Assembly: GCF_017743735.1 (NCBI RefSeq)
Contig: NZ_JAGHRO010000006.1
Span: forward strand, 186,001-250,000
Reading direction: 5' to 3'
Origin: Shimia sp. R9_2
Lineage (GTDB): Bacteria > Pseudomonadota > Alphaproteobacteria > Rhodobacterales > Rhodobacteraceae
DNA: 64,000 nt
Both the position numbers and the translations under genes were made by a program. The notes under the pieces were generated by a model. It did no database searches, was not told where the DNA came from, and was given only the letters and a program-made list of their open reading frames with translations. How positions within the stretch are numbered: position 1 is the stretch's first letter; each line of letters opens with the position of its first letter. Of this stretch, positions 1 to 64,000 are shown in pieces.

Positions 1-89
1 AAATACTTTGGGTGTGGCGATGGCAGGCGCGCGTCCAACATAGCGCGTTGCGATCGCGGCTATCAGTTCGTGGTGGATAAGGTCGCGCG

Positions 90-113
90 GAGGCAGCGCC
101 TAAGCGCCGCCTC
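90..113. terminator. Hairpin downstream of the LysE-type gene
   Basis: GAGGCAGCGC and GCGCCGCCTC form a stem with one mismatch and a CTAA loop. It lies just beyond the stop of the minus-strand LysE-family gene and has no strong T-run, so it may be a weak or bidirectional terminator. Nothing else can be assigned in bases 1-121. Confidence 0.4.
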
Positions 114-121
114 ACAAGGTA

Positions 122-748
122 TTACCGCTGCGCTGTGACGAGTTTGACAGCCAATGCTACGAACACCACGCTTGCTAGCCGATTGAGCCACGTCTGCGCC
201 ATTGGTGAGTTTTTTATCCAGTCACCCAGCCAGCCAGCAGCCAACGCCACAGAGCCGAAAACCAGCAGTGTCGCGATGATCATCAAAAACCCGAGCTGGT
301 AAAATTGCCAGACCATCGGGCCGTTTGCTGGATCAACGAACTGCGGCAAGAAAGCGAGGAAGAAGATCGTCACCTTTGGGTTGGCGATGTTCATGATCAG
401 GCCGCGGGTGTATTGCTTCGCAGATGTCTCTGGCGAGGGGGCGCCTTCTTCGAGGTTGGCCTTTGAGGCGGTAAAAGCCTTGTAGGCAAGATAGATCAGA
501 TAGGCGGCGCCAATATACTTCAGGATGGCAAAGGCGACCTGAGAGGTCTGAAAAATCACCGCGACACCAAGCGCGACCGCCGTGGTGTGAAAGATCAACC
601 CGCTGGCAAGTCCGAGCGTAACGGAAAGGCCGGCGACGCGGCCGTGCAGAGCTGATTGGGTCAGCACAAAGATATTGTCCGGGCCTGGCACCAGCGCCAG
701 CGCAATGGCTGCGCCCATGAACAGGATTGCTACGTCTACGGGTATCAT
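122..748 (-). CDS. LysE/RhtB-family amino-acid exporter
   Basis: A 208-aa inner-membrane protein of the LysE/RhtB translocator family, which exports amino acids or related metabolites. It is almost entirely hydrophobic, with about six predicted membrane segments. Near the N-terminus it has the family signature VPGPDN, followed by a glycine-rich helix (GLASGLIFH), and an NPK motif near residue 128. The ATG at 748 is preferred over an upstream TTG because GGAGGAG lies directly before it. The gene stands alone on the minus strand, divergent from the gene at 909. The substrate cannot be inferred. Length and motifs match the family well. Confidence 0.85.
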   Translation of the reverse strand: MIPVDVAILFMGAAIALALVPGPDNIFVLTQSALHGRVAGLSVTLGLASGLIFHTTAVALGVAVIFQTSQVAFAILKYIGAAYLIYLAYKAFTASKANLEEGAPSPETSAKQYTRGLIMNIANPKVTIFFLAFLPQFVDPANGPMVWQFYQLGFLMIIATLLVFGSVALAAGWLGDWIKNSPMAQTWLNRLASVVFVALAVKLVTAQR

Positions 749-908
749 GGTCACTCCTCCCAAAGTGTGGCGCGCGGGCGGCTCACCGGTGCGTTGGTTG
801 GAGATGTGTAAGGGAGATGATCAGAGGAGGGAAGTAGGGTGTTGTGCAACCATTCTCCGCTGCTCTAGGAATCCCTTTGGGGGTAGGTGAGGGTAACGGG
901 AGTAAGGG

Positions 909-1451
909 ATGCTGCGCCTAAAGGTGATTTTGAGCATGGTGTTGATTGCAGTTGCGCAAACTGCATCGGCTATGGACAGACCATCTGCTGCAGTACGTTT
1001 GTTTGAGGACGTCTGTCTGCCGATTGTTTATGAAACACTTCCGCCTGTACTGAAAAAGATCAAAGGGCAAGAAGAGTTCTCTGAGGGCGTCCTCAAGTCC
1101 ACAAAGTGGTATTGGCCGCACCTACCATCAGGCTTTTCTGTAGAAGTGACCGACTACCCCGACGGGCGAATTAAGTGTGAGATCACTGATAAAGGCCAAG
1201 TTTTGTCTCCGGCGGAGCGTCAGGCTTTTGAGACGCTAGTGGTAGGCTGGATGGGGAGCCGCATGCCAATGCTTGCGCAGGAAACGCCCGAACCCATTGA
1301 GAGCTTCGAGTATTTCAATACATGGATGACCCCGCAATTTGGTCGCAATGACCTGCGCCGATGGGGCGTTCTGCATTTGCGGTTTAGCGCAGAATTTGAT
1401 CATTCGACTTCGCTGATATTGGCGTATCTGCGCAAGCGCCCAACCTCTTAG
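909..1451 (+). CDS. Small secreted protein, function unknown
   Basis: A 180-aa protein whose first 21 residues form a signal peptide (positive start, hydrophobic core LKVILSMVLIAVAQ, cleavage after ASA). The mature part is mixed alpha/beta with two cysteines and no motif that I recognise. A periplasmic or secreted location is inferred. It lies between the LysE-type gene and rpmC, where the S10/spc gene cluster would normally have rplP. It could be species-specific. GGGAGTAAGG just upstream supplies a reasonable ribosome-binding site. Confidence 0.6.
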   Translation: MLRLKVILSMVLIAVAQTASAMDRPSAAVRLFEDVCLPIVYETLPPVLKKIKGQEEFSEGVLKSTKWYWPHLPSGFSVEVTDYPDGRIKCEITDKGQVLSPAERQAFETLVVGWMGSRMPMLAQETPEPIESFEYFNTWMTPQFGRNDLRRWGVLHLRFSAEFDHSTSLILAYLRKRPTS

Positions 1452-1610
1452 CCCAACTTTCCCTTGCCTTCACCCTTACACCCCCGTATAGAGCGCCATC
1501 TCGCGGATTCCGTGCTTACGGGATTCGTGTGTTTGTCATTTGTCCATCAGGCAAAAGGGTCACCCCGCACATACTCGGGAGCCCTCTGATGTATGAGAAA
1601 GGAAAAGGCG

Positions 1611-1811
1611 ATGAACGCCAAAGAACTGCGTGATAAGACGCCGGATCAGCTGCGCGAGGAGCTGTCCAATCTTAAGAAAGAATCGTTCAACCTGCGTTTC
1701 CAACAGGCCACCGGCCAGCTGGAGAACTCCGCTCAGATCCGTGCCGCGCGTCGCAACGCAGCACGTGTGAAGACGATCCTGAACGAAAAAGCCAAGTCGG
1801 CAGCAGAGTAA
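1611..1811 (+). CDS. rpmC: 50S ribosomal protein L29
   Basis: A 66-aa protein of the large ribosomal subunit near the exit tunnel. The signature [16 protein letters not shown] and a C-terminal helix rich in arginine and alanine are typical of L29. The ATG at 1611 gives the normal family length; an upstream ATG at 1593 would add six atypical residues. It is the first gene of the ribosomal run here: rplP is not directly upstream, so this may be an internal promoter point. rpsQ follows after 14 bases. Confidence 0.95.
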
Positions 1812-1825
1812 GAGGAGCTAGATAG

Positions 1826-2056
1826 ATGCCCAAACGTATCCTGACTGGCACCGTGACCTCCGATGCCAACGCACAAACCATTACCGTGTCTGTAGAGCGC
1901 CGCTTCACACACCCGGTTCTGAAGAAGACCATTCGTAAGTCCAAAAAATACCGGGCTCACGATGAGAACAACGCCTACAAAGTAGGTGACTCTGTTCGCA
2001 TTATCGAATGCGCACCGCGTTCGAAAACCAAACGCTGGGAAGTTCTGGAAGCCTAA
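1826..2056 (+). CDS. rpsQ: 30S ribosomal protein S17
   Basis: A 76-aa OB-fold protein of the small subunit that binds 16S rRNA. It shows the usual S17 pattern: an N-terminal GTVTSD strand, a central basic [11 protein letters not shown] loop, then GDSVRI and the C-terminal SKTKRW. Start and length are typical. It follows rpmC in the conserved order and ends 100 bases before rplN, with a short hairpin directly after its stop codon. Confidence 0.95.
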
Positions 2057-2075
2057 GAGTCTCTCTTTGAGACTC
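2057..2075 (+). terminator. Hairpin between rpsQ and rplN
   Basis: A perfect 7-bp stem, GAGTCTC and GAGACTC, with a TCTTT loop directly follows the rpsQ stop. No T-run follows, so transcription probably continues into rplN. It more likely affects mRNA processing or stability. Confidence 0.4.
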
Positions 2076-2156
2076 CTGGCGACTAGACTTAACAGTTAGT
2101 CGAAACCCTGGGGGATACCAGCACGCATCGCTGCCCCATAGGTCGGGAGAAACCAC

Positions 2157-2525
2157 ATGATCCAGATGCAAACCAATCTGGATGTTGCTGACAACTCCGG
2201 CGCACGCCGAGTTCAGTGCATCAAGGTTCTGGGTGGCTCCAAGCGTAAATACGCATCCGTAGGCGACATCATTGTTGTCTCGGTTAAGGAAGCCATTCCA
2301 CGTGGTCGCGTTAAAAAAGGTGACGTCCGTAAGGCCGTTGTCGTGCGCACCGCTAAAGAAGTCCGTCGTGAAGATGGCACCGCGATCCGTTTTGATCGCA
2401 ACGCAGCTGTTATTCTGAACAACAACAACGAGCCAGTGGGTACACGTATCTTTGGCCCAGTTGTTCGTGAGCTGCGCGCCAAGAACTTCATGAAGATCAT
2501 CTCGCTCGCGCCGGAGGTGCTGTAA
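2157..2525 (+). CDS. rplN: 50S ribosomal protein L14
   Basis: A 122-aa large-subunit protein of the intersubunit interface. The N-terminus [18 protein letters not shown] and the motif [12 protein letters not shown] are diagnostic, as are the C-terminal FGPVVRELR and [10 protein letters not shown]. The length is exactly that usual for bacteria. rplX begins one base after its stop codon, indicating one transcript and coupled translation. Confidence 0.97.
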
Positions 2526-2526
2526 G

Positions 2527-2838
2527 ATGGCTGCTAAGCTGAAAAAAGGCGACAAGGTCGTCGTTCTGGCCGGTAAGGACAAAGGCAAAGAGGGCACTAT
2601 CTCCTCTGTTGACCCCAAAGCCGGTAAAGCCGTCGTGGAAGGCATCAACATCGCCATCCGCCACACCAAACAGAGCCAAACCGCACAGGGCGGCCGCATC
2701 CCTCAGGCGATGCCGATCGAACTGTCCAACCTGGCATTCCTGGACGCAAATGGCAAAGCAACCCGCGTTGGCTTCCGCATGGAAGGCGACAAGAAGGTGC
2801 GTTTCGCCAAATCCACAGGGGACGTGATCGATGCTTGA
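2527..2838 (+). CDS. rplX: 50S ribosomal protein L24
   Basis: A 103-aa KOW-domain protein that starts 50S assembly and lies near the exit tunnel. The KOW motif is visible near the N-terminus ([18 protein letters not shown]), then VEGINI and the C-terminal [14 protein letters not shown]. It starts one base after rplN, and its last eight bases overlap the start of rplE, so translation of the three genes is probably coupled. Confidence 0.97.
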
Positions 2839-3391
2839 TTCCGCAGACTACACCCCACGTCTGAAGTCGCTCTATAAGGATTCTATCCGCGCCGCTCTGA
2901 AAGAAGAGTTCGGCTACAAGAACGACATGCAGATCCCGAAGCTGGAAAAAATCGTGCTGAACATCGGCTGTGGCCGTGCAGCCGTTAAGGACAGCAAAAA
3001 AGCCAAGTCGGCACAGGCAGATCTGACTGCAATCGCAGGCCAGAAAGCTCTGACCACCGTGGCAAAGAACTCTATCGCTGGCTTCCGTGTTCGTGAAGGC
3101 ATGCCGATGGGTGCCAAGGTGACCCTGCGTGGCGACCGTATGTACGAATTCCTCGATCGTCTGATCACCGTTGCGATGCCACGCATCCGCGACTTCCGTG
3201 GTGTGAAGCCGAGCTTTGACGGCCGTGGCAACTTCGCCACCGGTCTGAAAGAGCACATCGTGTTCCCAGAAATCGACTTTGATAAAGTCGACGAAAACTG
3301 GGGCATGGATATCGTCATCGCCACCAATGCTGAAACCGACGCCGAAGCGCAGAGCCTGTTGAAGCATTTCAACATGCCGTTCATCGCGTAA
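2831..3391 (+). CDS. rplE: 50S ribosomal protein L5
   Basis: A 186-aa protein that binds 5S rRNA and contacts P-site tRNA. Diagnostic parts are the N-terminal [17 protein letters not shown], then [29 protein letters not shown] and the C-terminal [10 protein letters not shown]. The start at 2831 overlaps the 3' end of rplX and gives the usual length for alphaproteobacteria. It is followed by rpsN with an 18-base gap that contains GAGAGGA as a ribosome-binding site. Confidence 0.97.
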
Positions 3392-3409
3392 GGCTGAGAG
3401 GATTACGAC

Positions 3410-3715
3410 ATGGCTAAAAAAGCAATGATCGAGCGCGAAAAGAAGCGCGAGCGTCTGGTGGCAAAATACGCCGCTAAGCGCGCCGAGCTCAAAGAGATCG
3501 CAAACGATGAGTCCAAGCCAATGGAAGAGCGTTTCAAAGCGCGTCTGAAACTGGCGAAACTGCCGCGCAACAGCTCGGCGACCCGTCTTCACAACCGTTG
3601 CCAGCTCACCGGCCGTCCTCACGCTTACTACCGTAAGCTGAAGGTTAGCCGTATTGCGCTGCGCGAGCTGGGTTCTGCTGGTCAGATCCCCGGCATGGTC
3701 AAATCCAGCTGGTAA
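3410..3715 (+). CDS. rpsN: 30S ribosomal protein S14, zinc-free form
   Basis: A 101-aa protein of the small-subunit head, needed for late assembly. The length and the single cysteine in [15 protein letters not shown] show the zinc-independent (C-) form rather than the 61-aa zinc form. It has the usual N-terminal basic coil ([16 protein letters not shown]) and the C-terminal [11 protein letters not shown]. It lies in the canonical place between rplE and rpsH. Confidence 0.96.
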
Positions 3716-3727
3716 GGAGAGAACGAT

Positions 3728-4117
3728 ATGAACGATCCTATCGGTGATATGCTGACCCGTATCCGTAACGGCCAGATGCGTGGCAAGTCCGTGGTGTCCA
3801 CCCCGGCGTCCAAGCTGCGTGGCTGGGTTCTGGATGTGCTGGCTGATGAAGGCTACATCCGCGGTTACGAAGCATCTGAAGAGAACGGCCACCCGGCGTT
3901 CGAAATCAGCCTGAAGTACTACGAAGGCACTCCTGTTATCCGTGAGCTGAAGCGTGTTTCCACGCCAGGCCGTCGCGTTTACATGAGCGTCAATGACATC
4001 CCAACCGTCCGTCAGGGCCTGGGTGTGTCGATTGTCTCCACCTCCAAAGGTGTGATGTCGGATGCAAGCGCACGCTCCAACAATGTTGGCGGCGAAGTGC
4101 TCTGCACGGTCTTCTAA
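3728..4117 (+). CDS. rpsH: 30S ribosomal protein S8
   Basis: A 129-aa protein that binds the central domain of 16S rRNA. Family motifs are the N-terminal [15 protein letters not shown], then TPGRRVY and a C-terminal region with [13 protein letters not shown] and GGEVLCTVF. In gammaproteobacteria S8 represses the spc operon; such control here is only an analogy. AAGGAGAGAACGAT before the ATG is a strong ribosome-binding site. Confidence 0.96.
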
Positions 4118-4127
4118 GGAGAACGCA

Positions 4128-4661
4128 ATGTCTCGTATTGGTAAAAAACCGGTCGAGCTGCCCAGCGGCGTAACTGCCACTGTCTCCGGCCAGACCATCG
4201 AAATCAAAGGTCCGAAGGACACCCAGTCTTTCACTGCAACTGACGATGTCACCCTTGCAGTTGAAGACAACGCTGTGAAAGTGACTCCGCGCGGCATGTC
4301 TAAGCGTGCACGTCAGCAGTGGGGCATGTCCCGTACCGTGATCGCCAACATGGTGACCGGTGTGACCACTGGCTTCAAAAAAGAACTCGAAATCAACGGT
4401 GTTGGTTATCGTGCGCAGATGCAGGGCACTGTCCTGAAGCTGTCTCTCGGTCTCTCTCACGAAGTGAACTTCGAAGTTCCAGCGGGCATCACCGTGACCG
4501 CGCCGAAGCCGACACAAATCATCGTTGAAGGTACTGACAGCCAGCTGGTTGGCCAGGTTGCGGCGAACATCCGCGAATGGCGTAAGCCGGAGCCTTACAA
4601 AGGCAAGGGCATCAAGTACAAAGACGAATATATCTTCCGCAAGGAAGGTAAGAAGAAGTAA
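4128..4661 (+). CDS. rplF: 50S ribosomal protein L6
   Basis: A 177-aa protein of the large subunit near the factor-binding site, made of two similar halves. It begins [15 protein letters not shown] and contains [10 protein letters not shown] and, near the end, the universal signature [15 protein letters not shown]. The ATG at 4128 follows AAGGAGAACGCA; a longer reading that begins inside rpsH is not supported. rplR follows after 11 bases. Confidence 0.97.
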
Positions 4662-4672
4662 GGACCAGACAG

Positions 4673-5035
4673 ATGGCAAACAGCAAACGGGAACTGTTCC
4701 TCAAGCGCCGCCTGCGCGTCCGGAACAAACTTCGCAAGGTCAATGGCGACAGCAAACTGCGTCTGTCCGTTCACCGCAGCAACAAGAACATCAGCGTTCA
4801 GCTGATCGACGACCGTGCTGGCGTGACTGTGGCATCCGCATCCAGCCTGGAAAAAGATCTGGGCCTGGTTGGCAAAAACAACATCGAAGCAGCCACCAAG
4901 GTTGGTTCTTTGATTGCCGAGCGCGCTGTCAAAGCTGGCGTGACCGAAGCTTATTTCGATCGCGGCGGTTTCCTCTTCCACGGCAAAGTGAAGGCTCTGG
5001 CCGAAGCTGCGCGTGAAGGCGGCCTGAAAGTATAA
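4673..5035 (+). CDS. rplR: 50S ribosomal protein L18
   Basis: A 120-aa 5S-rRNA-binding protein. It has the N-terminal basic tail ([17 protein letters not shown]), the [18 protein letters not shown] strand pair and the C-terminal [23 protein letters not shown], all typical. A 117-base gap separates it from rpsE. That gap is longer than others in the run; I see no clear terminator or promoter in it. Confidence 0.96.
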
Positions 5036-5152
5036 GAACTTGTGGGGGACGTTCGCGTCCCCCCGATGATCCGGGAGGCCAGGCACTTGTGTCAGGTTTC
5101 ACTGGGATCGGAGTTAACAGGCGCCTCGCGCCAGTAGATAAAGGAATGCCAA

Positions 5153-5719
5153 ATGGCAGAACGTGAAAACCGCCGGGGCCGCGGTCGCAACCGTGAAGAA
5201 GAAACCCCGGAATTCGCAGATCGTCTGGTTGCGATCAACCGCGTGTCCAAAACCACCAAAGGCGGTAAGAACTTTGGCTTCGCTGCTCTGGTAGTTGTTG
5301 GCGACCAAAAAGGCCGCGTTGGTTTCGGCAAAGGTAAAGCGAAAGAGGTCCCTGAGGCCATCCGCAAAGCCACCGAGCAAGCCAAGCGTCAAATGATCCG
5401 CGTGCCTCTGCGCGAAGGTCGTACTCTGCACCACGACATGGAAGGCCGTCACGGCGCCGGTAAAGTGGTTATGCGTACCGCACCTGAAGGTACTGGTATC
5501 ATCGCCGGTGGTCCAATGCGTGCCGTTTTCGAAATGCTCGGCGTCAAAGACGTTGTTTCGAAATCTATCGGTTCGCAGAACCCATACAACATGATCCGCG
5601 CCACCATCGACGGGCTGAAAAAAGAAGCCAGCCCACGTCAGGTTGCGGCACGTCGTGGCAAGAAAGTTGCTGACATCCTGCGCAAGGATGAAGCACCTGC
5701 CGAAGCCGCAGACGCGTAA
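5153..5719 (+). CDS. rpsE: 30S ribosomal protein S5
   Basis: A 188-aa protein of the decoding region that affects translational accuracy. It shows the double-stranded RNA-binding half ([18 protein letters not shown], then [28 protein letters not shown]) and the C-terminal S5 fold ([20 protein letters not shown]). The first 20 residues are a highly charged extension common in alphaproteobacteria. rpmD follows after 13 bases. Confidence 0.96.
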
Positions 5720-5732
5720 GGAGTAACGAGAC

Positions 5733-5921
5733 ATGGCAAAAACCATCGTTGTAAAGCAGGTCGGTTCGCCGATCCGTCGCCCTCAAGATCAGCGCGCTAC
5801 GCTGATCGGTCTGGGTCTGAACAAGATGAACCGCACACGTGAGCTGGAAGATACTCCCTCTGTGCGCGGCATGATCCGCAAGGTTTCCCACATGGTGGAA
5901 ATCATCGAAGAGCGCGACTAA
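5733..5921 (+). CDS. rpmD: 50S ribosomal protein L30
   Basis: A 62-aa large-subunit protein. It reads [16 protein letters not shown], then the signature [21 protein letters not shown], and ends in VEIIEERD, as expected for bacterial L30. It is the last gene before a strong terminator, although rplO would normally follow directly in a spc operon. Confidence 0.95.
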
Positions 5922-5947
5922 GCTCTTTTTGATCTGAAAATTGAAAG

Positions 5948-5976
5948 CGCCCTCGGCTCACGCCGGGGGCGTTTTT
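5948..5976 (+). terminator. Rho-independent terminator after rpmD
   Basis: A 10-bp stem (CGCCCTCGGC and GCCGGGGGCG, one G-T pair) with a TCAC loop is followed by five T. It ends the first ribosomal transcript and separates rpmD from the DUF1127 genes and rplO. Confidence 0.9.
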
Positions 5977-6078
5977 CGTTAAACTTTGTTTTTCTGATCT
6001 ATCGCGCACTCGGCAAGATCTGTGATCTGCCGATACTGTCTCAAGATATTGTGGCAGGTGTCTTCGCCGGCACTGAAT

Positions 6079-6102
6079 AACCATTCTCGAAACTGAATGG
6101 TT
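6079..6102. promoter_or_regulatory. Inverted repeat upstream of first DUF1127 gene
   Basis: A perfect 8-bp inverted repeat, AACCATTC and GAATGGTT, with an 8-base spacer lies 150 bases before the DUF1127 gene in the AT-richer gap 5977-6253. It could be a regulator-binding site or an RNA hairpin. I see no other assignable feature in this gap. Confidence 0.35.
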
Positions 6103-6253
6103 AACATCTCATTGATCGATATTCGTAAACTGCATATCTGAAATGCTATCTTGGGCCTACCTCGATTAAATTATGAGCTCTATGTGAAGCGCGTACTTAA
6201 ACAGAAACGCGCAATGGCCGAAGTGGCGCACCGGCAGTCAAAGGATAAGTTCC

Positions 6254-6469
6254 ATGCAACATGCACCATCCCTGCATATTGAAGCTGTTGATTTCGTTGG
6301 CCGTTTCGCCCGTATGGTCGAATCTTGGCGCCTGAACCAGAAGCGTGCGGCGTCTTACAAAAAGACCGTCAAAGAGCTGAACAAGCTGACGGCCCGTGAG
6401 CTTGCAGACGTTGGCCTGACCCGCGGCGATATCGAATATGTCGCCCGCCGTGGCGCCGCGACTCTCTAA
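6254..6469 (+). CDS. DUF1127 small protein (first copy)
   Basis: A 71-aa protein of the DUF1127 family. The conserved core is at the C-terminus: LNKLTARELADVGLTRGDI, with arginines before and after. Small DUF1127 proteins in Rhodobacterales are arginine-rich, abundant under stress, and in at least one Rhodobacter case act on RNA turnover; a similar role here is inference. The gene is monocistronic, with its own terminator directly after, and lies unusually between rpmD and rplO. AGGATAAG precedes the ATG. Confidence 0.85.
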   Translation: MQHAPSLHIEAVDFVGRFARMVESWRLNQKRAASYKKTVKELNKLTARELADVGLTRGDIEYVARRGAATL

Positions 6470-6493
6470 GCAGATACGCTTCCCCGTGAGACT

Positions 6494-6536
6494 GGCCTCG
6501 GACCAAACGTCCGGGGCCTTTGTCGTTTTAACACGT
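6494..6536 (+). terminator. Terminator after first DUF1127 gene
   Basis: A 10-bp stem, GGCCTCGGAC and GTCCGGGGCC with one G-T pair and a CAAA-type loop, is followed by TTTGTCGTTTT. It makes the first DUF1127 gene a separate transcription unit. Confidence 0.85.
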
Positions 6537-6698
6537 CTTAACACCTCGGTAATGCGCCATGCCAAAGGTGCATATCGGCCAGATCAAACCGTCAATTGTT
6601 AGCGTTACCGCCGCGATCTATATCGCAGGCACAACCAAAGAAACCAAAACAGCCCGCCGAAAAATACGTTTCGGCATAGATCAAAAGGAGCCACCTTC

Positions 6699-6911
6699 AT
6701 GGCAAACGCGAACATTACTCTGACCTCTGGTTCTTCCTTCACTGCGCGCATTCAAGCGGCCGTTGAAGCTTTCAAAGAGGCCCGCATTTTGCGCCAGAAA
6801 TACCACGCGACTGTACGCGAGCTTTCCGGCATGACCGATCGTGACCTCGCCGATATCGGCATCCTTCGCCACGACATCGCTGAGTTGGCCGAAAAACACG
6901 TCTACGGCTAA
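6699..6911 (+). CDS. DUF1127 small protein (second copy)
   Basis: A 70-aa protein with the same C-terminal core as its neighbour (LSGMTDRDLADIGILRHDI), so it is a diverged DUF1127 paralogue. The N-terminal half differs (TLTSGSSFTARIQAAVEAFKEA). AAAAGGAG lies 8 bases before the ATG. It has a separate terminator. Two DUF1127 genes in tandem between rpmD and rplO suggest a lineage-specific insertion into the spc operon; the function is not known from the sequence. Confidence 0.85.
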   Translation: MANANITLTSGSSFTARIQAAVEAFKEARILRQKYHATVRELSGMTDRDLADIGILRHDIAELAEKHVYG

Positions 6912-6933
6912 GGACGGAAAGTCTATCAGATGA

Positions 6934-6966
6934 CGCCCTCGCAATTTGCGGGGGCGTTTTGTTTTT
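6934..6966 (+). terminator. Terminator after second DUF1127 gene
   Basis: CGCCCTCGCAA and TTGCGGGGGCG pair over 11 bp around a one-base turn, followed by TTTTGTTTTTT. After it, 6967-7249 has no gene that I can support; the promoter for rplO-secY-adk should lie there. Confidence 0.9.
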
Positions 6967-7249
6967 TACGATCACACAAACGCACCATCTGTGACTCAGA
7001 AGGCCGGGCGAACAAGTTGGCGTCTTCAATCTTGTGCGTGGTTGGTACACCAAGTTCCTTACGGTCTTGCTCTGTGTGTTTAACCGGCAAATGCGCAAGT
7101 ACCGCGCCAAGGCGGTGCAAGACTTGCATTGCCGAGATGCAGCGTCTATAGCCGCCCGGTGGCGTATTGCGCGTCATAGAATCAAAACCAAGAAAAGCCG
7201 TGTTTGGCCCGATACGCTTCGTGGGTCAGTTCCGGCAAGGAGAAGCGAT

Positions 7250-7723
7250 ATGAAACTGCACGAACTGCGCGACAATCCTGGCGCAACTAAGAAACGCATG
7301 CGCGTTGGCCGTGGCCCCGGTTCTGGTAAAGGTAAAATGGGTGGCCGTGGTATCAAAGGTCAGAAATCCCGTTCGGGTGTGGCGATCAACGGTTACGAAG
7401 GCGGTCAGATGCCATTGTACCAGCGTCTGCCTAAGCGCGGCTTCAACAAGCCAAACCGCAAGGCATTTGCTGTTGTAAACCTGGGCCTGATCCAGAAATT
7501 CGTAGACGCCAAGAAACTGGACGCATCTGCAGCGATCACCGAAGACGCGCTGATCGAATCCGGTCTGGTACGTCGTAAGCTGGACGGCATCCGCGTTCTG
7601 GCAAAAGGCGAAGTGACCGCCAAGCTGAACATCGAAGTGACCGGCGCTTCCAAAGCAGCCGTTGAAGCTGTCGAAAAAGCAGGCGGCTCCCTGACGGTCA
7701 AAACCGCGCCAGCGGCTGAATAA
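7250..7723 (+). CDS. rplO: 50S ribosomal protein L15
   Basis: A 157-aa large-subunit assembly protein. The N-terminus [22 protein letters not shown] leads into the glycine- and arginine-rich L15 region ([16 protein letters not shown]) and [15 protein letters not shown]. The ATG at 7250 is preceded by AAGGAGAAGCGAT; a longer open frame from 7034 is not conserved-looking. It heads a second ribosomal unit with secY and adk. Confidence 0.96.
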
Positions 7724-7773
7724 GAGGTTGTGAGCGGGGCATTACCCGCTTACATAATCTTCCAAGTTTTCCT

Positions 7774-7809
7774 AACGCCGCCAAACCGGAGAACGGTTCT
7801 GGCGGCGTT
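7774..7809 (+). terminator. Long hairpin between rplO and secY
   Basis: AACGCCGCCA and TGGCGGCGTT pair perfectly, with an inner AACCG/CGGTT stem. Only three T follow, so partial termination or attenuation before secY is more likely than full termination. Confidence 0.6.
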
Positions 7810-7831
7810 TCCAGTCTAAGAGAGAGCCTAA

Positions 7832-9196
7832 ATGGTATCTGCAGCAGAGCAAATGGCGGCCAACACGAGCTGGGCCGCGCTTGGAAAAGCGACCGATCTG
7901 CGCAATCGCATCCTGTTCACGCTGGCATTGCTGATTGTCTATCGTCTTGGCACCTGGATTCCGGTTCCCGGCATCGACGGTGTGGCGCTTCGTGAATTCA
8001 TGGAGAGCGCAGGCGCAGGGATCGGCGGTATCCTGTCAATGTTCACCGGTGGCGCATTGGGCCGCATGGGGATCTTTGCTCTGGGCATTATGCCTTACAT
8101 CTCGGCCTCTATCATCGTGCAGCTTCTGGGCTCCATGGTGCCTGCGCTTGAGCAACTCAAGAAAGAGGGCGAGCAGGGCCGTAAGAAGATGAACCAATAT
8201 ACCCGCTACGGCACGGTGGCATTGGCAACTTTGCAAGCCTACGGCCTCGCGGTCAGCCTTGAGGCAGGTGATCTGGCGACCGATCCGGGCCTGTTCTTCC
8301 GCTTCAGCTGTCTGATCACGCTGGTGGGCGGCACCATGTTCCTGATGTGGCTGGGTGAGCAAATCACCGCACGCGGCATCGGCAACGGTATCTCTTTGAT
8401 CATCTTTGTAGGCATCGTGGCAGAGCTGCCAGCCGCGCTGGCGCAGTTCTTTGTGTCCGGCCGCACCGGCGCCATCAGCGAAGCTGTGATCGTGGGCGTG
8501 ATTGTGATGGTCATTGCGACGATTGCTTTCGTGGTCTTCATGGAGCGAGCTCTTCGTAAGATCCACATTCAGTATCCGCGCCGTCAGGTGGGCATGAAAG
8601 TCTATGACGGTGGCTCCAGCCACCTGCCTGTCAAGGTGAACCCAGCGGGCGTGATCCCGGCGATCTTTGCAAGCTCTCTGCTGCTGCTGCCGACCACGAT
8701 CTCGACATTCTCCGGCAGCCAGACCGGCCCGATCATGTCCACGCTCCTGGCCTACTTCGGCCCTGGACAGCCGCTCTATCTGCTGTTCTTCGTCGGTATG
8801 ATCGTGTTCTTTGCGTATTTCTATACCTTCAATGTCAGCTTCAAACCCGATGATGTGGCCGACAACCTGAAGAATCAGAACGGCTTTGTTCCCGGTATCC
8901 GCCCCGGCAAACGCACCGCGGAATATCTGGAATATGTTGTGAACCGTATTTTGGTGCTCGGATCGGCGTATCTTGCGGCAGTTTGTCTCCTTCCTGAGAT
9001 TCTGCGTGGCCAGTTTGCGATCCCCTTCTATTTTGGCGGCACTTCGGTTCTGATCGTGGTTTCCGTGACCATGGACACCATTCAACAAGTTCAGAACCAT
9101 CTGCTGGCCCATCAGTATGAAGGGCTGATCGAAAAATCGCAGCTGCGCGGAAAAGGTAAAAAGCGCGGCGCACGTAAGGGAGCTGCTCGTCGATGA
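7832..9196 (+). CDS. secY: Sec translocon channel subunit SecY
   Basis: A 454-aa inner-membrane protein with about ten membrane segments that forms the SecYEG protein-conducting channel. Diagnostic segments are [13 protein letters not shown] in the first helix, [34 protein letters not shown] and the cytosolic loop YPRRQVGMK. The basic C-terminus [12 protein letters not shown] is a typical cytosolic tail. The stop codon overlaps the adk start codon (ATGA), as in many bacteria. Confidence 0.97.
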
Positions 9197-9768
9197 ACAT
9201 TATTTTGCTTGGCCCGCCAGGCGCGGGTAAGGGGACACAAGCAAGTCGTCTCGTAGAGAGCCGCGGCATGATCCAACTGTCCACTGGGGATATGCTGCGC
9301 GCAGCAAAGACCTCCGGAACTGAAATGGGCAAGATCGTTTCTGAGGTGATGGACCGCGGCGAACTCGTGACCGACGAGATCGTTATCGGCCTGATCCGTG
9401 AGCAGCTGGAAGGCGACAAAAAGGGTGGTTTCATTTTTGACGGCTTCCCACGCACACTGGCGCAGGCTGACGCTCTCGCGGAGCTGCTGGCGGAAGTTGG
9501 CGAGAAGCTCGATGCAGTGATCGAAATGCAGGTGGATGATGAGGTGCTGGTACATCGTATCGTCAACCGTGCGAAGGAAGCTGTCGCTGCTGGCGGCACT
9601 GCCCGCGCGGACGACAACGAAGACAGCCTGCGCATCCGTCTGATGGAATACTACAAAAAGACCAGCCCGCTGATCGGCTACTACCACGCCAAAGGTGACC
9701 TGAGCTCGATTGATGGCTTGGCATCCATGGATGAAGTCGAAGCATCGATTGTGAAAGTGCTGGGCTAA
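9193..9768 (+). CDS. adk: Adenylate kinase, short-lid form
   Basis: A 191-aa cytosolic enzyme that converts ATP and AMP to two ADP. It has the P-loop [11 protein letters not shown] at residues 7-17, the AMP-binding DGFPRT motif, and [13 protein letters not shown] after the lid. The length of 191, against about 214 for the long form, shows that the extended zinc-type lid is absent. It overlaps secY by four bases and ends at a strong terminator. Confidence 0.97.
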
Positions 9769-9789
9769 AATCTAAGTTCCAGAATGTTG

Positions 9790-9827
9790 AAGGCCCCCAT
9801 GCTCATTGGGGGCCTTTTCTTTTTTTG
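9790..9827 (+). terminator. Rho-independent terminator after adk
   Basis: AAGGCCCCCA and TGGGGGCCTT form a perfect 10-bp stem followed by TTCTTTTTTT. It ends the rplO-secY-adk unit. Confidence 0.92.
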
Positions 9828-9904
9828 AAATTTTTTCTGAATAGTTTTCCGTCCTCAAGCGTTGACCTTAGGAATGGGCGATTTTGCCCGGCTTGGAGGA
9901 ACCG

Positions 9905-10489
9905 ATGAAAGCACTTTTGAAAACCGCAGCTGTTGTGATGGCATTTGCAGGACCGGCCTTTGCCGGTGGCCATGAAACCTGGAAAACCGTGGGCGACGAG
10001 AGCCTGATTGCCTTTGGCTCGATCAAGAAAAATACGGTTGGCGAGGTCCACACCTTTGATGGCTTGTCGGGATCGGTGAATGAGAAGGGTGCTGTCTCTT
10101 TGGCAATCGAACTCTCCTCCGTTGAAACCAACATCGATATCCGCAACGAGCGCATGATCGAGCACGTCTTCAAGGCGGCGGATGCTGTTGCCGAGCTGAA
10201 GGGTGAAATCGATTTTGACGAGGTCCATGATCTCGAAATTGGCGCGACAACCGTTGTGGACTTTGAGGGCACGCTAGGTCTCGCCGGAGTGTCAGCGGAT
10301 GTTGAGGCGGAGCTGTTTGTTGCGCGTCTGTCAGAAGATCGCGTACTCGTTACCACTTCTGACATGATTATGCTGTCCACTGCAGATCTGGGGATCGATG
10401 CTGGCGTGGACAAGCTGATGGAGCTTGCCAGCTTGCCGGGCATCACCCGCGTAACACCTGTGTCTGTGCGCATGGTGTTTGAGAAGTGA
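9905..10489 (+). CDS. YceI-family periplasmic protein
   Basis: A 194-aa protein with an N-terminal signal peptide (KALLKTAAVVMAFAGPAFA, cleavage before GG) and one YceI-like lipocalin domain. YceI proteins bind isoprenoid-type lipids in the periplasm, and several are linked to respiratory or stress functions. Family traits seen here are the early strand SLIAFGSIKKN and the segment SVETNIDIRNERM. It is followed by a cytochrome c and an ECF sigma/anti-sigma pair, suggesting a common envelope or redox-stress unit. The ATG at 9905 follows TTGGAGGAACCG. Confidence 0.8.
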   Translation: MKALLKTAAVVMAFAGPAFAGGHETWKTVGDESLIAFGSIKKNTVGEVHTFDGLSGSVNEKGAVSLAIELSSVETNIDIRNERMIEHVFKAADAVAELKGEIDFDEVHDLEIGATTVVDFEGTLGLAGVSADVEAELFVARLSEDRVLVTTSDMIMLSTADLGIDAGVDKLMELASLPGITRVTPVSVRMVFEK

Positions 10490-10502
10490 TCACAATAGCC
10501 AG

Positions 10503-10526
10503 AGATGTGGGGTGTGCCCCACATCT
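10503..10526 (+). terminator. Hairpin between YceI and cytochrome c genes
   Basis: AGATGTGGGG and CCCCACATCT form a perfect 10-bp stem with a TGTG loop just after the YceI gene. No T-run follows, so processing or attenuation is more likely than termination. Confidence 0.5.
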
Positions 10527-10543
10527 CCAGCAGGGAGATGGAA

Positions 10544-10918
10544 ATGCGCAATATAGCGGTACTGGCGACGGCACTCGCACTCTTGGCCACCACCACATTG
10601 GCGGACGGGGATGTCAAAAAAGGGAAAAAGGTTTTCAAGAAATGTAAGGCCTGTCACAGCCTAAAACCCGAGGACAACCGCGTTGGCCCGACGTTATATG
10701 GGGTCTTTGGGGCGACCTCTGGATCGGTGGAAGGGTTTCGCTATTCTGGCCCGATGACACAAGCTGGCATCGTCTGGGACACGGAGACCCTCGCGGCGTT
10801 TCTGGCCAAGCCCAAAGACGTGGTGCCGGGCACTACCATGGCCTTCCCTGGCCTGAAAAAGCCAGAGCAGATTGACGATCTGTTGGCCTATTTGCAGAGT
10901 GAGCTGACGGAGGAATGA
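10544..10918 (+). CDS. Class I cytochrome c, periplasmic
   Basis: A 124-aa exported protein with a signal peptide (NIAVLATALALLATTTLA) and one haem-attachment site CKACH. The axial methionine is probably in TTMAFPGLKKP near the C-terminus, and VGPTLYGVFG is the typical c-type loop. It should carry electrons in the periplasm. The ATG at 10544 is chosen for its spacing from GGGAG; an ATG at 10538 would add two residues. Its partner oxidase or reductase is not nearby. Confidence 0.88.
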   Translation: MRNIAVLATALALLATTTLADGDVKKGKKVFKKCKACHSLKPEDNRVGPTLYGVFGATSGSVEGFRYSGPMTQAGIVWDTETLAAFLAKPKDVVPGTTMAFPGLKKPEQIDDLLAYLQSELTEE

Positions 10919-10943
10919 TGGCTGAAACTGCGAATAGCGCCCC

Positions 10944-11480
10944 ATGCTGAGCCGTTGGAGAAAACAAAGCGCTGAAGAAGAGGTGGAGGCGGGCCTTCCT
11001 GAGGTCTTCCCCCGCATCTGGCGCTATGCGTTTTCGCTGACCGGCTCCAGGGACGGTGCGGATGATCTGGCGCAGGCGGCCTGTCTGCGTGCGATGGAGC
11101 AGGCCAGCAAGTTCAGGTCTGGAACACATCTGGATCGCTGGCTGTTTCGTATCACGCATAACCTCTGGATCAGTGAGATCCGCAAAGAGCGCGTGCGCAA
11201 GAAAGGCGGGATGCCGATGGTGGATGCCGCCGATATCCCGGACCCAAAGCAGGACCCGGAGCGCGACTATGATCGCCAGGAGGTTTTGAAATCTGTGTTG
11301 GATCTGCCGGAGGCACAACGCGTGACCGTGTTTTTGGTGTATATTGAGGGCTACTCCTATAAGGCCGCAGCGGAGATCCTGGACATTCCGCTGGCTACAG
11401 TGATGAGCCGCCTTGCCACAGCGCGTGCCAATTTGGGGCGCAAATTCAGAGATCAGAAGGACGTGAGCCGTGCAAGATAG
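10944..11480 (+). CDS. ECF-type RNA polymerase sigma factor
   Basis: A 178-aa sigma-70 family protein of the extracytoplasmic-function class. Region 2 is at about residues 22-85 (FPRIWRYAFSLTGSRDGADD, RWLFRITHNLWISEIRK). Region 4 is at about 110-165, with a helix-turn-helix EGYSYKAAAEILDIPLATV and SRLATARANL. It overlaps the downstream gene by 11 bases, and that gene encodes a membrane protein of the anti-sigma type, so the two form a sigma/anti-sigma pair. It may be autoregulated with the YceI and cytochrome genes upstream. Confidence 0.88.
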   Translation: MLSRWRKQSAEEEVEAGLPEVFPRIWRYAFSLTGSRDGADDLAQAACLRAMEQASKFRSGTHLDRWLFRITHNLWISEIRKERVRKKGGMPMVDAADIPDPKQDPERDYDRQEVLKSVLDLPEAQRVTVFLVYIEGYSYKAAAEILDIPLATVMSRLATARANLGRKFRDQKDVSRAR

Positions 11481-12219
11481 ACGTTTCTCAGATGAGGAGC
11501 TTGTCGCCTATCTCGATGGCGAAAGTGAGTTCGCTGCGGTCGACCAGATCGAGGCAGCGCTTCAGGATGATGCGGCGCTCAACAAGCGGCTGGATGCTCT
11601 GCGGATTGATCTTGGCGCGCTGCAAGACAGCTTTGAGATTCTGCAGCCCTCCCAAGAGGCCATTGCAGCATTGCCTGTGGGGGCAAAAGCGCCTGTAAAG
11701 CGGCCTGTCTTTGCTGTTGGCATGGCGGCATGTATTGCGCTGGCCGTTGGTTTTGGTCTGGGAAGCTGGAGCACCAATCAGAGCCCCTCGGGGTGGGTGG
11801 AATATGTGGCCGCCTACCAAGCGCTCTACACCCATGCAACGCTCGATCACATCTCCCAAAGCCCTGAGCAGCTGCGCGAGGAGTTGGGGCGGGTTTCGGC
11901 CGCGGTGGGCAAAGACATAGCCCTAGAACAGCTCACGGCCTTGCCTGATGTCGAATACAAGCGCGGGCAGGTTCTCAGCTTTGAGGGGCGGCCGTTGATC
12001 CAACTGGCATTTGCAACGCCCAGCGGTGTGCCGATTGCCCTCTGCATCATCCGTAGTGAAGATGTCGCCAAAACCGAAGAGGCGATGGCGACCATGCGGC
12101 TTGAAGGATTGAGTTCGGCTGTGTGGTCAGATGGGGTGCATGACTACGTGCTGATCGGTGGCAAAGAAGATGGTCTTGTGCGGCGTATGGGGCAGGCCTT
12201 GCAGTCGATGCAGATTTGA
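11470..12219 (+). CDS. Membrane anti-sigma factor
   Basis: A 249-aa protein starting at GTG inside the end of the sigma gene. The N-terminal 70 residues (FSDEELVAYLDGES) resemble cytosolic sigma-binding domains. One membrane helix lies at about residues 77-96 (VFAVGMAACIALAVGFGLGS), followed by a periplasmic domain of about 150 residues. I infer that it holds the ECF sigma factor inactive until a periplasmic signal acts. No cysteine or histidine zinc site of the ZAS type is obvious in the N-terminal part. Confidence 0.8.
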   Translation: MQDRRFSDEELVAYLDGESEFAAVDQIEAALQDDAALNKRLDALRIDLGALQDSFEILQPSQEAIAALPVGAKAPVKRPVFAVGMAACIALAVGFGLGSWSTNQSPSGWVEYVAAYQALYTHATLDHISQSPEQLREELGRVSAAVGKDIALEQLTALPDVEYKRGQVLSFEGRPLIQLAFATPSGVPIALCIIRSEDVAKTEEAMATMRLEGLSSAVWSDGVHDYVLIGGKEDGLVRRMGQALQSMQI

Positions 12220-12227
12220 AGGAGAAA

Positions 12228-12260
12228 CGCTGGGACGCAAGGAATTTCCACGCCCCAGCG
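12228..12260 (+). terminator. Possible terminator after the anti-sigma gene
   Basis: CGCTGGG and CCCAGCG pair across a 19-base loop just after the stop codon. The long loop and short T-run make it weak. The rest of 12261-12467 holds no gene and should carry the promoter for rpsM-rpsK-rpoA-rplQ. Confidence 0.4.
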
Positions 12261-12467
12261 CCTTTGCTCTGATCCGCTATTGACCGCGGGTCTTTTCCCC
12301 CCTATGTCACCTCATCTCTTAACCGAGAATCAATTCTTTGCTTTTGGGTCGCACCCAATATGCAAGATCACCTGATCAGCTGAGGCCCGGCCGCTTATCG
12401 CGTCGGGCTTACGTTGTGAAAAAAGGTTCTGGAACCACGGAACCGCAACGAAAAAGGAAAGTGACAC

Positions 12468-12836
12468 GTGGCACGTATCGCCGGCGTTAACATCCCGACC
12501 CACAAACGGGTCCCGATCGCCCTGACTTATATCACTGGCATTGGCCCAGCATCCGCCAAAGAAATCTGCGAATCCGTAAACATCGACGTAACCCGTCGTG
12601 TGAACGAACTGTCTGACGCAGAAGTTCTGGCAATCCGTGAGCACATCGATGCGACCTACACCGTTGAAGGTGACCTGCGTCGTGAAGTGCAGATGAACAT
12701 CAAGCGTCTGATGGACCTGGGCTGCTATCGCGGTCTGCGCCATCGTCGTAACCTCCCGGTTCGCGGTCAGCGTACCCACACCAACGCACGCACCCGTAAA
12801 GGTCCTGCGAAGCCGATCGCCGGCAAGAAGAAGTAA
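12468..12836 (+). CDS. rpsM: 30S ribosomal protein S13
   Basis: A 122-aa protein of the small-subunit head that contacts the large subunit and P-site tRNA. It has [21 protein letters not shown], the C-terminal [16 protein letters not shown] and a basic tail ending KKK. Translation starts at GTG, with AAAGGAAAG upstream. It begins the alpha-operon set rpsM-rpsK-rpoA-rplQ. Confidence 0.97.
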
Positions 12837-12851
12837 GGGAGGGTTTGATCA

Positions 12852-13241
12852 ATGGCACGCGATAAGACTCGTACGAAGAAAAAAGAGCGTAAGAACATCG
12901 CCTCCGGCGTTGCGCACGTGAACAGCTCTTTCAACAACACCAAGATCCTGATCTCCGACGTTCAGGGCAACGCGATCTCCTGGTCCTCTGCCGGAACCAT
13001 GGGCTTCAAGGGCTCCCGTAAGTCCACGCCTTATGCTGCTCAGATGGCTGCAGAAGATGCGGGCAAAAAAGCTCAAGAGCACGGCGTTAAGACGCTGGAA
13101 GTGGAAGTTCAGGGCCCAGGTTCTGGCCGTGAATCCGCTCTGCGCGCTCTGGCCGCAATCGGCTTCAACATCACCTCTATCCGTGATGTGACCCCGATCG
13201 CTCACAACGGCTGCCGCCCACCAAAGCGTCGCCGCGTCTAA
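12852..13241 (+). CDS. rpsK: 30S ribosomal protein S11
   Basis: A 129-aa protein of the platform that shapes the mRNA exit cleft. The universal motifs [37 protein letters not shown] and the C-terminal [18 protein letters not shown] are all present. It lies 15 bases after rpsM with GGGAGGGTTTGATCA before the ATG. Confidence 0.97.
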
Positions 13242-13259
13242 GCGACAGTGAATTACCTT

Positions 13260-13285
13260 GGGGCCGCGTGTTTCCGCACGGCCCC
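13260..13285 (+). terminator. Hairpin between rpsK and rpoA
   Basis: GGGGCCG and CGGCCCC form a 7-bp stem with a 12-base loop. It is followed by ATTCGTCATTTTTAA, so it may act as a partial terminator that sets the rpoA to ribosomal-protein ratio. Confidence 0.5.
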
Positions 13286-13357
13286 ATTCGTCATTTTTAA
13301 ACCTCGGGCGTCTGGTTCTTTTTGGAACATGGGAGCTAGACAAGAATGGAGGGACGC

Positions 13358-14374
13358 ATGATCCACAAGAATTGGGCAGAATTGATCAAGCCTACCCAGC
13401 TTGAAGTAAAGCCGGGCAACGACCCTGCGCGCCAGGCCACTGTTGTGGCAGAGCCGCTGGAGCGTGGTTTTGGTCTGACACTGGGCAACGCGCTGCGCCG
13501 CGTTCTGATGAGCAGCCTGCAAGGCGCCGCCATCACCAGCGTACAGATCGACAATGTTCTGCATGAATTCTCCAGCGTTGCCGGTGTGCGTGAAGACGTG
13601 ACCGACATCATCCTGAACCTGAAGGGCGTGTCCCTGCGCATGGAAGTGGAAGGCCCTAAGCGTCTGTCCATCAATGCAAAAGGCCCAGGTGTTGTAACGG
13701 CTGGCGACATCAGCGACAGCGCTGGCATCGAAGTTCTGAACAAAGACCACGTGATCTGCCACCTCGATGATGGTGCAGACCTCTACGTGGAACTGACTGT
13801 AAACACTGGCAAAGGCTATGTGTCTGCGGACAAAAACAAGCCGGAAGATGCGCCAATTGGTCTGATGCCAATCGACGCGATCTACTCTCCGGTCAAGAAA
13901 GTGTCCTACGACGTTCAGCCAACCCGTGAAGGTCAGGTTCTGGACTATGACAAGCTGACCATGAAGATCGACACCGATGGTTCGATCACTCCGGAAGATG
14001 CCGTGGCATTTGCTGCGCGTATCCTTCAGGACCAGCTGTCCATCTTCGTGAACTTTGATGAGCCTGAATCTGCTGGCCGTCAGGAAGAAGATGATGGTCT
14101 GGAGTTCAACCCACTTCTGCTGAAGAAAGTGGACGAGCTGGAACTGTCCGTACGTTCGGCAAACTGCCTGAAGAACGACAACATCGTTTACATCGGCGAT
14201 CTGATCCAGAAGACCGAAGCAGAGATGCTGCGCACGCCGAACTTCGGCCGCAAATCTTTGAACGAGATCAAAGAAGTGCTGTCCGGCATGGGCCTGCACC
14301 TCGGCATGGACGTCGAGGATTGGCCACCAGACAACATCGAAGATCTGGCCAAGAAGTTCGAAGACAACTTCTAA
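13358..14374 (+). CDS. rpoA: RNA polymerase alpha subunit
   Basis: A 338-aa subunit that nucleates RNA polymerase assembly and contacts activators and UP elements. The N-terminal domain shows [26 protein letters not shown], and the C-terminal domain shows [17 protein letters not shown] and [21 protein letters not shown]. The ATG at 13358 follows GGAGGGACGC and gives the usual length. An acidic stretch ([15 protein letters not shown]) links the domains. It ends before a GC-rich hairpin at 14381-14400. Confidence 0.98.
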
Positions 14375-14380
14375 GGTTTT

Positions 14381-14400
14381 GGGCGGGGGCGACCCCGCCC
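14381..14400 (+). terminator. GC-rich hairpin after rpoA
   Basis: GGGCGGGG and CCCCGCCC form a perfect 8-bp stem with a GCGA loop just after the rpoA stop. Without a T-run it probably acts on mRNA processing or attenuation before rplQ. Confidence 0.5.
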
Positions 14401-14511
14401 GTCTTACAAATGCCCGGACCTGCCGGGGAAAGCTGGGCCAAAGGCCCCAAGGTGAACCGGTGACACGCATCACTGGTCTGACAAAGCAAAACGCGAATTA
14501 GGAGAAATCAA

Positions 14512-14931
14512 ATGCGTCATGCTCGTGGCTATCGCCGCCTGAACCGTACTCACGAACACCGTAAAGCTCTGTTTGCCAACATGGCGGGCTCTTTGATCGA
14601 ACACGAACAGATCAAAACCACGCTGCCAAAGGCAAAAGAACTGCGCCCGATCGTTGAAAAACTGATCACGCTTGCAAAGCGCGGTGACCTGCACGCGCGT
14701 CGTCAGGCAGCTGCTCGTCTGAAAGAAGACCAGTACGTTGCAAAACTGTTCGACGTTCTGGGCCCACGCTACGCAGAGCGTAAAGGTGGTTACATCCGTA
14801 TCATGAAAGCCGGCTTCCGCTATGGCGACATGGCACCGATGGCGATCATCGAATTCGTGGATCGTGACGTTGATGCAAAAGGCGCAGCCGACAAGGCTCG
14901 CGTGGCAGCTGAAGAAGCCGCCGAAGAATAA
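14512..14931 (+). CDS. rplQ: 50S ribosomal protein L17
   Basis: A 139-aa large-subunit protein near the exit tunnel. It begins [20 protein letters not shown] and carries [19 protein letters not shown], followed by [23 protein letters not shown]. The C-terminus is alanine- and glutamate-rich, as in other alphaproteobacteria. GGAGAAATCAA precedes the ATG. It closes the ribosomal region. Confidence 0.97.
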
Positions 14932-14958
14932 AACCCATTCGGAACAACCGAATGACTG

Positions 14959-14990
14959 GACCCCCGCCATTTTGGTGGGGGTCTTTTTTT
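14959..14990 (+). terminator. Rho-independent terminator after rplQ
   Basis: GACCCCCGCCA and TGGTGGGGGTC form an 11-bp stem with one G-T pair, followed by seven T. It ends the alpha operon. Confidence 0.93.
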
Positions 14991-15112
14991 GTCCGTTTGC
15001 GGCCGCCCAAGAATTTGAATTATGCGATGGTCTTCCGCTGCCTGTGGCGGCATGGTGCGCCAAAGATTGAGTGATCGGATGGAACGATCAGGGCACAGGA
15101 AGGGGCGGCGGG

Positions 15113-16285
15113 ATGAGCGCAGATGTGATTGTGGTTGGCGCAGGCCTTTGGGGCAGTGCATGTGCGCGTCATCTGAGTGAAATGGGTCTTGCCACCGTCC
15201 TTGTTGGGCCGGATGAGCCGCAGGACGCTTCAAGCCACAACGGCGTCTTTGCCAGCCACTATGATGAGGCACGGATCACCCGCCGTCTGGCGAGTGATGC
15301 GGATTGGTCCCGATTGGCGCAGGCCTCAATGGCGCGTTATGCAGACATGGAGGCGCGCAGCGGGCATCGGTTTCACGCCCCTGTTGGGGCGCTTATGGTT
15401 GGTGCGAGCAGCGGTTTTGGATCGGAGTTCATGACAAAAACGCTGGAGGTGGCACAGAGCGAAGGGTTTGCTTTTCAGGGCTTCTCCGGCGAGACTCTCG
15501 CGGAAAGATTTCCCTTCTTGTCTTTTCCGGAAGGGACCTCCGCGCTTTATGAGGAGGATGGCGGCGGCTGGATCAATCCGCGCCAACACGTCTTGGCAGA
15601 AATCGCGCTTGCAACGCAAAGTGGCGCGCAGCTGATACGCAGTGAAGCTGAGCGTATTTCCGAAAGTGCTGATGCGGTCACCGTTCACTGCGCGGATGGT
15701 ACGGAAGTCACGGGGCAGAAAGTTGTGGTGGCCTGTGGCGCATTTTCCAAGGCAGCGGACCTGCTGCCAGACCCGGTGCCGCTGCGGGTCTATGCGCGTA
15801 CAGTTGCCTTTCTTGAACTCGAGGCTGCAGAAACACAGCGGCTGCAGGATATGCCGTCTTTTGTCTACGTCCCGCCTGGTACGGACCGCGACACGTATGT
15901 TTTGCCACCGGTGCGCTATCCCGATGGCAAAACCTATCTCAAAATTGGGGGAGACCCTGAGGACCACGAACTCCACACTGTTGACGACATGAAGGCGTGG
16001 TTCCGCAGCGGTGGAGATGCAGAGGTTGCAGCGCTGCTTGCCGATCAGCTGCGCGATTTGATGCCGGGCTTGCGGGTTGAAAACGTTTCACACGGCAGCT
16101 GTGTGACTTGCTTCACGCCAAAGGGGGCTCCGTTGATCTATCCGCAAACAGATCGCGTGTTTGCCCTGACTGGCGGCAACGGTGCGGGGGCGAAATGTGC
16201 GGATGAGGTTGGGCGCTTGGGTGCTTTGCTGGTGTCCGGTCAGGGGCTACCAGCAGGGCAATTTCAAAGCGATTTTCGCCCTTAG
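15113..16285 (+). CDS. FAD-dependent oxidoreductase, DAO family
   Basis: A 390-aa flavoprotein of the D-amino-acid oxidase/sarcosine oxidase superfamily. The N-terminal dinucleotide fold has VIVVGAGLWGSACARHL at residues 5-21, and a second FAD-contacting segment near the C-terminus reads FALTGGNGAGAKCADEVG. The overall layout resembles monomeric sarcosine or N-methyltryptophan oxidases, but the substrate cannot be read from the sequence. The ATG at 15113 follows a GGGGCGGCGGG stretch; a GTG at 15071 would add 14 residues that do not resemble the family start. Confidence 0.8.
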   Translation: MSADVIVVGAGLWGSACARHLSEMGLATVLVGPDEPQDASSHNGVFASHYDEARITRRLASDADWSRLAQASMARYADMEARSGHRFHAPVGALMVGASSGFGSEFMTKTLEVAQSEGFAFQGFSGETLAERFPFLSFPEGTSALYEEDGGGWINPRQHVLAEIALATQSGAQLIRSEAERISESADAVTVHCADGTEVTGQKVVVACGAFSKAADLLPDPVPLRVYARTVAFLELEAAETQRLQDMPSFVYVPPGTDRDTYVLPPVRYPDGKTYLKIGGDPEDHELHTVDDMKAWFRSGGDAEVAALLADQLRDLMPGLRVENVSHGSCVTCFTPKGAPLIYPQTDRVFALTGGNGAGAKCADEVGRLGALLVSGQGLPAGQFQSDFRP

Positions 16286-16396
16286 AAACGCGGAGTTTCG
16301 TGGGCGTAAGCGCTCACAAAGACAGCGGCCTTCCTGCCTTGCATTTTCAAGAGGCGCTGGCCATATCTTGGGCACATTACAAACAAAGGAAGACGC

Positions 16397-17779
16397 ATGA
16401 TCCGCGCTGCTTTGATCGCGCTTGCAGTTGGTCTCTCAACCACCGCAGTCGCCGAAACGAAAATTCCGCAAACGCAGAGTGACATCGCCTTCGGATTTGC
16501 ACCTTTGGTGAAGCAGGCGGCACCGGCCGTCGTGAATATTTTTGCCAAACGGGTCGTGCAGGCGCGGCAAAGTCCGTTTTCGGGCGACCCGTTTTTTGAT
16601 CAGTTTTTCCGCAACTTCAGCAGCCCCCAGCCGCGCGTGGAGAACTCGCTTGGCTCCGGTGTGATCCTCTCAGAAGACGGCATTGTGGTGTCCAACTATC
16701 ACGTGGTGGGCATGTCCACGGATATTCGCGTGCAACTCAATGACCGCAGCGAATACACCGCAGAGGTGTTGCTTGCGGATGAGGAGAGTGACCTGGCGAT
16801 CCTGAAGCTGAACGACGCTGAAGGCCTGCCGTTCCTGCGCCTGAGAGACAGCGACAACGTAGACGTCGGCGAGCTTGTCATGGCGATTGGCAACCCCTTT
16901 GGTGTCGGGCAGACCGTGACCAGCGGGATTGTGTCGGGCCTTGCGCGCTCTGGCGTGGCAACCGGAAATGCGCGCGGATATTTCATTCAGACCGATGCAG
17001 CCATCAACCCGGGCAACTCCGGGGGCGCGTTGGTTGATGTGAATGGCGACCTGATTGGCATCAACACCTCCATTCTGACACGTTCTGGCGGATCCAATGG
17101 CATTGGCTTTGCAATTCCCGCGCGCCTAGTGGCGCAGTTTGTGGATCAGGCCCGCGAAGGGTTTCAAAGCTTTCAGCGCCCCTGGGCTGGCATGTTTGGC
17201 CAGCCTGTTGACGCGGATATGGCCGAAGGGCTTGGTCTGGACCGCGCCGGCGGTATCGTGATCACCGACCTGCATGCCGTCAGCCCGTTTCTGCAGGCAG
17301 AGTTTGAACCAGGGGACGTAATCTTGGAGCTGGATGGCCAGCCCGTGAATACGCCTGCGGAAATGATCTTCCGCATGTCGGTCGCTGGATTGGGCAGTGA
17401 AGTTGATGTTTTGATGGTGCGCGAAGGGGCCGAGCAGACCCGCAAGGTCAAAATGGCAATCGCTCCTGAAACCCCGCCGCGCGATCAACTGACCACAGGC
17501 CGTCGGGCTGCGATCCCGGATCTGGTGATTTCCAATATCAATCCGGCGGTTCTTAGCAGCTTTGGTTTGCCGTTGAGCGCGGAGGGGGTGATCGTCGAAA
17601 GCCCCGGCGAGATTGGCGCTCGTCTGGGCCTGCGCGCGGGTGATGTTCTGCGGGTGATTGACGGCAAAGACATTCTCACCACTTCAGATGCCGACAAGGC
17701 TTTGCGCGCCGTGCGCAATAGGCTTACGTTGGAAGTTCAACGCGGCACCCAGCGGTTGGTGATGCGGTTCCGACTCTAA
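16397..17779 (+). CDS. Do-like periplasmic serine protease (DegP/HtrA family)
   Basis: A 460-aa exported protease-chaperone for misfolded envelope proteins. The signal peptide ends at AVA near residue 22. The trypsin-like domain has His in SNYHVVG, Asp in DEESDLAILKL and Ser in NPGNSGGALVD. Two PDZ domains follow (about 260-350 with FEPGDVILELDGQPV, and about 375-460 with LRAGDVLRVIDGKDI). The segment before the catalytic domain includes a phenylalanine-rich stretch FFDQFFRNF common in DegQ-like proteins. rarA follows after 17 bases. Confidence 0.92.
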   Translation: MIRAALIALAVGLSTTAVAETKIPQTQSDIAFGFAPLVKQAAPAVVNIFAKRVVQARQSPFSGDPFFDQFFRNFSSPQPRVENSLGSGVILSEDGIVVSNYHVVGMSTDIRVQLNDRSEYTAEVLLADEESDLAILKLNDAEGLPFLRLRDSDNVDVGELVMAIGNPFGVGQTVTSGIVSGLARSGVATGNARGYFIQTDAAINPGNSGGALVDVNGDLIGINTSILTRSGGSNGIGFAIPARLVAQFVDQAREGFQSFQRPWAGMFGQPVDADMAEGLGLDRAGGIVITDLHAVSPFLQAEFEPGDVILELDGQPVNTPAEMIFRMSVAGLGSEVDVLMVREGAEQTRKVKMAIAPETPPRDQLTTGRRAAIPDLVISNINPAVLSSFGLPLSAEGVIVESPGEIGARLGLRAGDVLRVIDGKDILTTSDADKALRAVRNRLTLEVQRGTQRLVMRFRL

Positions 17780-17796
17780 AGGCGCAAGGGCATCTG

Positions 17797-19119
17797 ATGG
17801 CCGATCTTTTTGACACTCCAGCGGCGGACATTCCCGCCGCACCTGTTGCTGACGCGCCCCGGCCTTTGGCGGACCGGTTGCGTCCGCAAGCGCTCTCAGA
17901 GGTGATCGGGCAGGCGCAGGTTTTGGGGGCAGAGGCGCCATTGGGCGTGATGTTGTCCTCTGGCTCTTTGTCATCGCTGGTGTTCTGGGGGCCGCCAGGT
18001 GTCGGAAAGACCACGATCGCGCGGCTTCTTGCGGATGAGACGGACCTGCATTTTGTGCAGATCAGCGCGATTTTCACGGGTGTTCCGGAGCTGCGTAAAG
18101 TCTTTGAGGCCGCCAAGATCCGTCGCCAAAACGGGCAGGGTACGCTGCTGTTTGTTGATGAGATCCATCGCTTCAACAAAGCTCAGCAGGACAGTTTTTT
18201 GCCGCATATGGAAGACGGCACAATCCTACTGGTCGGCGCGACCACGGAAAACCCGTCTTTTGAGCTCAATGCCGCGCTTTTGAGCCGCTCGCAGGTGCTG
18301 GTGCTGGAGCGTCTGAGCCTTGCGGATCTGGAGCGGCTGGCACAAAGAGCGGAACAAGAGCTCGGCAAAGCACTGCCTCTGGACGGGCTGGCACGTGAAG
18401 CGCTGCTTGAGATGGCCGATGGCGACGGACGCGCGCTTCTCAATCTGGTTGAACAAGTGGCGGCTTGGTCCGTGAATGGTAAGCTGGACAGCGAGGTTTT
18501 GGCGACGCGGCTGATGCGGCGCGCTGCAAAGTACGACAAGTCCGGTGACGAGCATTACAACCTCATATCCGCGCTGCATAAATCGGTGCGGGGATCTGAT
18601 CCTGATGCCGCGCTTTATTGGTTTGCGCGGATGCTGGAGGGGGGCGAAGATCCTCGGTTTCTCGCCCGGCGCATCACACGCATGGCATGCGAAGACATCG
18701 CTTTGGCGGATCCACAGGCACAGGGTCTCTGCTTGAATGCCTGGGAGACTTATGAACGTTTGGGCAGCCCCGAGGGGGAGCTGGCGCTGGCGCAGGCCGT
18801 GATCTATCTGGCGCTCGCGCCCAAAACCAACGCGGGGTATGCGGCCTACAAAGCAGCGCGGGCCTTGGCGAAACAGACGGGCTCTGAGCCGCCGCCCAAG
18901 CACATTCTAAACGCGCCCACATCGCTGATGGCCGATCAGGGCTATGGAGCGGGCTACCAGTATGATCATGATGCTGAAGACGGTTTCTCGGGGCAGAACT
19001 ACTTCCCGGAAGGGCTGAAGCGGCCGGTGCTTTATACGCCGGTGGAGCGCGGGTATGAGCGCGAGTTAAAAAGGCGTCTCGATTACTTTGCGAAACTGCG
19101 CAGCCAGCGAGGCAGCTGA
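17797..19119 (+). CDS. rarA: Replication-associated recombination ATPase RarA (MgsA)
   Basis: A 440-aa AAA+ ATPase of the RarA/WRNIP1 family, which acts at stalled replication forks. Walker A is GPPGVGKTTIARLLA near residue 65, Walker B is LLFVDEIHRFNKAQQD, and sensor 1 is GATTENPSFELNAALLSR. The C-terminal half holds the tetramerisation region (KSVRGSDPDAALYWFARML, YQYDHDAEDGFSGQNYFPEGL), diagnostic for RarA rather than clamp loaders. It follows the Do-like protease gene in the same direction. Confidence 0.94.
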   Translation: MADLFDTPAADIPAAPVADAPRPLADRLRPQALSEVIGQAQVLGAEAPLGVMLSSGSLSSLVFWGPPGVGKTTIARLLADETDLHFVQISAIFTGVPELRKVFEAAKIRRQNGQGTLLFVDEIHRFNKAQQDSFLPHMEDGTILLVGATTENPSFELNAALLSRSQVLVLERLSLADLERLAQRAEQELGKALPLDGLAREALLEMADGDGRALLNLVEQVAAWSVNGKLDSEVLATRLMRRAAKYDKSGDEHYNLISALHKSVRGSDPDAALYWFARMLEGGEDPRFLARRITRMACEDIALADPQAQGLCLNAWETYERLGSPEGELALAQAVIYLALAPKTNAGYAAYKAARALAKQTGSEPPPKHILNAPTSLMADQGYGAGYQYDHDAEDGFSGQNYFPEGLKRPVLYTPVERGYERELKRRLDYFAKLRSQRGS

Positions 19120-19203
19120 GGCACCATTTGAGTCTGGGATATTTCACGCGGGAAAAAGGCTTGTTTTCTTGACATTGGGCGTGGAAGGGCAGAGAGACGC
19201 CGG

Positions 19204-19593
19204 ATGATTTTGAACCTCACATATGTGGCTGTCGGTGGCGCGATTGGTGCCGCCCTGCGCTATCTGGTCGGGCTGGGCGTTGTGCGCCTGGTCGGGCAGG
19301 GGTTTTGGAATGGCTTTCCGCTGGCGATTATCACGGTAAACGTCATTGGCTCCTTTTTGATGGGTGCTTTTGTGGTGGTGGTGGCGCAGCGTGGCCTGAC
19401 GCATTATTCGCCTCTGGTGATGACGGGGCTGCTGGGCGGTTTCACCACGTTTTCGGCGTTCTCGCTTGAGACAGTGACGCTGGCGGAACGCGGGGACTAT
19501 GGCGCGGCTGCAATCTATGTGGCGGTTTCGGTGATCGGCGCGGTGGGCGCGTTGATGCTGGGTATGATTTTGACGAGAGGGCTTTTGGCATGA
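19204..19593 (+). CDS. crcB: Fluoride channel CrcB/Fluc
   Basis: A 129-aa inner-membrane protein with four helices that works as a dual-topology dimer and exports fluoride. It shows GGAIGAALRYLVG, the NVIGSFLMGAF helix break and the GLLGGFTTFSAFSLE motif with the pore phenylalanines and serines. I saw no fluoride riboswitch upstream. Its stop codon overlaps the start of the pseudouridine synthase gene (ATGA). Confidence 0.93.
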   Translation: MILNLTYVAVGGAIGAALRYLVGLGVVRLVGQGFWNGFPLAIITVNVIGSFLMGAFVVVVAQRGLTHYSPLVMTGLLGGFTTFSAFSLETVTLAERGDYGAAAIYVAVSVIGAVGALMLGMILTRGLLA

Positions 19594-20636
19594 GCCGGGT
19601 GCAGACTGTGACCGTGGAAGCGGGCGAAGGGGATCAACGGCTGGACCGCTGGTTCAAGCGCAAGTTTGCCCATGTTGGGCAGGGGCAGATCGAAAAGATG
19701 TGCCGCAAAGGTGAGATCCGCGTGGATGGGGGGCGTGTGAAGGCCAATACCCGTCTGGAAGAGGGGCAGTCTGTGCGCGTGCCGCCGCTGCCAGCTCCGG
19801 GGGAGAAACCTGCAGCACCCGCAAAAACGCGCGTGTCACCTGCTGACGAGAAACTGATCCAGAGCTGTATCATTTACCGTGATGATCAGATCATCGCGCT
19901 GAACAAACCGCCAGGGCTGCCCACACAGGGCGGCAGCAAGCAGACCCGCCATGTGGATGGCCTGTCCGAGGCGCTGAAGTTCGGCTTTGAGGAAAAACCA
20001 CGGCTGGTGCATCGGCTGGACAAAGACACCTCCGGCGTCTTGCTGTTGGCGCGTACACGGCAAGTGGCGCAGGCTCTGACAGAGGCGATGCGACACAAGC
20101 AGACGCGCAAAATCTACTGGGCGGTCGTCGCGGGGGTGCCAACGCCGTATCTCGGTGAAATCAAATATGGTTTGGTCAAAGCCGGTGGTCATGGCGCACG
20201 TGGCGAAGGCGAGAAAATGATCGCAGTGCACCCGCGCGAAGTCGAGCGCACCCCGGGTGCCAAACGCGCAATCACCCAATACGCCACTTTGTATCGTGTG
20301 GCGGGCCGTGCCGCTTGGGTTGCGATGGAGCCCATCACAGGGCGGACACACCAGTTACGTGCCCATATGGCGGAGATCGGACATCCCATTGTTGGCGATG
20401 GGAAATATGGCGGCTCCGGTCAGGAAAACCTCGGCGATGGCTGGGGCGCGAAGCTTGGCGGGATCATCTCAAACAAACTGCATCTGCATGCGCGCAGCAT
20501 GACGTTTGAGCATCCTGTGACCCGCAAGCAGGTCACCGTCACGGCTGAGTTGCCGGAGCATATGGCCCACACATGGGACACCTTTGGCTGGTCTGAGGAC
20601 CTTGCCGCGGATGATCCGTTTGAAAGCCTGCGCTAA
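19590..20636 (+). CDS. rluC: 23S rRNA pseudouridine synthase, RluC type
   Basis: A 348-aa RNA-modifying enzyme. It has an N-terminal S4 RNA-binding domain (about residues 15-65, LDRWFKRKFAHVGQGQIEKM) and an RsuA/RluA catalytic domain with the aspartate motif HRLDKDTSGVLLLAR near residue 145. Further motifs are PITGRTHQLRAHM and a GHPIVGDGKYGG-like loop. The S4 domain favours RluC/RluD over RluA; choosing RluC is family-level inference. Coupled to crcB by a four-base overlap. Confidence 0.85.
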   Translation: MSRVQTVTVEAGEGDQRLDRWFKRKFAHVGQGQIEKMCRKGEIRVDGGRVKANTRLEEGQSVRVPPLPAPGEKPAAPAKTRVSPADEKLIQSCIIYRDDQIIALNKPPGLPTQGGSKQTRHVDGLSEALKFGFEEKPRLVHRLDKDTSGVLLLARTRQVAQALTEAMRHKQTRKIYWAVVAGVPTPYLGEIKYGLVKAGGHGARGEGEKMIAVHPREVERTPGAKRAITQYATLYRVAGRAAWVAMEPITGRTHQLRAHMAEIGHPIVGDGKYGGSGQENLGDGWGAKLGGIISNKLHLHARSMTFEHPVTRKQVTVTAELPEHMAHTWDTFGWSEDLAADDPFESLR

Positions 20637-20661
20637 GGCGGTTTCATCCTCTCTTTGATAT

Positions 20662-20720
20662 GATGCGTATCAGCTGACATGGCATGCTTGAGGCATTCCA
20701 TGACGTTTTTGATACGCATC
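20662..20720. promoter_or_regulatory. Nested palindrome between rluC and VOC gene
   Basis: An outer 11-bp perfect inverted repeat (GATGCGTATCA at 20662-20672, TGATACGCATC at 20710-20720) encloses an inner stem of 9 of 10 pairs (CATGGCATGC at 20678-20687, GCATTCCATG at 20693-20702) with a TTGAG loop. The arrangement can form a long RNA hairpin or serve as a protein-binding site. It lies 20 bases before the VOC gene start. Confidence 0.6.
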
Positions 20721-20739
20721 TATTTGAAAGGAGAGGCCT

Positions 20740-21243
20740 ATGCCGGCTGTATCGTTTTCCCATATTGGCATCACTGTGCCCGATCTTAACCGCGCCGTTG
20801 AGTTTTACACCAAGGCCTTTGATCTCTATCTGCTGATGCCACCCAGCGAGGTGCTGCAGGATAGCAGCGCGATTGGTGAGATGTGTGATGATGTGTTCGG
20901 CCCCGGTTGGGGCCGCTTTCGTATCGCGCATTTGTCGACCGGTGATGGCGTCGGAATCGAGTTGTTTGAATTCCCCAAGACCGACGATACGCCCCCGCCT
21001 TTTGACTATTGGAAACCAGGGATATTTCACTTCTGCCTGCAGGACAGCGATTTGGAAGAGCGGGTGAAACGGATCGAGGCGCTTGGCGGCAAGCAACGCA
21101 TGCAGCAGGTGCGGTACTATTATCCCGACCAGAAGCCTTACCGCATGGTCTATTGCGAGGATCCGTTTGGCAATTTGGTTGAGCTCTACAGCCACTCTTA
21201 CGAGCTGACCTATTCCTCCGGTGCCTATGCGGAGGATGCTTGA
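20740..21243 (+). CDS. VOC-superfamily protein (glyoxalase/dioxygenase fold)
   Basis: A 167-aa cytosolic protein with one vicinal-oxygen-chelate domain. The N-terminal FSHIGITVPDLNRAVEFYTKAFDL gives the first metal-ligand histidine, a further histidine lies in PGIFHFCLQD, and a glutamate in DPFGNLVELYSHS completes a plausible metal site. Members include glyoxalase I and extradiol dioxygenases; the substrate here is unknown. AAAGGAGAGGCCT precedes the ATG, so translation should be efficient. A nested palindrome lies just upstream and may control it. Confidence 0.82.
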   Translation: MPAVSFSHIGITVPDLNRAVEFYTKAFDLYLLMPPSEVLQDSSAIGEMCDDVFGPGWGRFRIAHLSTGDGVGIELFEFPKTDDTPPPFDYWKPGIFHFCLQDSDLEERVKRIEALGGKQRMQQVRYYYPDQKPYRMVYCEDPFGNLVELYSHSYELTYSSGAYAEDA

Positions 21244-21298
21244 CCTTCTGCATGGTCCATGGTGAAGCAAAGGCACCAAGGCAGGAGGCTCAGAGCGC

Positions 21299-21970
21299 TT
21301 GAAACTTGTGATTTTTGACGTGGATGGGACGCTGGTGGACAGCCAGGGGCTCATAGTGACTTCGATGTGCCAAGCCTTTGCGGAGGAGGGGCTGCAAGCA
21401 CCCGCACGCGAGGCCATACTGGGCATCGTTGGGCTGTCATTGGATGTTGCGGTGTTTAAGCTGTTGCCGGAGTGTGCGCTTGAGCAGCGTTCACGGCTGG
21501 TCGATGGCTATAAGGCGGCTTATATGCACTTACGGGCCAGCCAGGGAGCGGCGCAGTCATCGCCTTTCTATCCCGGGGCTTATGAGGCTCTGACACGACT
21601 GCGCGCCCGCGATGATGTTCTTCTGGGGGTGGCCACCGGGAAATCCCGCAGAGGTCTCGACAAGCTCATCGCTGGCCATGGTTTGGAAGGATATTTCGTA
21701 ACCACGCAGGTTGCCGATGATCATCCGTCAAAACCGCATCCCTCCATGATCGAGACGGCCATGCTGGAAACAGGTGTGGCAGCCGCGGAAACGGTGATGA
21801 TTGGCGATACCAGCTTTGACATGGATATGGCCGCTGCTGCGGGGGTGACAGGTCTTGGCGTGCGTTGGGGTTACCACGATGTGGCTCGGCTTGGCGCAGC
21901 ACGACAGCTGATCGAGGATTTTGGCGCCTTGGATGGCGCCTTGGAAGAGGTTTGGGAGCTTCAGTCATGA
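21299..21970 (+). CDS. HAD-superfamily phosphatase, Gph-like
   Basis: A 223-aa haloacid-dehalogenase-type hydrolase. Motif I is FDVDGTLVDSQ at residues 5-15, motif II is VATGKSRRG, and motifs III-IV are KPHPSMIETA and GDTSFDMDMAAAAG. The cap is alpha-helical (C1 type), as in phosphoglycolate phosphatases; the substrate is not determined. It starts at TTG, with AGGAGG about 10 bases upstream. The stop overlaps the ATG of the ATP12 gene, so the two are translated together. Confidence 0.83.
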   Translation: MKLVIFDVDGTLVDSQGLIVTSMCQAFAEEGLQAPAREAILGIVGLSLDVAVFKLLPECALEQRSRLVDGYKAAYMHLRASQGAAQSSPFYPGAYEALTRLRARDDVLLGVATGKSRRGLDKLIAGHGLEGYFVTTQVADDHPSKPHPSMIETAMLETGVAAAETVMIGDTSFDMDMAAAAGVTGLGVRWGYHDVARLGAARQLIEDFGALDGALEEVWELQS

Positions 21971-22677
21971 GCGGATGGGCAAAAAAGCGGTTTTGGAAAG
22001 AAACAACTGTTGCGGCAGTCGAGGGCGGCTTCCGGGTGTTTTTGGACGGGCGCGCCGTCAAAACGCCTGCGAAAGCTGCTTTGGTGGTGCCAACGGAGGC
22101 GATGGCACAGGCGATGGCTGCCGAATGGGACGCGCAAGACGGCGAGATTGATCCCAACACCATGCCGGTGACACGTTCGGCCAATGCAGCGATTGACAAA
22201 GTGGTCATTCAGCATTCGGAAGTCGCTGATATGTTGGCAGAATATGGCGGGAGTGACCTTCTGTGCTACCGGGCCACGTCGCCTGAGGAATTGATCGCTC
22301 GGCAGGCAAAGGCGTGGGACCCGCTGCTTGATTGGGCGGCAGAGATTTTCGGAGCACGCCTGAAGCCTGTGGCAGGGGTCATGTTTGAAGCGCAGGATCC
22401 GGCAGCGCTTGCCGCTTTGTCGCAGGAGGTCCATCGCTTTGACAACTTTGAGCTGGCGGCATTCCACGATCTGGTTGGCATCTCTGGATCGCTGATTATC
22501 GGATTCGCCGCGACCCGCGATCTGCAGGAAATCGAAGCGCTTTGGAAACTCTCCAGAATCGATGAAATCTGGCAGGAAGAACAATGGGGCCGAGATGTAG
22601 ACGCAGCCCTGGAAGCAGAGAAGAAATTTCAAGCATTTGAAAATGCTTACCGCTTCTTCAAACTGAGTAATTCCTAG
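21967..22677 (+). CDS. ATP12-family F1-ATPase assembly chaperone
   Basis: A 236-aa protein of the ATP12 family, which in mitochondria binds the F1 alpha subunit during ATP synthase assembly and which is common in alphaproteobacteria. Family features are the N-terminal KRFWKETTVA, the segment FRVFLDGRAVKTPAKAALVVP, and EEQWGRDVDAALEAE near the C-terminus. The ATG at 21967 overlaps the upstream stop (ATGA); upstream in-frame codons do not resemble the family. The chaperone role here is inferred from the family. Confidence 0.88.
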   Translation: MSGWAKKRFWKETTVAAVEGGFRVFLDGRAVKTPAKAALVVPTEAMAQAMAAEWDAQDGEIDPNTMPVTRSANAAIDKVVIQHSEVADMLAEYGGSDLLCYRATSPEELIARQAKAWDPLLDWAAEIFGARLKPVAGVMFEAQDPAALAALSQEVHRFDNFELAAFHDLVGISGSLIIGFAATRDLQEIEALWKLSRIDEIWQEEQWGRDVDAALEAEKKFQAFENAYRFFKLSNS

Positions 22678-22876
22678 TCAGAAACCTCGGCAAACAGGGC
22701 GGAAATAACATTCACGCAAGCATTGATTGTAATGCGTGATGGACCTCTTGACGTTTGGCGATGAATGCGACCACACTAACCCCAGATGTGAGGGGGGTGT
22801 TGTCTCAACACATCATTCTAGGCCGGGAGTGGCCAAAACCACCTGTGAAAGGGTGGGTAAACAGGAAGAGGTAAAA

Positions 22877-23893
22877 ATGAAAAAATCCGTAGTTTTTGGT
22901 GCGCTGACTGTCGCTGGCCTGGCGGCCGGTGCTGCAGCTGCTGGCACGCTTGACGATGTGAAAGCGCGCGGCAAGCTGAACTGTGGCGTTACCACTGGTC
23001 TGGTTGGCTTTGCTGCACCAGATGCAAACGGTGAGTGGAAGGGCTTTGACGTAGGCGTATGCCGTGCGGTTGCTGGTGCTGTTCTGGGCGACCCGACCGC
23101 GGTTGAATTCGTACCAACCACCGGTAAGACCCGTTTCACCGCTCTGGCGTCCGGCGAGATCGACATGCTGGCGCGTAACACCACCTGGACTTTCAGCCGC
23201 GACGTCGACCTGAAGTTCACCTTCGTAGGTGTGAACTATTATGACGGTCAGGGCTTCATGGTTCCGAAAGAGCTGGGCGTTTCCTCTGCGAAGGAATTGG
23301 ACGGCGCAACCGTTTGTATCCAAACCGGCACCACCACCGAGCTGAACCTGGCGGACTTCTTCCGTTCCAACAACATCAGCTACGAGCCGGTTCCAATCGA
23401 AACCAACGCAGAAGCGCAGCAGCAGTATCTGGCTGGCGCATGTGACGTGTACACCACCGATGCATCCGGCCTCGCGGCGACACGTGCAACTTTTGAAGAC
23501 CCATCTGCGCACGTTCTGCTGCCAGAAATCATCTCCAAAGAGCCTCTCGGCCCGCTGGTTCGTCACGGCGACGACAACTGGGGTGACGTGGTTCGCTGGT
23601 CCCTGAACGCTCTGATCACTGCAGAAGAGCTGGGCGTGACCTCCGCAAACATCGCAGAGATGGCGGCAGGCACCAACAACCCTGAAGTGAACCGTCTGCT
23701 GGGTACCGAAGGTACTCTCGGCGAAATGCTGGGTCTGGACGCTGCATGGGCCAAGAACGCCATCATGGCGGGCGGTAACTACGGTGAGCTGTTTGAATCC
23801 AACATCGGCGAAGCGACTCCGATCGGTCTGGCCCGCGGCCTGAACGCTCAGTGGACCGATGGCGGCCTGATCTACTCCCCGCCATTCCGGTAA
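22877..23893 (+). CDS. aapJ: General L-amino-acid ABC transporter, binding protein
   Basis: A 338-aa periplasmic binding protein (solute-binding family 3) for polar amino acids. The signal peptide KKSVVFGALTVAGLAAGAAAA is followed by GTLDDVKARGKLNCGV. The ligand-binding fold shows GKTRFTALASGEIDMLARNTTWT and CIQTGTTTELNLADFF, both typical of AapJ/BztA. The ATG at 22877 follows GGAAGAGGTAAAA. A hairpin just after the gene probably stabilises its mRNA above that of the membrane genes. It is named by similarity to aap/bzt systems; substrate breadth is inferred. Confidence 0.93.
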   Translation: MKKSVVFGALTVAGLAAGAAAAGTLDDVKARGKLNCGVTTGLVGFAAPDANGEWKGFDVGVCRAVAGAVLGDPTAVEFVPTTGKTRFTALASGEIDMLARNTTWTFSRDVDLKFTFVGVNYYDGQGFMVPKELGVSSAKELDGATVCIQTGTTTELNLADFFRSNNISYEPVPIETNAEAQQQYLAGACDVYTTDASGLAATRATFEDPSAHVLLPEIISKEPLGPLVRHGDDNWGDVVRWSLNALITAEELGVTSANIAEMAAGTNNPEVNRLLGTEGTLGEMLGLDAAWAKNAIMAGGNYGELFESNIGEATPIGLARGLNAQWTDGGLIYSPPFR

Positions 23894-23908
23894 GATACCG
23901 AACACAGG

Positions 23909-23932
23909 GGGCGCGGGAGGAATTCCGCGCCC
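23909..23932 (+). terminator. Intercistronic hairpin after aapJ
   Basis: GGGCGCGG and CCGCGCCC form a perfect 8-bp stem across an 8-base loop, in a 127-base gap between the binding-protein and permease genes. No T-run follows. Such hairpins commonly give more binding protein than permease. Confidence 0.7.
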
Positions 23933-24020
23933 TCCTCACATTATGTGAACCACAACAATAATCGGCCACGGCGCATAGCGACGCCACCTTATAATCGGCC
24001 GAGGAACGGGAAGATCCCAT

Positions 24021-25289
24021 ATGACCACTTTGACCGACCCTCCCAAGGAGTCGTTCCGGCTGTCGATGTTGATCTACGACACCCGGTATCGCTCTTTGAC
24101 GATCCAGGCTGTCGCGATGATTGGCTTCATGCTTTTGGCAGCATGGCTGATCAACAACACCATGGTGAACCTGAATACTCTGGGTAAACAGCCCGAGTTC
24201 GGTTTCCTCATGGAACCAGCCAGCTACGACATCAACCAACGCCTGCTGGAATATTCCAGCCGCGACACCCATTTGCGCGCATCCTTTCTGGGCCTGCTGA
24301 ACACGCTACTGGTGGCGCTGCTTGGCTGTATCACAGCCACGATCATCGGTGTTTTTGTCGGGGTGTTGCGCCTCTCCAAAAACTGGATCGTTGCCAAAAT
24401 CATGACCGTCTATGTGGAGATGTTCCGCAACGTGCCGGTTCTGCTTTGGATCGTGCTGGCGATGGCCATCCTGATTGAGAGCCTGCCTGCACCACGCGCT
24501 TTCCGCGGCGAGACTCCCTCGGCCACAATGAACCTGTTTGACACCGTTGCTGTGACAAACCGGGGCGTTTATGTGCCGGAGCCGCTGTTCTCCAATTCGC
24601 TGGGCAACATCCATCTGTTTGGCACCTCCTCGATGCGCTTTGACATCTCGCTGGATCTGATGCTGATTTTGGCGGTCGTTGTGGCCTCTATCTTTGGCAT
24701 TCGGGCTGTGAATGCGCAGGCCAAGCGTATTCAGGAATCCACCGGTGACCGTCCAAATACGCTTTGGAAAAACCTCGCCATCTTCTTCGTGCCGCTCATT
24801 GTCGTGCTTTATGCGCTTGGGTTTCACCTTGGCTATCCTGCGCTGAAGGGCTTCAACTTCCAGGGGGGCACCCACCTTCGTAACTCTCTGATTGCTCTGT
24901 GGCTGGCGCTAAGCCTTTATACCGCAGCCTTTATCGCAGAGATCGTGCGTGGTGGTATCATGGCGATCAGCCATGGTCAGACCGAGGCAGCCAACGCGTT
25001 GGGTCTGCGCCCCGGTAAGACGATGCGTCTAGTGATCCTGCCGCAAGCCCTGCGTGTGATCATTCCGCCAATGATTTCCAACTACCTGAACCTCACCAAG
25101 AACTCCTCTCTGGCGATTGCGGTGGGTTACATGGACATCACCGGCACGCTGGGTGGCATCACTATGAACCAGACCGGCCGCGAGCTGGAATGTGTTCTGA
25201 TGCTGATGGCCTGTTACCTCATCATCTCGCTGAGCATTTCCGCCGTGATGAACTGGTACAACAACCGCGTGAAATTGGTGGAGAGATAA
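24021..25289 (+). CDS. aapQ: General L-amino-acid ABC transporter, permease AapQ
   Basis: A 422-aa inner-membrane permease of the polar-amino-acid family. It is longer than simple HisM-type permeases because of a large N-terminal region with a periplasmic loop (residues about 45-85) and an insert at about 155-250, both known for AapQ/BztB. The binding-protein-dependent transport signature is in the EAA loop: QTEAANALGLRPGKTMRLVILPQALRV. aapM starts after one intervening base, so the genes are cotranslated. Confidence 0.92.
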   Translation: MTTLTDPPKESFRLSMLIYDTRYRSLTIQAVAMIGFMLLAAWLINNTMVNLNTLGKQPEFGFLMEPASYDINQRLLEYSSRDTHLRASFLGLLNTLLVALLGCITATIIGVFVGVLRLSKNWIVAKIMTVYVEMFRNVPVLLWIVLAMAILIESLPAPRAFRGETPSATMNLFDTVAVTNRGVYVPEPLFSNSLGNIHLFGTSSMRFDISLDLMLILAVVVASIFGIRAVNAQAKRIQESTGDRPNTLWKNLAIFFVPLIVVLYALGFHLGYPALKGFNFQGGTHLRNSLIALWLALSLYTAAFIAEIVRGGIMAISHGQTEAANALGLRPGKTMRLVILPQALRVIIPPMISNYLNLTKNSSLAIAVGYMDITGTLGGITMNQTGRELECVLMLMACYLIISLSISAVMNWYNNRVKLVER

Positions 25290-25290
25290 A

Positions 25291-26640
25291 ATGAGTGACA
25301 TGTCTTTTGTCCGCACCGAAATGCTCCCGGAAAAAGAGCCTCCAGCAAACTCTGTTGGGGTCATTGGATGGGCACGTGCGAACCTTTTTGACGGTGTCGT
25401 CAACAGCGCCCTGACGCTGCTGTCGCTGGCGTTCATTTACTACGTGCTGTCCGGGCTACTGCCGTGGGTATTCCAATCCGTTTGGAATGCTTCCTCGCTG
25501 ACCGAATGCCGTGAGATCATGGAAGCCACCTGGGCGTCGACCCACGGGCATGCCTGCTGGGCGGTGATCAATGACCGCTGGCTCCAGCTGCTGTATGGTT
25601 TCTACCCGCCTTATCCGGCGACACCGGATGTGGTGTTTGGCGCCACAGAAGGGGCACTGCCAGCATACTTCCGTCCAAACCTTGCGTTTGTGCTGTTGCT
25701 TCTGGCGATTGCGCCTGTGCTGTTCACCAAAGTTCCGCGCCAGCTGTTGATCGTGACAGCAGCTTATCCCTTCCTGATGCCTTGGCTGATGTGGGGCGGC
25801 TCGATCTGGGGGCCTTTGATGGCCGCAGCCGGTTTCGGTATTGGCTATCTGGCCTACCGTATCCTCGCGCCAATTGCGGGTGAGCTGGTGGCGATCATCG
25901 CGGCGATTGCTGTGCCGGTGATCTGGTGGCTGTTCCTGGCTGGCAGCGTTGCGGCAGGTCTGGAATCTGTGATTTCGATTTCCATCCCGGAAGTGGAAAG
26001 CCGTAAGTTTGGTGGCTTCATGCTGTCGATTCTGATCGGTGTTGTGGCAATTGGTGCCTCGCTGCCAATTGGTATCTTCCTGGCGCTGGGGCGGCAGTCT
26101 GACCTGATGATCCTGAAGGCGCTCTGTGTGGGCTTCATCGAGTTCATCCGTGGCGTTCCGCTGATCACTCTGCTGTTTGTGGCCTCTGTGTTGCTCAACA
26201 TCTTCCTGCCGCCGGGCACGGAGTTTGACATCATCCTTCGGGTGCTGATCATGGTGACCTTGTTTGCCGCGGCTTATATGGCTGAGGTGATCCGTGGGGG
26301 CCTTGCGGCATTGCCGAAGGGTCAATACGAAGGCGCCGACTCTTTGGGGCTGAACTATTGGCAGGCGCAGCGTCTGATCATCATGCCTCAGGCACTGAAG
26401 ATCTCGATCCCAGGTATTGTGAGCACCTTCATTGGTATCTTCAAAGATACCACGCTGGTGTCCATCATCGGCCTGCTTGATCCATTGGGGCTGTCCAACG
26501 CCATTCGTGCCGACTCTGCGTGGAACGGTATCTATTGGGAGCTCTTTGCTTTCATTGCATTCCTGTTCTTCATCTTCTGCTTCGGCATGTCCCGCTATTC
26601 CATGTATCTGGAGCGTAAGCTTCATACTGGGCACAAATAA
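25291..26640 (+). CDS. aapM: General L-amino-acid ABC transporter, permease AapM
   Basis: A 449-aa inner-membrane permease, partner of AapQ. About eight hydrophobic segments precede the canonical domain, in line with AapM/BztC. The EAA loop reads [27 protein letters not shown]. The segment [15 protein letters not shown] is a family hallmark. It follows aapQ directly and ends 11 bases before aapP, with AAGGAG between. Confidence 0.92.
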
Positions 26641-26651
26641 GGAGTTCACCC

Positions 26652-27443
26652 ATGTCTGAACTTATGACCGACCGCGCGATCGACCGCTCCAAGATGCATG
26701 TGAGTGATCAGGTTGCGATTCAAATCTCCAACATGAACAAGTGGTACGGCAGTTTCCACGTGTTGCGGGACATCAACCTGACCGTCAACGAAGGTGAGCG
26801 GATCGTGATTGCGGGGCCTTCAGGCTCTGGTAAATCGACCCTGATCCGCTGTATCAACCGCCTGGAAGAGCACCAGTCGGGCGACATCGTCGTGGATGGG
26901 ATCGAGCTGACCAACGATCTGAAAAATATCGACAAAATCCGCTCGGAAGTTGGCATGTGCTTTCAGCACTTCAACCTGTTCCCGCATCTGACCATTCTGG
27001 AGAACTGCACGCTGGCGCCAATCTGGGTTCGCAAGACACCCAAGAAAGAAGCCGAAGAGATCGCGATGCACTTCCTTGAGAAGGTGAAGATTCCGGATCA
27101 GGCGCTGAAGTATCCGGGCCAGCTGTCCGGTGGTCAGCAGCAGCGTGTGGCGATTGCCCGCTCGCTCTGCATGAAGCCGCGCATCATGCTGTTTGACGAA
27201 CCGACCTCAGCGCTTGACCCTGAGATGATCAAAGAAGTGCTCGACACCATGATCGAGCTCGCGGAAGAAGGCATGACCATGCTCTGTGTGACCCACGAGA
27301 TGGGCTTTGCCCGTCAGGTGGCGAACCGCGTGATCTTCATGGACCAGGGTCAGATCGTGGAACAGAACGAGCCGGAAGAGTTCTTCAACAACCCGAAGAG
27401 CGAACGGACCAAACTGTTCCTGAGCCAGATTCTCGGCCACTGA
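26652..27443 (+). CDS. aapP: General L-amino-acid ABC transporter, ATPase AapP
   Basis: A 263-aa cytosolic ATPase that powers the transporter. Walker A is [13 protein letters not shown] near residue 55, the Q-loop is [12 protein letters not shown], the signature is [15 protein letters not shown], Walker B is [14 protein letters not shown], and the switch histidine is in VTHEMGFA. It completes the aapJQMP set and is followed by a strong terminator. Confidence 0.94.
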
Positions 27444-27466
27444 TTTCTGAGCAAACGACACATTGG

Positions 27467-27492
27467 AAAGGCGGGGTCATCCCCGCCTTTTT
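27467..27492 (+). terminator. Rho-independent terminator after aapP
   Basis: AAAGGCGGGG and CCCCGCCTTT form a perfect 10-bp stem with a TCAT loop and a short T-run. It lies between convergent aapP and the SixA-like gene and may serve both. Confidence 0.9.
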
Positions 27493-27498
27493 CTATGC

Positions 27499-28014
27499 CT
27501 AAAGGTCTGAATCGCGGGCCATCAGTTCGCGGGGAATGACGAAGTCCACAACATCCCCAGTCCCGTATTGCGCGTCTTTCCAGTCCTTTAGGTCAAAATG
27601 AAAGATCGTAGTCGCCGCCGTAGGATAGTCATGGAAGCGGGGATGGTCCGGATCTCTTGCTGCAAGCTGATCTGCAAAATAGGCGATGCCCGGATTGTGG
27701 CCGATCATAAGCACCGCAGGCTGACTGGCGGCGCGCAGGCTGTGCAGCATGGTGTCAGCGGGTGCGTGATAAAGCGCATCCAGATAGCTGACTTTCGGAT
27801 TGTTCGGCAGTGTGAGGCGATCCAGCGTTTCGCGGGTGCGCTCTGAACTGGAGCAGAGAACTTCCTGAGGCAGCAGGGCCTGCAGGGCCAACCATTTCCC
27901 CAGAGCATGGGCTGAGGCGCGCCCGCGCTTGTTGAGGGGGCGTGCGTGATCGGGCTGATTGAAGTCATCCCAGCTTGATTTGGCGTGGCGCATCAGGATC
28001 AGGGTACGGCTCAT
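27499..28014 (-). CDS. SixA-like histidine phosphatase
   Basis: A 171-aa histidine-phosphatase-superfamily protein. The catalytic motif LILMRHAKSS starts at residue 5, the second arginine lies in SERTRET, and the second histidine in MIGHNPGI. SixA acts on phosphohistidine of phosphotransfer domains; this protein could do so or act on another phospho-substrate. The ATG at 28014 overlaps the stop of the upstream Fe-S gene (ATGA), so the two share a transcript on the minus strand. Confidence 0.87.
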   Translation of the reverse strand: MSRTLILMRHAKSSWDDFNQPDHARPLNKRGRASAHALGKWLALQALLPQEVLCSSSERTRETLDRLTLPNNPKVSYLDALYHAPADTMLHSLRAASQPAVLMIGHNPGIAYFADQLAARDPDHPRFHDYPTAATTIFHFDLKDWKDAQYGTGDVVDFVIPRELMARDSDL

Positions 28015-28661
28015 GGGTGAAACGCTTTCATATGAAGGGCCGATTGGGCGTCTGTGCGAGAGGCTCCGGCGGAGACCGGGCAGGCGCGGCGGGCGTGACA
28101 GCCTTGTGACATGCAGCTCTGGCCCTCTGGGGTGTCGAGGTAGGCGTGGCAGGCAGTGACGTCGTAGGAGGCCCCAGCGGAGAGCGCACCCACAGGGCAG
28201 GCGGTGGTGCAAGGAGCGGCGCAAGCCGTGCAGGGGGAGGCAAGATCGGCGCTGGGGATCACAGGCTCTGTGTCAAAGAGCAGCGCGCCGCGAATGGAGA
28301 TCATCAAGCCAACCGTGTCATGCACCATCATGCCTACGGGGCTGAGGAAAAATCGGTTTGTCTTCAAGGCCCATGAAATGAAGGGCGGGTAGGGCGGCCC
28401 ATCTGACGGATAGGCGGTTGCGGCATCAAACTGATCCGCGAGCGTTCCGACGATGCGCTTGGACCATCGGTCGACAGGGTGTGCCTTGCCATCCAGACCT
28501 TCGCGAGAGGTGGCGAAGATGGGCCAGAACTCCGCGCCCGTGCCCAAGAGCACCACAGTTGCCGGATCACTGGCTGCGCCCGTCAGATTTCGGACATGCG
28601 CTGCGCCCATTGTGAGCAGGCCAGCCTTTTTCGCGGCTTTTTCAATCGCGCGGTAGCTCAT
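28011..28661 (-). CDS. Fe-S (ferredoxin-like) protein
   Basis: A 216-aa protein with a C-terminal cysteine cluster: CTACAAPCTTACPVGAL matches the first half of a double 4Fe-4S site, and later cysteines (SCMSQGCHARRACP) could complete another. The N-terminal 120 residues resemble no enzyme that I can name. Similar proteins occur in Rhodobacterales near argB. The start at 28661 (MSYRAIEKAAKKAGL) is a judgement, since no strong ribosome-binding site precedes it. Electron transfer is inferred from the clusters alone. Confidence 0.7.
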   Translation of the reverse strand: MSYRAIEKAAKKAGLLTMGAAHVRNLTGAASDPATVVLLGTGAEFWPIFATSREGLDGKAHPVDRWSKRIVGTLADQFDAATAYPSDGPPYPPFISWALKTNRFFLSPVGMMVHDTVGLMISIRGALLFDTEPVIPSADLASPCTACAAPCTTACPVGALSAGASYDVTACHAYLDTPEGQSCMSQGCHARRACPVSAGASRTDAQSALHMKAFHP

Positions 28662-28799
28662 GTGGCGGCGGGATTGGTGCGAGAGATGTTCAGCTTGTGC
28701 ATGACAATACCACAGGTTCGCGGCCGTTGCGCGGCTTTGCGCAAGGCGTTCGCTTCTGCTCAGAATGCACAGGCTGTCTGGTTGGCTCAAGCGGAGAAA

Positions 28800-28823
28800 T
28801 GGGGCGCGGTCATTTGCGCCCCA
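28800..28823 (-). terminator. Hairpin after argB
   Basis: TGGGGCGC and GCGCCCCA form a perfect 8-bp stem with an 8-base loop, just past the argB stop on the minus strand. The following T-run is weak. Confidence 0.6.
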
Positions 28824-28830
28824 ATCGGGT

Positions 28831-29694
28831 TTAATCCGCGCGGATAATGGAGCCTGCACCATGTTCGGTGAACAGCTCCAGCAGGCAAGCGTTGGGGGCG
28901 CGGCCATCCAGAATGACCGCAGCGCGCACGCCCAGATCAATGGCGGCCAGCGCTGTTTCGGTCTTGGGGATCATGCCGCCCGCGATCACGCCTTCAGCGA
29001 TAAGGTCGCGAATTTGTTGGGCTTTCAGCTCTGTCAGCACCTCGCCTTCGCCGTTTTTGACGCCTGCCACATCGGTGAGGAGCAGGAGGCGGTCTGCGGC
29101 GAGCGCGCCGGCGATGGCACCGGCGGCGGTGTCGCCGTTGACATTGAAAGTTTCGCCCTGACGTCCCACGCCCAGCGGCGCAATCACCGGGATGGTGTCA
29201 TTGGCAAAAAGTTCGTGCAAAATCGCGGGGTTCATCTCTGCCGGGGTGCCGACAAAGCCGAGATCCGCGTTGGTCTGATCGCAGATCATCAGGTTGGCGT
29301 CCTTGCCGGAAAGACCCACGGCCTTGCCGCCCTGACGGTTGATCGCAGAGACGATGCGTTTGTTCACCACACCGGAGAGGACCATCTCCACCACCTCGAC
29401 GGTGGCGACATCTGTGACCCGTTTGCCGTTCACAAATTCCGATTTGATTTCAAGCCGTTCCAGCATCGCATTGATCATCGGGCCGCCGCCGTGGACGACC
29501 ACCGGATTGATGCCGACCTGACGCATCAGAACCACGTCGCGGGCAAAGTCATCCATGGCCTCATCAGAGCCCATGGCGTGGCCGCCGAGCTTGATCACAA
29601 CCGTCGCCCCAGCATAGCGCTGAAGGTAAGGCAGAGCCTGGGAGAGTGTGCGGGCGGTGGCGATCCAATCGCGGTTCATATCTCGTGTCTTCAT
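28831..29694 (-). CDS. argB: N-acetylglutamate kinase
   Basis: A 287-aa amino-acid-kinase-fold enzyme that phosphorylates N-acetylglutamate, the second step of arginine synthesis. It has [11 protein letters not shown] near residue 32, [14 protein letters not shown] for substrate binding, and [16 protein letters not shown] in the ATP-binding part. The start at 29694 is preceded by AGAGGTCAGCGAAG. The gene stands alone among arg genes, as is common. Whether it is arginine-regulated cannot be seen here. Confidence 0.94.
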
Positions 29695-29897
29695 CTTCGC
29701 TGACCTCTTTGAAACAGCCTGTTAACGGCTATGAGCAAGGGTGCCAAGGCGAAATGGACGAGTTGGGTTCCGAATTGGCTAGAAAGTGCAAAATTAACCC
29801 GATTTGGCGCGTCGGTATTGCGTCTGTATCGCGGCTGTATTGCGGAGGTGCCCGTTTCGGAAGGGGGCAAAGCTTAACGCGCCCACAAATGCAGGGA

Positions 29898-30218
29898 TCA
29901 GCCGGTAACCAGCACCGGTGTGCTGTCGCTGTTGGCAACGGGAATCAGTTCCTTGACCAGTAGCTCTGAAACAATGCCGCGCAGCGTGACAAACGCGCGG
30001 TCGGCCTCTTCGCTGTTGATGTAGGCCTGATAGCATTCCCGGTTGGCCCAGACCTGATGCACGTGAAAATAATTCGGATCGTCTTTGCCCTGAAACACCG
30101 CATAGCGCAGCGCGCCGGGCATGCGTTGCACCTGATTGGCCAGCACAGAAATGGTCTCGCGGAAGTGGGAGGTGTCGTCGGTTGTGACAACAAAGGTGAG
30201 GAGGATTGTGACAGACAT
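29898..30218 (-). CDS. ABM-domain (antibiotic biosynthesis monooxygenase fold) protein
   Basis: A 106-aa dimeric alpha/beta-barrel-type protein. The fold is recognisable from VTILLTFVVTTDDTSHFRETI, followed by PGALRYAVFQGKDDPNYFHVHQVW, with the usual histidine pair. Family members include quinol and haem monooxygenases, but many have unknown roles. The ATG at 30218 follows GGAGGATTGTGAC read on the minus strand. The gap to argB, 29695-29897, holds no other feature that I can support. Confidence 0.75.
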   Translation of the reverse strand: MSVTILLTFVVTTDDTSHFRETISVLANQVQRMPGALRYAVFQGKDDPNYFHVHQVWANRECYQAYINSEEADRAFVTLRGIVSELLVKELIPVANSDSTPVLVTG

Positions 30219-30428
30219 CGTGGCGACGGATCGTTTCGTTGGCATTTGGTTCTGAGCCAGCGGAAGGTGCATCCGAAACATTAACGCTTCCCCAAAGGGA
30301 AAGGCTTTTTGATGCTGAAGCGCGTCAAAGTCGAACGTGTTTTAACGATTTCAGACAGGCTGTGTGGCAGGTCTCTGTCAGGCGCTTACCTGATGTGTCC
30401 TGTGACACGGGCAAGGGAGGGCAGGGGC

Positions 30429-30878
30429 TTATGTCTGCGGGCGCGGCTTGGCTGGAGCGTGCAGCTTGCGCAACGCCCATTTGAGATCGGCCTGCAGCGC
30501 CAGCATGTCACGCGCAGCGGTCTCGTCTTTGCGGCCGATCAGAACGTAATCCCAGCCGGGTTTGCCAAAAGCTGGCAGCACCGCGCGGGCGACTTCGCGC
30601 ATCCGGCGCTTGGCGCGGTTGCGGGCAACCGCATTGCCGACTTTTTTGGAGCAGGTGTAGCCGACGCGGATCACCGCCGGATCAGCGTCTTCCGACTCGC
30701 GGCGCTTGCGGGCCTGAATCATCATCGCCTTGGTGCCCTGTTTGCGGGCGCGGGCGGCGGCGAGAAACTCGCTTCGTTTTTTTAGAACCAGCAAGGCTTC
30801 CTGCGCGCAAAGAGAAACCGCCGGAGACGTCATCCCGTGGTTGGCAGGGCCTTCCGTGGGGGTCTCCGGCGGTGTCAT
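30429..30878 (-). CDS. rnpA: Ribonuclease P protein component
   Basis: A 149-aa basic protein that binds the RNase P RNA and aids 5' maturation of tRNAs. The signature RNRAKRRMREVAR lies near residue 95, with LKKRSEFLAAAR before it and VLIGRKDETAARD after it. A second ATG at 30833 would give 134 aa; neither start has a strong ribosome-binding site. It follows rpmH on the minus strand with a 37-base gap, the usual rpmH-rnpA order. Confidence 0.93.
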   Translation of the reverse strand: MTPPETPTEGPANHGMTSPAVSLCAQEALLVLKKRSEFLAAARARKQGTKAMMIQARKRRESEDADPAVIRVGYTCSKKVGNAVARNRAKRRMREVARAVLPAFGKPGWDYVLIGRKDETAARDMLALQADLKWALRKLHAPAKPRPQT

Positions 30879-30915
30879 TTTGTTTGAACGATCCGTATAA
30901 ACGGTGTCGGTGAGC

Positions 30916-31050
30916 TTATGCGCTCAGCGACTTACGACCGCGTGCGCGGCGTGCGTTCAGGATTTTGCGGCCAGCTTTGGTGGCCATGCGCGCACGGAAG
31001 CCGTGGCGGCGTTTACGAACCAGGTTCGAAGGTTGGTAGGTGCGTTTCAT
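30916..31050 (-). CDS. rpmH: 50S ribosomal protein L34
   Basis: A 44-aa protein read on the minus strand: [18 protein letters not shown], then [19 protein letters not shown], ending SLSA. Sequence and length match bacterial L34 exactly. GGAGCG precedes the ATG. It is transcribed with rnpA. The gap to the next gene, 31051-31344, shows no other gene. Confidence 0.97.
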
Positions 31051-31344
31051 CGCTCCGTCTCCGTTACAAAGTGTGGAGGCGCCGGCAAGTCGATCAAGCG
31101 ATAGATTCGCGGAGCCTGTCTATTCGAAGCCCGGTCTTTAGACGGGCCTGCGAGATAAGTCAAACGCCTGATCGCGGATTTGCTACAAAAACACAAGCCC
31201 CGAAGGCCGATATGCGCACAGAATGTTTCAGAACTGCGGAAAGGGGCGGATTTCATCACGAAACCGTGCGACTGTGATCAACCCGCCGTGAACCCTCTGT
31301 TGTTTAGAAGGGGACTGTCTCATTTTGAGGAAAAGAGACAGACT

Positions 31345-32124
31345 GTGACCAAGGGTAACGACCAAAAGATGGCAGATCTAACGGATGGCGCGGGCCAGAC
31401 CGAACGCGCTGAGGCAAAATCAAAGTGGGCACGGCTGGTGCCTTTGGCGGTGATCCTCTGTGTCGCAGTGGGCGGCGCTTATGCATTGGGGGACTACCTG
31501 AGCTTTGAAACCCTGCGCGACAATCGCGAGACGCTGATTGCCTACCGGGATCAGCATTACTGGGCGGCTGTGGCGGTGTTCATGATCCTTTATGTGATCA
31601 TCGCGGGCTTTTCCCTGCCTGGCGCAACGATTGCCACGCTCACAGGCGGCTTTCTGTTTGGCACTTTTCCGGGTGTGCTGTTCAACGTGGGCGCGGCCAC
31701 CATGGGGGCGACGGTTGTGTTTCTGGCAGCCAAGTTTGGCCTCGGGGAGCGCCTGTCGGCCAAGATGGACAGCTCTGAGGGGCGGATCAAAGCCCTGAAA
31801 GACGGGATTGATGAGAATCAGTGGACCATGCTGTTTCTGATCCGTCTGGTGCCGGTGGTGCCTTTCTTTGTGGCAAATCTGATCCCTGCGTTGGTGGGTG
31901 TGCCGCTGTGGCGTTACGTCGTCTCCACTTTCATTGGCATCATCCCCGGTGGTCTGGTCTATACCTCGGTGGGGGCGGGCCTTGGCGAGGTCTTTGCCCG
32001 CGGTGAGACACCCAATCTTGGCATCATCTTTGAGCCGCATGTGCTCTTGCCGATGCTGGGGCTGGCGGCACTGTCGTTGCTGCCTGCGGTGATCAAGCGT
32101 ATTCGGGGCCGGGAGACAGTATAA
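31345..32124 (+). CDS. TVP38/TMEM64-family (DedA-like) membrane protein
   Basis: A 259-aa inner-membrane protein of the TVP38/TMEM64 (SNARE-associated/VTT) family. After a charged N-terminus come a membrane helix (LVPLAVILCVAVGGAYALG) and the family core: LPGATIATLTGGFLFGTFPG, a reentrant region, and RLVPVVPFFVANLIPALVGV. Related proteins are lipid scramblases or transporters; the role here is unknown. GTG at 31345 is chosen, although ATG at 31369 is possible. The stop overlaps the ATG of the flavoprotein gene (TAATG). Confidence 0.85.
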   Translation: MTKGNDQKMADLTDGAGQTERAEAKSKWARLVPLAVILCVAVGGAYALGDYLSFETLRDNRETLIAYRDQHYWAAVAVFMILYVIIAGFSLPGATIATLTGGFLFGTFPGVLFNVGAATMGATVVFLAAKFGLGERLSAKMDSSEGRIKALKDGIDENQWTMLFLIRLVPVVPFFVANLIPALVGVPLWRYVVSTFIGIIPGGLVYTSVGAGLGEVFARGETPNLGIIFEPHVLLPMLGLAALSLLPAVIKRIRGRETV

Positions 32125-33542
32125 TGCAAGACATCAAGACGGATGTGCTGGTCATTGGCGCCGGCTCTGGAGGGCTGTCTGTGGCAGCCGGGGCGGCGCA
32201 GATGGGCGCGGATGTGACCCTGCTTGAGGGGCACGAAATGGGCGGGGACTGCCTGAACTTTGGCTGTGTTCCCAGCAAGGCGCTGATTGCCAGCGGTAAG
32301 GCGGCTCACGGGCAGGCGCACAGCAGCATCTATGGCGTGGCTGATCAGGTGCCGCAGGTGGATTACGCCGCGGCTAAAGCCCATGTGAAAGATGTGATTG
32401 CCCAGATTGCGCCGGTGGACAGTCAGGAACGCTTTGAAGGCTTTGGGGTGCGGGTGATCCGCGAATATGGCCGCTTTGTCAGCCCGAAGGTGGTTGAGGC
32501 CGGAGATCACCGCATCACCGCGCGCCGCGTCGTGATTGCCACCGGATCCAGCCCGCTGGTGCCGCCGATCCCGGGGCTGGATTCTGTGCCTTACCTGACC
32601 AATGAGACGCTGTTTGACCTGACCGAAACGCCGGAGCATCTGCTGATCATTGGCGGGGGCCCCATCGGCATGGAGATGGCGCAGGCGCATCAGCGGCTCG
32701 GCATCAAGGTGACGGTGATTGAGGGCGCCAAGGCGTTGGGTCGGGATGATCCGGAGATGGCAGCGATAGTCTTGGATAACCTGCGCAGCGAAGGGCTTGA
32801 GATCGCCGAAGACGCCATGGCCAAGCAGATCAGCGGACAGGCGGGTGCCATCACCGTGGAAACTCAGGACGGGCGCAGCTTTACCGGCTCGCATCTTCTG
32901 GTGGCCGTGGGGCGCAAGGCCAATGTCGACAAGCTGAACCTCGCGACGGCGGGGATTGAGACCACCAAGACCGGCATCAAGGTGGACGACAGCATGAAAA
33001 CCACCAACCGCAAGGTCTATGCGATTGGCGATGTGGCGGGTGGCGCGCAGTTCACCCATGTGGCGGGCTATCATGCGGGTGTCATCATTCGCTCCGCGCT
33101 GTTCGGGCTGCCAGCGAAGGCGCGCACGGATCACATCCCTTATGCGACCTACACCGACCCGGAACTGGCGCAGATCGGCCCCACCGAGGCGGAGGCGCGC
33201 AAGATTTATGGCGACAAGCTGACCGTGGCGCGGTTCGAGATTGAGCACAACGACCGGCTGATTGCGGAGCGCAAGGCCAAGGGGCTGATAAAAGCGATGG
33301 TCGTGAAAGGCCGCCCCGTGGGGGTGTCGATTGCAGGCCCGCAGGCGGGCGAGCTTATCAACCTATGGGCGCTGGTGATCGCCAATAAGCTCAAGATGAG
33401 CGCCGTTGCGGGCATGGTTGCGCCCTATCCAACGGTGGGAGAAATCAACAAGCGTGTCGCAGGGGCCTATTTCTCTCCGCAACTGTTTGATAATCCTAAG
33501 GTCAAACGGGTGGTCGGCTTCGTACAGCGCTGGCTGCCATAA
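32124..33542 (+). CDS. FAD/NAD(P) disulfide oxidoreductase, mercuric-reductase-like
   Basis: A 472-aa class I pyridine-nucleotide disulfide oxidoreductase. FAD binds at VLVIGAGSGGLSVAAG near residue 9, the redox-active disulfide is in GGDCLNFGCVPSKAL near residue 45, the NAD(P) site is LLIIGGGPIGMEMAQ, and the second FAD site is VYAIGDVAGGAQFTHVA. It lacks the N-terminal metal-binding domain and C-terminal cysteine pair of MerA, so mercury reduction is unlikely. Its pairing with a TVP38 gene recurs in proteobacteria; the substrate is unknown. Confidence 0.87.
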   Translation: MQDIKTDVLVIGAGSGGLSVAAGAAQMGADVTLLEGHEMGGDCLNFGCVPSKALIASGKAAHGQAHSSIYGVADQVPQVDYAAAKAHVKDVIAQIAPVDSQERFEGFGVRVIREYGRFVSPKVVEAGDHRITARRVVIATGSSPLVPPIPGLDSVPYLTNETLFDLTETPEHLLIIGGGPIGMEMAQAHQRLGIKVTVIEGAKALGRDDPEMAAIVLDNLRSEGLEIAEDAMAKQISGQAGAITVETQDGRSFTGSHLLVAVGRKANVDKLNLATAGIETTKTGIKVDDSMKTTNRKVYAIGDVAGGAQFTHVAGYHAGVIIRSALFGLPAKARTDHIPYATYTDPELAQIGPTEAEARKIYGDKLTVARFEIEHNDRLIAERKAKGLIKAMVVKGRPVGVSIAGPQAGELINLWALVIANKLKMSAVAGMVAPYPTVGEINKRVAGAYFSPQLFDNPKVKRVVGFVQRWLP

Positions 33543-33558
33543 CAAAGGGCGGACGCGC

Positions 33559-34947
33559 ATGCTCAATTCGCTTTCAGGTCGGTTCCTGATCCTCACGGTC
33601 ATCTTTGTGATGCTGGCCGAGGTCTTGATCTTTGTCCCTTCGGTTGCGCGGTATCGCGAGGATTACCTGCTGCTGCGTCTGGAGCGGGCACAGATTGCCT
33701 CGCTCGCGCTGCTGGCGGATGACATGATCGATATGGATCTGGAAGACGAGCTGCTCAAAAACGCCGGCGTCTACAACGTGGTGCTGCGGCGCGATGAGAT
33801 GCGGCAGCTGATTCTCAGCTCTCCTATCCCTGAACCGATCAACGACACCTATGACATGCGCGGCGCCTCGGCCGGGGTTCTGATCAAAGACGCGATGATG
33901 CAGCTTCTGGACCGCAGCGAGCGGGTGATCCGTGTGATCGGCGCGCCGGTGCAGGATGCGGGGCTGCTGATTGAGGTTACCATGGGCACGCAGGACCTGC
34001 GCGCTTCGATGATTGACTACGGGCTGCGGGTTCTGGCGCTTTCGGCGGTGATCTCGATCATGACGGCGTTTCTGCTCTTCCTTGCGGTGCGCGCGATTCT
34101 GGTGCGCCCGATCGAAGGTGTGGTGCGCTATATGCAGACCTATGCCGCAGCGCCGGAAGATGCGCGCAGCGTGATCACGCCCAAGTCCGGCGTCACCGAG
34201 CTGCGCGAAGCCGAAGAAGCGCTGCACACGCTGCAGACCGAGCTGACCTCTGCCCTGCGCCAGAAAGAGCGTCTGGCCCAGCTGGGCGGTGCGGTGGCCA
34301 AGGTGAGCCACGATTTGCGCAATATCCTGACCTCCGCCCAGCTCTTCACCGACCGGATTGAAAGCAGCGAAGACCCGCTGGTGGCGCGGATGGCCCCCAA
34401 GCTGGTGAACTCCATCACCCGCGCGGTGCACCTGTGTGAAAGCACGCTGGCCTTTGGCAAGGCGGAAGAACCCGCGCCGACGCTGACCCGGTTTTCCCCC
34501 AGCGAGCTGGTGGCCGATGTGATTGCCAGCGAGCGGCTTGCGGTGGGCGAGTTTGATCTGAGCTTTGCCGAGGACATTCCCGCGGGGCTGATGATGCGCG
34601 CGGATCCCGAACAGCTCTTTCGCGTGATTTCCAACCTCGTGCGCAACGCCCGTCAGGCGATTGTGGCCAGTGGCCAGCCCGGGGAGATCGCGATCTCGGC
34701 TTGGGAAACCGATGAGGCCTGGATGATTTCGGTGCGCGACACCGGGCCGGGCCTGCCCGCCAAAGCGCAGGAGCATCTGTTCACGCCGTTTCAGGGCGGG
34801 ATTCGCAAAGGCGGCACCGGGCTTGGGCTGGCAATTTCAGCTGAGCTGATCCGCGGGCATGGCGGACAGCTGCAATTGGCGGCCACCGGAGACACCGGAA
34901 CCACCTTTGGCATCACCCTTCCGAAAGGAGATTTGGGGGCGAGCTGA
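33559..34947 (+). CDS. Membrane sensor histidine kinase
   Basis: A 462-aa two-component kinase. A first membrane helix (residues 10-28), a periplasmic sensor of about 125 residues, and a second helix (about 158-178) precede a HAMP-like linker and the dimerisation domain with the phospho-accepting histidine H251 in KVSHDLRN. The ATP-binding domain has the N box NLVRNARQA, G1 DTGPGLP and G2 GGTGLGLAIS. No response regulator lies beside it, so the partner is elsewhere. The ATG at 33559 begins 16 bases after the preceding gene. Confidence 0.88.
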   Translation: MLNSLSGRFLILTVIFVMLAEVLIFVPSVARYREDYLLLRLERAQIASLALLADDMIDMDLEDELLKNAGVYNVVLRRDEMRQLILSSPIPEPINDTYDMRGASAGVLIKDAMMQLLDRSERVIRVIGAPVQDAGLLIEVTMGTQDLRASMIDYGLRVLALSAVISIMTAFLLFLAVRAILVRPIEGVVRYMQTYAAAPEDARSVITPKSGVTELREAEEALHTLQTELTSALRQKERLAQLGGAVAKVSHDLRNILTSAQLFTDRIESSEDPLVARMAPKLVNSITRAVHLCESTLAFGKAEEPAPTLTRFSPSELVADVIASERLAVGEFDLSFAEDIPAGLMMRADPEQLFRVISNLVRNARQAIVASGQPGEIAISAWETDEAWMISVRDTGPGLPAKAQEHLFTPFQGGIRKGGTGLGLAISAELIRGHGGQLQLAATGDTGTTFGITLPKGDLGAS

Positions 34948-35006
34948 CTTTTTTGGCTTTTTACCCTTGCGCTCCCGCGCGCAAGGTTCTAACTCCCCCA
35001 CACCGC

Positions 35007-35083
35007 GCTCTGGTAGCTCAGCTGGATAGAGTACTTGACTACGAATCAAGGGGTCGGGGGTTCGAATCCTCCCCAGAGCGCCA
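35007..35083 (+). tRNA. tRNA-Arg (anticodon ACG)
   Basis: A 77-base cloverleaf with acceptor stem GCTCTGG/CCAGAGC, discriminator G and encoded CCA, T8-A9, D arm GCTC/GAGT, anticodon arm CTTGA-CTACGAA-TCAAG with ACG, and T arm GGGGG-TTCGAAT-CCTCC with one G-T pair. Five T follow as a terminator. The Tn7-like element starts 12 bases after the CCA end, so this gene is the likely attachment landmark. Confidence 0.95.
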
Positions 35084-35089
35084 TTTTTC

Positions 35090-35094
35090 AAATG
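35090..35094. repeat. Target-site duplication, left copy
   Basis: AAATG directly before the terminal TGT of the transposon. It is identical to 60205-60209 after the terminal ACA. A 5-bp duplication is the length made by Tn7- and Tn5053-type transposases. Confidence 0.9.
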
Positions 35095-35121
35095 TGTGAG
35101 GCGACACATAGTTCTGCCATT
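35095..35121 (+). repeat. Left terminal inverted repeat of the Tn7-like element
   Basis: TGTGAGGCGACACATAG followed by TTCTGCCATT. The inverse of the right end (60178-60204) matches at 25 of 27 positions. Further inward, GCGACA with CCATT recurs at 35123-35141 and a looser version at 35194-35211, which are plausible additional transposase-binding sites. Confidence 0.92.
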
Positions 35122-35865
35122 TGCGACAGAACCTTTCCATTCTCATTGCTCGATGTTGAACCCCACACGACTTTGACCTTTGCGTCATAAACTGACGCAA
35201 CATCTCCATTTTGCTCCCGCAGGCTGTTTCGATTGATCTGACTTCCCTTTTCGGAAAATCAGGGCTGATTTGCAGGTTCAGTCGGCGAAGCCGCCTGGTC
35301 CTGCTGATCTGCCACGTGGCGAACGCGGATGGGGGCGAGGCAATGCTATTCGACAAAAGTGGTGCGGCCCGCAGCGCAGAGCGCGAGGACACGGTTTTGT
35401 CTAATAGGGTTGCCCGAGGGGGAAGGCAGCGTCTTCCCCCTGGCGGCCAGGGGCGTTTGGCTCGTCCAAATCCCGCTGGCCCAACAAACAAGAGCGGCGG
35501 GGCCATAAGCCCCGACTCCATAGCGGGCATTCGATTTTAAAGATTGAAATCACAGGAGGCGGGATTTTCCGATCATTCTCCGCAGTTGCAAAAGACGCAA
35601 AAAATCGACCGTCTCAGTCCCGAAGGGCGGAAACCGGAAGTTCGCTGCAGGTCCGAGTTGAGACGTGGTACTAGCTGAAAGCAGACCTTCTCCAATTGAG
35701 AGAACTTTAGGTCCAATCCAGGAAACTTTGCGAAGTACTAAAAGGTCATGGTTTGTAGGTGTGATTTTTCTAATTGCTAAGATGGGCAGCTCTTGTTCTC
35801 CAAATGTTCTCTCGCTAAAATTCTGTATGGCGTCCAAGTGACATTCGAGCAGAGTTGGATTCGCA
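35122..35865. other. Left-end region of the transposon without a supported gene
   Basis: After the terminal repeat and probable transposase-binding repeats, no convincing gene is seen. A perfect 8-bp hairpin, GGGGGAAG and CTTCCCCC, lies at 35418-35440 in a GC-rich patch (about 35300-35520) that looks like host DNA rather than the AT-richer cargo. A 95-codon minus-strand frame ends at 35550, but its composition does not support coding. Confidence 0.5.
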
Positions 35866-38800
35866 TTGCCAATTTTTGAACCAAAAAAAGATGAGTTAGC
35901 GCAGCTAGACGACAGCCAGCTGGAGGAACTCGTTGCTAGACTGTGCGAAGCGGAGCTATCAGCGCGCGGTGGCTTCTTGCGTGATGTGAGATGGTCAGGA
36001 TCGTTGAAAGCGCCCGATGGAGGGGTGGATGTCAGGGTTACGGTAACTCGAGAGGGCTTCTACGGAGATTTTATCCCAAGAGCCGACAACGTGTTTCAGG
36101 CCAAGGCCAAAAGCATGGCGCGTGCCGAGATACTTGACGAAATGCTCTCGGAAGGGACGCCGAAACCCATCATTCATGAACTCGTTGAAAACAGTGGCTC
36201 TTACATCATTGCTTCGACTGAGGACTGCTCTCCGCCGATGTATCAGCGTCGTATCGATGCCATGAACGAGGCCTTAGCTAGTCTTGATAATCCCGATGCG
36301 ATCCATGTGGACTACTACGATTGTTCTCGCCTCCACCTATGGCTACGCCAGCACCCTACAGTTCAGATTTGGGTTCGTGAGGTTGTCGGCAGACCTCTTG
36401 CTGGCTGGCGTCCGTTTGGGAGATGGAGCACCACTCCGGTGGACGCCAACGACGACCTAATATTGGACGATGGCGTTAGAGTGGTCGTTCCCTCAAGCTC
36501 CCAACAGCCATTACAGCTTGGCGAGGCCATAGCCAGTGTTCGGAGGCTAATAGACGCTTCACGAAAATCAATCAGGATCACCGGCCTTTCAGGTGTTGGT
36601 AAGTCTCGCTTCGTGCAGGCGCTTTTTGAGGACGGGGTTGGCGACACTCCTTTGGACCGTACCTCAGTGATCTACGCGGATATCGGTGACGAACCGGAAC
36701 CATCTGCTCGCGCCCTAGTCGACGCAATGATAGCGCAGGGAGTTTCCGCCACTGTCGTCTTAGACAATTGCGCCTCTGATCTACACAATTCCCTAGCGTC
36801 GAGGCTCTCCAAGCAAGAGAATTCCCTCCGGCTGATTACTGTCGAGTATGACATCCGTGAGGATAAGCCGCAGACTACAGAAGTGGTACAACTGGAGGCC
36901 TACGGGCCGCAAATTGCGGAGAAGTTGCTCCTTAGAAGGTACCCCGAACTGGGCAATGTGAACGCAGCAAAGATTGCAGAATTTTCAGAGGGAAACGCTC
37001 GGCTCGCAATCGCGATCGCTGATGCCGCACCAATTGATGAGACGCTTGGTCGGTTGTCGGATGAAGAACTCTTCAATCGTCTATTTTATCAAAGACACGA
37101 CCTCGACTCTGGTCTCAAAGAGCAAGCCGAGGCTCTGTCGTTGGTATACTCTTTCTCAATAGAAAGTGACGAAGAAGGCGTAGATGAGCTAGCGCTTCTG
37201 GGCGCGTTGTGTGAGCAGACAAGGCTCCGAATGCATCGCGCAGCCCAAACTCTCGTTGATCGGCAAGTTGCGCAGAAGAGGTCGCGCTGGCGAGCCGTTC
37301 TGCCACATGCGGTTGCCAACCGGTTAGCTTCCGAGGCCCTGAGCAATATTCCACTTGATCAACTCACAGACACCTTCGAGCGAAAGGCAAGCGCGCGCCT
37401 TTTGAAGTCCTTTGGCCGCCGCCTCGGCTTCCTGCACGAGCACCCTATTGCGGTCGAAATCGTAGACGGATGGGTATCCGAGGGAGGCCTCCTGTCAGAC
37501 TTGTCAGCTTTGAACGAGCACGGTCGAGAACTCCTGATGCACATTGCACCCGTTTCTCCGGCTCGCGTACTCGAGTTGGTAGAGGCTTCATTTGCAAACC
37601 CTGAAACCTTGGCATCCTTTGAGCCACGAGACTCATTTAGGTCGGTCGCGCTTAGCATATTGGTGGGACTTGCATATTACCCTGAGTTCTTTGAACGCGC
37701 TGTTGCTGCATTACTTGTAGTGGCGGACCATGAAGACCCGGACAACAACTATGATAGCGTAAGAGGCAAGCTAAAGGGTTTGTTCCAAGCGTACCTATCT
37801 GGAACTCATGCAACTACTGCCCAAAGGGCTGAAATCGTTCGAGCTGCGCTGCACTCCGGCAACGAGACGCGAGTTCAGATTGGCGCCGAACTCTTAGACT
37901 CGGCGCTTGAGGCCAGCCGTTGGTCAAGCACTAACTCGTTCGAGTTTGGGGCTCGACCACGAGACTATGGGCACAACCCAAGCTTCGAGGAGCGGCTTGA
38001 ATGGTTTAGGACTTTCATCGGCATCGCCTGTGACGCCTCCCAATCCGACTCTGAGACAATTTCTAAATCGTGCAGAAGGCTCCTCGCCGCGAACTTTCGT
38101 GGGCTTTGGCGCTACCCCGACCTTCGCGCTGAAATCATCGACGTTTCTAAAGCCATTAATGACAAGCTGCCTTGGGTGGAAGGTTGGCAGGCCGTGCGAT
38201 CCGTGTTGTATTTTGACTTTCGGCGGGTCGCAGAAGAGAAACGAGATGAAGACGGAGCGGCGCTCTTTGCCTCGTTGGGAGAGAAGCTCGCTCCACAAGA
38301 CTTGCTTTCTGAAATCGAAGCTCTTGTCATTGATCCGGGCAACGATATGTGGTCGCTGGACGGGGACTTCGATCCTGAGGAGCCTTCAAAATTTGAAGCA
38401 TCTCGCAAGCGATTGAGTGAAAAGGCGCGGATCTTGGGTTGCCGCTGTCGCCAGTCTGAAGGGATGCTTGAGGAGCAAGCCCATCACTTGTTCAACCCGG
38501 GTTGGTCTCCCTATTTATTACCATTTGGAGAAGGCCTGATACGGTGCTCTTCGGATTGTCGATCTACATGGGAAACACTCGTCGGCGGCCTCAAGTCGCT
38601 CGATACAAAGCACTTTAACTATGGTGTTCTTTGTGGTGCGTTGAATGAGATTTCGAGCACAGATGAAGCCTTAACCGCTATGCTGCTAGATGAAGCAGCC
38701 TCTGACGAGTTGCTCCGTCCAATCATCGTGATGCTCCATCCGCAAGGGAGCTTCTCTGATCAAGACTTCGAACGCTGCTTGGCAGCGCTCCGTGGCACGG

Positions 38801-39711
38801 ACAATCCCCAAGGGTTTGAGGATCTGCTTTGGCGGGAGGAGTATCAAGACTCAGGGTCGGCGAGAGCGGAGCAGCTCGCAAGAGTACTTGTGACGAAGGA
38901 AGGTGGCGAGCGAGCCCTTTTGGAAGGGCTCTCTATGAGACTTCATGACAAAGAGGACACTGAGGAGTTGCTCGGAACAGGCTTGCGCAGCGTAGCTCTT
39001 CGGGCGGTCGCAAAGCACTTGCTTGAACATGACGACGATCCGGGCGGGAGTGGTGACTATCGACTGACCAAAGTCCTGGGGCACTGCCTCAGATACGATT
39101 GTGAAGATGCTGCGATTGGAGAGCTGCTTGACAGTCTGTTCGACCCGGAAGACGGGGCCGCAATGCGCTACTATCAGTTCGACTCTGCCGTCGCCACTAT
39201 AGTCAAGTTCTTGTACGACCCGTTCCTGACACGTGCTCTTCTCCAGGGTGAGATCAAGGATTACAAGCGTTTTCGTGCCTTTGAAGGAAGCTCACACTTC
39301 GAGAACCCACTTTCGCAAATTGAACCAACTGAACTTACTGCTTGGTGCGCAAACGCGGGCGAAGCCTCTGCTTGGAGTTTGGTTGCCCGAGCCATTTCGC
39401 CATTTGGAAGTAGTGGTGATCGGGGAATTGATGACCTAACGGAACAAGGCTTGGCGCTGATTACGGCCTCGCCGAACCCGGTCGAAGTGCTCTCGGTGTT
39501 TGTTGAACACATAGCTCCAATGAGCTGGTCTGGCAGTCGCGCAAACATCGTTGGCCAGCGGATAACGGCGCTTGAAGCAATCTCCGAAGCGGCAATTCCA
39601 GGAGTGGCGGAATACCTTGCAGAGGTGGTGCCAAAGCTAAGAAAGGTGGAACAGGAAGAGCGCGACCGCGAGGCAAAAAGAGACAGAGATGACGAGCAAA
39701 GGTTCGAGTGA
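35866..39711 (+). CDS. Nuclease-STAND NTPase, candidate anti-phage protein (Avs-like layout)
   Basis: A 1281-aa cytosolic protein. The N-terminal ~170 residues look like a PD-(D/E)xK/Mrr-type nuclease: acidic helix around E22, D51-G-G-V-D55, then Q78-A-K80. A P-loop NTPase follows with Walker A GLSGVGKSR at 240-248 and a Walker B-like VVLDN at 297-301. The remaining ~900 residues are helical and probably a sensor of repeats. This nuclease-STAND-sensor order is that of AVAST-type defence proteins; membership is inference. It starts at TTG (an in-frame stop lies at 35839). Monocistronic left cargo of the transposon. Confidence 0.75.
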   Translation: MPIFEPKKDELAQLDDSQLEELVARLCEAELSARGGFLRDVRWSGSLKAPDGGVDVRVTVTREGFYGDFIPRADNVFQAKAKSMARAEILDEMLSEGTPKPIIHELVENSGSYIIASTEDCSPPMYQRRIDAMNEALASLDNPDAIHVDYYDCSRLHLWLRQHPTVQIWVREVVGRPLAGWRPFGRWSTTPVDANDDLILDDGVRVVVPSSSQQPLQLGEAIASVRRLIDASRKSIRITGLSGVGKSRFVQALFEDGVGDTPLDRTSVIYADIGDEPEPSARALVDAMIAQGVSATVVLDNCASDLHNSLASRLSKQENSLRLITVEYDIREDKPQTTEVVQLEAYGPQIAEKLLLRRYPELGNVNAAKIAEFSEGNARLAIAIADAAPIDETLGRLSDEELFNRLFYQRHDLDSGLKEQAEALSLVYSFSIESDEEGVDELALLGALCEQTRLRMHRAAQTLVDRQVAQKRSRWRAVLPHAVANRLASEALSNIPLDQLTDTFERKASARLLKSFGRRLGFLHEHPIAVEIVDGWVSEGGLLSDLSALNEHGRELLMHIAPVSPARVLELVEASFANPETLASFEPRDSFRSVALSILVGLAYYPEFFERAVAALLVVADHEDPDNNYDSVRGKLKGLFQAYLSGTHATTAQRAEIVRAALHSGNETRVQIGAELLDSALEASRWSSTNSFEFGARPRDYGHNPSFEERLEWFRTFIGIACDASQSDSETISKSCRRLLAANFRGLWRYPDLRAEIIDVSKAINDKLPWVEGWQAVRSVLYFDFRRVAEEKRDEDGAALFASLGEKLAPQDLLSEIEALVIDPGNDMWSLDGDFDPEEPSKFEASRKRLSEKARILGCRCRQSEGMLEEQAHHLFNPGWSPYLLPFGEGLIRCSSDCRSTWETLVGGLKSLDTKHFNYGVLCGALNEISSTDEALTAMLLDEAASDELLRPIIVMLHPQGSFSDQDFERCLAALRGTDNPQGFEDLLWREEYQDSGSARAEQLARVLVTKEGGERALLEGLSMRLHDKEDTEELLGTGLRSVALRAVAKHLLEHDDDPGGSGDYRLTKVLGHCLRYDCEDAAIGELLDSLFDPEDGAAMRYYQFDSAVATIVKFLYDPFLTRALLQGEIKDYKRFRAFEGSSHFENPLSQIEPTELTAWCANAGEASAWSLVARAISPFGSSGDRGIDDLTEQGLALITASPNPVEVLSVFVEHIAPMSWSGSRANIVGQRITALEAISEAAIPGVAEYLAEVVPKLRKVEQEERDREAKRDRDDEQRFE

Positions 39712-39952
39712 TGTTGAGAGGCCCAGGCTTTCTCGATGCCTCCAATAGCGACAGGGCGGAAACCTGTGTGTTGCAGGTGCTCAACCTGCCGTATTCAGCG
39801 CTTGTTCGCCCCGCGTCCCCGACTTCAAAGTGCTAGCGGATGTTGGCCTCGCAGCGAATGGCGGCTCTGACGGGCCGCACCGTAGCATCTTGACCCATTG
39901 GCCAACGGCAGGTTTGGGCCGCTGGCAAAGCCACCATCGGTCTAGACTCAGA

Positions 39953-41542
39953 CTATCGCATCCACCAGAAGGTCAAAGCCGCTAGTCCAGTAAGCACTAA
40001 GAAGATAAGCCGTTTCCATCGTCGGCGCCGAGCTTCATTGCGGGCTGAAATAACTTCTGCACGCAATGCTTCAGTTTTGGCCCTAGCCGTAGAGACCATT
40101 TCCGTTGATGGGCCAAGTTCAATGTTCCTTCGCTGTAAGAATTCCAACGCCGATGCCTTACCAGCTGCCAACAAAAAGTCTTTCTCAGTTTTAGACAACT
40201 TGAAGTCGACCGTTCCAATCGGGTTGGTATCAATAATGACCACGTCTCTGGTATGGTTGTCTACCAGCTCTCTTTCCTCGCCGTCGACGACTATGTCCAG
40301 CAGGCTAGAAACCACATTCATCTGGTTACTGTTGTCCGGTCTGCCCAAATAGATTGCGATGAACGGCGCATCTTTGAAGCTGTCGAGAAAGCGTTTCAGT
40401 GGAAAATTGTTGCGTAAGCCACCGTCAAAAACCAATCTTCCATCAACCTTCACCGGTTGAAAGAAGAACGGGATCGACATGCTGCAACGTACCGCAAAAG
40501 AAGCAACCGTTTCACGTCTCGGGCCACAAGAGTCGTATGTCAAAGCTCCTTGACCAGCTCTCGCTGCATAAATTATCGCCCCGTCAAGATGTTCCATCCT
40601 AACCTCTGATTGCAGTCCAAGCTTCGAGGTTAAAAGCTCTGCAATCCAATGCCTGAAGTGTTCTCCAGGGTAGAGTCCCTTTCTAAAAACCAGATTGAAT
40701 GGGAGGGCCCACCAGCGAGCGTCAAGGAAGTCTTTGAAGTCCTTCTGCTCCAGTATCTTCTGAAGCTCAGCTGGTTTGAAATTGGCGGCAAGCAAAGCGG
40801 CTGCTATCGAGCCCGCTGAAGTTCCCACGTGCCGGTTGAAAGAAAAATACTTTCCCAGTTCCACCAATGCGCTTGCAAAGGCGAGGCCTTTTATTCCGCC
40901 TCCCTTTAACACCAAAGAATATGGGTAGTCGCCACTTACAAAAAGCCTCATTGCTTCCAGCGATAATCGTTCGCGATCCGTCAATCGATGAACACTGCTC
41001 CCTTCCGGCGGATTGTCCATTGCAGAACGGCAAACATCACAAATATTGCCACTATTCATCGACAGAGCGATTTGGCGCTTATCCATTTTTTTGTTGAAGT
41101 AGCAGTCAGCTCGTTCGTCATCGTCGTGAACCTTGACAAGCCAATTCACAAAAGACATTGCGTACCGCACCATGTAGTATCGACAGTAACGCTCGTCTTC
41201 TTTGACATACTGCGATGAGTCCGAGTTCGTTACTATTGCCAATCCATCTTTGCCTCTGTGCGACCCAAAGAGGTTGCTAAGGCGTTCAGAGGCCAAAGGT
41301 CTCGACACGAACGCAATTATGAATTGCCTAGGGGCACCATACTTTCTCTGCTCGGACAGGAATTCCCAGACTTCCTCAGTAAAGTACTCATCTCGACGAA
41401 AGCTCAGCCCGGCTTCTCGTTGAGATACTTGGGTGACCTCAAATCGAAATTGGTCTTGAACGCCATTTAAGCCAGCGGCTGCTCTTTCCAATAGTGCATA
41501 CTGGTCTGTCCCAAGGCATGTAACTTCTATATTGTACGGCAT
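39953..41542 (-). CDS. Patatin-like phospholipase with C-terminal membrane anchor
   Basis: A 529-aa protein. Residues 208-400 form a patatin domain: oxyanion loop GGGIKG 214-219, nucleophile S242 in GTSAG, and D373 in FDGG, so the catalytic dyad is intact and lipid hydrolysis is expected. Residues 1-200 form another domain with a possible metal site (C147, C168, C171 in NICDVC). The last 22 residues make one membrane helix (LIFLVLTGLAALTFWWM). Its ATG directly follows the stop of the small upstream gene, so they are coupled. Patatins often damage membranes in abortive defence; that role is inferred. No cyclic-nucleotide synthase is nearby. Confidence 0.82.
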   Translation of the reverse strand: MPYNIEVTCLGTDQYALLERAAAGLNGVQDQFRFEVTQVSQREAGLSFRRDEYFTEEVWEFLSEQRKYGAPRQFIIAFVSRPLASERLSNLFGSHRGKDGLAIVTNSDSSQYVKEDERYCRYYMVRYAMSFVNWLVKVHDDDERADCYFNKKMDKRQIALSMNSGNICDVCRSAMDNPPEGSSVHRLTDRERLSLEAMRLFVSGDYPYSLVLKGGGIKGLAFASALVELGKYFSFNRHVGTSAGSIAAALLAANFKPAELQKILEQKDFKDFLDARWWALPFNLVFRKGLYPGEHFRHWIAELLTSKLGLQSEVRMEHLDGAIIYAARAGQGALTYDSCGPRRETVASFAVRCSMSIPFFFQPVKVDGRLVFDGGLRNNFPLKRFLDSFKDAPFIAIYLGRPDNSNQMNVVSSLLDIVVDGEERELVDNHTRDVVIIDTNPIGTVDFKLSKTEKDFLLAAGKASALEFLQRRNIELGPSTEMVSTARAKTEALRAEVISARNEARRRRWKRLIFLVLTGLAALTFWWMR

Positions 41543-41920
41543 CTATCTGGCTATCGCTAAAACGATTAGTTCGGGATCTTCGTCACCAAGCTCTTCTTCT
41601 TCATCGACGTCCTCAAGCCGAACTCCGTACTTGTAATGGCCTGGTTTGTCGGCCGTAATAGTAGTAGAAACACCGACATGTTGCCCGTCAGGACTGGATA
41701 ATGTCTCGTTGGCAAACTCAAGTCGTCCAATTATGTCAGCTGTGGCATCACGAGAAAACCTGAAGGGGTTACCCGTTTCGAAGTAAACAGTCCAACGCAG
41801 GTGCTTGGCTGAAACCGAGTCAGCCTTGAAGCGCCATTGAACTAAAGTTCCCGAGTGTACTTCCACTGGATCGGGTGAAATCCGCCAGTCATTGTCTTTG
41901 AACTCAACCCATATTTCCAA
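41543..41920 (-). CDS. Small beta-rich (cupredoxin-like fold) protein coupled to patatin
   Basis: A 125-aa acidic protein without a signal peptide. The pattern DPVEVHSGTLVQWRF and, near the end, KPGHYKYGVRLED resembles cupredoxin/immunoglobulin-type beta sandwiches, but the copper ligands (His, Cys, Met set) are absent. It abuts the patatin gene (TAGATG), which suggests a partner, inhibitor or sensor for it. I do not recognise a family; the fold call is weak and the partner role is inferred from coupling. Confidence 0.6.
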   Translation of the reverse strand: MEIWVEFKDNDWRISPDPVEVHSGTLVQWRFKADSVSAKHLRWTVYFETGNPFRFSRDATADIIGRLEFANETLSSPDGQHVGVSTTITADKPGHYKYGVRLEDVDEEEELGDEDPELIVLAIAR

Positions 41921-42191
41921 GGTCTCTTACCATAGCTAACTAAACAATGGTTTTGATCGTATGCATTGGGTGCTTCAAGGCAAGAGACAACTCGCATCGG
42001 CTGTGATTTGACCAAGCAGCGCATTCTCGCGATTGCAGCGAACGTCGGCAATGTAGGCTGCAATCGCCGCATTCAAATGCCTTGTCAAAGGTCGGCTATG
42101 GGCCGTACACGCAGCAGCAAGAACTTGCCAATCACCTAACTTCTTTTCTCCCTTAGCAACCGAGGCGTTGCACACGTGTGAAGACAACCGT

Positions 42192-42860
42192 TCACGCCGA
42201 AAAACAACCAAATGTATAACCCAATTTCACAAGCTGGTAGGCACCGCTAAACGAGCTGCGTAGGTCAAAGTCGAAAAATTCTCGTTGGAGGCGTTCATAA
42301 TACATGTACTCGCCGGCAGCTTCACTAAAAACAAGGCTCCAGCCTATGCTTAGGCCTCTCCTAATTCCAACGTCTGTCAAATCATATCCAGATTGCAGGG
42401 CAATATTCTGAGCGGTGCTACACCAAGTCGCGTTTGAAATGGAATGACCATCAATGTAACCACCGACCACTCCAAATCCGAAATCCAAGGGTAGGGCAAG
42501 GATAGCGAGCAGCATTCCAGTCAGTTCACCAAACGAAATCCAAGGCAGCTCGTCCACCCACTCAAAACCAAAAGCTGAAAATGCGAATTTAGCTAAACTG
42601 TATACTGCCCAAAGGGGAAGCAACGTTATCAGTCGCATAATGGCTATCTCTTTGTGCTCATTAACGTACATGAAGAATATCCATTGCGCTAAGAAAGTAA
42701 GTGCTAGGATAACCAGTAAAACAAGCCAGTCGACGAATGAAAGTACAAGCCACGGTGCGCTCAGTAGCCAAGGCAACACATCGCCGAATGCTAAAAGAAC
42801 TGGGGCAATGAGCAACAAAGCGAAAACGACGACTAAGACACCCAAAACATTCTCGCCCAT
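42192..42860 (-). CDS. Multi-pass membrane protein, unknown
   Basis: A 222-aa protein with about four or five hydrophobic segments in the first 150 residues (VLVVVFALLLIAPVLLAFG, WLVLLVILALTFLAQWIFFMY and others) and a soluble C-terminal 75 residues. The ATG at 42860 is preferred to a TTG one codon earlier. It lies upstream of the small beta-rich and patatin genes in the same direction, after a 271-base gap, so it may belong to the same defence locus or be independent. No family recognised. Confidence 0.6.
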   Translation of the reverse strand: MGENVLGVLVVVFALLLIAPVLLAFGDVLPWLLSAPWLVLSFVDWLVLLVILALTFLAQWIFFMYVNEHKEIAIMRLITLLPLWAVYSLAKFAFSAFGFEWVDELPWISFGELTGMLLAILALPLDFGFGVVGGYIDGHSISNATWCSTAQNIALQSGYDLTDVGIRRGLSIGWSLVFSEAAGEYMYYERLQREFFDFDLRSSFSGAYQLVKLGYTFGCFSA

Positions 42861-43207
42861 CAAAAATCACCTCAACCAAAGCTTCTTTGAAATATAATAC
42901 ATCTACGCAATATCGCTGTACGCATAACCTCATGTGTCTGTACCAGAACATTACAAAACCATTTTCAGTCAAACCATTGGAAAGAGCCAAGTTTCGTCAG
43001 ACCGATTTCTTCTGAGAGCGACCAGTGAGTGGGCGATGTGGCAACTTCCGTTTGTCTAAACAAATGATGGGTAGTCACAATTCTTCAATGTCTCCTTCGG
43101 GGAAGCTGCACTGCGGCGTCGAAGCGGTCAACTAACGTCCGGATTGGGCCGGTTGGGGACACTCAGGTAGATGCTTCCTTCTGCACCCCTAAAGATTAGC
43201 CAGCTTA
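42861..43207. other. Gap without a supported gene
   Basis: Upstream region of the minus-strand membrane-protein gene. It must hold that gene's promoter. I see no hairpin, repeat or coding frame that I can defend here. Confidence 0.4.
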
Positions 43208-43591
43208 TCAAGGTGCATGAGCCTGAGTGCGCCAGCTCTTGGCTGAACGCCAATGTAAAACCTCAAGTTCTTCGGCGGATTTTGATCGCAAGAAATTTGT
43301 TTCGAAGACGACCGTAGCACGGCTGACAAACTGATCTTTGTGCACATTTGCTCTGGCTTCCGCAACAAATGGATGTTCGGAGACCAGGCAGTCTTGCACC
43401 CTCTTGGAAACGATGTAGCCCTGCAGATCCATATCGATCGTCTGAAATTGCAGCGTTTGGCCAGTTTGACTGGTGAATGCAAAATTGGCTGGGATGGCCA
43501 TGCCAAGCTCACAAAGTCTTCTTGCACCATGAGGTGTTGAACTGCCGTGCAAATCTAGATTTACAATTTCTAGCAGATCTTCTGGGGTCAC
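43208..43591 (-). CDS. Hypothetical protein
   Basis: A 127-aa frame starting at GTG, without a clear ribosome-binding site. The product is soluble, has no signal peptide or motif that I recognise, and lies 107 bases downstream of the triple helix-turn-helix gene in the same direction. It may be a cargo gene or the remnant of one. Confidence that it is translated is moderate at best. Confidence 0.4.
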   Translation of the reverse strand: MTPEDLLEIVNLDLHGSSTPHGARRLCELGMAIPANFAFTSQTGQTLQFQTIDMDLQGYIVSKRVQDCLVSEHPFVAEARANVHKDQFVSRATVVFETNFLRSKSAEELEVLHWRSAKSWRTQAHAP

Positions 43592-43697
43592 TGTTTGCGG
43601 GAAAGCGGAACTCCAAGTGTTTTCGGCGATCTGCGATACCTACAAGCTTCGTGACGAAAAGCAAACTTTTTGGATGCTTCGGAGGTCAATTCGAAAA

Positions 43698-44234
43698 TCA
43701 AGTAGCAATCGGCTTTCCCATGATAGCTCCCTCGGGAGGTATTTGCCTCCTATAGCGTGGTATTTTCGCCTGAATCAGGCCTGATTCCAGAAGTATGTTT
43801 CGTGCTGTATTTCTTGCGATGCCGAGCTTTCTGGCAACTCCGATGATCGTTTCGGTATCTCGCCAAATCTGGATTAGTTTCCTTGGAGTTACCCTTGGCC
43901 TGCGTACTCCGCGCTGCACTCTCAGTTTTTGCTCACGGAACAGACGTAGCAATGTCGACAATTTCAAACCGTTGTCTTGGGCCACCTGAAAGCATGTCGC
44001 CCCTTTCTTGTATTGCCTGTGAAGGTGCACAACATAGTTAAATCGAGCGAGTTCCAGTAGTCTGCGCCCAACGAGCGGAGAAATCCCGAGCCGCTTGGCG
44101 AAGGTCCGCAGACAATCTGATGCCTTTAATAAGGCGATTAAACACTCGCGCGCATAGACTTTGGCACCTGTGTTCGAAGCGATCACGGAGTAGAATTCTT
44201 CGGTCCCAATTTTTACTTTGCTGACTTTTCGCAC
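43698..44234 (-). CDS. DNA-binding protein with three helix-turn-helix-like units
   Basis: A 178-aa basic protein with three spaced helix-turn-helix-like segments: TFAKRLGISPLVGRRLLEL, FQVAQDNGLKLSTLLRLF and IGVARKLGIARNTARNILL. Such tandem units occur in DNA-binding parts of transposon targeting proteins and resolvase-type domains. It is divergent from the Ner-like gene and shares a 204-base control region with it, next to the transposition operon. It may be a regulator or a targeting accessory of the element; this is inference. It starts at GTG. Confidence 0.65.
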   Translation of the reverse strand: MRKVSKVKIGTEEFYSVIASNTGAKVYARECLIALLKASDCLRTFAKRLGISPLVGRRLLELARFNYVVHLHRQYKKGATCFQVAQDNGLKLSTLLRLFREQKLRVQRGVRRPRVTPRKLIQIWRDTETIIGVARKLGIARNTARNILLESGLIQAKIPRYRRQIPPEGAIMGKPIAT

Positions 44235-44279
44235 CTGAGTTCTCGGTTTGTAGGGGAATGTTTTCTGTCGCGATGTTGC

Positions 44280-44361
44280 TTTATTTCAATCGGTTAGCAC
44301 GAACGGTACAAGATTGGATTTCGTTTTTTCAGGGCATCAATATGTAAGTCATTGAAATAAA
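44280..44361. promoter_or_regulatory. Inverted repeat in divergent control region
   Basis: TTTATTTCAAT at 44280-44290 and its exact inverse ATTGAAATAAA at 44351-44361, 60 bases apart, lie between the divergent helix-turn-helix gene and the Ner-like gene. They could be paired operator half-sites that allow DNA looping. Confidence 0.5.
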
Positions 44362-44441
44362 ACAAAAATAATGACTCAAGATGTGGTGTGCTGTAGAACG
44401 GCATGTACTTATTGTTGGAGTTAGACTGAGGACTTAGCTTG

Positions 44442-44684
44442 GTGAGCGTATTGATCGTGGATTTGGCCAGACATGAACGTATCAAGTGCGATCTACGTTT
44501 GTTGGGCACGAGTTTGGCGCAGATAAGTAGAGAACTTGGGGTTTCCATCAGTTCCGTTTCAACTGTCTCGCAAGGCTATCGGCGATCGAAACGTATCCAG
44601 AAAGCCATTGCCGTGCAGCTCGGAACATCGCCTGAAGTTCTGTGGCCGGAAAGATATCAAACAGATGGAGGCAAGGCTAAATGA
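44442..44684 (+). CDS. Ner/Nlp-like helix-turn-helix regulator
   Basis: An 80-aa DNA-binding protein of the Ner type (Mu Ner/Nlp, SfsB). It reads HERIKCDLRLLGTSLAQISRELGVSISSVS with the helix-turn-helix in the middle, then a C-terminal region ending in PEVLWPERY, typical of the family. GAGGA precedes the start; GTG at 44442 and TTG at 44439 are both possible. It precedes the transposition operon and is followed by a terminator, so it probably represses transposition. Two palindromes upstream of tnsA are likely operators. Confidence 0.78.
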   Translation: MSVLIVDLARHERIKCDLRLLGTSLAQISRELGVSISSVSTVSQGYRRSKRIQKAIAVQLGTSPEVLWPERYQTDGGKAK

Positions 44685-44724
44685 CCTAATTTGTAAGATC
44701 ACACCTAGAAGGAATTAATGAAAG

Positions 44725-44761
44725 AGGCCTCGCAAGCCCTTACACCGCGAGACCCCTTTTT
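44725..44761 (+). terminator. Terminator after the Ner-like gene
   Basis: GGCCTCGC and GCGAGACC pair with one mismatch across a 13-base loop, followed by CCTTTTTCT. It separates the regulator gene from the tnsA operon. Confidence 0.75.
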
Positions 44762-44823
44762 CTGCGTCGATTAGATAACCGATGCTCCTTCTTCCCCTGA
44801 TAGCACCGCAAAGTCAACTCTTT

Positions 44824-44844
44824 CATCGGCTCGTATAGCCGATG
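44824..44844. promoter_or_regulatory. Palindromic operator candidate 1 upstream of tnsA
   Basis: CATCGGCTCGTATAGCCGATG: perfect 8-bp arms around CGTAT. It shares CGGCTYGTATAGC with the second site at 44895-44911. Confidence 0.65.
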
Positions 44845-44894
44845 AGGCGGTTGGGCTTTGCTCGATAAACACCGAAGAAAAGGGTGGTTGGCCT

Positions 44895-44911
44895 CCGGCT
44901 TGTATAGCTGG
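44895..44911. promoter_or_regulatory. Palindromic operator candidate 2 upstream of tnsA
   Basis: CCGGCTTGTATAGCTGG: the same core as site 1, with one mismatch between the arms. It lies 20 bases before the tnsA ATG, where a bound repressor would block transcription. Confidence 0.6.
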
Positions 44912-44930
44912 CGTGCCCGCCAATTTGAGC

Positions 44931-45626
44931 ATGAAGAAGCAACAAACGATAATCACGGGCACTAAGTCGCCCGAACCAAGCCGTGCAACTCGCACTATAC
45001 CAAGGCGTTCAACTGCTAGTTCTCGGGGATGTTTTCCCGTTCAATTGCCTGGGTGGGAGCATCCAAGGATCGTTCAATATGAAAGCAAATTGGAAGAGAG
45101 AGTGTACTTCCTCTATCTGGCTAACCACGACGTTAGGGACATTTGGGAACAGCCGACGGCTGTTAGATACATAGATGCTGCAGGTAGATCTCAAGTACAT
45201 TTCCCGGATTGTCTGCTCAAACTGGGCAATGGACGCCGATTGTTACTGGCCATAAAACCTTGGAAGAAAGTCATAGAAAGCGGTTTTCTTTGCGAGTTAA
45301 GACAAATTCGCGCCGCCCTCCGCAAAGACTTCGCCGACGATCTAGTTCTTGTCACTGATAGAGACTTTACCCGCGACGAAGCGTTAAACGCACAACGTTA
45401 TCTCGAGTTTTCGCGCTCAAGAAACGCCGCCCATCAGAATAAACTGCTGAGTATCGTCGAGAGTCTATGCTCTCCCATAACGTTGGGGTCTCTGTCTCAA
45501 ATGTTGGATCTTGAGGGAGATGGCTTCAGAGCAATTGTCATTGCCATCTATGAAAAGGTTTTGATCGCAGACAAAACGCAACTGCTTGGCACCGAGAGTA
45601 TTGTTGCAAGGGGGGGCATGATATGA
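44931..45626 (+). CDS. tnsA: TnsA-type transposon endonuclease
   Basis: A 231-aa protein like TnsA, which cuts the 5' strands at the transposon ends so that the element is excised whole. The catalytic PD-(D/E)xK core is visible: E in YESKLEERVYFLY, D in VHFPDCLLKLG, and K in LLLAIKPWKK. The C-terminal part has the winged-helix look of TnsA (ITLGSLSQMLDLEGDGFRAIV) that contacts TnsC. An ATG at 44931 is chosen; GTG at 44913 would overlap the operator. Its stop overlaps the ATG of tniA. Confidence 0.85.
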   Translation: MKKQQTIITGTKSPEPSRATRTIPRRSTASSRGCFPVQLPGWEHPRIVQYESKLEERVYFLYLANHDVRDIWEQPTAVRYIDAAGRSQVHFPDCLLKLGNGRRLLLAIKPWKKVIESGFLCELRQIRAALRKDFADDLVLVTDRDFTRDEALNAQRYLEFSRSRNAAHQNKLLSIVESLCSPITLGSLSQMLDLEGDGFRAIVIAIYEKVLIADKTQLLGTESIVARGGMI

Positions 45627-47314
45627 ACCTCCCGTTAAGATTGAGTTCGTTCGCATTGCTGAAAGTGAATGCGCGAAAGTATGCCTTCAATCAGCGAACC
45701 GAAAACGGTTACATTTTCGAGGATGTTGAGGATAGGGAACGAGAGCTGTTCCTTACCTTTGGCGAACTACATGATCTCTTACAGAGATCGGATGTAACAT
45801 TAGACCCGTTCTACTTTAAGCCGGGACGAAGGGATTTACGCGCGAGCACAGGTATCGATGCGCTAGAGAGCTACTCTGATGAGACTAAGTCAAAAGTTGT
45901 TTGGCGCTTGGCGTGGGTAAATGGTTTCCTTCAATATGAGCGTGACAACGAAGCCAAGCGTACGGATGCGTCGATAGAGAGGGTCATCCCTGCAATTGAA
46001 GCGCACGTAAACGCCCAAGAGCGGGCTGCTCAAAGTAACTGGAAACAGCCGCGAGCGGGGAAGAAAAACAACTATCGGGCTCCGCCAAGTTCGCGGACCT
46101 TAAGGACATGGCTGAAGCGTTATGAAGATGCCGGGTGCTCGCCGCTTGGCTTGATCCCAAGAACACATCTTTCCGGAAACCGCACTGCTCGGTTTTGCCT
46201 GGAGGCATCCAAACTGATCGGAAAGAGCGTTGAAGCTTATTTGACCCGCCAAAGACTGTCTAAGAGAAATGTCGCTGATCTGTGCCGGGACCTATTCAAA
46301 AAAGTTAATAGGTCGAGAGCGGCGGAGGGTAAGCCCAAACTGACAGTCCCTTCAAAGCGTAAGGTTGAGCGCGAGCTATCGAAGCTCGATCCTTACTTCA
46401 CATGCGTGCAGCGGCATGGAGTCGACTATGCAAATCGCAATTTTGCTATCTACGAAGAAGGCGTCACTGCGGGCTATCCGATGGAGAGAATAGAGATTGA
46501 TGAGTGGTGCGTGGATCTGGTTTCGCTTCTCGCTGCGCGCGGTGCTTTGGATCAATTAACTGCGGAGGAATTAGCTAAGGTAAAACGAGGTCGCCGATGG
46601 CTGTATCTCGCAATCGACTGCGCCACACGGTGTGTTGTGGGTATGAGACTCGCCGCGAAACCAAATCGCGAGGATGCGATCGCGCTTCTTTCTGATGTGA
46701 CGCGCGATAAAACTGATATTGCGCGCGCGGCCGGGTGTGCATCAGATTGGCATCACCATGGAGGTTTGAGTTCGGTGGTGACAGATCTTGGTGTCGCTTT
46801 TGTAGATGATACCTTTCGATTTGCGGTTTGCGAAGCTTTTGGGATCGTAGAAACGCCGCGTGGCGGTCTCCCGCACCTCAGGGGGCGAGTTGAGCGTATA
46901 TTTGGTGCATTTGGGGCGCTTCTGATGCCCTACTTGTCCGGGCGAACTTTCTTCAATCCCCAACAAAGAGGCGATTATCCTTCTGAAGAAATGGCAATAT
47001 TCTCGGATGATGCTCTTATGGAAGTCTTGGTCCGATACGTCGTCGATATCTACCACAATTTGCCGCATCGTGGCTTGAACGGGGAAACGCCCAACAATTG
47101 CTGGAAACGGCTTTCCAAGGCACGAGGTGTTGTAACTCATTTGGCAGAGACGACCCGCCGTATTGCCTTTGGTGTCAAATATCGCCGGAGGGTTACCGGA
47201 AGGGGCGTTCGTCTTTTTGGGATCGACTATAGCTGCGCAGAGCTAAGACGTTTTTTTCTGCACGATCATAGAACTCACGTTGACCTGAAAGTGCACCTTA
47301 ATGATCTCGGTTGA
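45623..47314 (+). CDS. tniA: DDE transposase, TniA/TnsB family
   Basis: A 563-aa integrase-fold transposase that cuts 3' ends and joins them to target DNA. The triad is D293 (RIEIDEWCVD), D388 (SVVTDLGVAF) and E424 (LRGRVERIFG), with 35 residues between the last two. N-terminal DNA-binding helices occupy roughly residues 80-260, and a Mu-type C-terminal beta barrel follows from about 505. It is shorter than many TnsB proteins: the usual C-terminal tail seems to be in the separate small gene that follows. Overlaps tnsA by four bases. Confidence 0.9.
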   Translation: MNLPLRLSSFALLKVNARKYAFNQRTENGYIFEDVEDRERELFLTFGELHDLLQRSDVTLDPFYFKPGRRDLRASTGIDALESYSDETKSKVVWRLAWVNGFLQYERDNEAKRTDASIERVIPAIEAHVNAQERAAQSNWKQPRAGKKNNYRAPPSSRTLRTWLKRYEDAGCSPLGLIPRTHLSGNRTARFCLEASKLIGKSVEAYLTRQRLSKRNVADLCRDLFKKVNRSRAAEGKPKLTVPSKRKVERELSKLDPYFTCVQRHGVDYANRNFAIYEEGVTAGYPMERIEIDEWCVDLVSLLAARGALDQLTAEELAKVKRGRRWLYLAIDCATRCVVGMRLAAKPNREDAIALLSDVTRDKTDIARAAGCASDWHHHGGLSSVVTDLGVAFVDDTFRFAVCEAFGIVETPRGGLPHLRGRVERIFGAFGALLMPYLSGRTFFNPQQRGDYPSEEMAIFSDDALMEVLVRYVVDIYHNLPHRGLNGETPNNCWKRLSKARGVVTHLAETTRRIAFGVKYRRRVTGRGVRLFGIDYSCAELRRFFLHDHRTHVDLKVHLNDLG

Positions 47315-47317
47315 ATC

Positions 47318-47764
47318 ATGGTGCAAATCGGCAAAAACTGGGTAGTGGCGCATGCACTGCAAAAAACGTTTGAAGGCGTTTCTTACGAACAATGGGAAGC
47401 CGCAGCACGTGAATTGCGATTAAAATATCAAGCTGAGGCAGTCCTGCAAGAACAGGTCGTGTCTGACGCTTTGGCCGACATCATCCAACGAGATCGCGAT
47501 GAACGTGAGCGCTTCGGCGTTGTTCTAAAGCGACAAACCCCTGCCGGGTTGGAGCGCGCTAAAGCAGACCTCTTCCTCGGGCTGAGTATTGACGTCGACG
47601 AAGCGGAGATCTTTGACCTTACGCCTGAACCAGACCTTTTTGGGCATGTAGTTCCTTTGCAGAATGAGCCAGACAATGCGGGTTCAGAAGTTCTGGCCAA
47701 GGAGCAAAACTCTGGGGATACCTTGCTTCCAGCTCCGGGTTGGAGGTTTGAAGATGACGAATGA
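47318..47764 (+). CDS. Small protein between TniA and TniB, possible detached TniA tail
   Basis: A 148-aa acidic protein starting three bases after the tniA stop, with its end overlapping the tniB start. Residues 20-65 (ALQKTFEGVSYEQWEAAARE, then RLKYQAEAVLQEQ) form a charged helix like those in C-terminal regions of TniA/TnsB. In Tn7, the TnsB tail contacts TnsC, so I infer that this product does that job in trans. It could also be an unrelated accessory factor. There is no frameshift-prone run at the junction, so the split looks natural. Confidence 0.6.
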   Translation: MVQIGKNWVVAHALQKTFEGVSYEQWEAAARELRLKYQAEAVLQEQVVSDALADIIQRDRDERERFGVVLKRQTPAGLERAKADLFLGLSIDVDEAEIFDLTPEPDLFGHVVPLQNEPDNAGSEVLAKEQNSGDTLLPAPGWRFEDDE

Positions 47765-48746
47765 TTCAAGGCCACAACCGGAAGCGGTGGATATCCAGAT
47801 TGCTCGTTTACGAGATTTGTTTGTAGCGCATCATGCTTCAGATGAACTCAGGCTTTCCTTTGACCGTCGGCTTCGTGAGCGGCGCGCGGCTACCCAATTG
47901 GGTAGCCGCATTAAGGCACGGGGACTCGCTCTTGTTGGCGCTTCTGGGAGCGGAAAGACAACGGCAATGGATCGACTATTTGATACTCATCCTGATCTGA
48001 TTTTAGCCGAGGAGGGACGCGAGACCGCTGAAGTCCTACGGCTTCAAGTTCCATCGCCTGCCTCCCTAAAAAACGTAGGGACGGAACTTCTGCATGGATT
48101 GGGATATCCACTTTCGCGTGACAAGTCAGCTGCAATCATTTGGACACAGGTACGTCAGTTTTTGCGCGCGCGCAAAACGCTCTTTTTGCATCTCGACGAA
48201 GCGCAAGATCTCTATGTCAGTAAAGGAGTTAAGGCCCGAAACGATGTAGTCAACACCCTTAAATCTCTCATGAATGACAGAGATTGGCCCGTGGGTTTGG
48301 TGTTGTCAGGCACACATGATTTGCTTGAAATGATAAACTCTGATGCGCAGCTAAGAAGACGGCTGCACGTCATACACTTGAATCCGGTGAGTTGGGCCTC
48401 GCACGGAGCTGATGTTTCCCAAATCCTTGCAGGGCTGATTGCCAAGGCAGGTTTGCGACCCACTGAACAGGTGCAGCTCGATGAGTTCCTCAAACGGCTG
48501 ATACATGCGGGCGGAAATGAGTTCGGTCTCATCATTGAAATGAGTTTGGGTGGGATAGAGGAGGCGCTCTATTCAAAAGATCTTCAGCTTACGGTCGAGC
48601 ATTTTGCGGCCTCATTTCGGAGAAAGACGGGCTGTATTCCTGCATTCAATCCCTTCCTCGCTGAAGACTTCCAAAGAATAGATGTGCGTAAAATTATAGG
48701 TTGGGATGCCTCCCTGGACCCGAGTCTGCCGGAGGGTCATCAATGA
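47754..48746 (+). CDS. tniB: AAA+ ATPase, TniB/TnsC family
   Basis: A 330-aa ATPase that polymerises on target DNA and activates the transposase. Walker A is VGASGSGKTT with K68, Walker B is LFLHLDEAQDL near 143-153, and VLSGTHDLLEM is sensor 1. The ATG at 47754 follows GGAGG with seven bases between and overlaps the preceding gene. A longer frame from 47664 lies inside that gene and is not needed. The stop overlaps the tniQ ATG (ATGA). Confidence 0.88.
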   Translation: MTNDSRPQPEAVDIQIARLRDLFVAHHASDELRLSFDRRLRERRAATQLGSRIKARGLALVGASGSGKTTAMDRLFDTHPDLILAEEGRETAEVLRLQVPSPASLKNVGTELLHGLGYPLSRDKSAAIIWTQVRQFLRARKTLFLHLDEAQDLYVSKGVKARNDVVNTLKSLMNDRDWPVGLVLSGTHDLLEMINSDAQLRRRLHVIHLNPVSWASHGADVSQILAGLIAKAGLRPTEQVQLDEFLKRLIHAGGNEFGLIIEMSLGGIEEALYSKDLQLTVEHFAASFRRKTGCIPAFNPFLAEDFQRIDVRKIIGWDASLDPSLPEGHQ

Positions 48747-50548
48747 CTGACCAACTTGCTCTCAGCTCAAACCTTGTGTTCTTAGAAACGCCGGCTTCTT
48801 TCGTGTCTAGGGTCGCTAGGATCAACTTCAGTGTCCCAAGAGAGTGGAGCTCTGATCTTGGGCTCCGGTGGGCGAAAATATGCTCGGCATATCCGGATCA
48901 GTTGCGACGCTTGTCGAGACTTACTGGAGTGTCACTAGAGCAACTCCAATTTAATGCACCAGCGCAAATAGGCCCCTGTAGATATCGTGTGGGACATTCC
49001 AGTGCGACCAACGGTACGATGCTTCGTGCGATCACTCGGATCTGCCCGCAGTGCGTTCTAGAGGCTCTTGAGCAGGCTGGGTCACATGGGGGCTTTCAAC
49101 GGCTTGATTGGTTGGTGTTGCCAATTGGAACCTGTGCCAAACATGGGGTGCCGCTACTAAAGTTACCCAATGCTCTGAACACTCATCTTACATATGATGT
49201 TGTTCAACAATTGTCTGTTCATAGGGATATAATAACGCAAGCGGCTCAGTCCGCTTGTGTTTTAGGGCGTTCATCATTCGAAAATTACCTTAGCCACCGA
49301 ATTGAGTTCGGCAAACACGCTGATTGGCTTGACACTCTCGACCTTACGCACCTGCATCAGGCATCCCTTACGCTTGGCATGCAATTAGGCTTTGGATCTC
49401 AGTTGAAGCGTTCCGATCTGAGTTGGGAGCAGGAGCGCACAGCGATGTCTTTAGGCTTTAGCGTGCTTGAGAAGGGAGGCGATGCGCTAGCCAGCGCCTT
49501 GGAGCAAACGCGGCAACGGCGGCCCTCTGAAGAGAGGTCATATTTTACTTCAGATCTGCGCGAATTTTATGCGTGGCTGAAAAGCACCGAAGATGACCTT
49601 GCAACAGCTTCGCTGAGAGGATGTGTGCGTGACTTCATCAAGCAAAACTACCCATTGCAGGGCGGAGCGAAGATACTTGGTGCCGAGATAAGGGCACCAG
49701 AGTTCGTAACGCTGGAGCGCGTGCGAGAGGAACATGGTGTGGGCAAAGTTAGGGTTCGAGGCATACTTGCGCATCTTCGTGGCGCTGCCGTAGAGGAATT
49801 GTCTGATCTTCAAGATATTCGATACGAAGATCTCGACAAAGTTCTCCAATTTTGGGCGAACCTTCAGAACATTAAGCAGACAGCAGCACAGTTGCACATC
49901 CACCCAGTTCAGGTGAAAGCTCTTATTCGAAGCAAGACGCTGGAGGCTCATCGCTTTGGAACCTCCCTGCAATACGTGACAAAGTCTTCGGTTAGCGCAC
50001 TTATGACACGTCTTGAAAATTTGCCCGCCGCCGCCGCCAGCAAAGAGAATTTACCCTTAAAAGATTTCTGCAGACGGAGCCAGATTCCGTCCGCCCGGGT
50101 GATCTCAGATTGGGTTGGCGGAAAGCGGGAGGGATTATCGCGAGATCCTGACGCCTCGGGTTTGGCCGCTATTTTGGTCTGCGATGGCAAAGTGTTTCCG
50201 CGTCGTTCACGCCGATTTGCGGGGGACCTGGCTTTGCTGGATGCCGCGGCCCACTTACGAATGAACGTAGCATCGGTAAGGCACCTTAGGGATGGGGGAT
50301 ACCTCACGCAATACAAAGTTCGGAATCCCGAAACACAACATTACCGATGCTACATAACCGAAAGCAGTATTCGAGACTTTGAAGAGAGATTTATTACACT
50401 TGGTCAATTGGCAGAGCAATTGGACGTGGCAGCAATCCACCTAGCACGCGCGCTGGACAAAAAAGAGATTGAGACAATACCTTGCGACGCTGGGTTTGTT
50501 CGCGCTTACCCAAAATCAGAAACCGAAGTGTTCCAGAAGCTCACCTAA
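48743..50548 (+). CDS. tniQ: TniQ/TnsD-family target-selection protein
   Basis: A 601-aa protein. The N-terminal TniQ domain has the zinc motif C101-P-Q-C104 and C131-A-K-H134. The ~450 residues beyond it hold repeated helix-turn-helix-like segments, for example LHIHPVQVKALIRSKTLEAHR near 400 and LRMNVASVRHLRDGGYLTQ near 510. This length is nearer to TnsD, which binds a specific attachment site, than to short TniQ. Given the insertion beside tRNA-Arg, I infer that it recognises that gene. It ends the transposition operon. Confidence 0.85.
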   Translation: MTDQLALSSNLVFLETPASFVSRVARINFSVPREWSSDLGLRWAKICSAYPDQLRRLSRLTGVSLEQLQFNAPAQIGPCRYRVGHSSATNGTMLRAITRICPQCVLEALEQAGSHGGFQRLDWLVLPIGTCAKHGVPLLKLPNALNTHLTYDVVQQLSVHRDIITQAAQSACVLGRSSFENYLSHRIEFGKHADWLDTLDLTHLHQASLTLGMQLGFGSQLKRSDLSWEQERTAMSLGFSVLEKGGDALASALEQTRQRRPSEERSYFTSDLREFYAWLKSTEDDLATASLRGCVRDFIKQNYPLQGGAKILGAEIRAPEFVTLERVREEHGVGKVRVRGILAHLRGAAVEELSDLQDIRYEDLDKVLQFWANLQNIKQTAAQLHIHPVQVKALIRSKTLEAHRFGTSLQYVTKSSVSALMTRLENLPAAAASKENLPLKDFCRRSQIPSARVISDWVGGKREGLSRDPDASGLAAILVCDGKVFPRRSRRFAGDLALLDAAAHLRMNVASVRHLRDGGYLTQYKVRNPETQHYRCYITESSIRDFEERFITLGQLAEQLDVAAIHLARALDKKEIETIPCDAGFVRAYPKSETEVFQKLT

Positions 50549-51093
50549 GCAAGCAAAAACTATGAATAACCAAAAGGGAAGGCACCGGCGCCTAAAGCCA
50601 AGCATTCACCCCTAAGATCAAGTGACGCAGTCGTAAATGGTGACCTTGTTCATAAAAGAACCACTGAAATTCTCCGTCCGCTGCAACGTCTTTGTACGCG
50701 TACTAGCACTCCTGAAGAGCTTGCTGCGGACTTTGTTCAAAAGCGTATCTAGATGAGATTTTGAGCTAGCGCTGAAGGCGATGGTAGTACTTAGGCGTGG
50801 CTGAACGGCTCAAAATCGCTGGAGCCGGATTTTGGGGGCTGCTGACGTCTCATGCTACCCCCCCCCAGCGCCTAAGTGCATTCAGGTGTCATGCGAAACT
50901 GATGTCGCCCAAGCCGAGCGTTCAGCGTTTATGCTGTGGATATGATCCTTTTGGCCAGACGGAGCTACGTAAGAAGATAGCACCAATTGATTTGGCGCGA
51001 CCGCTAGTTCGTGCGAATGTTCTGCTAACAAACTGTGGTGCAATGTTGGTCCGCGTGTACGGCAAGCGATCGGTTGATTGGGAGTGATTTGGC
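50549..51093. other. Gap after tniQ
   Basis: No gene is well supported. A 96-codon frame at 50797-51087 ends six bases before the next gene, but it lacks a good start and has a poly-C run (50858-50866). ACTTAGGCG at 50789-50797 and its inverse CGCCTAAGT at 50869-50877, and a CAAAATC/GATTTTG hairpin between them, are the only structured parts. Confidence 0.4.
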
Positions 51094-51300
51094 ATGAGTG
51101 ATAAAGAAGGGGAAGCTAAACTGGAACTCGCTCGAGCAGCTCATCAAAGCGGGTCATCAGACCCATCAGACAGTAGCTATGAGGAGCTATTGGCCAAAAT
51201 GCAGGAGCTTCAAAAAAAGGTTCAGTTGATGGGGCCGATAGATCCAGGCTTTGACATGAAAAGCTTTTCTGATGAGTTAGAAGGCAGGTTGTCGGACTAG
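51094..51300 (+). CDS. Small acidic coiled-coil protein
   Basis: A 68-aa hydrophilic protein; residues 28-45 (YEELLAKMQELQKKVQL) are a likely short coiled coil. GGGAG lies nine bases before the ATG. It converges on the Phd-like gene and their ends overlap by four bases. No family recognised; it could be a small regulator or the partner of a lost gene. Confidence 0.5.
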   Translation: MSDKEGEAKLELARAAHQSGSSDPSDSSYEELLAKMQELQKKVQLMGPIDPGFDMKSFSDELEGRLSD

Positions 51301-51596
51301 GTTTTGAGCCCAGTCCCTTTGTTGCTCTCCTCGCTTTGCTCCAGTGATCTACGCAAGGCGGCTAACAAGATTTTTCTCTCTCGAATGGGCGTCTCTTCGA
51401 TCCCCCAGGCTCTTCTTGGATCTGGCCATAGCTTTTCAAAAAGGTCTTCGGACATGACGACGTAGGAGACACGCCCGTTCCGACGGAGGAAAGTTGGCCC
51501 CTCATTCGCTTGTTTCGTAAGGTCGGCGATGTCGCCGTGTAGTGTCTCGATGTCGAAGCGTTTGCCTTGGATCTGGGGGAGGTCTGTTCTTTTCAT
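51297..51596 (-). CDS. Phd/YefM-type antitoxin, orphan
   Basis: A 99-aa protein whose centre matches the Phd/YefM fold: IADLTKQANEGPTFLRRNG, then RVSYVVMSEDLFEKLW. Such proteins neutralise toxins like Doc or RelE and repress their own promoters. No toxin gene lies next to it; the convergent neighbour is a small acidic coiled-coil protein. AGGGA precedes the ATG on the minus strand. It may guard against toxins elsewhere or be a remnant. Confidence 0.65.
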   Translation of the reverse strand: MKRTDLPQIQGKRFDIETLHGDIADLTKQANEGPTFLRRNGRVSYVVMSEDLFEKLWPDPRRAWGIEETPIRERKILLAALRRSLEQSEESNKGTGLKT

Positions 51597-52107
51597 CTGT
51601 TTCCCTTCTTCTCGCGCAACTCAAAAGCCACGGAGAGGTCCGTGCTGAATGCAAAAAGGGTGGAGAAAATCAGATCATGAACTCTGTTATCACAGCTACG
51701 CTGTGCTGTCGTCATGATTTGCATTTATGGTAGCGTGCCTTTTGAAGCTAGTGTCGCTAACAGCTGGAATGCGGACATTGTCGACCTTCGATTTTGGGGC
51801 TTGGCTGGCGCAGCATGTGTTCGCACGAGCGGCACTGACTTTGTTGCAGTGCAATACCGCCGTCAGAGCGGCCATTCATAGGCGTCAGTTTCGACCATGC
51901 CCAAACCACTCTTTCGTCGTCAGTTCGTCAGCCAAGCGGGACGCCGGACAAACCCGCCATGGATCAAGATGAGTAAGGTTCGAAAGATTGCTTTGATATT
52001 TGCTCCTAGCCCGCTAAAATGATCAAGATTTGAGGCGTAGGCGCCACCGCATATTCAATCGCGACGCGTCTGTCACACCTATTTATGTGTAGCACTGGGT
52101 GGAAGTT
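51597..52107. other. Gap between antitoxin and exported-protein operon
   Basis: Divergent control region for the antitoxin gene and the exported-protein genes. I see no credible coding frame and no clear palindrome or terminator in it. Confidence 0.4.
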
Positions 52108-54017
52108 ATGCACGTGTCGATAAACTTGTTTGTTCGAATTTGTATTATTTGGTTACTTGGACTTTCGACGATCGGCGCGGCGGATGCTGGGTCATTTTCG
52201 GAAAGAAAAAAAAAGCAATCGAAGCTGCAGAAAATTTCCTGTCGGAGAGCAGTTCATTAGCAACTGCACCGGACACTAAACTTTCAAATCATATGACCGC
52301 GCGCCATAAGTTGCGGATGGCGCTCTTTGAAGGTGTCTTGTCGGATGATGCGGGACGAAACAGAAAAACTTTTCGTTTCTTGCTAGAATCCAGCACGTCG
52401 AGAGGCGAGGTATGGGTTGCCAATGCCATTCTTGCCAACGACACTTATTTTTCCGAGGTTCTGCCCACCGAGTTGGCTTTGCTTGAAGTCGTGAGAGGCA
52501 ACTTGGCCAGCGCAGTTGAACTTGCGCCATCGGATGGCAAAACCCTTAGGATACTTACTCCGGTTGTTGCAATACACATTGGCATGGATGAAGCTCTTGC
52601 TTTGGAAAGCAGAATTAACTGGGGTCGTGCAAGCTCAAGAGACGGCAGACCTATTGTAACGCGTGACGATCTGCTAGCGCGGATGCGATTACTTGGTGTC
52701 GTCGCGCGTACTGAACAGAATCCAGATGCTAGAAGACTTGCACTTGAATTAATTTCGGATCTTGCAAGTGGGGTTGAGCCAGCCCGAGGAACATTTTCTA
52801 GAGGGAGTAGTGATGGTTATGTTCGTACGATTTCGGAGATTATCGCGTTTTTGTATAGAGTTGGTCTCTCAGATGCATCGAATGCGCTGACACAAAGAAC
52901 GTTGCCCGGCCCAGATGCATCGGAACTGCTGCCTCTCCGCTGGAATATCGCGGTCCTAAGATCGCGAAATTTGTCGCTCTCGGATGGATTGTCAGTTATT
53001 GGTGACGACATCAGAGGTTTGCAAATACTCCATCGGAGTCTACTAAATTCTGACACCATGAGGGATGCCGAGATTGTCCGCCGGAAAGCTGTTCAGACAA
53101 TCCTTACCGGTATCAAAGCAGACGTGAAATGGTGGGGGCAACATGCCCAGGTTGCATATTTCTTAGCAGTTTCTCTCAATTGCTCTGAACTCGCAAGCTT
53201 TCTCCGGAAATATGGAAGATACGTTGATGACCGCGAAAATTTTTATCGTCTCGCGATCGCGTCGGCCGCGCGCAAAGGGGCTGAAGATGCCGTTCTGTGT
53301 GGATTGGCTCTGGATGGTAAAAAAATCGGCGACAGCGCTAATAGAAGGCAAATAGATTTCTTGAACCTCCGAAAAGATTGGATTCTTGCGGCAGCCGTTG
53401 AGTTTGCCAAAGTCGGTGATTCTGCTCGCACGTCCGCCTTTGTTGATGGAGTACGCAGACAGGGGCCCAGTGACTTAGAGGCACTAGAAATTGGCCTATT
53501 AAATGCTACCCTGATGATTGTTGGCAATGACTTGGACACAGCCATTTCGCTATTGGAGGCGACTGACATCCGTGGCGATAAACGTTTGTCCAATTGGAAA
53601 ACCGGATTACTTTTGGAGGCTTATGGTCGCCTTCGAAAGAAAGGCAACTCTCGGTTGGAAGCTCGGATAGAAACCGAATTAGATGATATCGAAATTAGCG
53701 AGCGTCTGGTTCGAAATCTCGTGCCGCCAAAATGGTGTTGGTTGGATCGTGAGAGCTACCAAGGTTCAATGGTCACTGCCGCATCGGTGATCCGTTTTGA
53801 TCGCGCAGTGCGTGCATCGAAAGATGGGCGTGACGACGAATACTATTCTATCGTTAATTCAACCGAAGATGCGTTTTCCAATATGGAGAAACTATGCATT
53901 CAACTTGGTTTGGGAAATACCAGTGCTGCTATAGAAATTTTTTTGGACTCTGCCGCGACCGAGCAAAACGAAACCGCATGGAACAAAATGTCCGCAGTTC
54001 TAGCGTCAAGGATCTAA
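52108..54017 (+). CDS. Exported helical protein, made by -1 frameshift or broken at an A-run
   Basis: The ATG at 52108 opens a signal peptide (NLFVRICIIWLLGLSTIGAADA) but that frame stops after 51 codons. The long frame, open from before 52140 to 54017, has no signal peptide. They meet at 52209-52215, A AAA AAG in the first frame, the classic dnaX-type slippery heptamer within nine A. A -1 shift gives a 636-aa exported protein, helical and repeat-like (RLALELISDLASG, TAISLLEATDI), of unknown function. A lost or gained A in the run would look the same. First gene of a four-gene exported set. Confidence 0.7.
52209..52215 (+). promoter_or_regulatory. Slippery heptamer A AAA AAG
   Basis: In the frame of the 52108 signal peptide, codons AAA (52210-52212) and AAG (52213-52215) follow an A, inside a nine-A run. 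A -1 slip here joins the signal peptide to the 600-residue body. I see no strong downstream stem. Confidence 0.6.
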
Positions 54018-54065
54018 TATTGGCCGGTTGTTAGAAGGTGGGGTTAAATTAGAAGGTGAAAATTC

Positions 54066-55268
54066 ATGAGATTTCAGCGCGTTGCGGTTGTACTGTCGGT
54101 GTTCTTAATTTCAGGTTGCTCTGGTAACTTAAACATCTCAGTCCAGGAACGCTGGAACAAAAGCATTCGGAACTTCGGCCTAACTTCCATCTATCCAATG
54201 CGGGAAGATGTGTATATTGGGACAGTTCGGCTAATTTTGAACGAAGAAAATCCGTTTGGTATAAATTCAAGAAACTACGGATACATCGATATGGTCCGCG
54301 CACTGAATGCGGTTTATAGCAATTTGCCCACCCATGCGGAGCTCAACGATGGTGTCCGCAACACGATTGCGAACAACGCGAACAAGCAGTCGGTCGCGGT
54401 TTGGGATCAGCCGAACGGTCCCGCAGGTGGGAGCGTGGGGGGCGCAGGTTCAAACCGACCTCGTCTTGCATCGTTGCCTGGCGTGTCGCTTGTTCGAGTA
54501 TCAGCGGCGGATTTCCAGCGCCCCGGTCTCTTATCGGCCCTAACAGGCGCGTTCCGCCGAGAAGCCAACTTGGACATATCATTGGGCGCAATCGAAAGTG
54601 TAGAAATCGACGATGTTACTGCACTTCGGGTGTTTGGGAACGCCCTTGCTGACAGGTTTGTAAGGGATCCGGTTTTTCGCAACGCAATATGCGTGTCGTT
54701 TCGAAGTATGGGAGGCGGTCAATTCGACAAGCTATCTTTAGAGATGGTCACGCGAGTTTTCTATGCGCGTTCGATAAACTATTCCTACGGCAACGATGTG
54801 TCTGCCGGGCTGGATAGAGCGAAAACCGCACCATCTGACCCTGCAAGTGTGGTGGCGACTCCGACCCCCGATGGGCAAAACGCCACTGCGGCGGCGGCGG
54901 ATGCGTCCGAGCAAGTAGGCACGGCGGGTCCTGTGACAGCAAGCATATCTGGGGCGTCCAACGATGCTTTGGAGCGTGATGAGGTGTTCGAGCGACCTTT
55001 GGCGTTTGGAGTGACAACCCTCGGCTTCAAGGTCGCTGACCTTGGCTTGACTTGTGACCAGGGTATTGCGTCAGTTCGTGCCGAGAGCCCGATCGCGAAA
55101 TGGCAGTCCGACGCGTGTGGCTCTACTCCTGTCGAAGCGTGCCGGCTTTCAGGTTTGTCGACTTGGCCCACTTCTGGAACGATGCTAGTTACGCCACCTC
55201 CAAACATCGGCGGAGCGGCCAACGATGAAGATTTAGTGTCGGGTCTTGGAGGCTTTGATGATGAGTAG
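54066..55268 (+). CDS. Lipoprotein, unknown
   Basis: A 400-aa outer-membrane-type lipoprotein: signal MRFQRVAVVLSVFLISGC with the lipobox LISGC (Cys18) and Ser at +2. Residues 30-240 are mixed alpha/beta; 275-310 are rich in Ala, Thr and Pro (PDGQNATAAAADASEQVG), and the C-terminal part has four cysteines that may form disulfides. No family recognised. It lies 48 bases after the exported helical protein and overlaps the protease gene, so it belongs to one operon. Confidence 0.75.
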   Translation: MRFQRVAVVLSVFLISGCSGNLNISVQERWNKSIRNFGLTSIYPMREDVYIGTVRLILNEENPFGINSRNYGYIDMVRALNAVYSNLPTHAELNDGVRNTIANNANKQSVAVWDQPNGPAGGSVGGAGSNRPRLASLPGVSLVRVSAADFQRPGLLSALTGAFRREANLDISLGAIESVEIDDVTALRVFGNALADRFVRDPVFRNAICVSFRSMGGGQFDKLSLEMVTRVFYARSINYSYGNDVSAGLDRAKTAPSDPASVVATPTPDGQNATAAAADASEQVGTAGPVTASISGASNDALERDEVFERPLAFGVTTLGFKVADLGLTCDQGIASVRAESPIAKWQSDACGSTPVEACRLSGLSTWPTSGTMLVTPPPNIGGAANDEDLVSGLGGFDDE

Positions 55269-57114
55269 TCTCCGAGGTCACTCAGCCAGACTGTTTTTGC
55301 TCATTATTTTGATTCCAGGATTGGCGCAAGCACAGTCACTTGACTTTGGTGGATCTAGTTTCAGCCCAGGAGGCTCGGTGAACTTAGGTGGGACCGGAGC
55401 CTCCTCAGTCAGTTCTGGAAGCGCTGGCCCCAGCTTCGGAACCAATGGGTCTGGTTTCAATCCTGGAGGGTCGGTGAACTTGGGTGGGACTGGATTCCCT
55501 TTGCTTGGTCCTAGAAGTACTTACCAAGGTCTCGGATTCAATGAGTTAGGCTTCGGCTCTCCAATGGGAAGTACCAATTTCAATCCTAGCTTGCACGATG
55601 GTGATAAACCCCTTGGTCAAGAAGGGATTGGCTCCATTTTTGATGAAAACAATCTCACTGGCCAATTTGGTCAAAGTGCTTTTGGTCTCGAGATTTACCG
55701 AGGCGGCGCGGCAGTATCCGGAAATGATGGTGCAGCGATGAGTAGCCCTCAAATCTTCGTCACTGATACTGGAGCGTTGATAACCACCCGCCAATTTGAA
55801 GAAATGAGCGATTTGATAAACGATCAATCATTTGACACGGGCTTCAGGTCGTACCAAGGGCTTCTGTCGGTCGCCGGTGTAGAAGGCCTAACGGAGCTAC
55901 CCGCAAATATTCAGGAAGAGTTTATTCTGAGAAACATGGAAATACTCCCAAGCGACATCCCTGCCTTTCAATTTGACGAAAGTGACTTCTTGAAAAGTGT
56001 ACGCCCTGGTGTCCCAGGAGATGGGGGAGGAGCTGGCATATGTTCAGGCTCTGGCTGTGGTACCGCAACACCGACAACTTACGGAAGCATTGGCGAAGGC
56101 ACCGGGTTGGAGTGCCCACCAGCACTTTGCCCGCGCAATACAAACTCAGATAATGATGGGAATGAAAACGAGAATAGCCATAACTCAAGCCAGCCTATCT
56201 TGGTTGGCTGTTTGGGCAAGTTATGCGGCTTTCCAGATCGACAGCCATTGCCGACCCGAAGCGATGGCAGATCTGAAGTCAGCTACGTTTCAGACGAGCA
56301 CGCGGATGCAGTTCTGGTGATGCTGCAAAGAGGCGAAGATCAAGCTTTCTGCTCTGGTGTGCTAGTTGCACCAACTGTCGCGCTTACAGCGCTTCATTGT
56401 ATGAGTGGCAGTAAGAACGCCTTGTTCGGGCGCTTCAAAAGCCGACCGGACGCTGTCACAGGGTGGATGCGATTAACTCTAAAGAACGACGAAGACTTCG
56501 CAGTTTTTCTATATTCGGATGTTCTGAAAAAGTCTTTTACGATGGCGAGTTTCTCAATTCCGTATGCTACTAAGAATGACTTGAATGAATACAGAAACAA
56601 AACTGGCTTTCTTCCCAAAAGGGATATTGCCGTCATCCATTTGAATGGTGGTGGGCTTGATGAGCCAGATGGTTTTTTCCCATTTTTGAACTTTAAATAT
56701 ACAAGCCAATCTGATTTGTCGGAATCGATTTCATTTGCCGGGTTTGGAATTACAAATGTTGATTTTCCGGAAGGTACGCCGATCCAAGGTCGAAAGCTAG
56801 TTACATTCAATTTCCATGACGGGGTCGCAGCCCGGACAGATCGAAGCCATAGCTTGTTGACTTGGCGCAATGGCGATCCGATCGGAACTGGCGGACCCTG
56901 CAAGGCTGACAGTGGCGGACCGGTCTACGCCGGGTTTAATCGCGGGTACTGGGACGACCCTCGACAGTTAATTGGTATAGTTTCGGCCATGGAGGGGAAG
57001 ATTGCAGATTTCACGGGGTGCCTAGACCCGGATGCCATCGGGCTGGCAGAGGAATTAGCCCCTTACCGTGATGGTATCTGCAATTTGGGGTCAACAATAC
57101 CGAGGGGGTGTTAG
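55258..57114 (+). CDS. Secreted trypsin-like serine protease with Gly-rich N-terminus
   Basis: A 618-aa exported protein. The signal peptide (residues 1-26, ending GLAQAQ) is followed by a glycine/serine-rich region in which PGGSVNLGGTG occurs twice, about 32 residues apart. A middle region of ~200 residues and a cysteine-bearing linker lead to an S1-family protease domain (about 340-618) with H380 in TALHC, D456 in KRDIAVIHL and S552 in ADSGGPV. All three catalytic residues are present. It overlaps the lipoprotein gene by 11 bases (ATG at 55258 or 55261, after TTGGAGG). Confidence 0.85.
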   Translation: MMSSLRGHSARLFLLIILIPGLAQAQSLDFGGSSFSPGGSVNLGGTGASSVSSGSAGPSFGTNGSGFNPGGSVNLGGTGFPLLGPRSTYQGLGFNELGFGSPMGSTNFNPSLHDGDKPLGQEGIGSIFDENNLTGQFGQSAFGLEIYRGGAAVSGNDGAAMSSPQIFVTDTGALITTRQFEEMSDLINDQSFDTGFRSYQGLLSVAGVEGLTELPANIQEEFILRNMEILPSDIPAFQFDESDFLKSVRPGVPGDGGGAGICSGSGCGTATPTTYGSIGEGTGLECPPALCPRNTNSDNDGNENENSHNSSQPILVGCLGKLCGFPDRQPLPTRSDGRSEVSYVSDEHADAVLVMLQRGEDQAFCSGVLVAPTVALTALHCMSGSKNALFGRFKSRPDAVTGWMRLTLKNDEDFAVFLYSDVLKKSFTMASFSIPYATKNDLNEYRNKTGFLPKRDIAVIHLNGGGLDEPDGFFPFLNFKYTSQSDLSESISFAGFGITNVDFPEGTPIQGRKLVTFNFHDGVAARTDRSHSLLTWRNGDPIGTGGPCKADSGGPVYAGFNRGYWDDPRQLIGIVSAMEGKIADFTGCLDPDAIGLAEELAPYRDGICNLGSTIPRGC

Positions 57115-57152
57115 TGCATTCGAAGCGGGAGAGTCTTATCGGGAGGTGTACT

Positions 57153-59894
57153 GTGACCAAGAGGTTTTGCAAGTGTGCTCAAGATGAAGTTGCTTTCTCG
57201 TCGATGAATCGATGTCTTCGCATGGTGTCGATGTTTCTGGGTATTTGTGTCATTGGGTTTGAGGCGCATGCTCAAACTATGTCTTGCGCAGACGCGGGGA
57301 TCAAAGACATCGACGAAGCTCTAATTGAAGCAGCGGCGAGCGGCGTTCATCGCGAGGTACTAGCAAACCTTGAAGCTGGTGCGGACCCCAATATCCGCGA
57401 TGATACTTGCCACACAGCAACACTTTGGGCTGCCAGAGCGGGCCACAGCGCAGTTCTCCTAGATTTGGTGGAATACGGCGGCGATCTTACGGTTTCGCTA
57501 CCCGCCCCTGATGGTAGAAACGGTGGAGATTTCGTGGACCGCCACACAATTCCCGACATTGAAGGAAAGTTGGAGGAAGCGCGTAGGGCTTTCAGTGGCC
57601 GAAACTTCGTACTATTTTCTGAGCGGGGCGAACACCGGCGTGCAATTGCAATGATACAAGCTAATGAGGTGGAACTTGGTCGCTCATTGGGATTTGTTGA
57701 TCAAACCCCTTTGTCTTTTCTGCTAAAGACACGGTCCAACACCGACATATCCGACAGGGACGCTATCTTTGAAATTCCGAACCCAGAAAATGCAAAAGGT
57801 TGGGGTGATGCGGTGTCTATGGCTGTACAATCTTCAGATTGGCAACTGTTGGAATTTGCATTGCCGTTTGTCGATAGTTGGGTCATTGCCCGCCAATTCA
57901 AAGAACTTCTAATGGAGAACAACGTCAGTGTTGCGCGGCGCATGATTGCTCCTGGGCTCGTCGGTTTTGACGAACGTATCCGTTCGCTTCCTGGGGCATT
58001 GGTCAGCTTTCAACCCAACGGATCAATTTCAGAAGATGTTCGCAAACTTGTGCGTGAGGTTTTCGATGCTAAGAGCTATGGGCAATGGGAAGAATGGGCT
58101 AGAATAGCAGTGATCTTTGGGGACGAAGATATACTGCGAAAGGCTGCACCAAATGTTTGCACGTCGAGCTATTCCTGCGAAGATCTAAAGTCGGCCCTCG
58201 CGTTAAGTTGGACGGCTGATACAAAAGGAGAATTCACACAGATAATCCTCAGCCAGGAGCATTTTTTTATTGGCCCGGAAGATGTGAGCGGAATGTTCAA
58301 GAGTTTGGGGCACGATCGAGCAATTGAAGTGGTACAGCAACTAGGATCCAAAGTCAGTGGTCAGGATTTGGAACCAGTACTGGAAGAGCAATTCACGCTG
58401 CTTGCGAATGGTAGCGTGGGGGCCTTATCTGTCATCGAGCTTCTGATCCGGGAATTCGATGCTCCTGTTGCGCCAAAAAATATCGACAGAATCACCCAGT
58501 CGAGCTCGATTGCCGACCCTGAGCTTCTTGCTTTGTCGATTGTTTTTGAGACGGGGGCTTGGAAGAATTGGGACTGCGATTATTCGTCCCGACGATCGCT
58601 TACGATGGCCAAAGGCTGCGGAGATAGATACTATTCGGCCAGTCTTCATTGCGAATCGGATTGGTACGAAAAAGTACTTGACCAGACTCTTGGGTACCTT
58701 GCTCGGACTGAAGATCTCTCCTCAACGGTCTCAGTTATCGGTGGTCTTGCTCAACTTTGCGAGTACGAAGGTGAAGACGATGTAGACTTAATAGTAAGTC
58801 TTTTTTCGGCGATCCTTTCCTACGATGAAGCTCGTGTTCTCGCAGGCCTCGTTGACACCGAGCAACGTTTCAACGGAGATACGTTTGATCGCGTTTGCGC
58901 CCCGTTGTTGGATCTACTCACCCGAGTTCCTGGGCAGGAAGTCTCAGGCGAAGATATCATGTTGTTTATTCAGAGTTTCACGCCATCTGGATATTCGGCG
59001 CAGCCCAATTTTTCATCGGTTAAAAACTGTGGTCGGCTGATCGGCCGCGGGGTTCCCGGTACGTCGGACATACGTGTGAAATTTTTCGAAGCCATGGGCT
59101 TAACTGGAATTCCGATGGAGGACATCGCTATTGATGAGCTTCGTCGTCTGAATCGCTTTGGCGGAGATGTTGGAACTGCGTTGGCCGCTTTACGGTTTTC
59201 GGATCCCGGATTAGTGGCGCGATCAACGATATTCAGTGAACACTTGGAGTTTGTGGCTGCTAATCCAAAAAATCGAAGGACAGATTTGCTTGTGGAATTG
59301 TTTGATGCGGATTCGAATGGGCGGGCTGCTCGTTGGGCTTTAAACACTAGATTTGTGGCTGACGGACAAAGCATAGATTTGCCAGAACCGCTTAGAAAGG
59401 AAATTGACCTTCGTGTGGACAATGTTGGCCAGTATCTGGCTTGTGATGCAAGAGTTGCCTTTTCAACAGAACTCCTTGCGTCCAGACGAAACTGTCCCGA
59501 GGGAGGCGAATGCAGTCACTTTCCTAAAGTCGCGCCGATTCTGAACAACATCGTGGCAGTAAATGATAACCCAATTCAATCAACGTGCGCCAAGGAAATG
59601 CTAGACAGGACCCTCAACGCCAAGCCTTCGGAAAGTTATGCGCTTGCCGTTTCTGGGCTTCTTACAGCTGGAGTTACGACAGACGCTCAGACGATCGAAG
59701 ACATCGCAGACAACTGGGACTTAAGGAAGGCCGCAGAGGGTGCGGAGGTCATGGGCCTAATCCTTGAACGCCATGGCGATGGCGGTTTGGATGACGTGAT
59801 CCTCAGAAATTCGTCGAGATTGTGCGATGCCAGTCCTGAGATGCGCTCGGTCATCGAAACATATCTTGAAAACAGAGCGGTCGCTTGCAACTAA
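57153..59894 (+). CDS. Exported protein with ankyrin repeats, unknown
   Basis: A 913-aa protein from GTG at 57153, placed after GGGAGG. A signal peptide follows a long charged start (hydrophobic core LRMVSMFLGICVIGFEAHAQ); ATG at 57204 is an alternative that removes 17 residues. Ankyrin-like repeats are near the mature N-terminus (ALIEAAASGVHREVLANLEA, then GADPNIRDDTCHTATLWAAR). The remaining ~700 residues look like alpha-helical solenoid, with cysteines near the end. Likely periplasmic. It is the last gene of the exported set, 38 bases after the protease gene. Confidence 0.75.
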   Translation: MTKRFCKCAQDEVAFSSMNRCLRMVSMFLGICVIGFEAHAQTMSCADAGIKDIDEALIEAAASGVHREVLANLEAGADPNIRDDTCHTATLWAARAGHSAVLLDLVEYGGDLTVSLPAPDGRNGGDFVDRHTIPDIEGKLEEARRAFSGRNFVLFSERGEHRRAIAMIQANEVELGRSLGFVDQTPLSFLLKTRSNTDISDRDAIFEIPNPENAKGWGDAVSMAVQSSDWQLLEFALPFVDSWVIARQFKELLMENNVSVARRMIAPGLVGFDERIRSLPGALVSFQPNGSISEDVRKLVREVFDAKSYGQWEEWARIAVIFGDEDILRKAAPNVCTSSYSCEDLKSALALSWTADTKGEFTQIILSQEHFFIGPEDVSGMFKSLGHDRAIEVVQQLGSKVSGQDLEPVLEEQFTLLANGSVGALSVIELLIREFDAPVAPKNIDRITQSSSIADPELLALSIVFETGAWKNWDCDYSSRRSLTMAKGCGDRYYSASLHCESDWYEKVLDQTLGYLARTEDLSSTVSVIGGLAQLCEYEGEDDVDLIVSLFSAILSYDEARVLAGLVDTEQRFNGDTFDRVCAPLLDLLTRVPGQEVSGEDIMLFIQSFTPSGYSAQPNFSSVKNCGRLIGRGVPGTSDIRVKFFEAMGLTGIPMEDIAIDELRRLNRFGGDVGTALAALRFSDPGLVARSTIFSEHLEFVAANPKNRRTDLLVELFDADSNGRAARWALNTRFVADGQSIDLPEPLRKEIDLRVDNVGQYLACDARVAFSTELLASRRNCPEGGECSHFPKVAPILNNIVAVNDNPIQSTCAKEMLDRTLNAKPSESYALAVSGLLTAGVTTDAQTIEDIADNWDLRKAAEGAEVMGLILERHGDGGLDDVILRNSSRLCDASPEMRSVIETYLENRAVACN

Positions 59895-60177
59895 CCTTCG
59901 CGTCTAAACCTTCACTGCACGATGAATGAATAGCAGGTCTCAGCGCCGCCACATGGCGACAATATCTGATAAGGTGTCGAGTTTTTGTGCTGCGTGCACA
60001 TGCAGCATGAAATAGAAATGTACGCCTTGGGCTCTTTTAGGACTTTCTCCGCACTTGAGAGTAAAGTCGGCTGTCTGTCTACTGCGATGTGATGGAAAAC
60101 CTTTGAGTCGTAAAAGGCAAAAATAGTGCGGTTTGGCGAAAACTGTAGACACAAATTCAATGCCTTAGCGGCAGGGC
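59895..60177. other. Right-end region of the transposon without a gene
   Basis: No coding frame is supported. Read inward from the right end, ACGACTCAAAGG with TTTTCCATCACATCGC (about 60073-60101 in inverse orientation) resembles the GCGACA with TTCCATT repeats of the left end, so transposase-binding sites are likely here. Confidence 0.45.
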
Positions 60178-60204
60178 AATGGCAAAGCTATGTGTCGCCT
60201 CACA
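60178..60204 (-). repeat. Right terminal inverted repeat of the Tn7-like element
   Basis: Read inward it is TGTGAGGCGACACATAG then CTTTGCCATT, with 25 of 27 bases equal to the left end. It ends in ACA on the plus strand, directly before AAATG (60205-60209), the right copy of the target duplication. Confidence 0.92.
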
Positions 60205-60209
60205 AAATG
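60205..60209. repeat. Target-site duplication, right copy
   Basis: AAATG, identical to 35090-35094. Removing 35095-60209 would join the tRNA-Arg flank TTTTTCAAATG directly to TTGCACGTCACATG. Confidence 0.9.
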
Positions 60210-60520
60210 TTGCACGTCACATGAACCTGACCTAACCGTCATAGTTGAACCAGATCTACATCGAATGTTCGGCTCTGTAACGCGCACGATGAAGTGCGCG
60301 TCTATCAACAAACACAGATCCTGAACTGTAAATCAGTTGCTGGAACTAAAAATGAGTTCCAATTTTTCTTAGGGTCGGGAGTGGTTCGCCGTGACTTTCG
60401 GCCCCTTGCTGCCTTTGAACGGTGAGATCGATTGCTGCATTTGCAGCCCACATTGCGGACGTTCACTGTAGAAGCGAGATTTCGTGAAAGGTGAACGCTC
60501 AGACTACGGACCGTTTCGCG
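60210..60520. other. Non-coding stretch between transposon and IS element
   Basis: No gene is supported. CGCGCAC and GTGCGCG form a perfect 7-bp hairpin at 60281-60300. This was originally the DNA downstream of tRNA-Arg. Confidence 0.45.
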
Positions 60521-60546
60521 TGACCTGCTCCCCCGAGAGTCCGCGT

Positions 60547-61368
60547 TTATAGGTTAGCTCTGTTCAGGGTTTGGTCCTCTCTTGACCGTTGGTGATACTC
60601 CCCCGGGGTGAGCCCGTCGAGGCTCGAATGCGGGCGGTGGTGATTGTAGTCGGCGCGCCATGCCGCAATCATGCGGCAGGCATGGCGCAGAGACGGGAAC
60701 AGGTGTTCGTTGAGGCATTCCTCACGCATTCGCCCATTGAAGCTCTCGACCAGGCCGTTCTGCATCGGTTTTCCGGGTGCGATGTAGTGCCAGTCGACCT
60801 TGCGATCCTCTTGCCGTTTGAGCAACGCGTTCGAGGTCAGCTCCGTCCCGTTGTCGCTGACCACGAGGCAGGGATACCCGCGCAGCTGGGCGATCCGATC
60901 CAGCTCACGGGCTACACGCGCACCGCCGATAGATGTGTCCACGACCGCGGCCAAGCATTCCCGACTGAAGTCGTCGATGACATTCAGCACGCGGAACCTG
61001 CGCCCGTCTTCCAGCGCGTCCGACATGAAGTCGAGCGACCATCTCTGGTTTGGTCCCTGCGGGATCACCATGGGCGTCCTGGTGCCGACCGCGCGCTTGC
61101 GTCCGCCCCGCTTACGAACGGTTAACCCTTCTTCGCGGTAGAGCCGATACAGCTTCTTCCAGTTGACCTCCCCGCCTTCGCGCTTCAGCAAGATGTGCAG
61201 ACGACGATAGCCGAACCGCCGCCGCTCGGACGCCAGTTCCTTCATCCTTGTCCGCAGCTCCGTATCGGCTGGGCGCTTCGACCGACGCCGATACACACGC
61301 GGATCAATCCCGGCCAGCGCACAGGCACGGCGCTGATTATGACCCTTGGTCTTCATGGCCCAGTTCAC
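60547..61368 (-). CDS. IS3-family transposase OrfB
   Basis: A 273-aa catalytic part of the transposase. The integrase core has D113 ([10 protein letters not shown]), D172 ([10 protein letters not shown]) and E208 ([10 protein letters not shown]), with exactly 35 residues between the last two, the IS3 spacing. The C-terminal [17 protein letters not shown] is typical. In the family OrfB is made as an OrfAB fusion by -1 frameshift; here A AAA AAC lies near the end of orfA (61398-61404, minus strand), in the correct frame to join them. It appears intact. Confidence 0.9.
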
Positions 61369-61391
61369 AGCATTCCTCCTCGAACCGGGCC

Positions 61392-61661
61392 TCAGAAGTT
61401 TTTTCCGAGCATCTCTTTCAGCGTCGCCACGTCCATCATCTGTTCGGCCAACATCTTCTTCAGCTTGGCGTTCTCAGATTCCAGCGTCTTGAGCCGACGC
61501 GCATCGGACACTTCCATCCCGCCATACTTCGAGCGCCACTTGTAGAAGGTCGCATCGCTAATCCCGTGCTTTCGACACAGCTCCTTTGCGCCAAGCCCAG
61601 CCTGGTGCTCTTTCAAAATGCCAATGATCTGTTCTTCGCTGAAACGGCTTCTTTTCCTCGT
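61392..61661 (-). CDS. IS3-family transposase OrfA, start codon uncertain
   Basis: About 89 residues with a helix-turn-helix ([20 protein letters not shown]) and a leucine zipper ([17 protein letters not shown]). The expected family start, [17 protein letters not shown], is encoded from about 61658, but the codon after the GAGGAG site is ACG (61661), not a standard start. The first normal start, TTG at 61616, would delete about 15 residues. Either ACG is used or the start was lost by mutation. The slippery A AAA AAC lies just before its stop. Confidence 0.7.
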
Positions 61662-61723
61662 CTGTCTCCTCAGTTGGAGAACAGGCTAACCAAAATTTCA
61701 GGACATTTCAGGGGAGCAGGTCA

Positions 61724-61811
61724 CACCAAACGACCGCATAGTGCTCTGGGCTACCGCCCTCCGGCTCCCGAAACCATCATCCAGATGGACCAAAAGCCGG
61801 TCATGCACTAA
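61724..61811 (+). pseudogene. 3' remnant of a second IS3-family transposase
   Basis: Bases right of the IS read KRPHSALGYRPPAPETIIQM and end DQKPVMH before a stop, the typical C-terminus of IS3-family OrfB proteins. Only this tail remains. It is followed by GGACCACTTAGGTGGGGCTG, probably the terminal repeat of that element. The left side of the IS shows no matching front half. Confidence 0.8.
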
Positions 61812-61951
61812 CAATCAAGTTGGACCACTTAGGTGGGGCTGATCGGATGCACGTTGTGACACTGAAAGAGATGCTTGGAAAAATGCATGGTCCGCCCCGC
61901 GGTCGCAAGCTTTGTCCCTACGTCAACAACCTGACATAGCCCCTCCGTCAA

Positions 61952-62920
61952 CTACCAAAAACAGTCGAGCATCACGGGATCATTGTCTGGATCATTGTCG
62001 TTGCAAGGTGAAAGCACACCAGCTCCTCCAAGTATTCCTGCAACAATCAAAGCGCCCATCGCAAAACGCCCCTCACGAGAATGCCACGCAGAAATCCGAT
62101 CCTCTCTTTCCCGAAGAGCTTTCGCGAAATCTGATCGAATTTCATTTTGAACATTAATCGCATCCTGTGCAAATTCTCTCAAAGACTGTAGATTTTGATA
62201 TTCAAAAACATACTCTCCATTCGAGAGTCTGGCGTAAATTTTTGTTACGGCAGGCGCTGTATGGAGCATCTCTCCCTCTAGCCCCAGATGTAACACAAAC
62301 TCTACAGAAGTTGGCCAGGAACCGCATTGACTGGCAAGCAGACGAAATAGTGCTAAGCTTTCCACCTCAAACTTTCCAAACTTTTGCTCAGGGGGGATAG
62401 CGATCCACTTTTGGTTTGATTCGCGAGCTAAGGCCACTTGTTTGTCAATTTCTGAGATCATTGCTCTGTCCATGGGGGTCTCAGTCAATGGCGATCTTGA
62501 GTAACTTAGAACTTGAGTAGCCACAGACATCAATCCGATTTTGACGTGTTTCCCGCAAGCTTCACCTATTAGCCAAGGCGCCTCCTCACCATAAGCAAGC
62601 GCATAAACGTTCGGAACAACATCTGCCTGACCGTGTGTGCAGTCGAAAGTGAGGGCCGGAGGCTCATAGAAAGATGCAAGGTTTTTCCCGAGTCTTGGCG
62701 TAATTATGCGGGACCAAGGGTAACCACTTGTCAAAAATTTGTTGTACTCAATTGAAGGTAGAAATTTGCGATAACCACGCATGTGAATACTATACCCAGA
62801 ATCTGCGTAGGTCCGGTCGACTTCTGGTCGACAAATATTAGAGGACTGAGCCAAGGCAGAAAACGATGACCCAAAAACGCAAAGTAGGGAGATTATAAAA
62901 ATGGGCCCAAACTTTCTCAT
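61952..62920 (-). CDS. Exported protein with C-terminal membrane segment, unknown
   Basis: A 322-aa protein. The signal peptide (FIISLLCVFGSSFSALAQ) is clear. The mature part has six or more cysteines, and near the C-terminus a hydrophobic glycine-rich segment (FAMGALIVAGILGGAGVL) is followed by an acidic tail (NDNDPDNDPVMLDCFW). No family recognised. GAGAGG before the ATG overlaps the end of the small upstream gene, so the two are coupled. It lies outside the Tn7-like element, beyond the IS3 element. Confidence 0.7.
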   Translation of the reverse strand: MRKFGPIFIISLLCVFGSSFSALAQSSNICRPEVDRTYADSGYSIHMRGYRKFLPSIEYNKFLTSGYPWSRIITPRLGKNLASFYEPPALTFDCTHGQADVVPNVYALAYGEEAPWLIGEACGKHVKIGLMSVATQVLSYSRSPLTETPMDRAMISEIDKQVALARESNQKWIAIPPEQKFGKFEVESLALFRLLASQCGSWPTSVEFVLHLGLEGEMLHTAPAVTKIYARLSNGEYVFEYQNLQSLREFAQDAINVQNEIRSDFAKALREREDRISAWHSREGRFAMGALIVAGILGGAGVLSPCNDNDPDNDPVMLDCFW

Positions 62921-62929
62921 ATATACCTC

Positions 62930-63127
62930 TCAAACGATTTGTACGGATATTGTGTATGTGGCAATAGAATTGAGATTAGAAGCTGAACTATTGATGGATC
63001 GAATGATTGCCGTCATGTCGTCACCTGAATTAGTTTCATAACACTGATTGACTTGAGCAAATTGGTACTGCTGCCAAATTAACGTAGGATTCAGCAGTTT
63101 TTTCTGGTTGTTTGGACGCGCCTTCAT
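62930..63127 (-). CDS. Small protein upstream of exported-protein gene
   Basis: About 65 residues from ATG at 63127 (TTG at 63133 is possible). It contains YQFAQVNQCYETNSGDDMTA and ends IATYTISVQIV. Its stop lies within the ribosome-binding site of the next gene, which supports real translation. It begins about 110 bases from the IS200-like element and may be the 3' part of a gene broken by that element, whose front may be the partial gene at 63778-64000. Confidence 0.5.
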   Translation of the reverse strand: MKARPNNQKKLLNPTLIWQQYQFAQVNQCYETNSGDDMTAIIRSINSSASNLNSIATYTISVQIV

Positions 63128-63289
63128 ATGCAATCACGCAATACCTGTCTTCAATAAGTCTCGGGCTTATAATAGTGTTTTTGAGCCGTTGGGACAGCTA
63201 CATAAATTCAAATCTCATTTAGTATCCACTCTCTGGTTTAAACCCTCCGACTTCCAGTCGGACCCGCTTCAGCGCGAGAGAATCGTGTT

Positions 63290-63359
63290 ATGATCTTATC
63301 CTCAGGAAAAATGAGCCATAGCCTCGCCGGCGGCTCATTTTTCCTGAGGATAAGATCAT
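63290..63359. repeat. 28-bp perfect palindrome at the tnpA start
   Basis: 63290-63317 and 63332-63359 are exact inverse copies of 28 bp with a 14-base loop (left arm starts ATGATCTTATCC). The right arm contains the GAGGA ribosome-binding site and the first two bases of the tnpA ATG. In IS200 such a structure shields against outside transcription and hides the start. Confidence 0.9.
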
Positions 63360-63773
63360 GCAATATGACACCGGCAAGCACTGCGTTTTCTACCACCGCT
63401 ATCACATCGTTGGTCGACCAAGTATCGCTATAAAGTGCTCACCGACGATGTGCGTCTGCGGGTGCGTGACATTTGCCGTCAGGTCTGTCGGGAGAACGCA
63501 GTCGACATCTTGCGCGGCGTTTTGTCGAGCGATCACGTCCATATGTTCCTCTCGGTTCCGCCAAAGCTCGCGATCAGTGATTTGGTGCGCAAGATGAATG
63601 GGCGTTCGTCTCACAAGGTGCAACGCGAGTTTCCCGCGTTGCGCAGGCGCTGTTGGGGGCGCCGGTTTTGGGGGCGCGGGTATTTTTCAACCACCAACGG
63701 CGCCATCTCGGAAGACATTGTACTTCAGTACCTGGAAAACCATATCGCAGATCCTACCGACGCCAGTCGGTAG
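63358..63773 (+). pseudogene. tnpA: IS200-type Y1 (HUH) transposase, frameshifted
   Basis: The frame from 63358 reads CVFYHRYHIV, then leaves the family sequence. The next frame continues WSTKYRYKVLTDDVRL to the end. One base is missing after 63410: a T restored between GT and TGG gives HIVWSTKYRYKVL. The HUH motif (HVHMFLS) and the probable catalytic tyrosine (LQYLENH) are intact downstream. Without frameshifting no full protein (about 139 aa) can be made, so the copy is probably inactive. Confidence 0.88.
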
Positions 63774-63777
63774 TCGT

Positions 63778-64000
63778 TCAGTATACATCTATTTTTATGT
63801 CATTATCCTTTGGGTGAACGTTTATATCAGTAGGAGCGGATTTTGCATCAAAACAATCGAAGTTGCCGCTAATGTTCTCTATTGTGTAATTTGAGATAGG
63901 GATAGTGAAAAAAACACCTCCTGAAAGCTTCGCTAAACAGACATTGTTAAAACGAAAATCTGTTGGTTCTAAATAGCTTTTCACGAAAATCGGGTCGTAC
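63778..64000 (-). CDS. 3' end of a gene running off the window, next to IS200-like element
   Basis: On the minus strand the frame is open from the window edge (YDPIFVKSYLEPTDF) to a stop at 63778-63780, about 74 residues. The stop lies five bases from the right-end hairpin of the IS200-like element, so the true 3' end may have been cut off by the insertion. The visible part is beta-rich (FFTIPISNYTIENISGNFDC). No family recognised. Confidence 0.5.
   Translation of the reverse strand, partial: YDPIFVKSYLEPTDFRFNNVCLAKLSGGVFFTIPISNYTIENISGNFDCFDAKSAPTDINVHPKDNDIKIDVY

Follow-up and report, generated by a model that had tools for sequence, protein, structure and literature searches.

The 64,000-nucleotide window that we analyzed, part of a contig from Shimia sp. 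R9_2, contains a complete Tn7-like transposon of ~25 kb (positions 35095-60204), which starts 11 bp beyond its attachment site, a plus-strand tRNA-Arg(ACG) gene found with ARAGORN (35007-35083). The transposon is bounded by 27-nt TGT...ACA inverted repeats, the left one reading TGTGAGGCGACACATAGTTCTGCCATT (35095-35121, plus strand) and the right one (60178-60204, minus strand) beginning 283 bp past the last gene of the four-gene region described below; the two are identical at 25 of 27 positions, including all of the outermost 17. They are flanked by the two copies of a 5-bp target-site duplication, AAATG (35090-35094 and 60205-60209). DNA similarity to the congeners stops at 35083-35093 in seven of the eight tested and at 35119 in the other. 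Of four related elements examined, three have ends of the same kind at a tRNA-Arg(ACG) gene, and each of the three is flanked by a 5-bp duplication of its own; an end of this kind can be written TGTGA(A/G)(A/G)CGACACATAG.

The transposition genes lie in line on the plus strand: a TnsA-like endonuclease gene (44913-45626; NCBIfam TnsA_like 2.9e-7, with homologues that precede tnsB in related elements), a TnsB-like transposase gene (45623-47314; weak Pfam matches to Mu-transpos_C and rve, with relatives 55–59% identical in four other genera), a 148-aa ORF in the tnsB-tniB interval that has homologues in related elements and overlaps the tniB ORF at its right end (47318-47764), a TniB/TnsC AAA+ ATPase gene (47664-48746; Pfam TniB 3.4e-24) and a TniQ/TnsD-type target selector gene (48701-50548; Pfam TniQ 1.3e-12). 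The TnsA and TnsB profile scores fall under the curated cut-offs, and gene position and homologues agree with these assignments. As far as the excerpts of PMC8649781 and PMC10293859 describe them, safe-site-targeting Tn7-like transposons that encode TnsABC and TniQ/TnsD have in common with this element the tnsA-tnsB-tniB-tniQ order, the TGT...ACA ends, the 5-bp duplication, a position immediately beyond a tRNA gene and defence cargo, whereas here the core is central, with cargo on both sides. According to the excerpts of PMC8649781, defence genes are enriched among the cargo and insertion occurs downstream of tRNAs; the term tRNA-Arg is absent from the main text of PMC10293859. That the four-gene region is right-arm cargo of an intact Tn7-like transposon homing 3′ of tRNA-Arg(ACG) is well supported, and the transposon location proposed by the first-pass annotation is thereby confirmed and delimited by ends and duplication.

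The left arm carries a PD-Lambda-4_A-like defence gene (35866-39711, plus strand; 1309 bits), which is the one full-length PADLOC match in the transposon, and a patatin-like phospholipase gene (39953-41542, minus strand; Pfam Patatin 1.7e-28). The patatin has a weak PADLOC match, to Effector (1.8e-9). In related transposons, too, defence-type genes occur as cargo, in the left or the right slot. In one of them, G257, the slot downstream of tniQ, equivalent to that of the four-gene module, holds the defence pair NsnA and NsnB, both near full length (400.8 and 381.7 bits), with a Fic protein. The left arm of G231 contains a methyltransferase and a restriction-type ATPase, and that of G127 an LmuB-like protein. 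By eye, from translations, the right-arm slots of these two hold mainly recombinase- and ParB-like ORFs (G127 also a Fic-like ORF); the G231 recombinase had no PADLOC match. This survey drew on 20 stretches of transposon relatives, some spanning less than a whole element; the three delimited relatives have 46 listed ORFs, of which ten were scanned, four of these ten giving no PADLOC match.

Four genes for predicted exported proteins

Beyond the core, four long co-directional ORFs occupy 52140-54017, 54066-55268, 55246-57114 and 57108-59894 and encode 625 (from the TTG start given by the ORF tool), 400, 622 and 928 amino acids, respectively. A 48-bp gap separates genes 1 and 2, the ORFs of genes 2 and 3 overlap by 23 nt (11 nt from the likely gene 3 ATG at 55258), and those of genes 3 and 4 overlap by 7 nt, which becomes a gap of 89 or 107 nt if gene 4 begins at a signal-peptide ATG at 57204 or 57222. 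The overlaps and short gaps noted in the first-pass annotation are thus real, as are four consecutive reading frames, but gene 1 from 52108 is not a single open frame. By eye, a signal peptide or lipobox opens all four genes, that of gene 1 only in the other frame. The four probably form one transcription unit; promoter and terminator scans found no more sites than in shuffles, and Rfam gave no match.

Gene 1 (52108-54017, plus strand) has its signal peptide in the frame of the ATG at 52108 and its body in the −1 frame. Translation from this ATG gives MHVSINLFVRICIIWLLGLSTIGAADA... and ends at a stop codon (52258-52260) after 50 codons, and the body runs for about 600 codons without a stop. 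The frames meet at a run of nine A residues (52206-52214) that contains A-AAA-AAG; a homopolymer scan of the 25-kb transposon found no other A or T run that reaches eight residues. Because signal peptide and body are in different frames, an exported form of gene 1 requires slippage, or else the base count is wrong; the break may also mean that the gene is dead or mis-assembled. A hairpin predicted around the run was unconvincing (z −0.59). A single-sequence structure model was all-helical at low confidence (pLDDT 46), and the product is probably a helical protein of the repeat type. Searches of limited sensitivity found no gene 1 relatives in plasmids (at 0.01), viral contigs or fetched loci.

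Gene 2 (54066-55268, plus strand) encodes a predicted outer-membrane lipoprotein whose lipobox, LISGC-S (by eye), agrees with its earlier description. Gene 3 (55258-57114, plus strand) encodes an exported S1 serine protease, with an N-terminal Gly/Ser-rich region in which PGGSVNLGGTG occurs twice and a C-terminal catalytic domain that scores 29.6 bits against Pfam Trypsin (cut-off 20.6). Its His-Asp-Ser triad falls on columns conserved in distant relatives (H55, D131 and S227 in fragment numbering), and the active-site serine is residue 552 from the ATG at 55258, as the first-pass annotation had it. The label 'trypsin-like' holds for the S1 fold family and the triad but not for trypsin proper: in ...GTGGPCKADSGGP the residue six positions before the active serine, which we take to be position 189 of the S1 pocket, is Gly rather than Asp. 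Residue 193, by the numbering that we assume, is Ala in place of the usual Gly, which could weaken the enzyme.

According to the ORF list, Pfam and phmmer, the exported product of gene 4 (57204-59894, plus strand) carries a short ankyrin stretch near its N terminus, followed by a long region that is unclassified. Residues 57–128 of the 928-aa ORF match PDB ankyrins in phmmer (E 2.2e-12), in line with the ankyrin assignment made earlier, but the Pfam ankyrin matches lie below cut-off (Ank_4, 16.5 bits vs 22.7). The gene was found in one of 25 genus genomes and one of 295 family genomes, the window's own in both cases. Plasmids yielded nothing at 1e-3, and the four weaker records (E 0.5 to 9) include three annotated as ankyrin proteins; no relatives of gene 4 were found in these searches of limited sensitivity.

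Scans of Pfam, PADLOC, NCBIfam and PHROGs returned nothing for the four genes beyond the trypsin domain, the ankyrin stretch and scattered weak matches (E 0.01 or worse), which supports the earlier statement that no described system with this set is known. PADLOC 2.0 recognized no known anti-phage system among the four; its two weak matches were gene 3 to LmuA (E 0.047) and the gene 4 ankyrin stretch to PDC-M72A (E 4e-4). Nor did Pfam, NCBIfam or PHROGs reveal a recognized secretion component or a clear match to a known secretion or surface system, which the first-pass annotation had named as grounds for abandoning the module. Literature searches found no periplasmic anti-phage system joining a trypsin-like protease, a lipoprotein and an ankyrin protein, and, from 2020 onward, no relevant periplasmic phage defense system with an exported trypsin-like serine protease.

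Relatives of the lipoprotein and the protease

Gene 2 belongs to a family, mostly of lipoproteins, found on mobile elements: plasmids of Rhizobium, Cupriavidus, Burkholderia and Klebsiella, and a phage contig. An HMM built from four plasmid homologues scored gene 2 at 59 bits, compared with 5 bits for the best of 200 shuffles, and hhalign gave 98.4%. Like the copies on pRL10, pRlX4, p298-1, a C. gilardii plasmid and the phage contig, gene 2 has W...(Y/F)PxxE...G near the N terminus and FxxP near the C terminus, along with a lipobox or membrane anchor; a lipobox is visible by eye in all except the pRL10 copy. The four complete plasmid copies are 371–477 aa long. Alignments A5, A6 and A8 exclude the B. 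cepacia relative, which is truncated, and the copy from the phage contig, which lies in two frames and was used as two separate pieces. A plasmid search with a phage piece gave 33 records, of which five were examined besides pRL10, including one of 26 Klebsiella records. The Klebsiella copy is the weakest link of the family: the phage piece reached it at E 0.5 to 2 and the Cupriavidus copy at 4e-3. A Paracoccus plasmid record was dropped as a glycosyltransferase match. Pfam had no match for the two family members scanned, PHROGs had none for gene 2, and a structure model of gene 2 with two phage rows reached pLDDT 28.

Full-length gene 2 retrieved nothing from plasmids at 1e-3 or from viral contigs, and among 292 order genomes gene 2 was found in the window's own alone. 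The same plasmid and viral collections hold gene 2 relatives, reached later by a short piece or an alignment; because the full-length query missed relatives present in the collections searched, absences of relatives are weak evidence, and those of genes 1 and 4 may have been missed likewise. In searches with gene 2 profiles, one of 249 genomes and two of 140 gave matches, the second of these two at E 0.0065. Among 289 genomes of the class, a 74-aa piece of gene 2 weakly matched 17 further ones (E 0.0055 to 0.45), which we treated as noise.

The neighborhoods of these relatives differ from that of gene 2. In the stretches read, the relatives occur without genes 1, 3 or 4 and, by the annotation tables, mostly without an evident operon partner; the copies named above stand alone or by other enzymes, and only the copy in the window adjoins an S1 protease gene. 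Across 10 loci (eight for gene 2, two of them from one contig, and two for gene 3), none contained convincing relatives of the partner genes; the matches seen there had E 0.45 to 4.5, and we regarded them as noise. Occurrence of the genes apart from one another, which the first-pass annotation had regarded as telling against a module, is thereby seen in part: it applies to gene 2, but genes 1 and 4 gave no relatives with which to judge it. The R. leguminosarum copy comes last in line after genes for an S8 protease, a protein with a weak alpha/beta-hydrolase match and a peptidoglycan hydrolase. By eye these enzymes have no signal peptide, and therefore that cluster may not be extracytoplasmic.

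Gene 3 was found in one of 398 phylum genomes, the window's own. A protease search of genome contigs gave at least 18 loci where, among the matches listed, gene 3 alone was matched and no other gene fell below E 0.3; four viral loci matched gene 3 only. The S1 proteases encoded on psymA of S. meliloti and on pMspAR07b of Mesorhizobium are 24–27% identical to gene 3 over the catalytic domain, where the His, Asp and Ser columns are conserved, and share its C-terminal C...GC, but their N-terminal regions differ, and the pMspAR07b gene overlaps a weak phage-lysozyme-like gene, whereas gene 3 overlaps the lipoprotein gene.

Possible functions of the module

Our tentative preference, held with less than even confidence, is that the four genes form an envelope conflict module carried by the transposon and would serve as a barrier or exclusion device against phage, conjugative DNA or rival cells; the role in defence or competition is inferred from where the genes lie. 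All four products, namely a helical protein, an outer-membrane lipoprotein, a secreted or periplasmic S1 protease and an ankyrin-bearing protein, would leave the cytoplasm. The gene 2 lipoprotein would act as the envelope anchor, the helical and ankyrin proteins would bind partners or incoming material, and the protease would cut its target at the envelope, so that the module would exclude incoming phage, conjugative DNA or rival cells and complement the cytoplasmic defence gene of the same transposon. We counted in favor of this reading the defence-type cargo of G257, G231 and G127, PD-Lambda-4_A in the same transposon, and the gene 2 relatives on plasmids and the phage contig, with the R. 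leguminosarum copy downstream of an S8 protease. Counted against it were the lack of gene 1 and gene 4 relatives, the partner genes absent at the 10 loci, the mainly recombinase- and ParB-like right-arm slots of G231 and G127, the gene 1 frame break, Ala193, the R. leguminosarum enzymes without signal peptide, and promoter-like sites at shuffle frequency. A more elaborate version strikes us as quite unlikely: a wholly extracytoplasmic defence system of a new kind on Tn7-like transposons, in which a mobile lipoprotein would dock an envelope protease and two repeat-protein sensors, and slippage on the A9 run would gate export of the first component, with the exported form present in only some transcripts or cells.

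Plasmids and prophages carry envelope lipoproteins that act in surface exclusion and superinfection exclusion, and these are the model for a rather unlikely alternative in which the gene 2 lipoprotein alone has an exclusion function, the protease and the helical and ankyrin proteins being separate exported cargo that share the slot by chance. Gene 2 resembles such proteins as a predicted envelope lipoprotein on a mobile element but has no Pfam or PHROGs match. The plasmid and phage relatives without genes 1, 3 and 4 suit this alternative, whereas the tight packing of all four genes on one strand, the alignment of the R. leguminosarum copy, too, with a gene for a serine protease, and the lack of any Pfam family match for gene 2 argue against it.

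We also judge it unlikely that the genes serve life outside the cell, in environmental protein degradation or attachment, with no role in conflict. A secreted protease and a surface lipoprotein would fit such an accessory module, as would the several non-defence cargo classes that the excerpts of PMC8649781 report for Tn7-like transposons, but no transporter or regulator is among the four genes, defence-type genes lie elsewhere in this transposon and, in one relative, occupy the corresponding slot, and presence of gene 4 in a single genome of its genus suits conflict cargo better than core nutrition.

That the set is a non-functional remnant with a frameshifted gene 1 seems improbable. The early closing of the ATG 52108 frame is as expected of a remnant, and gene 1 has no relatives in which its frame could be checked; however, the reading frames of genes 2, 3 and 4 are open throughout, the protease retains its triad, the gene 1 body is stop-free, and the break falls exactly at the one long A/T run, the likeliest place for slippage or a base-count error. 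Least credible is an antibacterial module with the protease as toxic agent and another of the four proteins protecting the producer, since the Pfam, PADLOC, NCBIfam and PHROGs scans show neither a toxin delivery domain nor a secretion system nor any immunity-like family, even though an exported protease adjoins an envelope lipoprotein and competition had been suggested earlier.

Most catalogued anti-phage systems act in the cytoplasm. If the envelope conflict module is real, the occurrence of an all-exported operon and a cytoplasmic defence gene in one transposon would suggest that envelope-level defence, too, travels as cargo. The lipoprotein family, spread over the plasmids of several genera and a phage contig and with no Pfam match for the two members scanned, offers a concrete new target, and the fixed slot at tRNA-Arg(ACG) a simple route to harvesting more such modules.

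The exported genes and their transposon

It is well supported that genes 1-4 lie, as an exported operon, in the right cargo arm of a Tn7-like transposon. From 52108 to 59894 lie four long genes, all co-directional, and an inverted-repeat search of the surrounding sequence returned one pair of 27-nt arms (35095-35121 and 60178-60204, identical at 25 of 27 positions), the right arm starting 283 bp after the end of gene 4. AAATG borders both transposon ends, and the left end lies 11 bp beyond tRNA-Arg(ACG). Together, the inverted arms and AAATG flanks indicate that the element is complete, with a length of 25,110 bp. Its core genes are of the TnsA, TnsB, TniB and TniQ types. Across eight transposon genes, third-position GC was 0.44-0.55; two genes on the upstream side of the tRNA had values of 0.73 and 0.76, and a gene past the right end had 0.42.

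The cargo also includes a full-length match to the defence model PD-Lambda-4_A (35866-39711) and a patatin (39953-41542, minus strand), which has a long unclassified N-terminal part. With the 125-aa gene that adjoins it, the patatin makes up a candidate conflict pair within the transposon (39953-41920, minus strand). A 99-aa gene at 51297-51596 (minus strand) resembles Phd/YefM-type antitoxins by eye, with no evident toxin gene adjacent. One study describes Tn7-like transposon cargo as enriched in defence genes, and the rest of that cargo as likely to include unknown systems (PMC8649781).

Gene 1 is split between two frames. The ATG at 52108 starts a good signal peptide in a frame that ends at a stop at 52258-52260, and the -1 frame relative to that ATG carries the body of the gene, which stays open for approximately 600 codons. 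The two frames join at an A9 run (52206-52214), the sole A or T run of at least 8 within the transposon, which includes A-AAA-AAG read in the signal-peptide frame, a shape known from programmed -1 shifts. Folding of the surrounding sequence was not above that of shuffles (z -0.59), and the run is also a possible site of polymerase slippage or of a base-count error. One alternative for genes 1-4 as a whole is that they are a dead remnant; against this frame break can be set the protease encoded by gene 3, in which the catalytic His, Asp and Ser columns are conserved in common with two distant rhizobial proteases.

Gene 3 begins with an ordinary signal peptide ending AQA (by eye). Six residues ahead of the active Ser it has Gly in place of trypsin's Asp189, so that it is unlikely to cut after Lys or Arg as trypsin does. 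Two residues ahead of the Ser, Ala replaces Gly, an unusual change. Gene 4 likewise starts with an ordinary signal peptide, ending AHA (by eye), and its ankyrin stretch (residues 57-128 of the ORF) falls below Pfam cut-offs; the predicted structure of gene 1 is all-helical, at low confidence (pLDDT 46). No relatives were found of gene 4 in genome samples, plasmids and fetched loci, or of gene 1 in plasmids, viral contigs and fetched loci. Because the same types of search with full-length gene 2 missed relatives that exist, genes 1 and 4 may have relatives too.

Related transposons and their cargo

A TnsB search at 1e-15 matched 66 of 295 family genomes, including the window's own. We sampled 20 stretches from 15 of the other matching genomes, not all of them covering an entire element, together with 8 congener stretches; among 18 region proteins compared with these, genes 1-4 were unmatched at 1e-4. 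Three of the four nearest elements (in genomes G231, G127 and G257) could be delimited, with ends of the same kind as those of the window transposon; each sits 9-10 bp beyond tRNA-Arg(ACG) and is bordered by a 5-bp duplication of its own (TCCTT, ACCCT and CCAAA, respectively). For the fourth, in G270, delimitation was attempted and the ends were not established. The 8 congener stretches contained no end-like sequence at up to 3 mismatches of 17. A congener (L105, from G475) has, ~10 bp beyond this tRNA, the diverged end-like sequence TGTGAAGAGACACGCCGTTCTGCC.

Near full-length matches to NsnA (400.8 bits) and NsnB (381.7 bits), together with a Fic protein, occupy the slot that follows tniQ in G257. 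The right slots of G231 and G127 contain apparent recombinase and ParB-like genes (by eye), with a Fic-like ORF too in G127. As for the left arms, that of G231 has a methyltransferase adjoining a restriction-type ATPase, that of G127 an LmuB-like protein, and that of G257 two proteins without a PADLOC match. The PADLOC scan covered 10 of the 46 ORFs listed for these three elements, of which 6 matched at 1e-5 and 4 did not. The tniQ-like gene of G127 (L085) appears as three ORFs that share a frame, as though in-frame stops had broken it up. At the G257 site (L086 and L087), a second right-end repeat and more end-like repeats occur ~7 kb outside the inner element, an arrangement that would fit a composite, or another related element, at the same site.

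A mobile lipoprotein family and a possible function of the module

Gene 2 starts with the lipobox LISGC-S. Genome-sample searches returned only its own copy and one weak match, and a 74-aa piece yielded one plasmid match, on Rhizobium leguminosarum pRL10 (E 0.01), to which residues 6-321 of 400 aligned at 22% identity (E 5e-8). From the pRL10 copy, searches of plasmid and viral collections, a source that biases the sampling, reached a phage contig and plasmid copies in R. beringeri, C. gilardii, B. cepacia (truncated) and Klebsiella/E. coli, the Klebsiella copy being the weakest link (E 4e-3). Against a profile built on four plasmid copies, with the window copy left out, gene 2 reached 59 bits and the two phage pieces 49 and 42 bits; the best of 200 shuffles had 5 bits and the best other window ORF 2 bits. 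A comparison by hhalign gave 98.4%, and an N-terminal W...(Y/F)PxxE(D/R)...G stretch recurs in seven loci (the window, L110, L111, L113, L114, L115 and L116).

We infer that genes 1-4 may serve envelope-level exclusion or defence, on the strength of the transposon itself, of what the corresponding slot contains in one relative, and of this mobile lipoprotein family. An alternative is that gene 2 is an exclusion lipoprotein with unrelated neighbours: within the 16-20 kb read at each non-window locus, genes 1, 3 and 4 had no convincing relatives. On pRL10 the homologue, anchored by a membrane segment instead of a lipobox, ends a line of four genes (L110:5549-10945), after an S8 protease, a sub-threshold alpha/beta-hydrolase match and a glucosaminidase-amidase_3 protein; signal peptides were not seen by eye in these enzymes. 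Further alternatives to exclusion or defence are that the exported set is an environmental module or an antibacterial one.

On the phage contig (IMG/VR; L111:9986-11501), the homologue is split across two frames, lies on the opposite strand from the phage structural genes and adjoins an apparent capsid gene (by eye). In the Cupriavidus and Burkholderia plasmids (L116:5955-9224 and L114:5938-8342) it directly adjoins an integrase gene, the Burkholderia copy being the truncated one of B. cepacia pYS1. On Mesorhizobium pMspAR07b (L005:9422-11604), an S1 protease gene overlaps a weakly phage-lysozyme-like one, and the two may be a further pair of exported enzymes. Two more exported proteins are encoded outside the transposon, near IS elements: one at 61952-62920 (minus strand), with no match in Pfam, NCBIfam or PADLOC, and one at L022:1301-2611, with none found among the transposon relatives and congener stretches compared.
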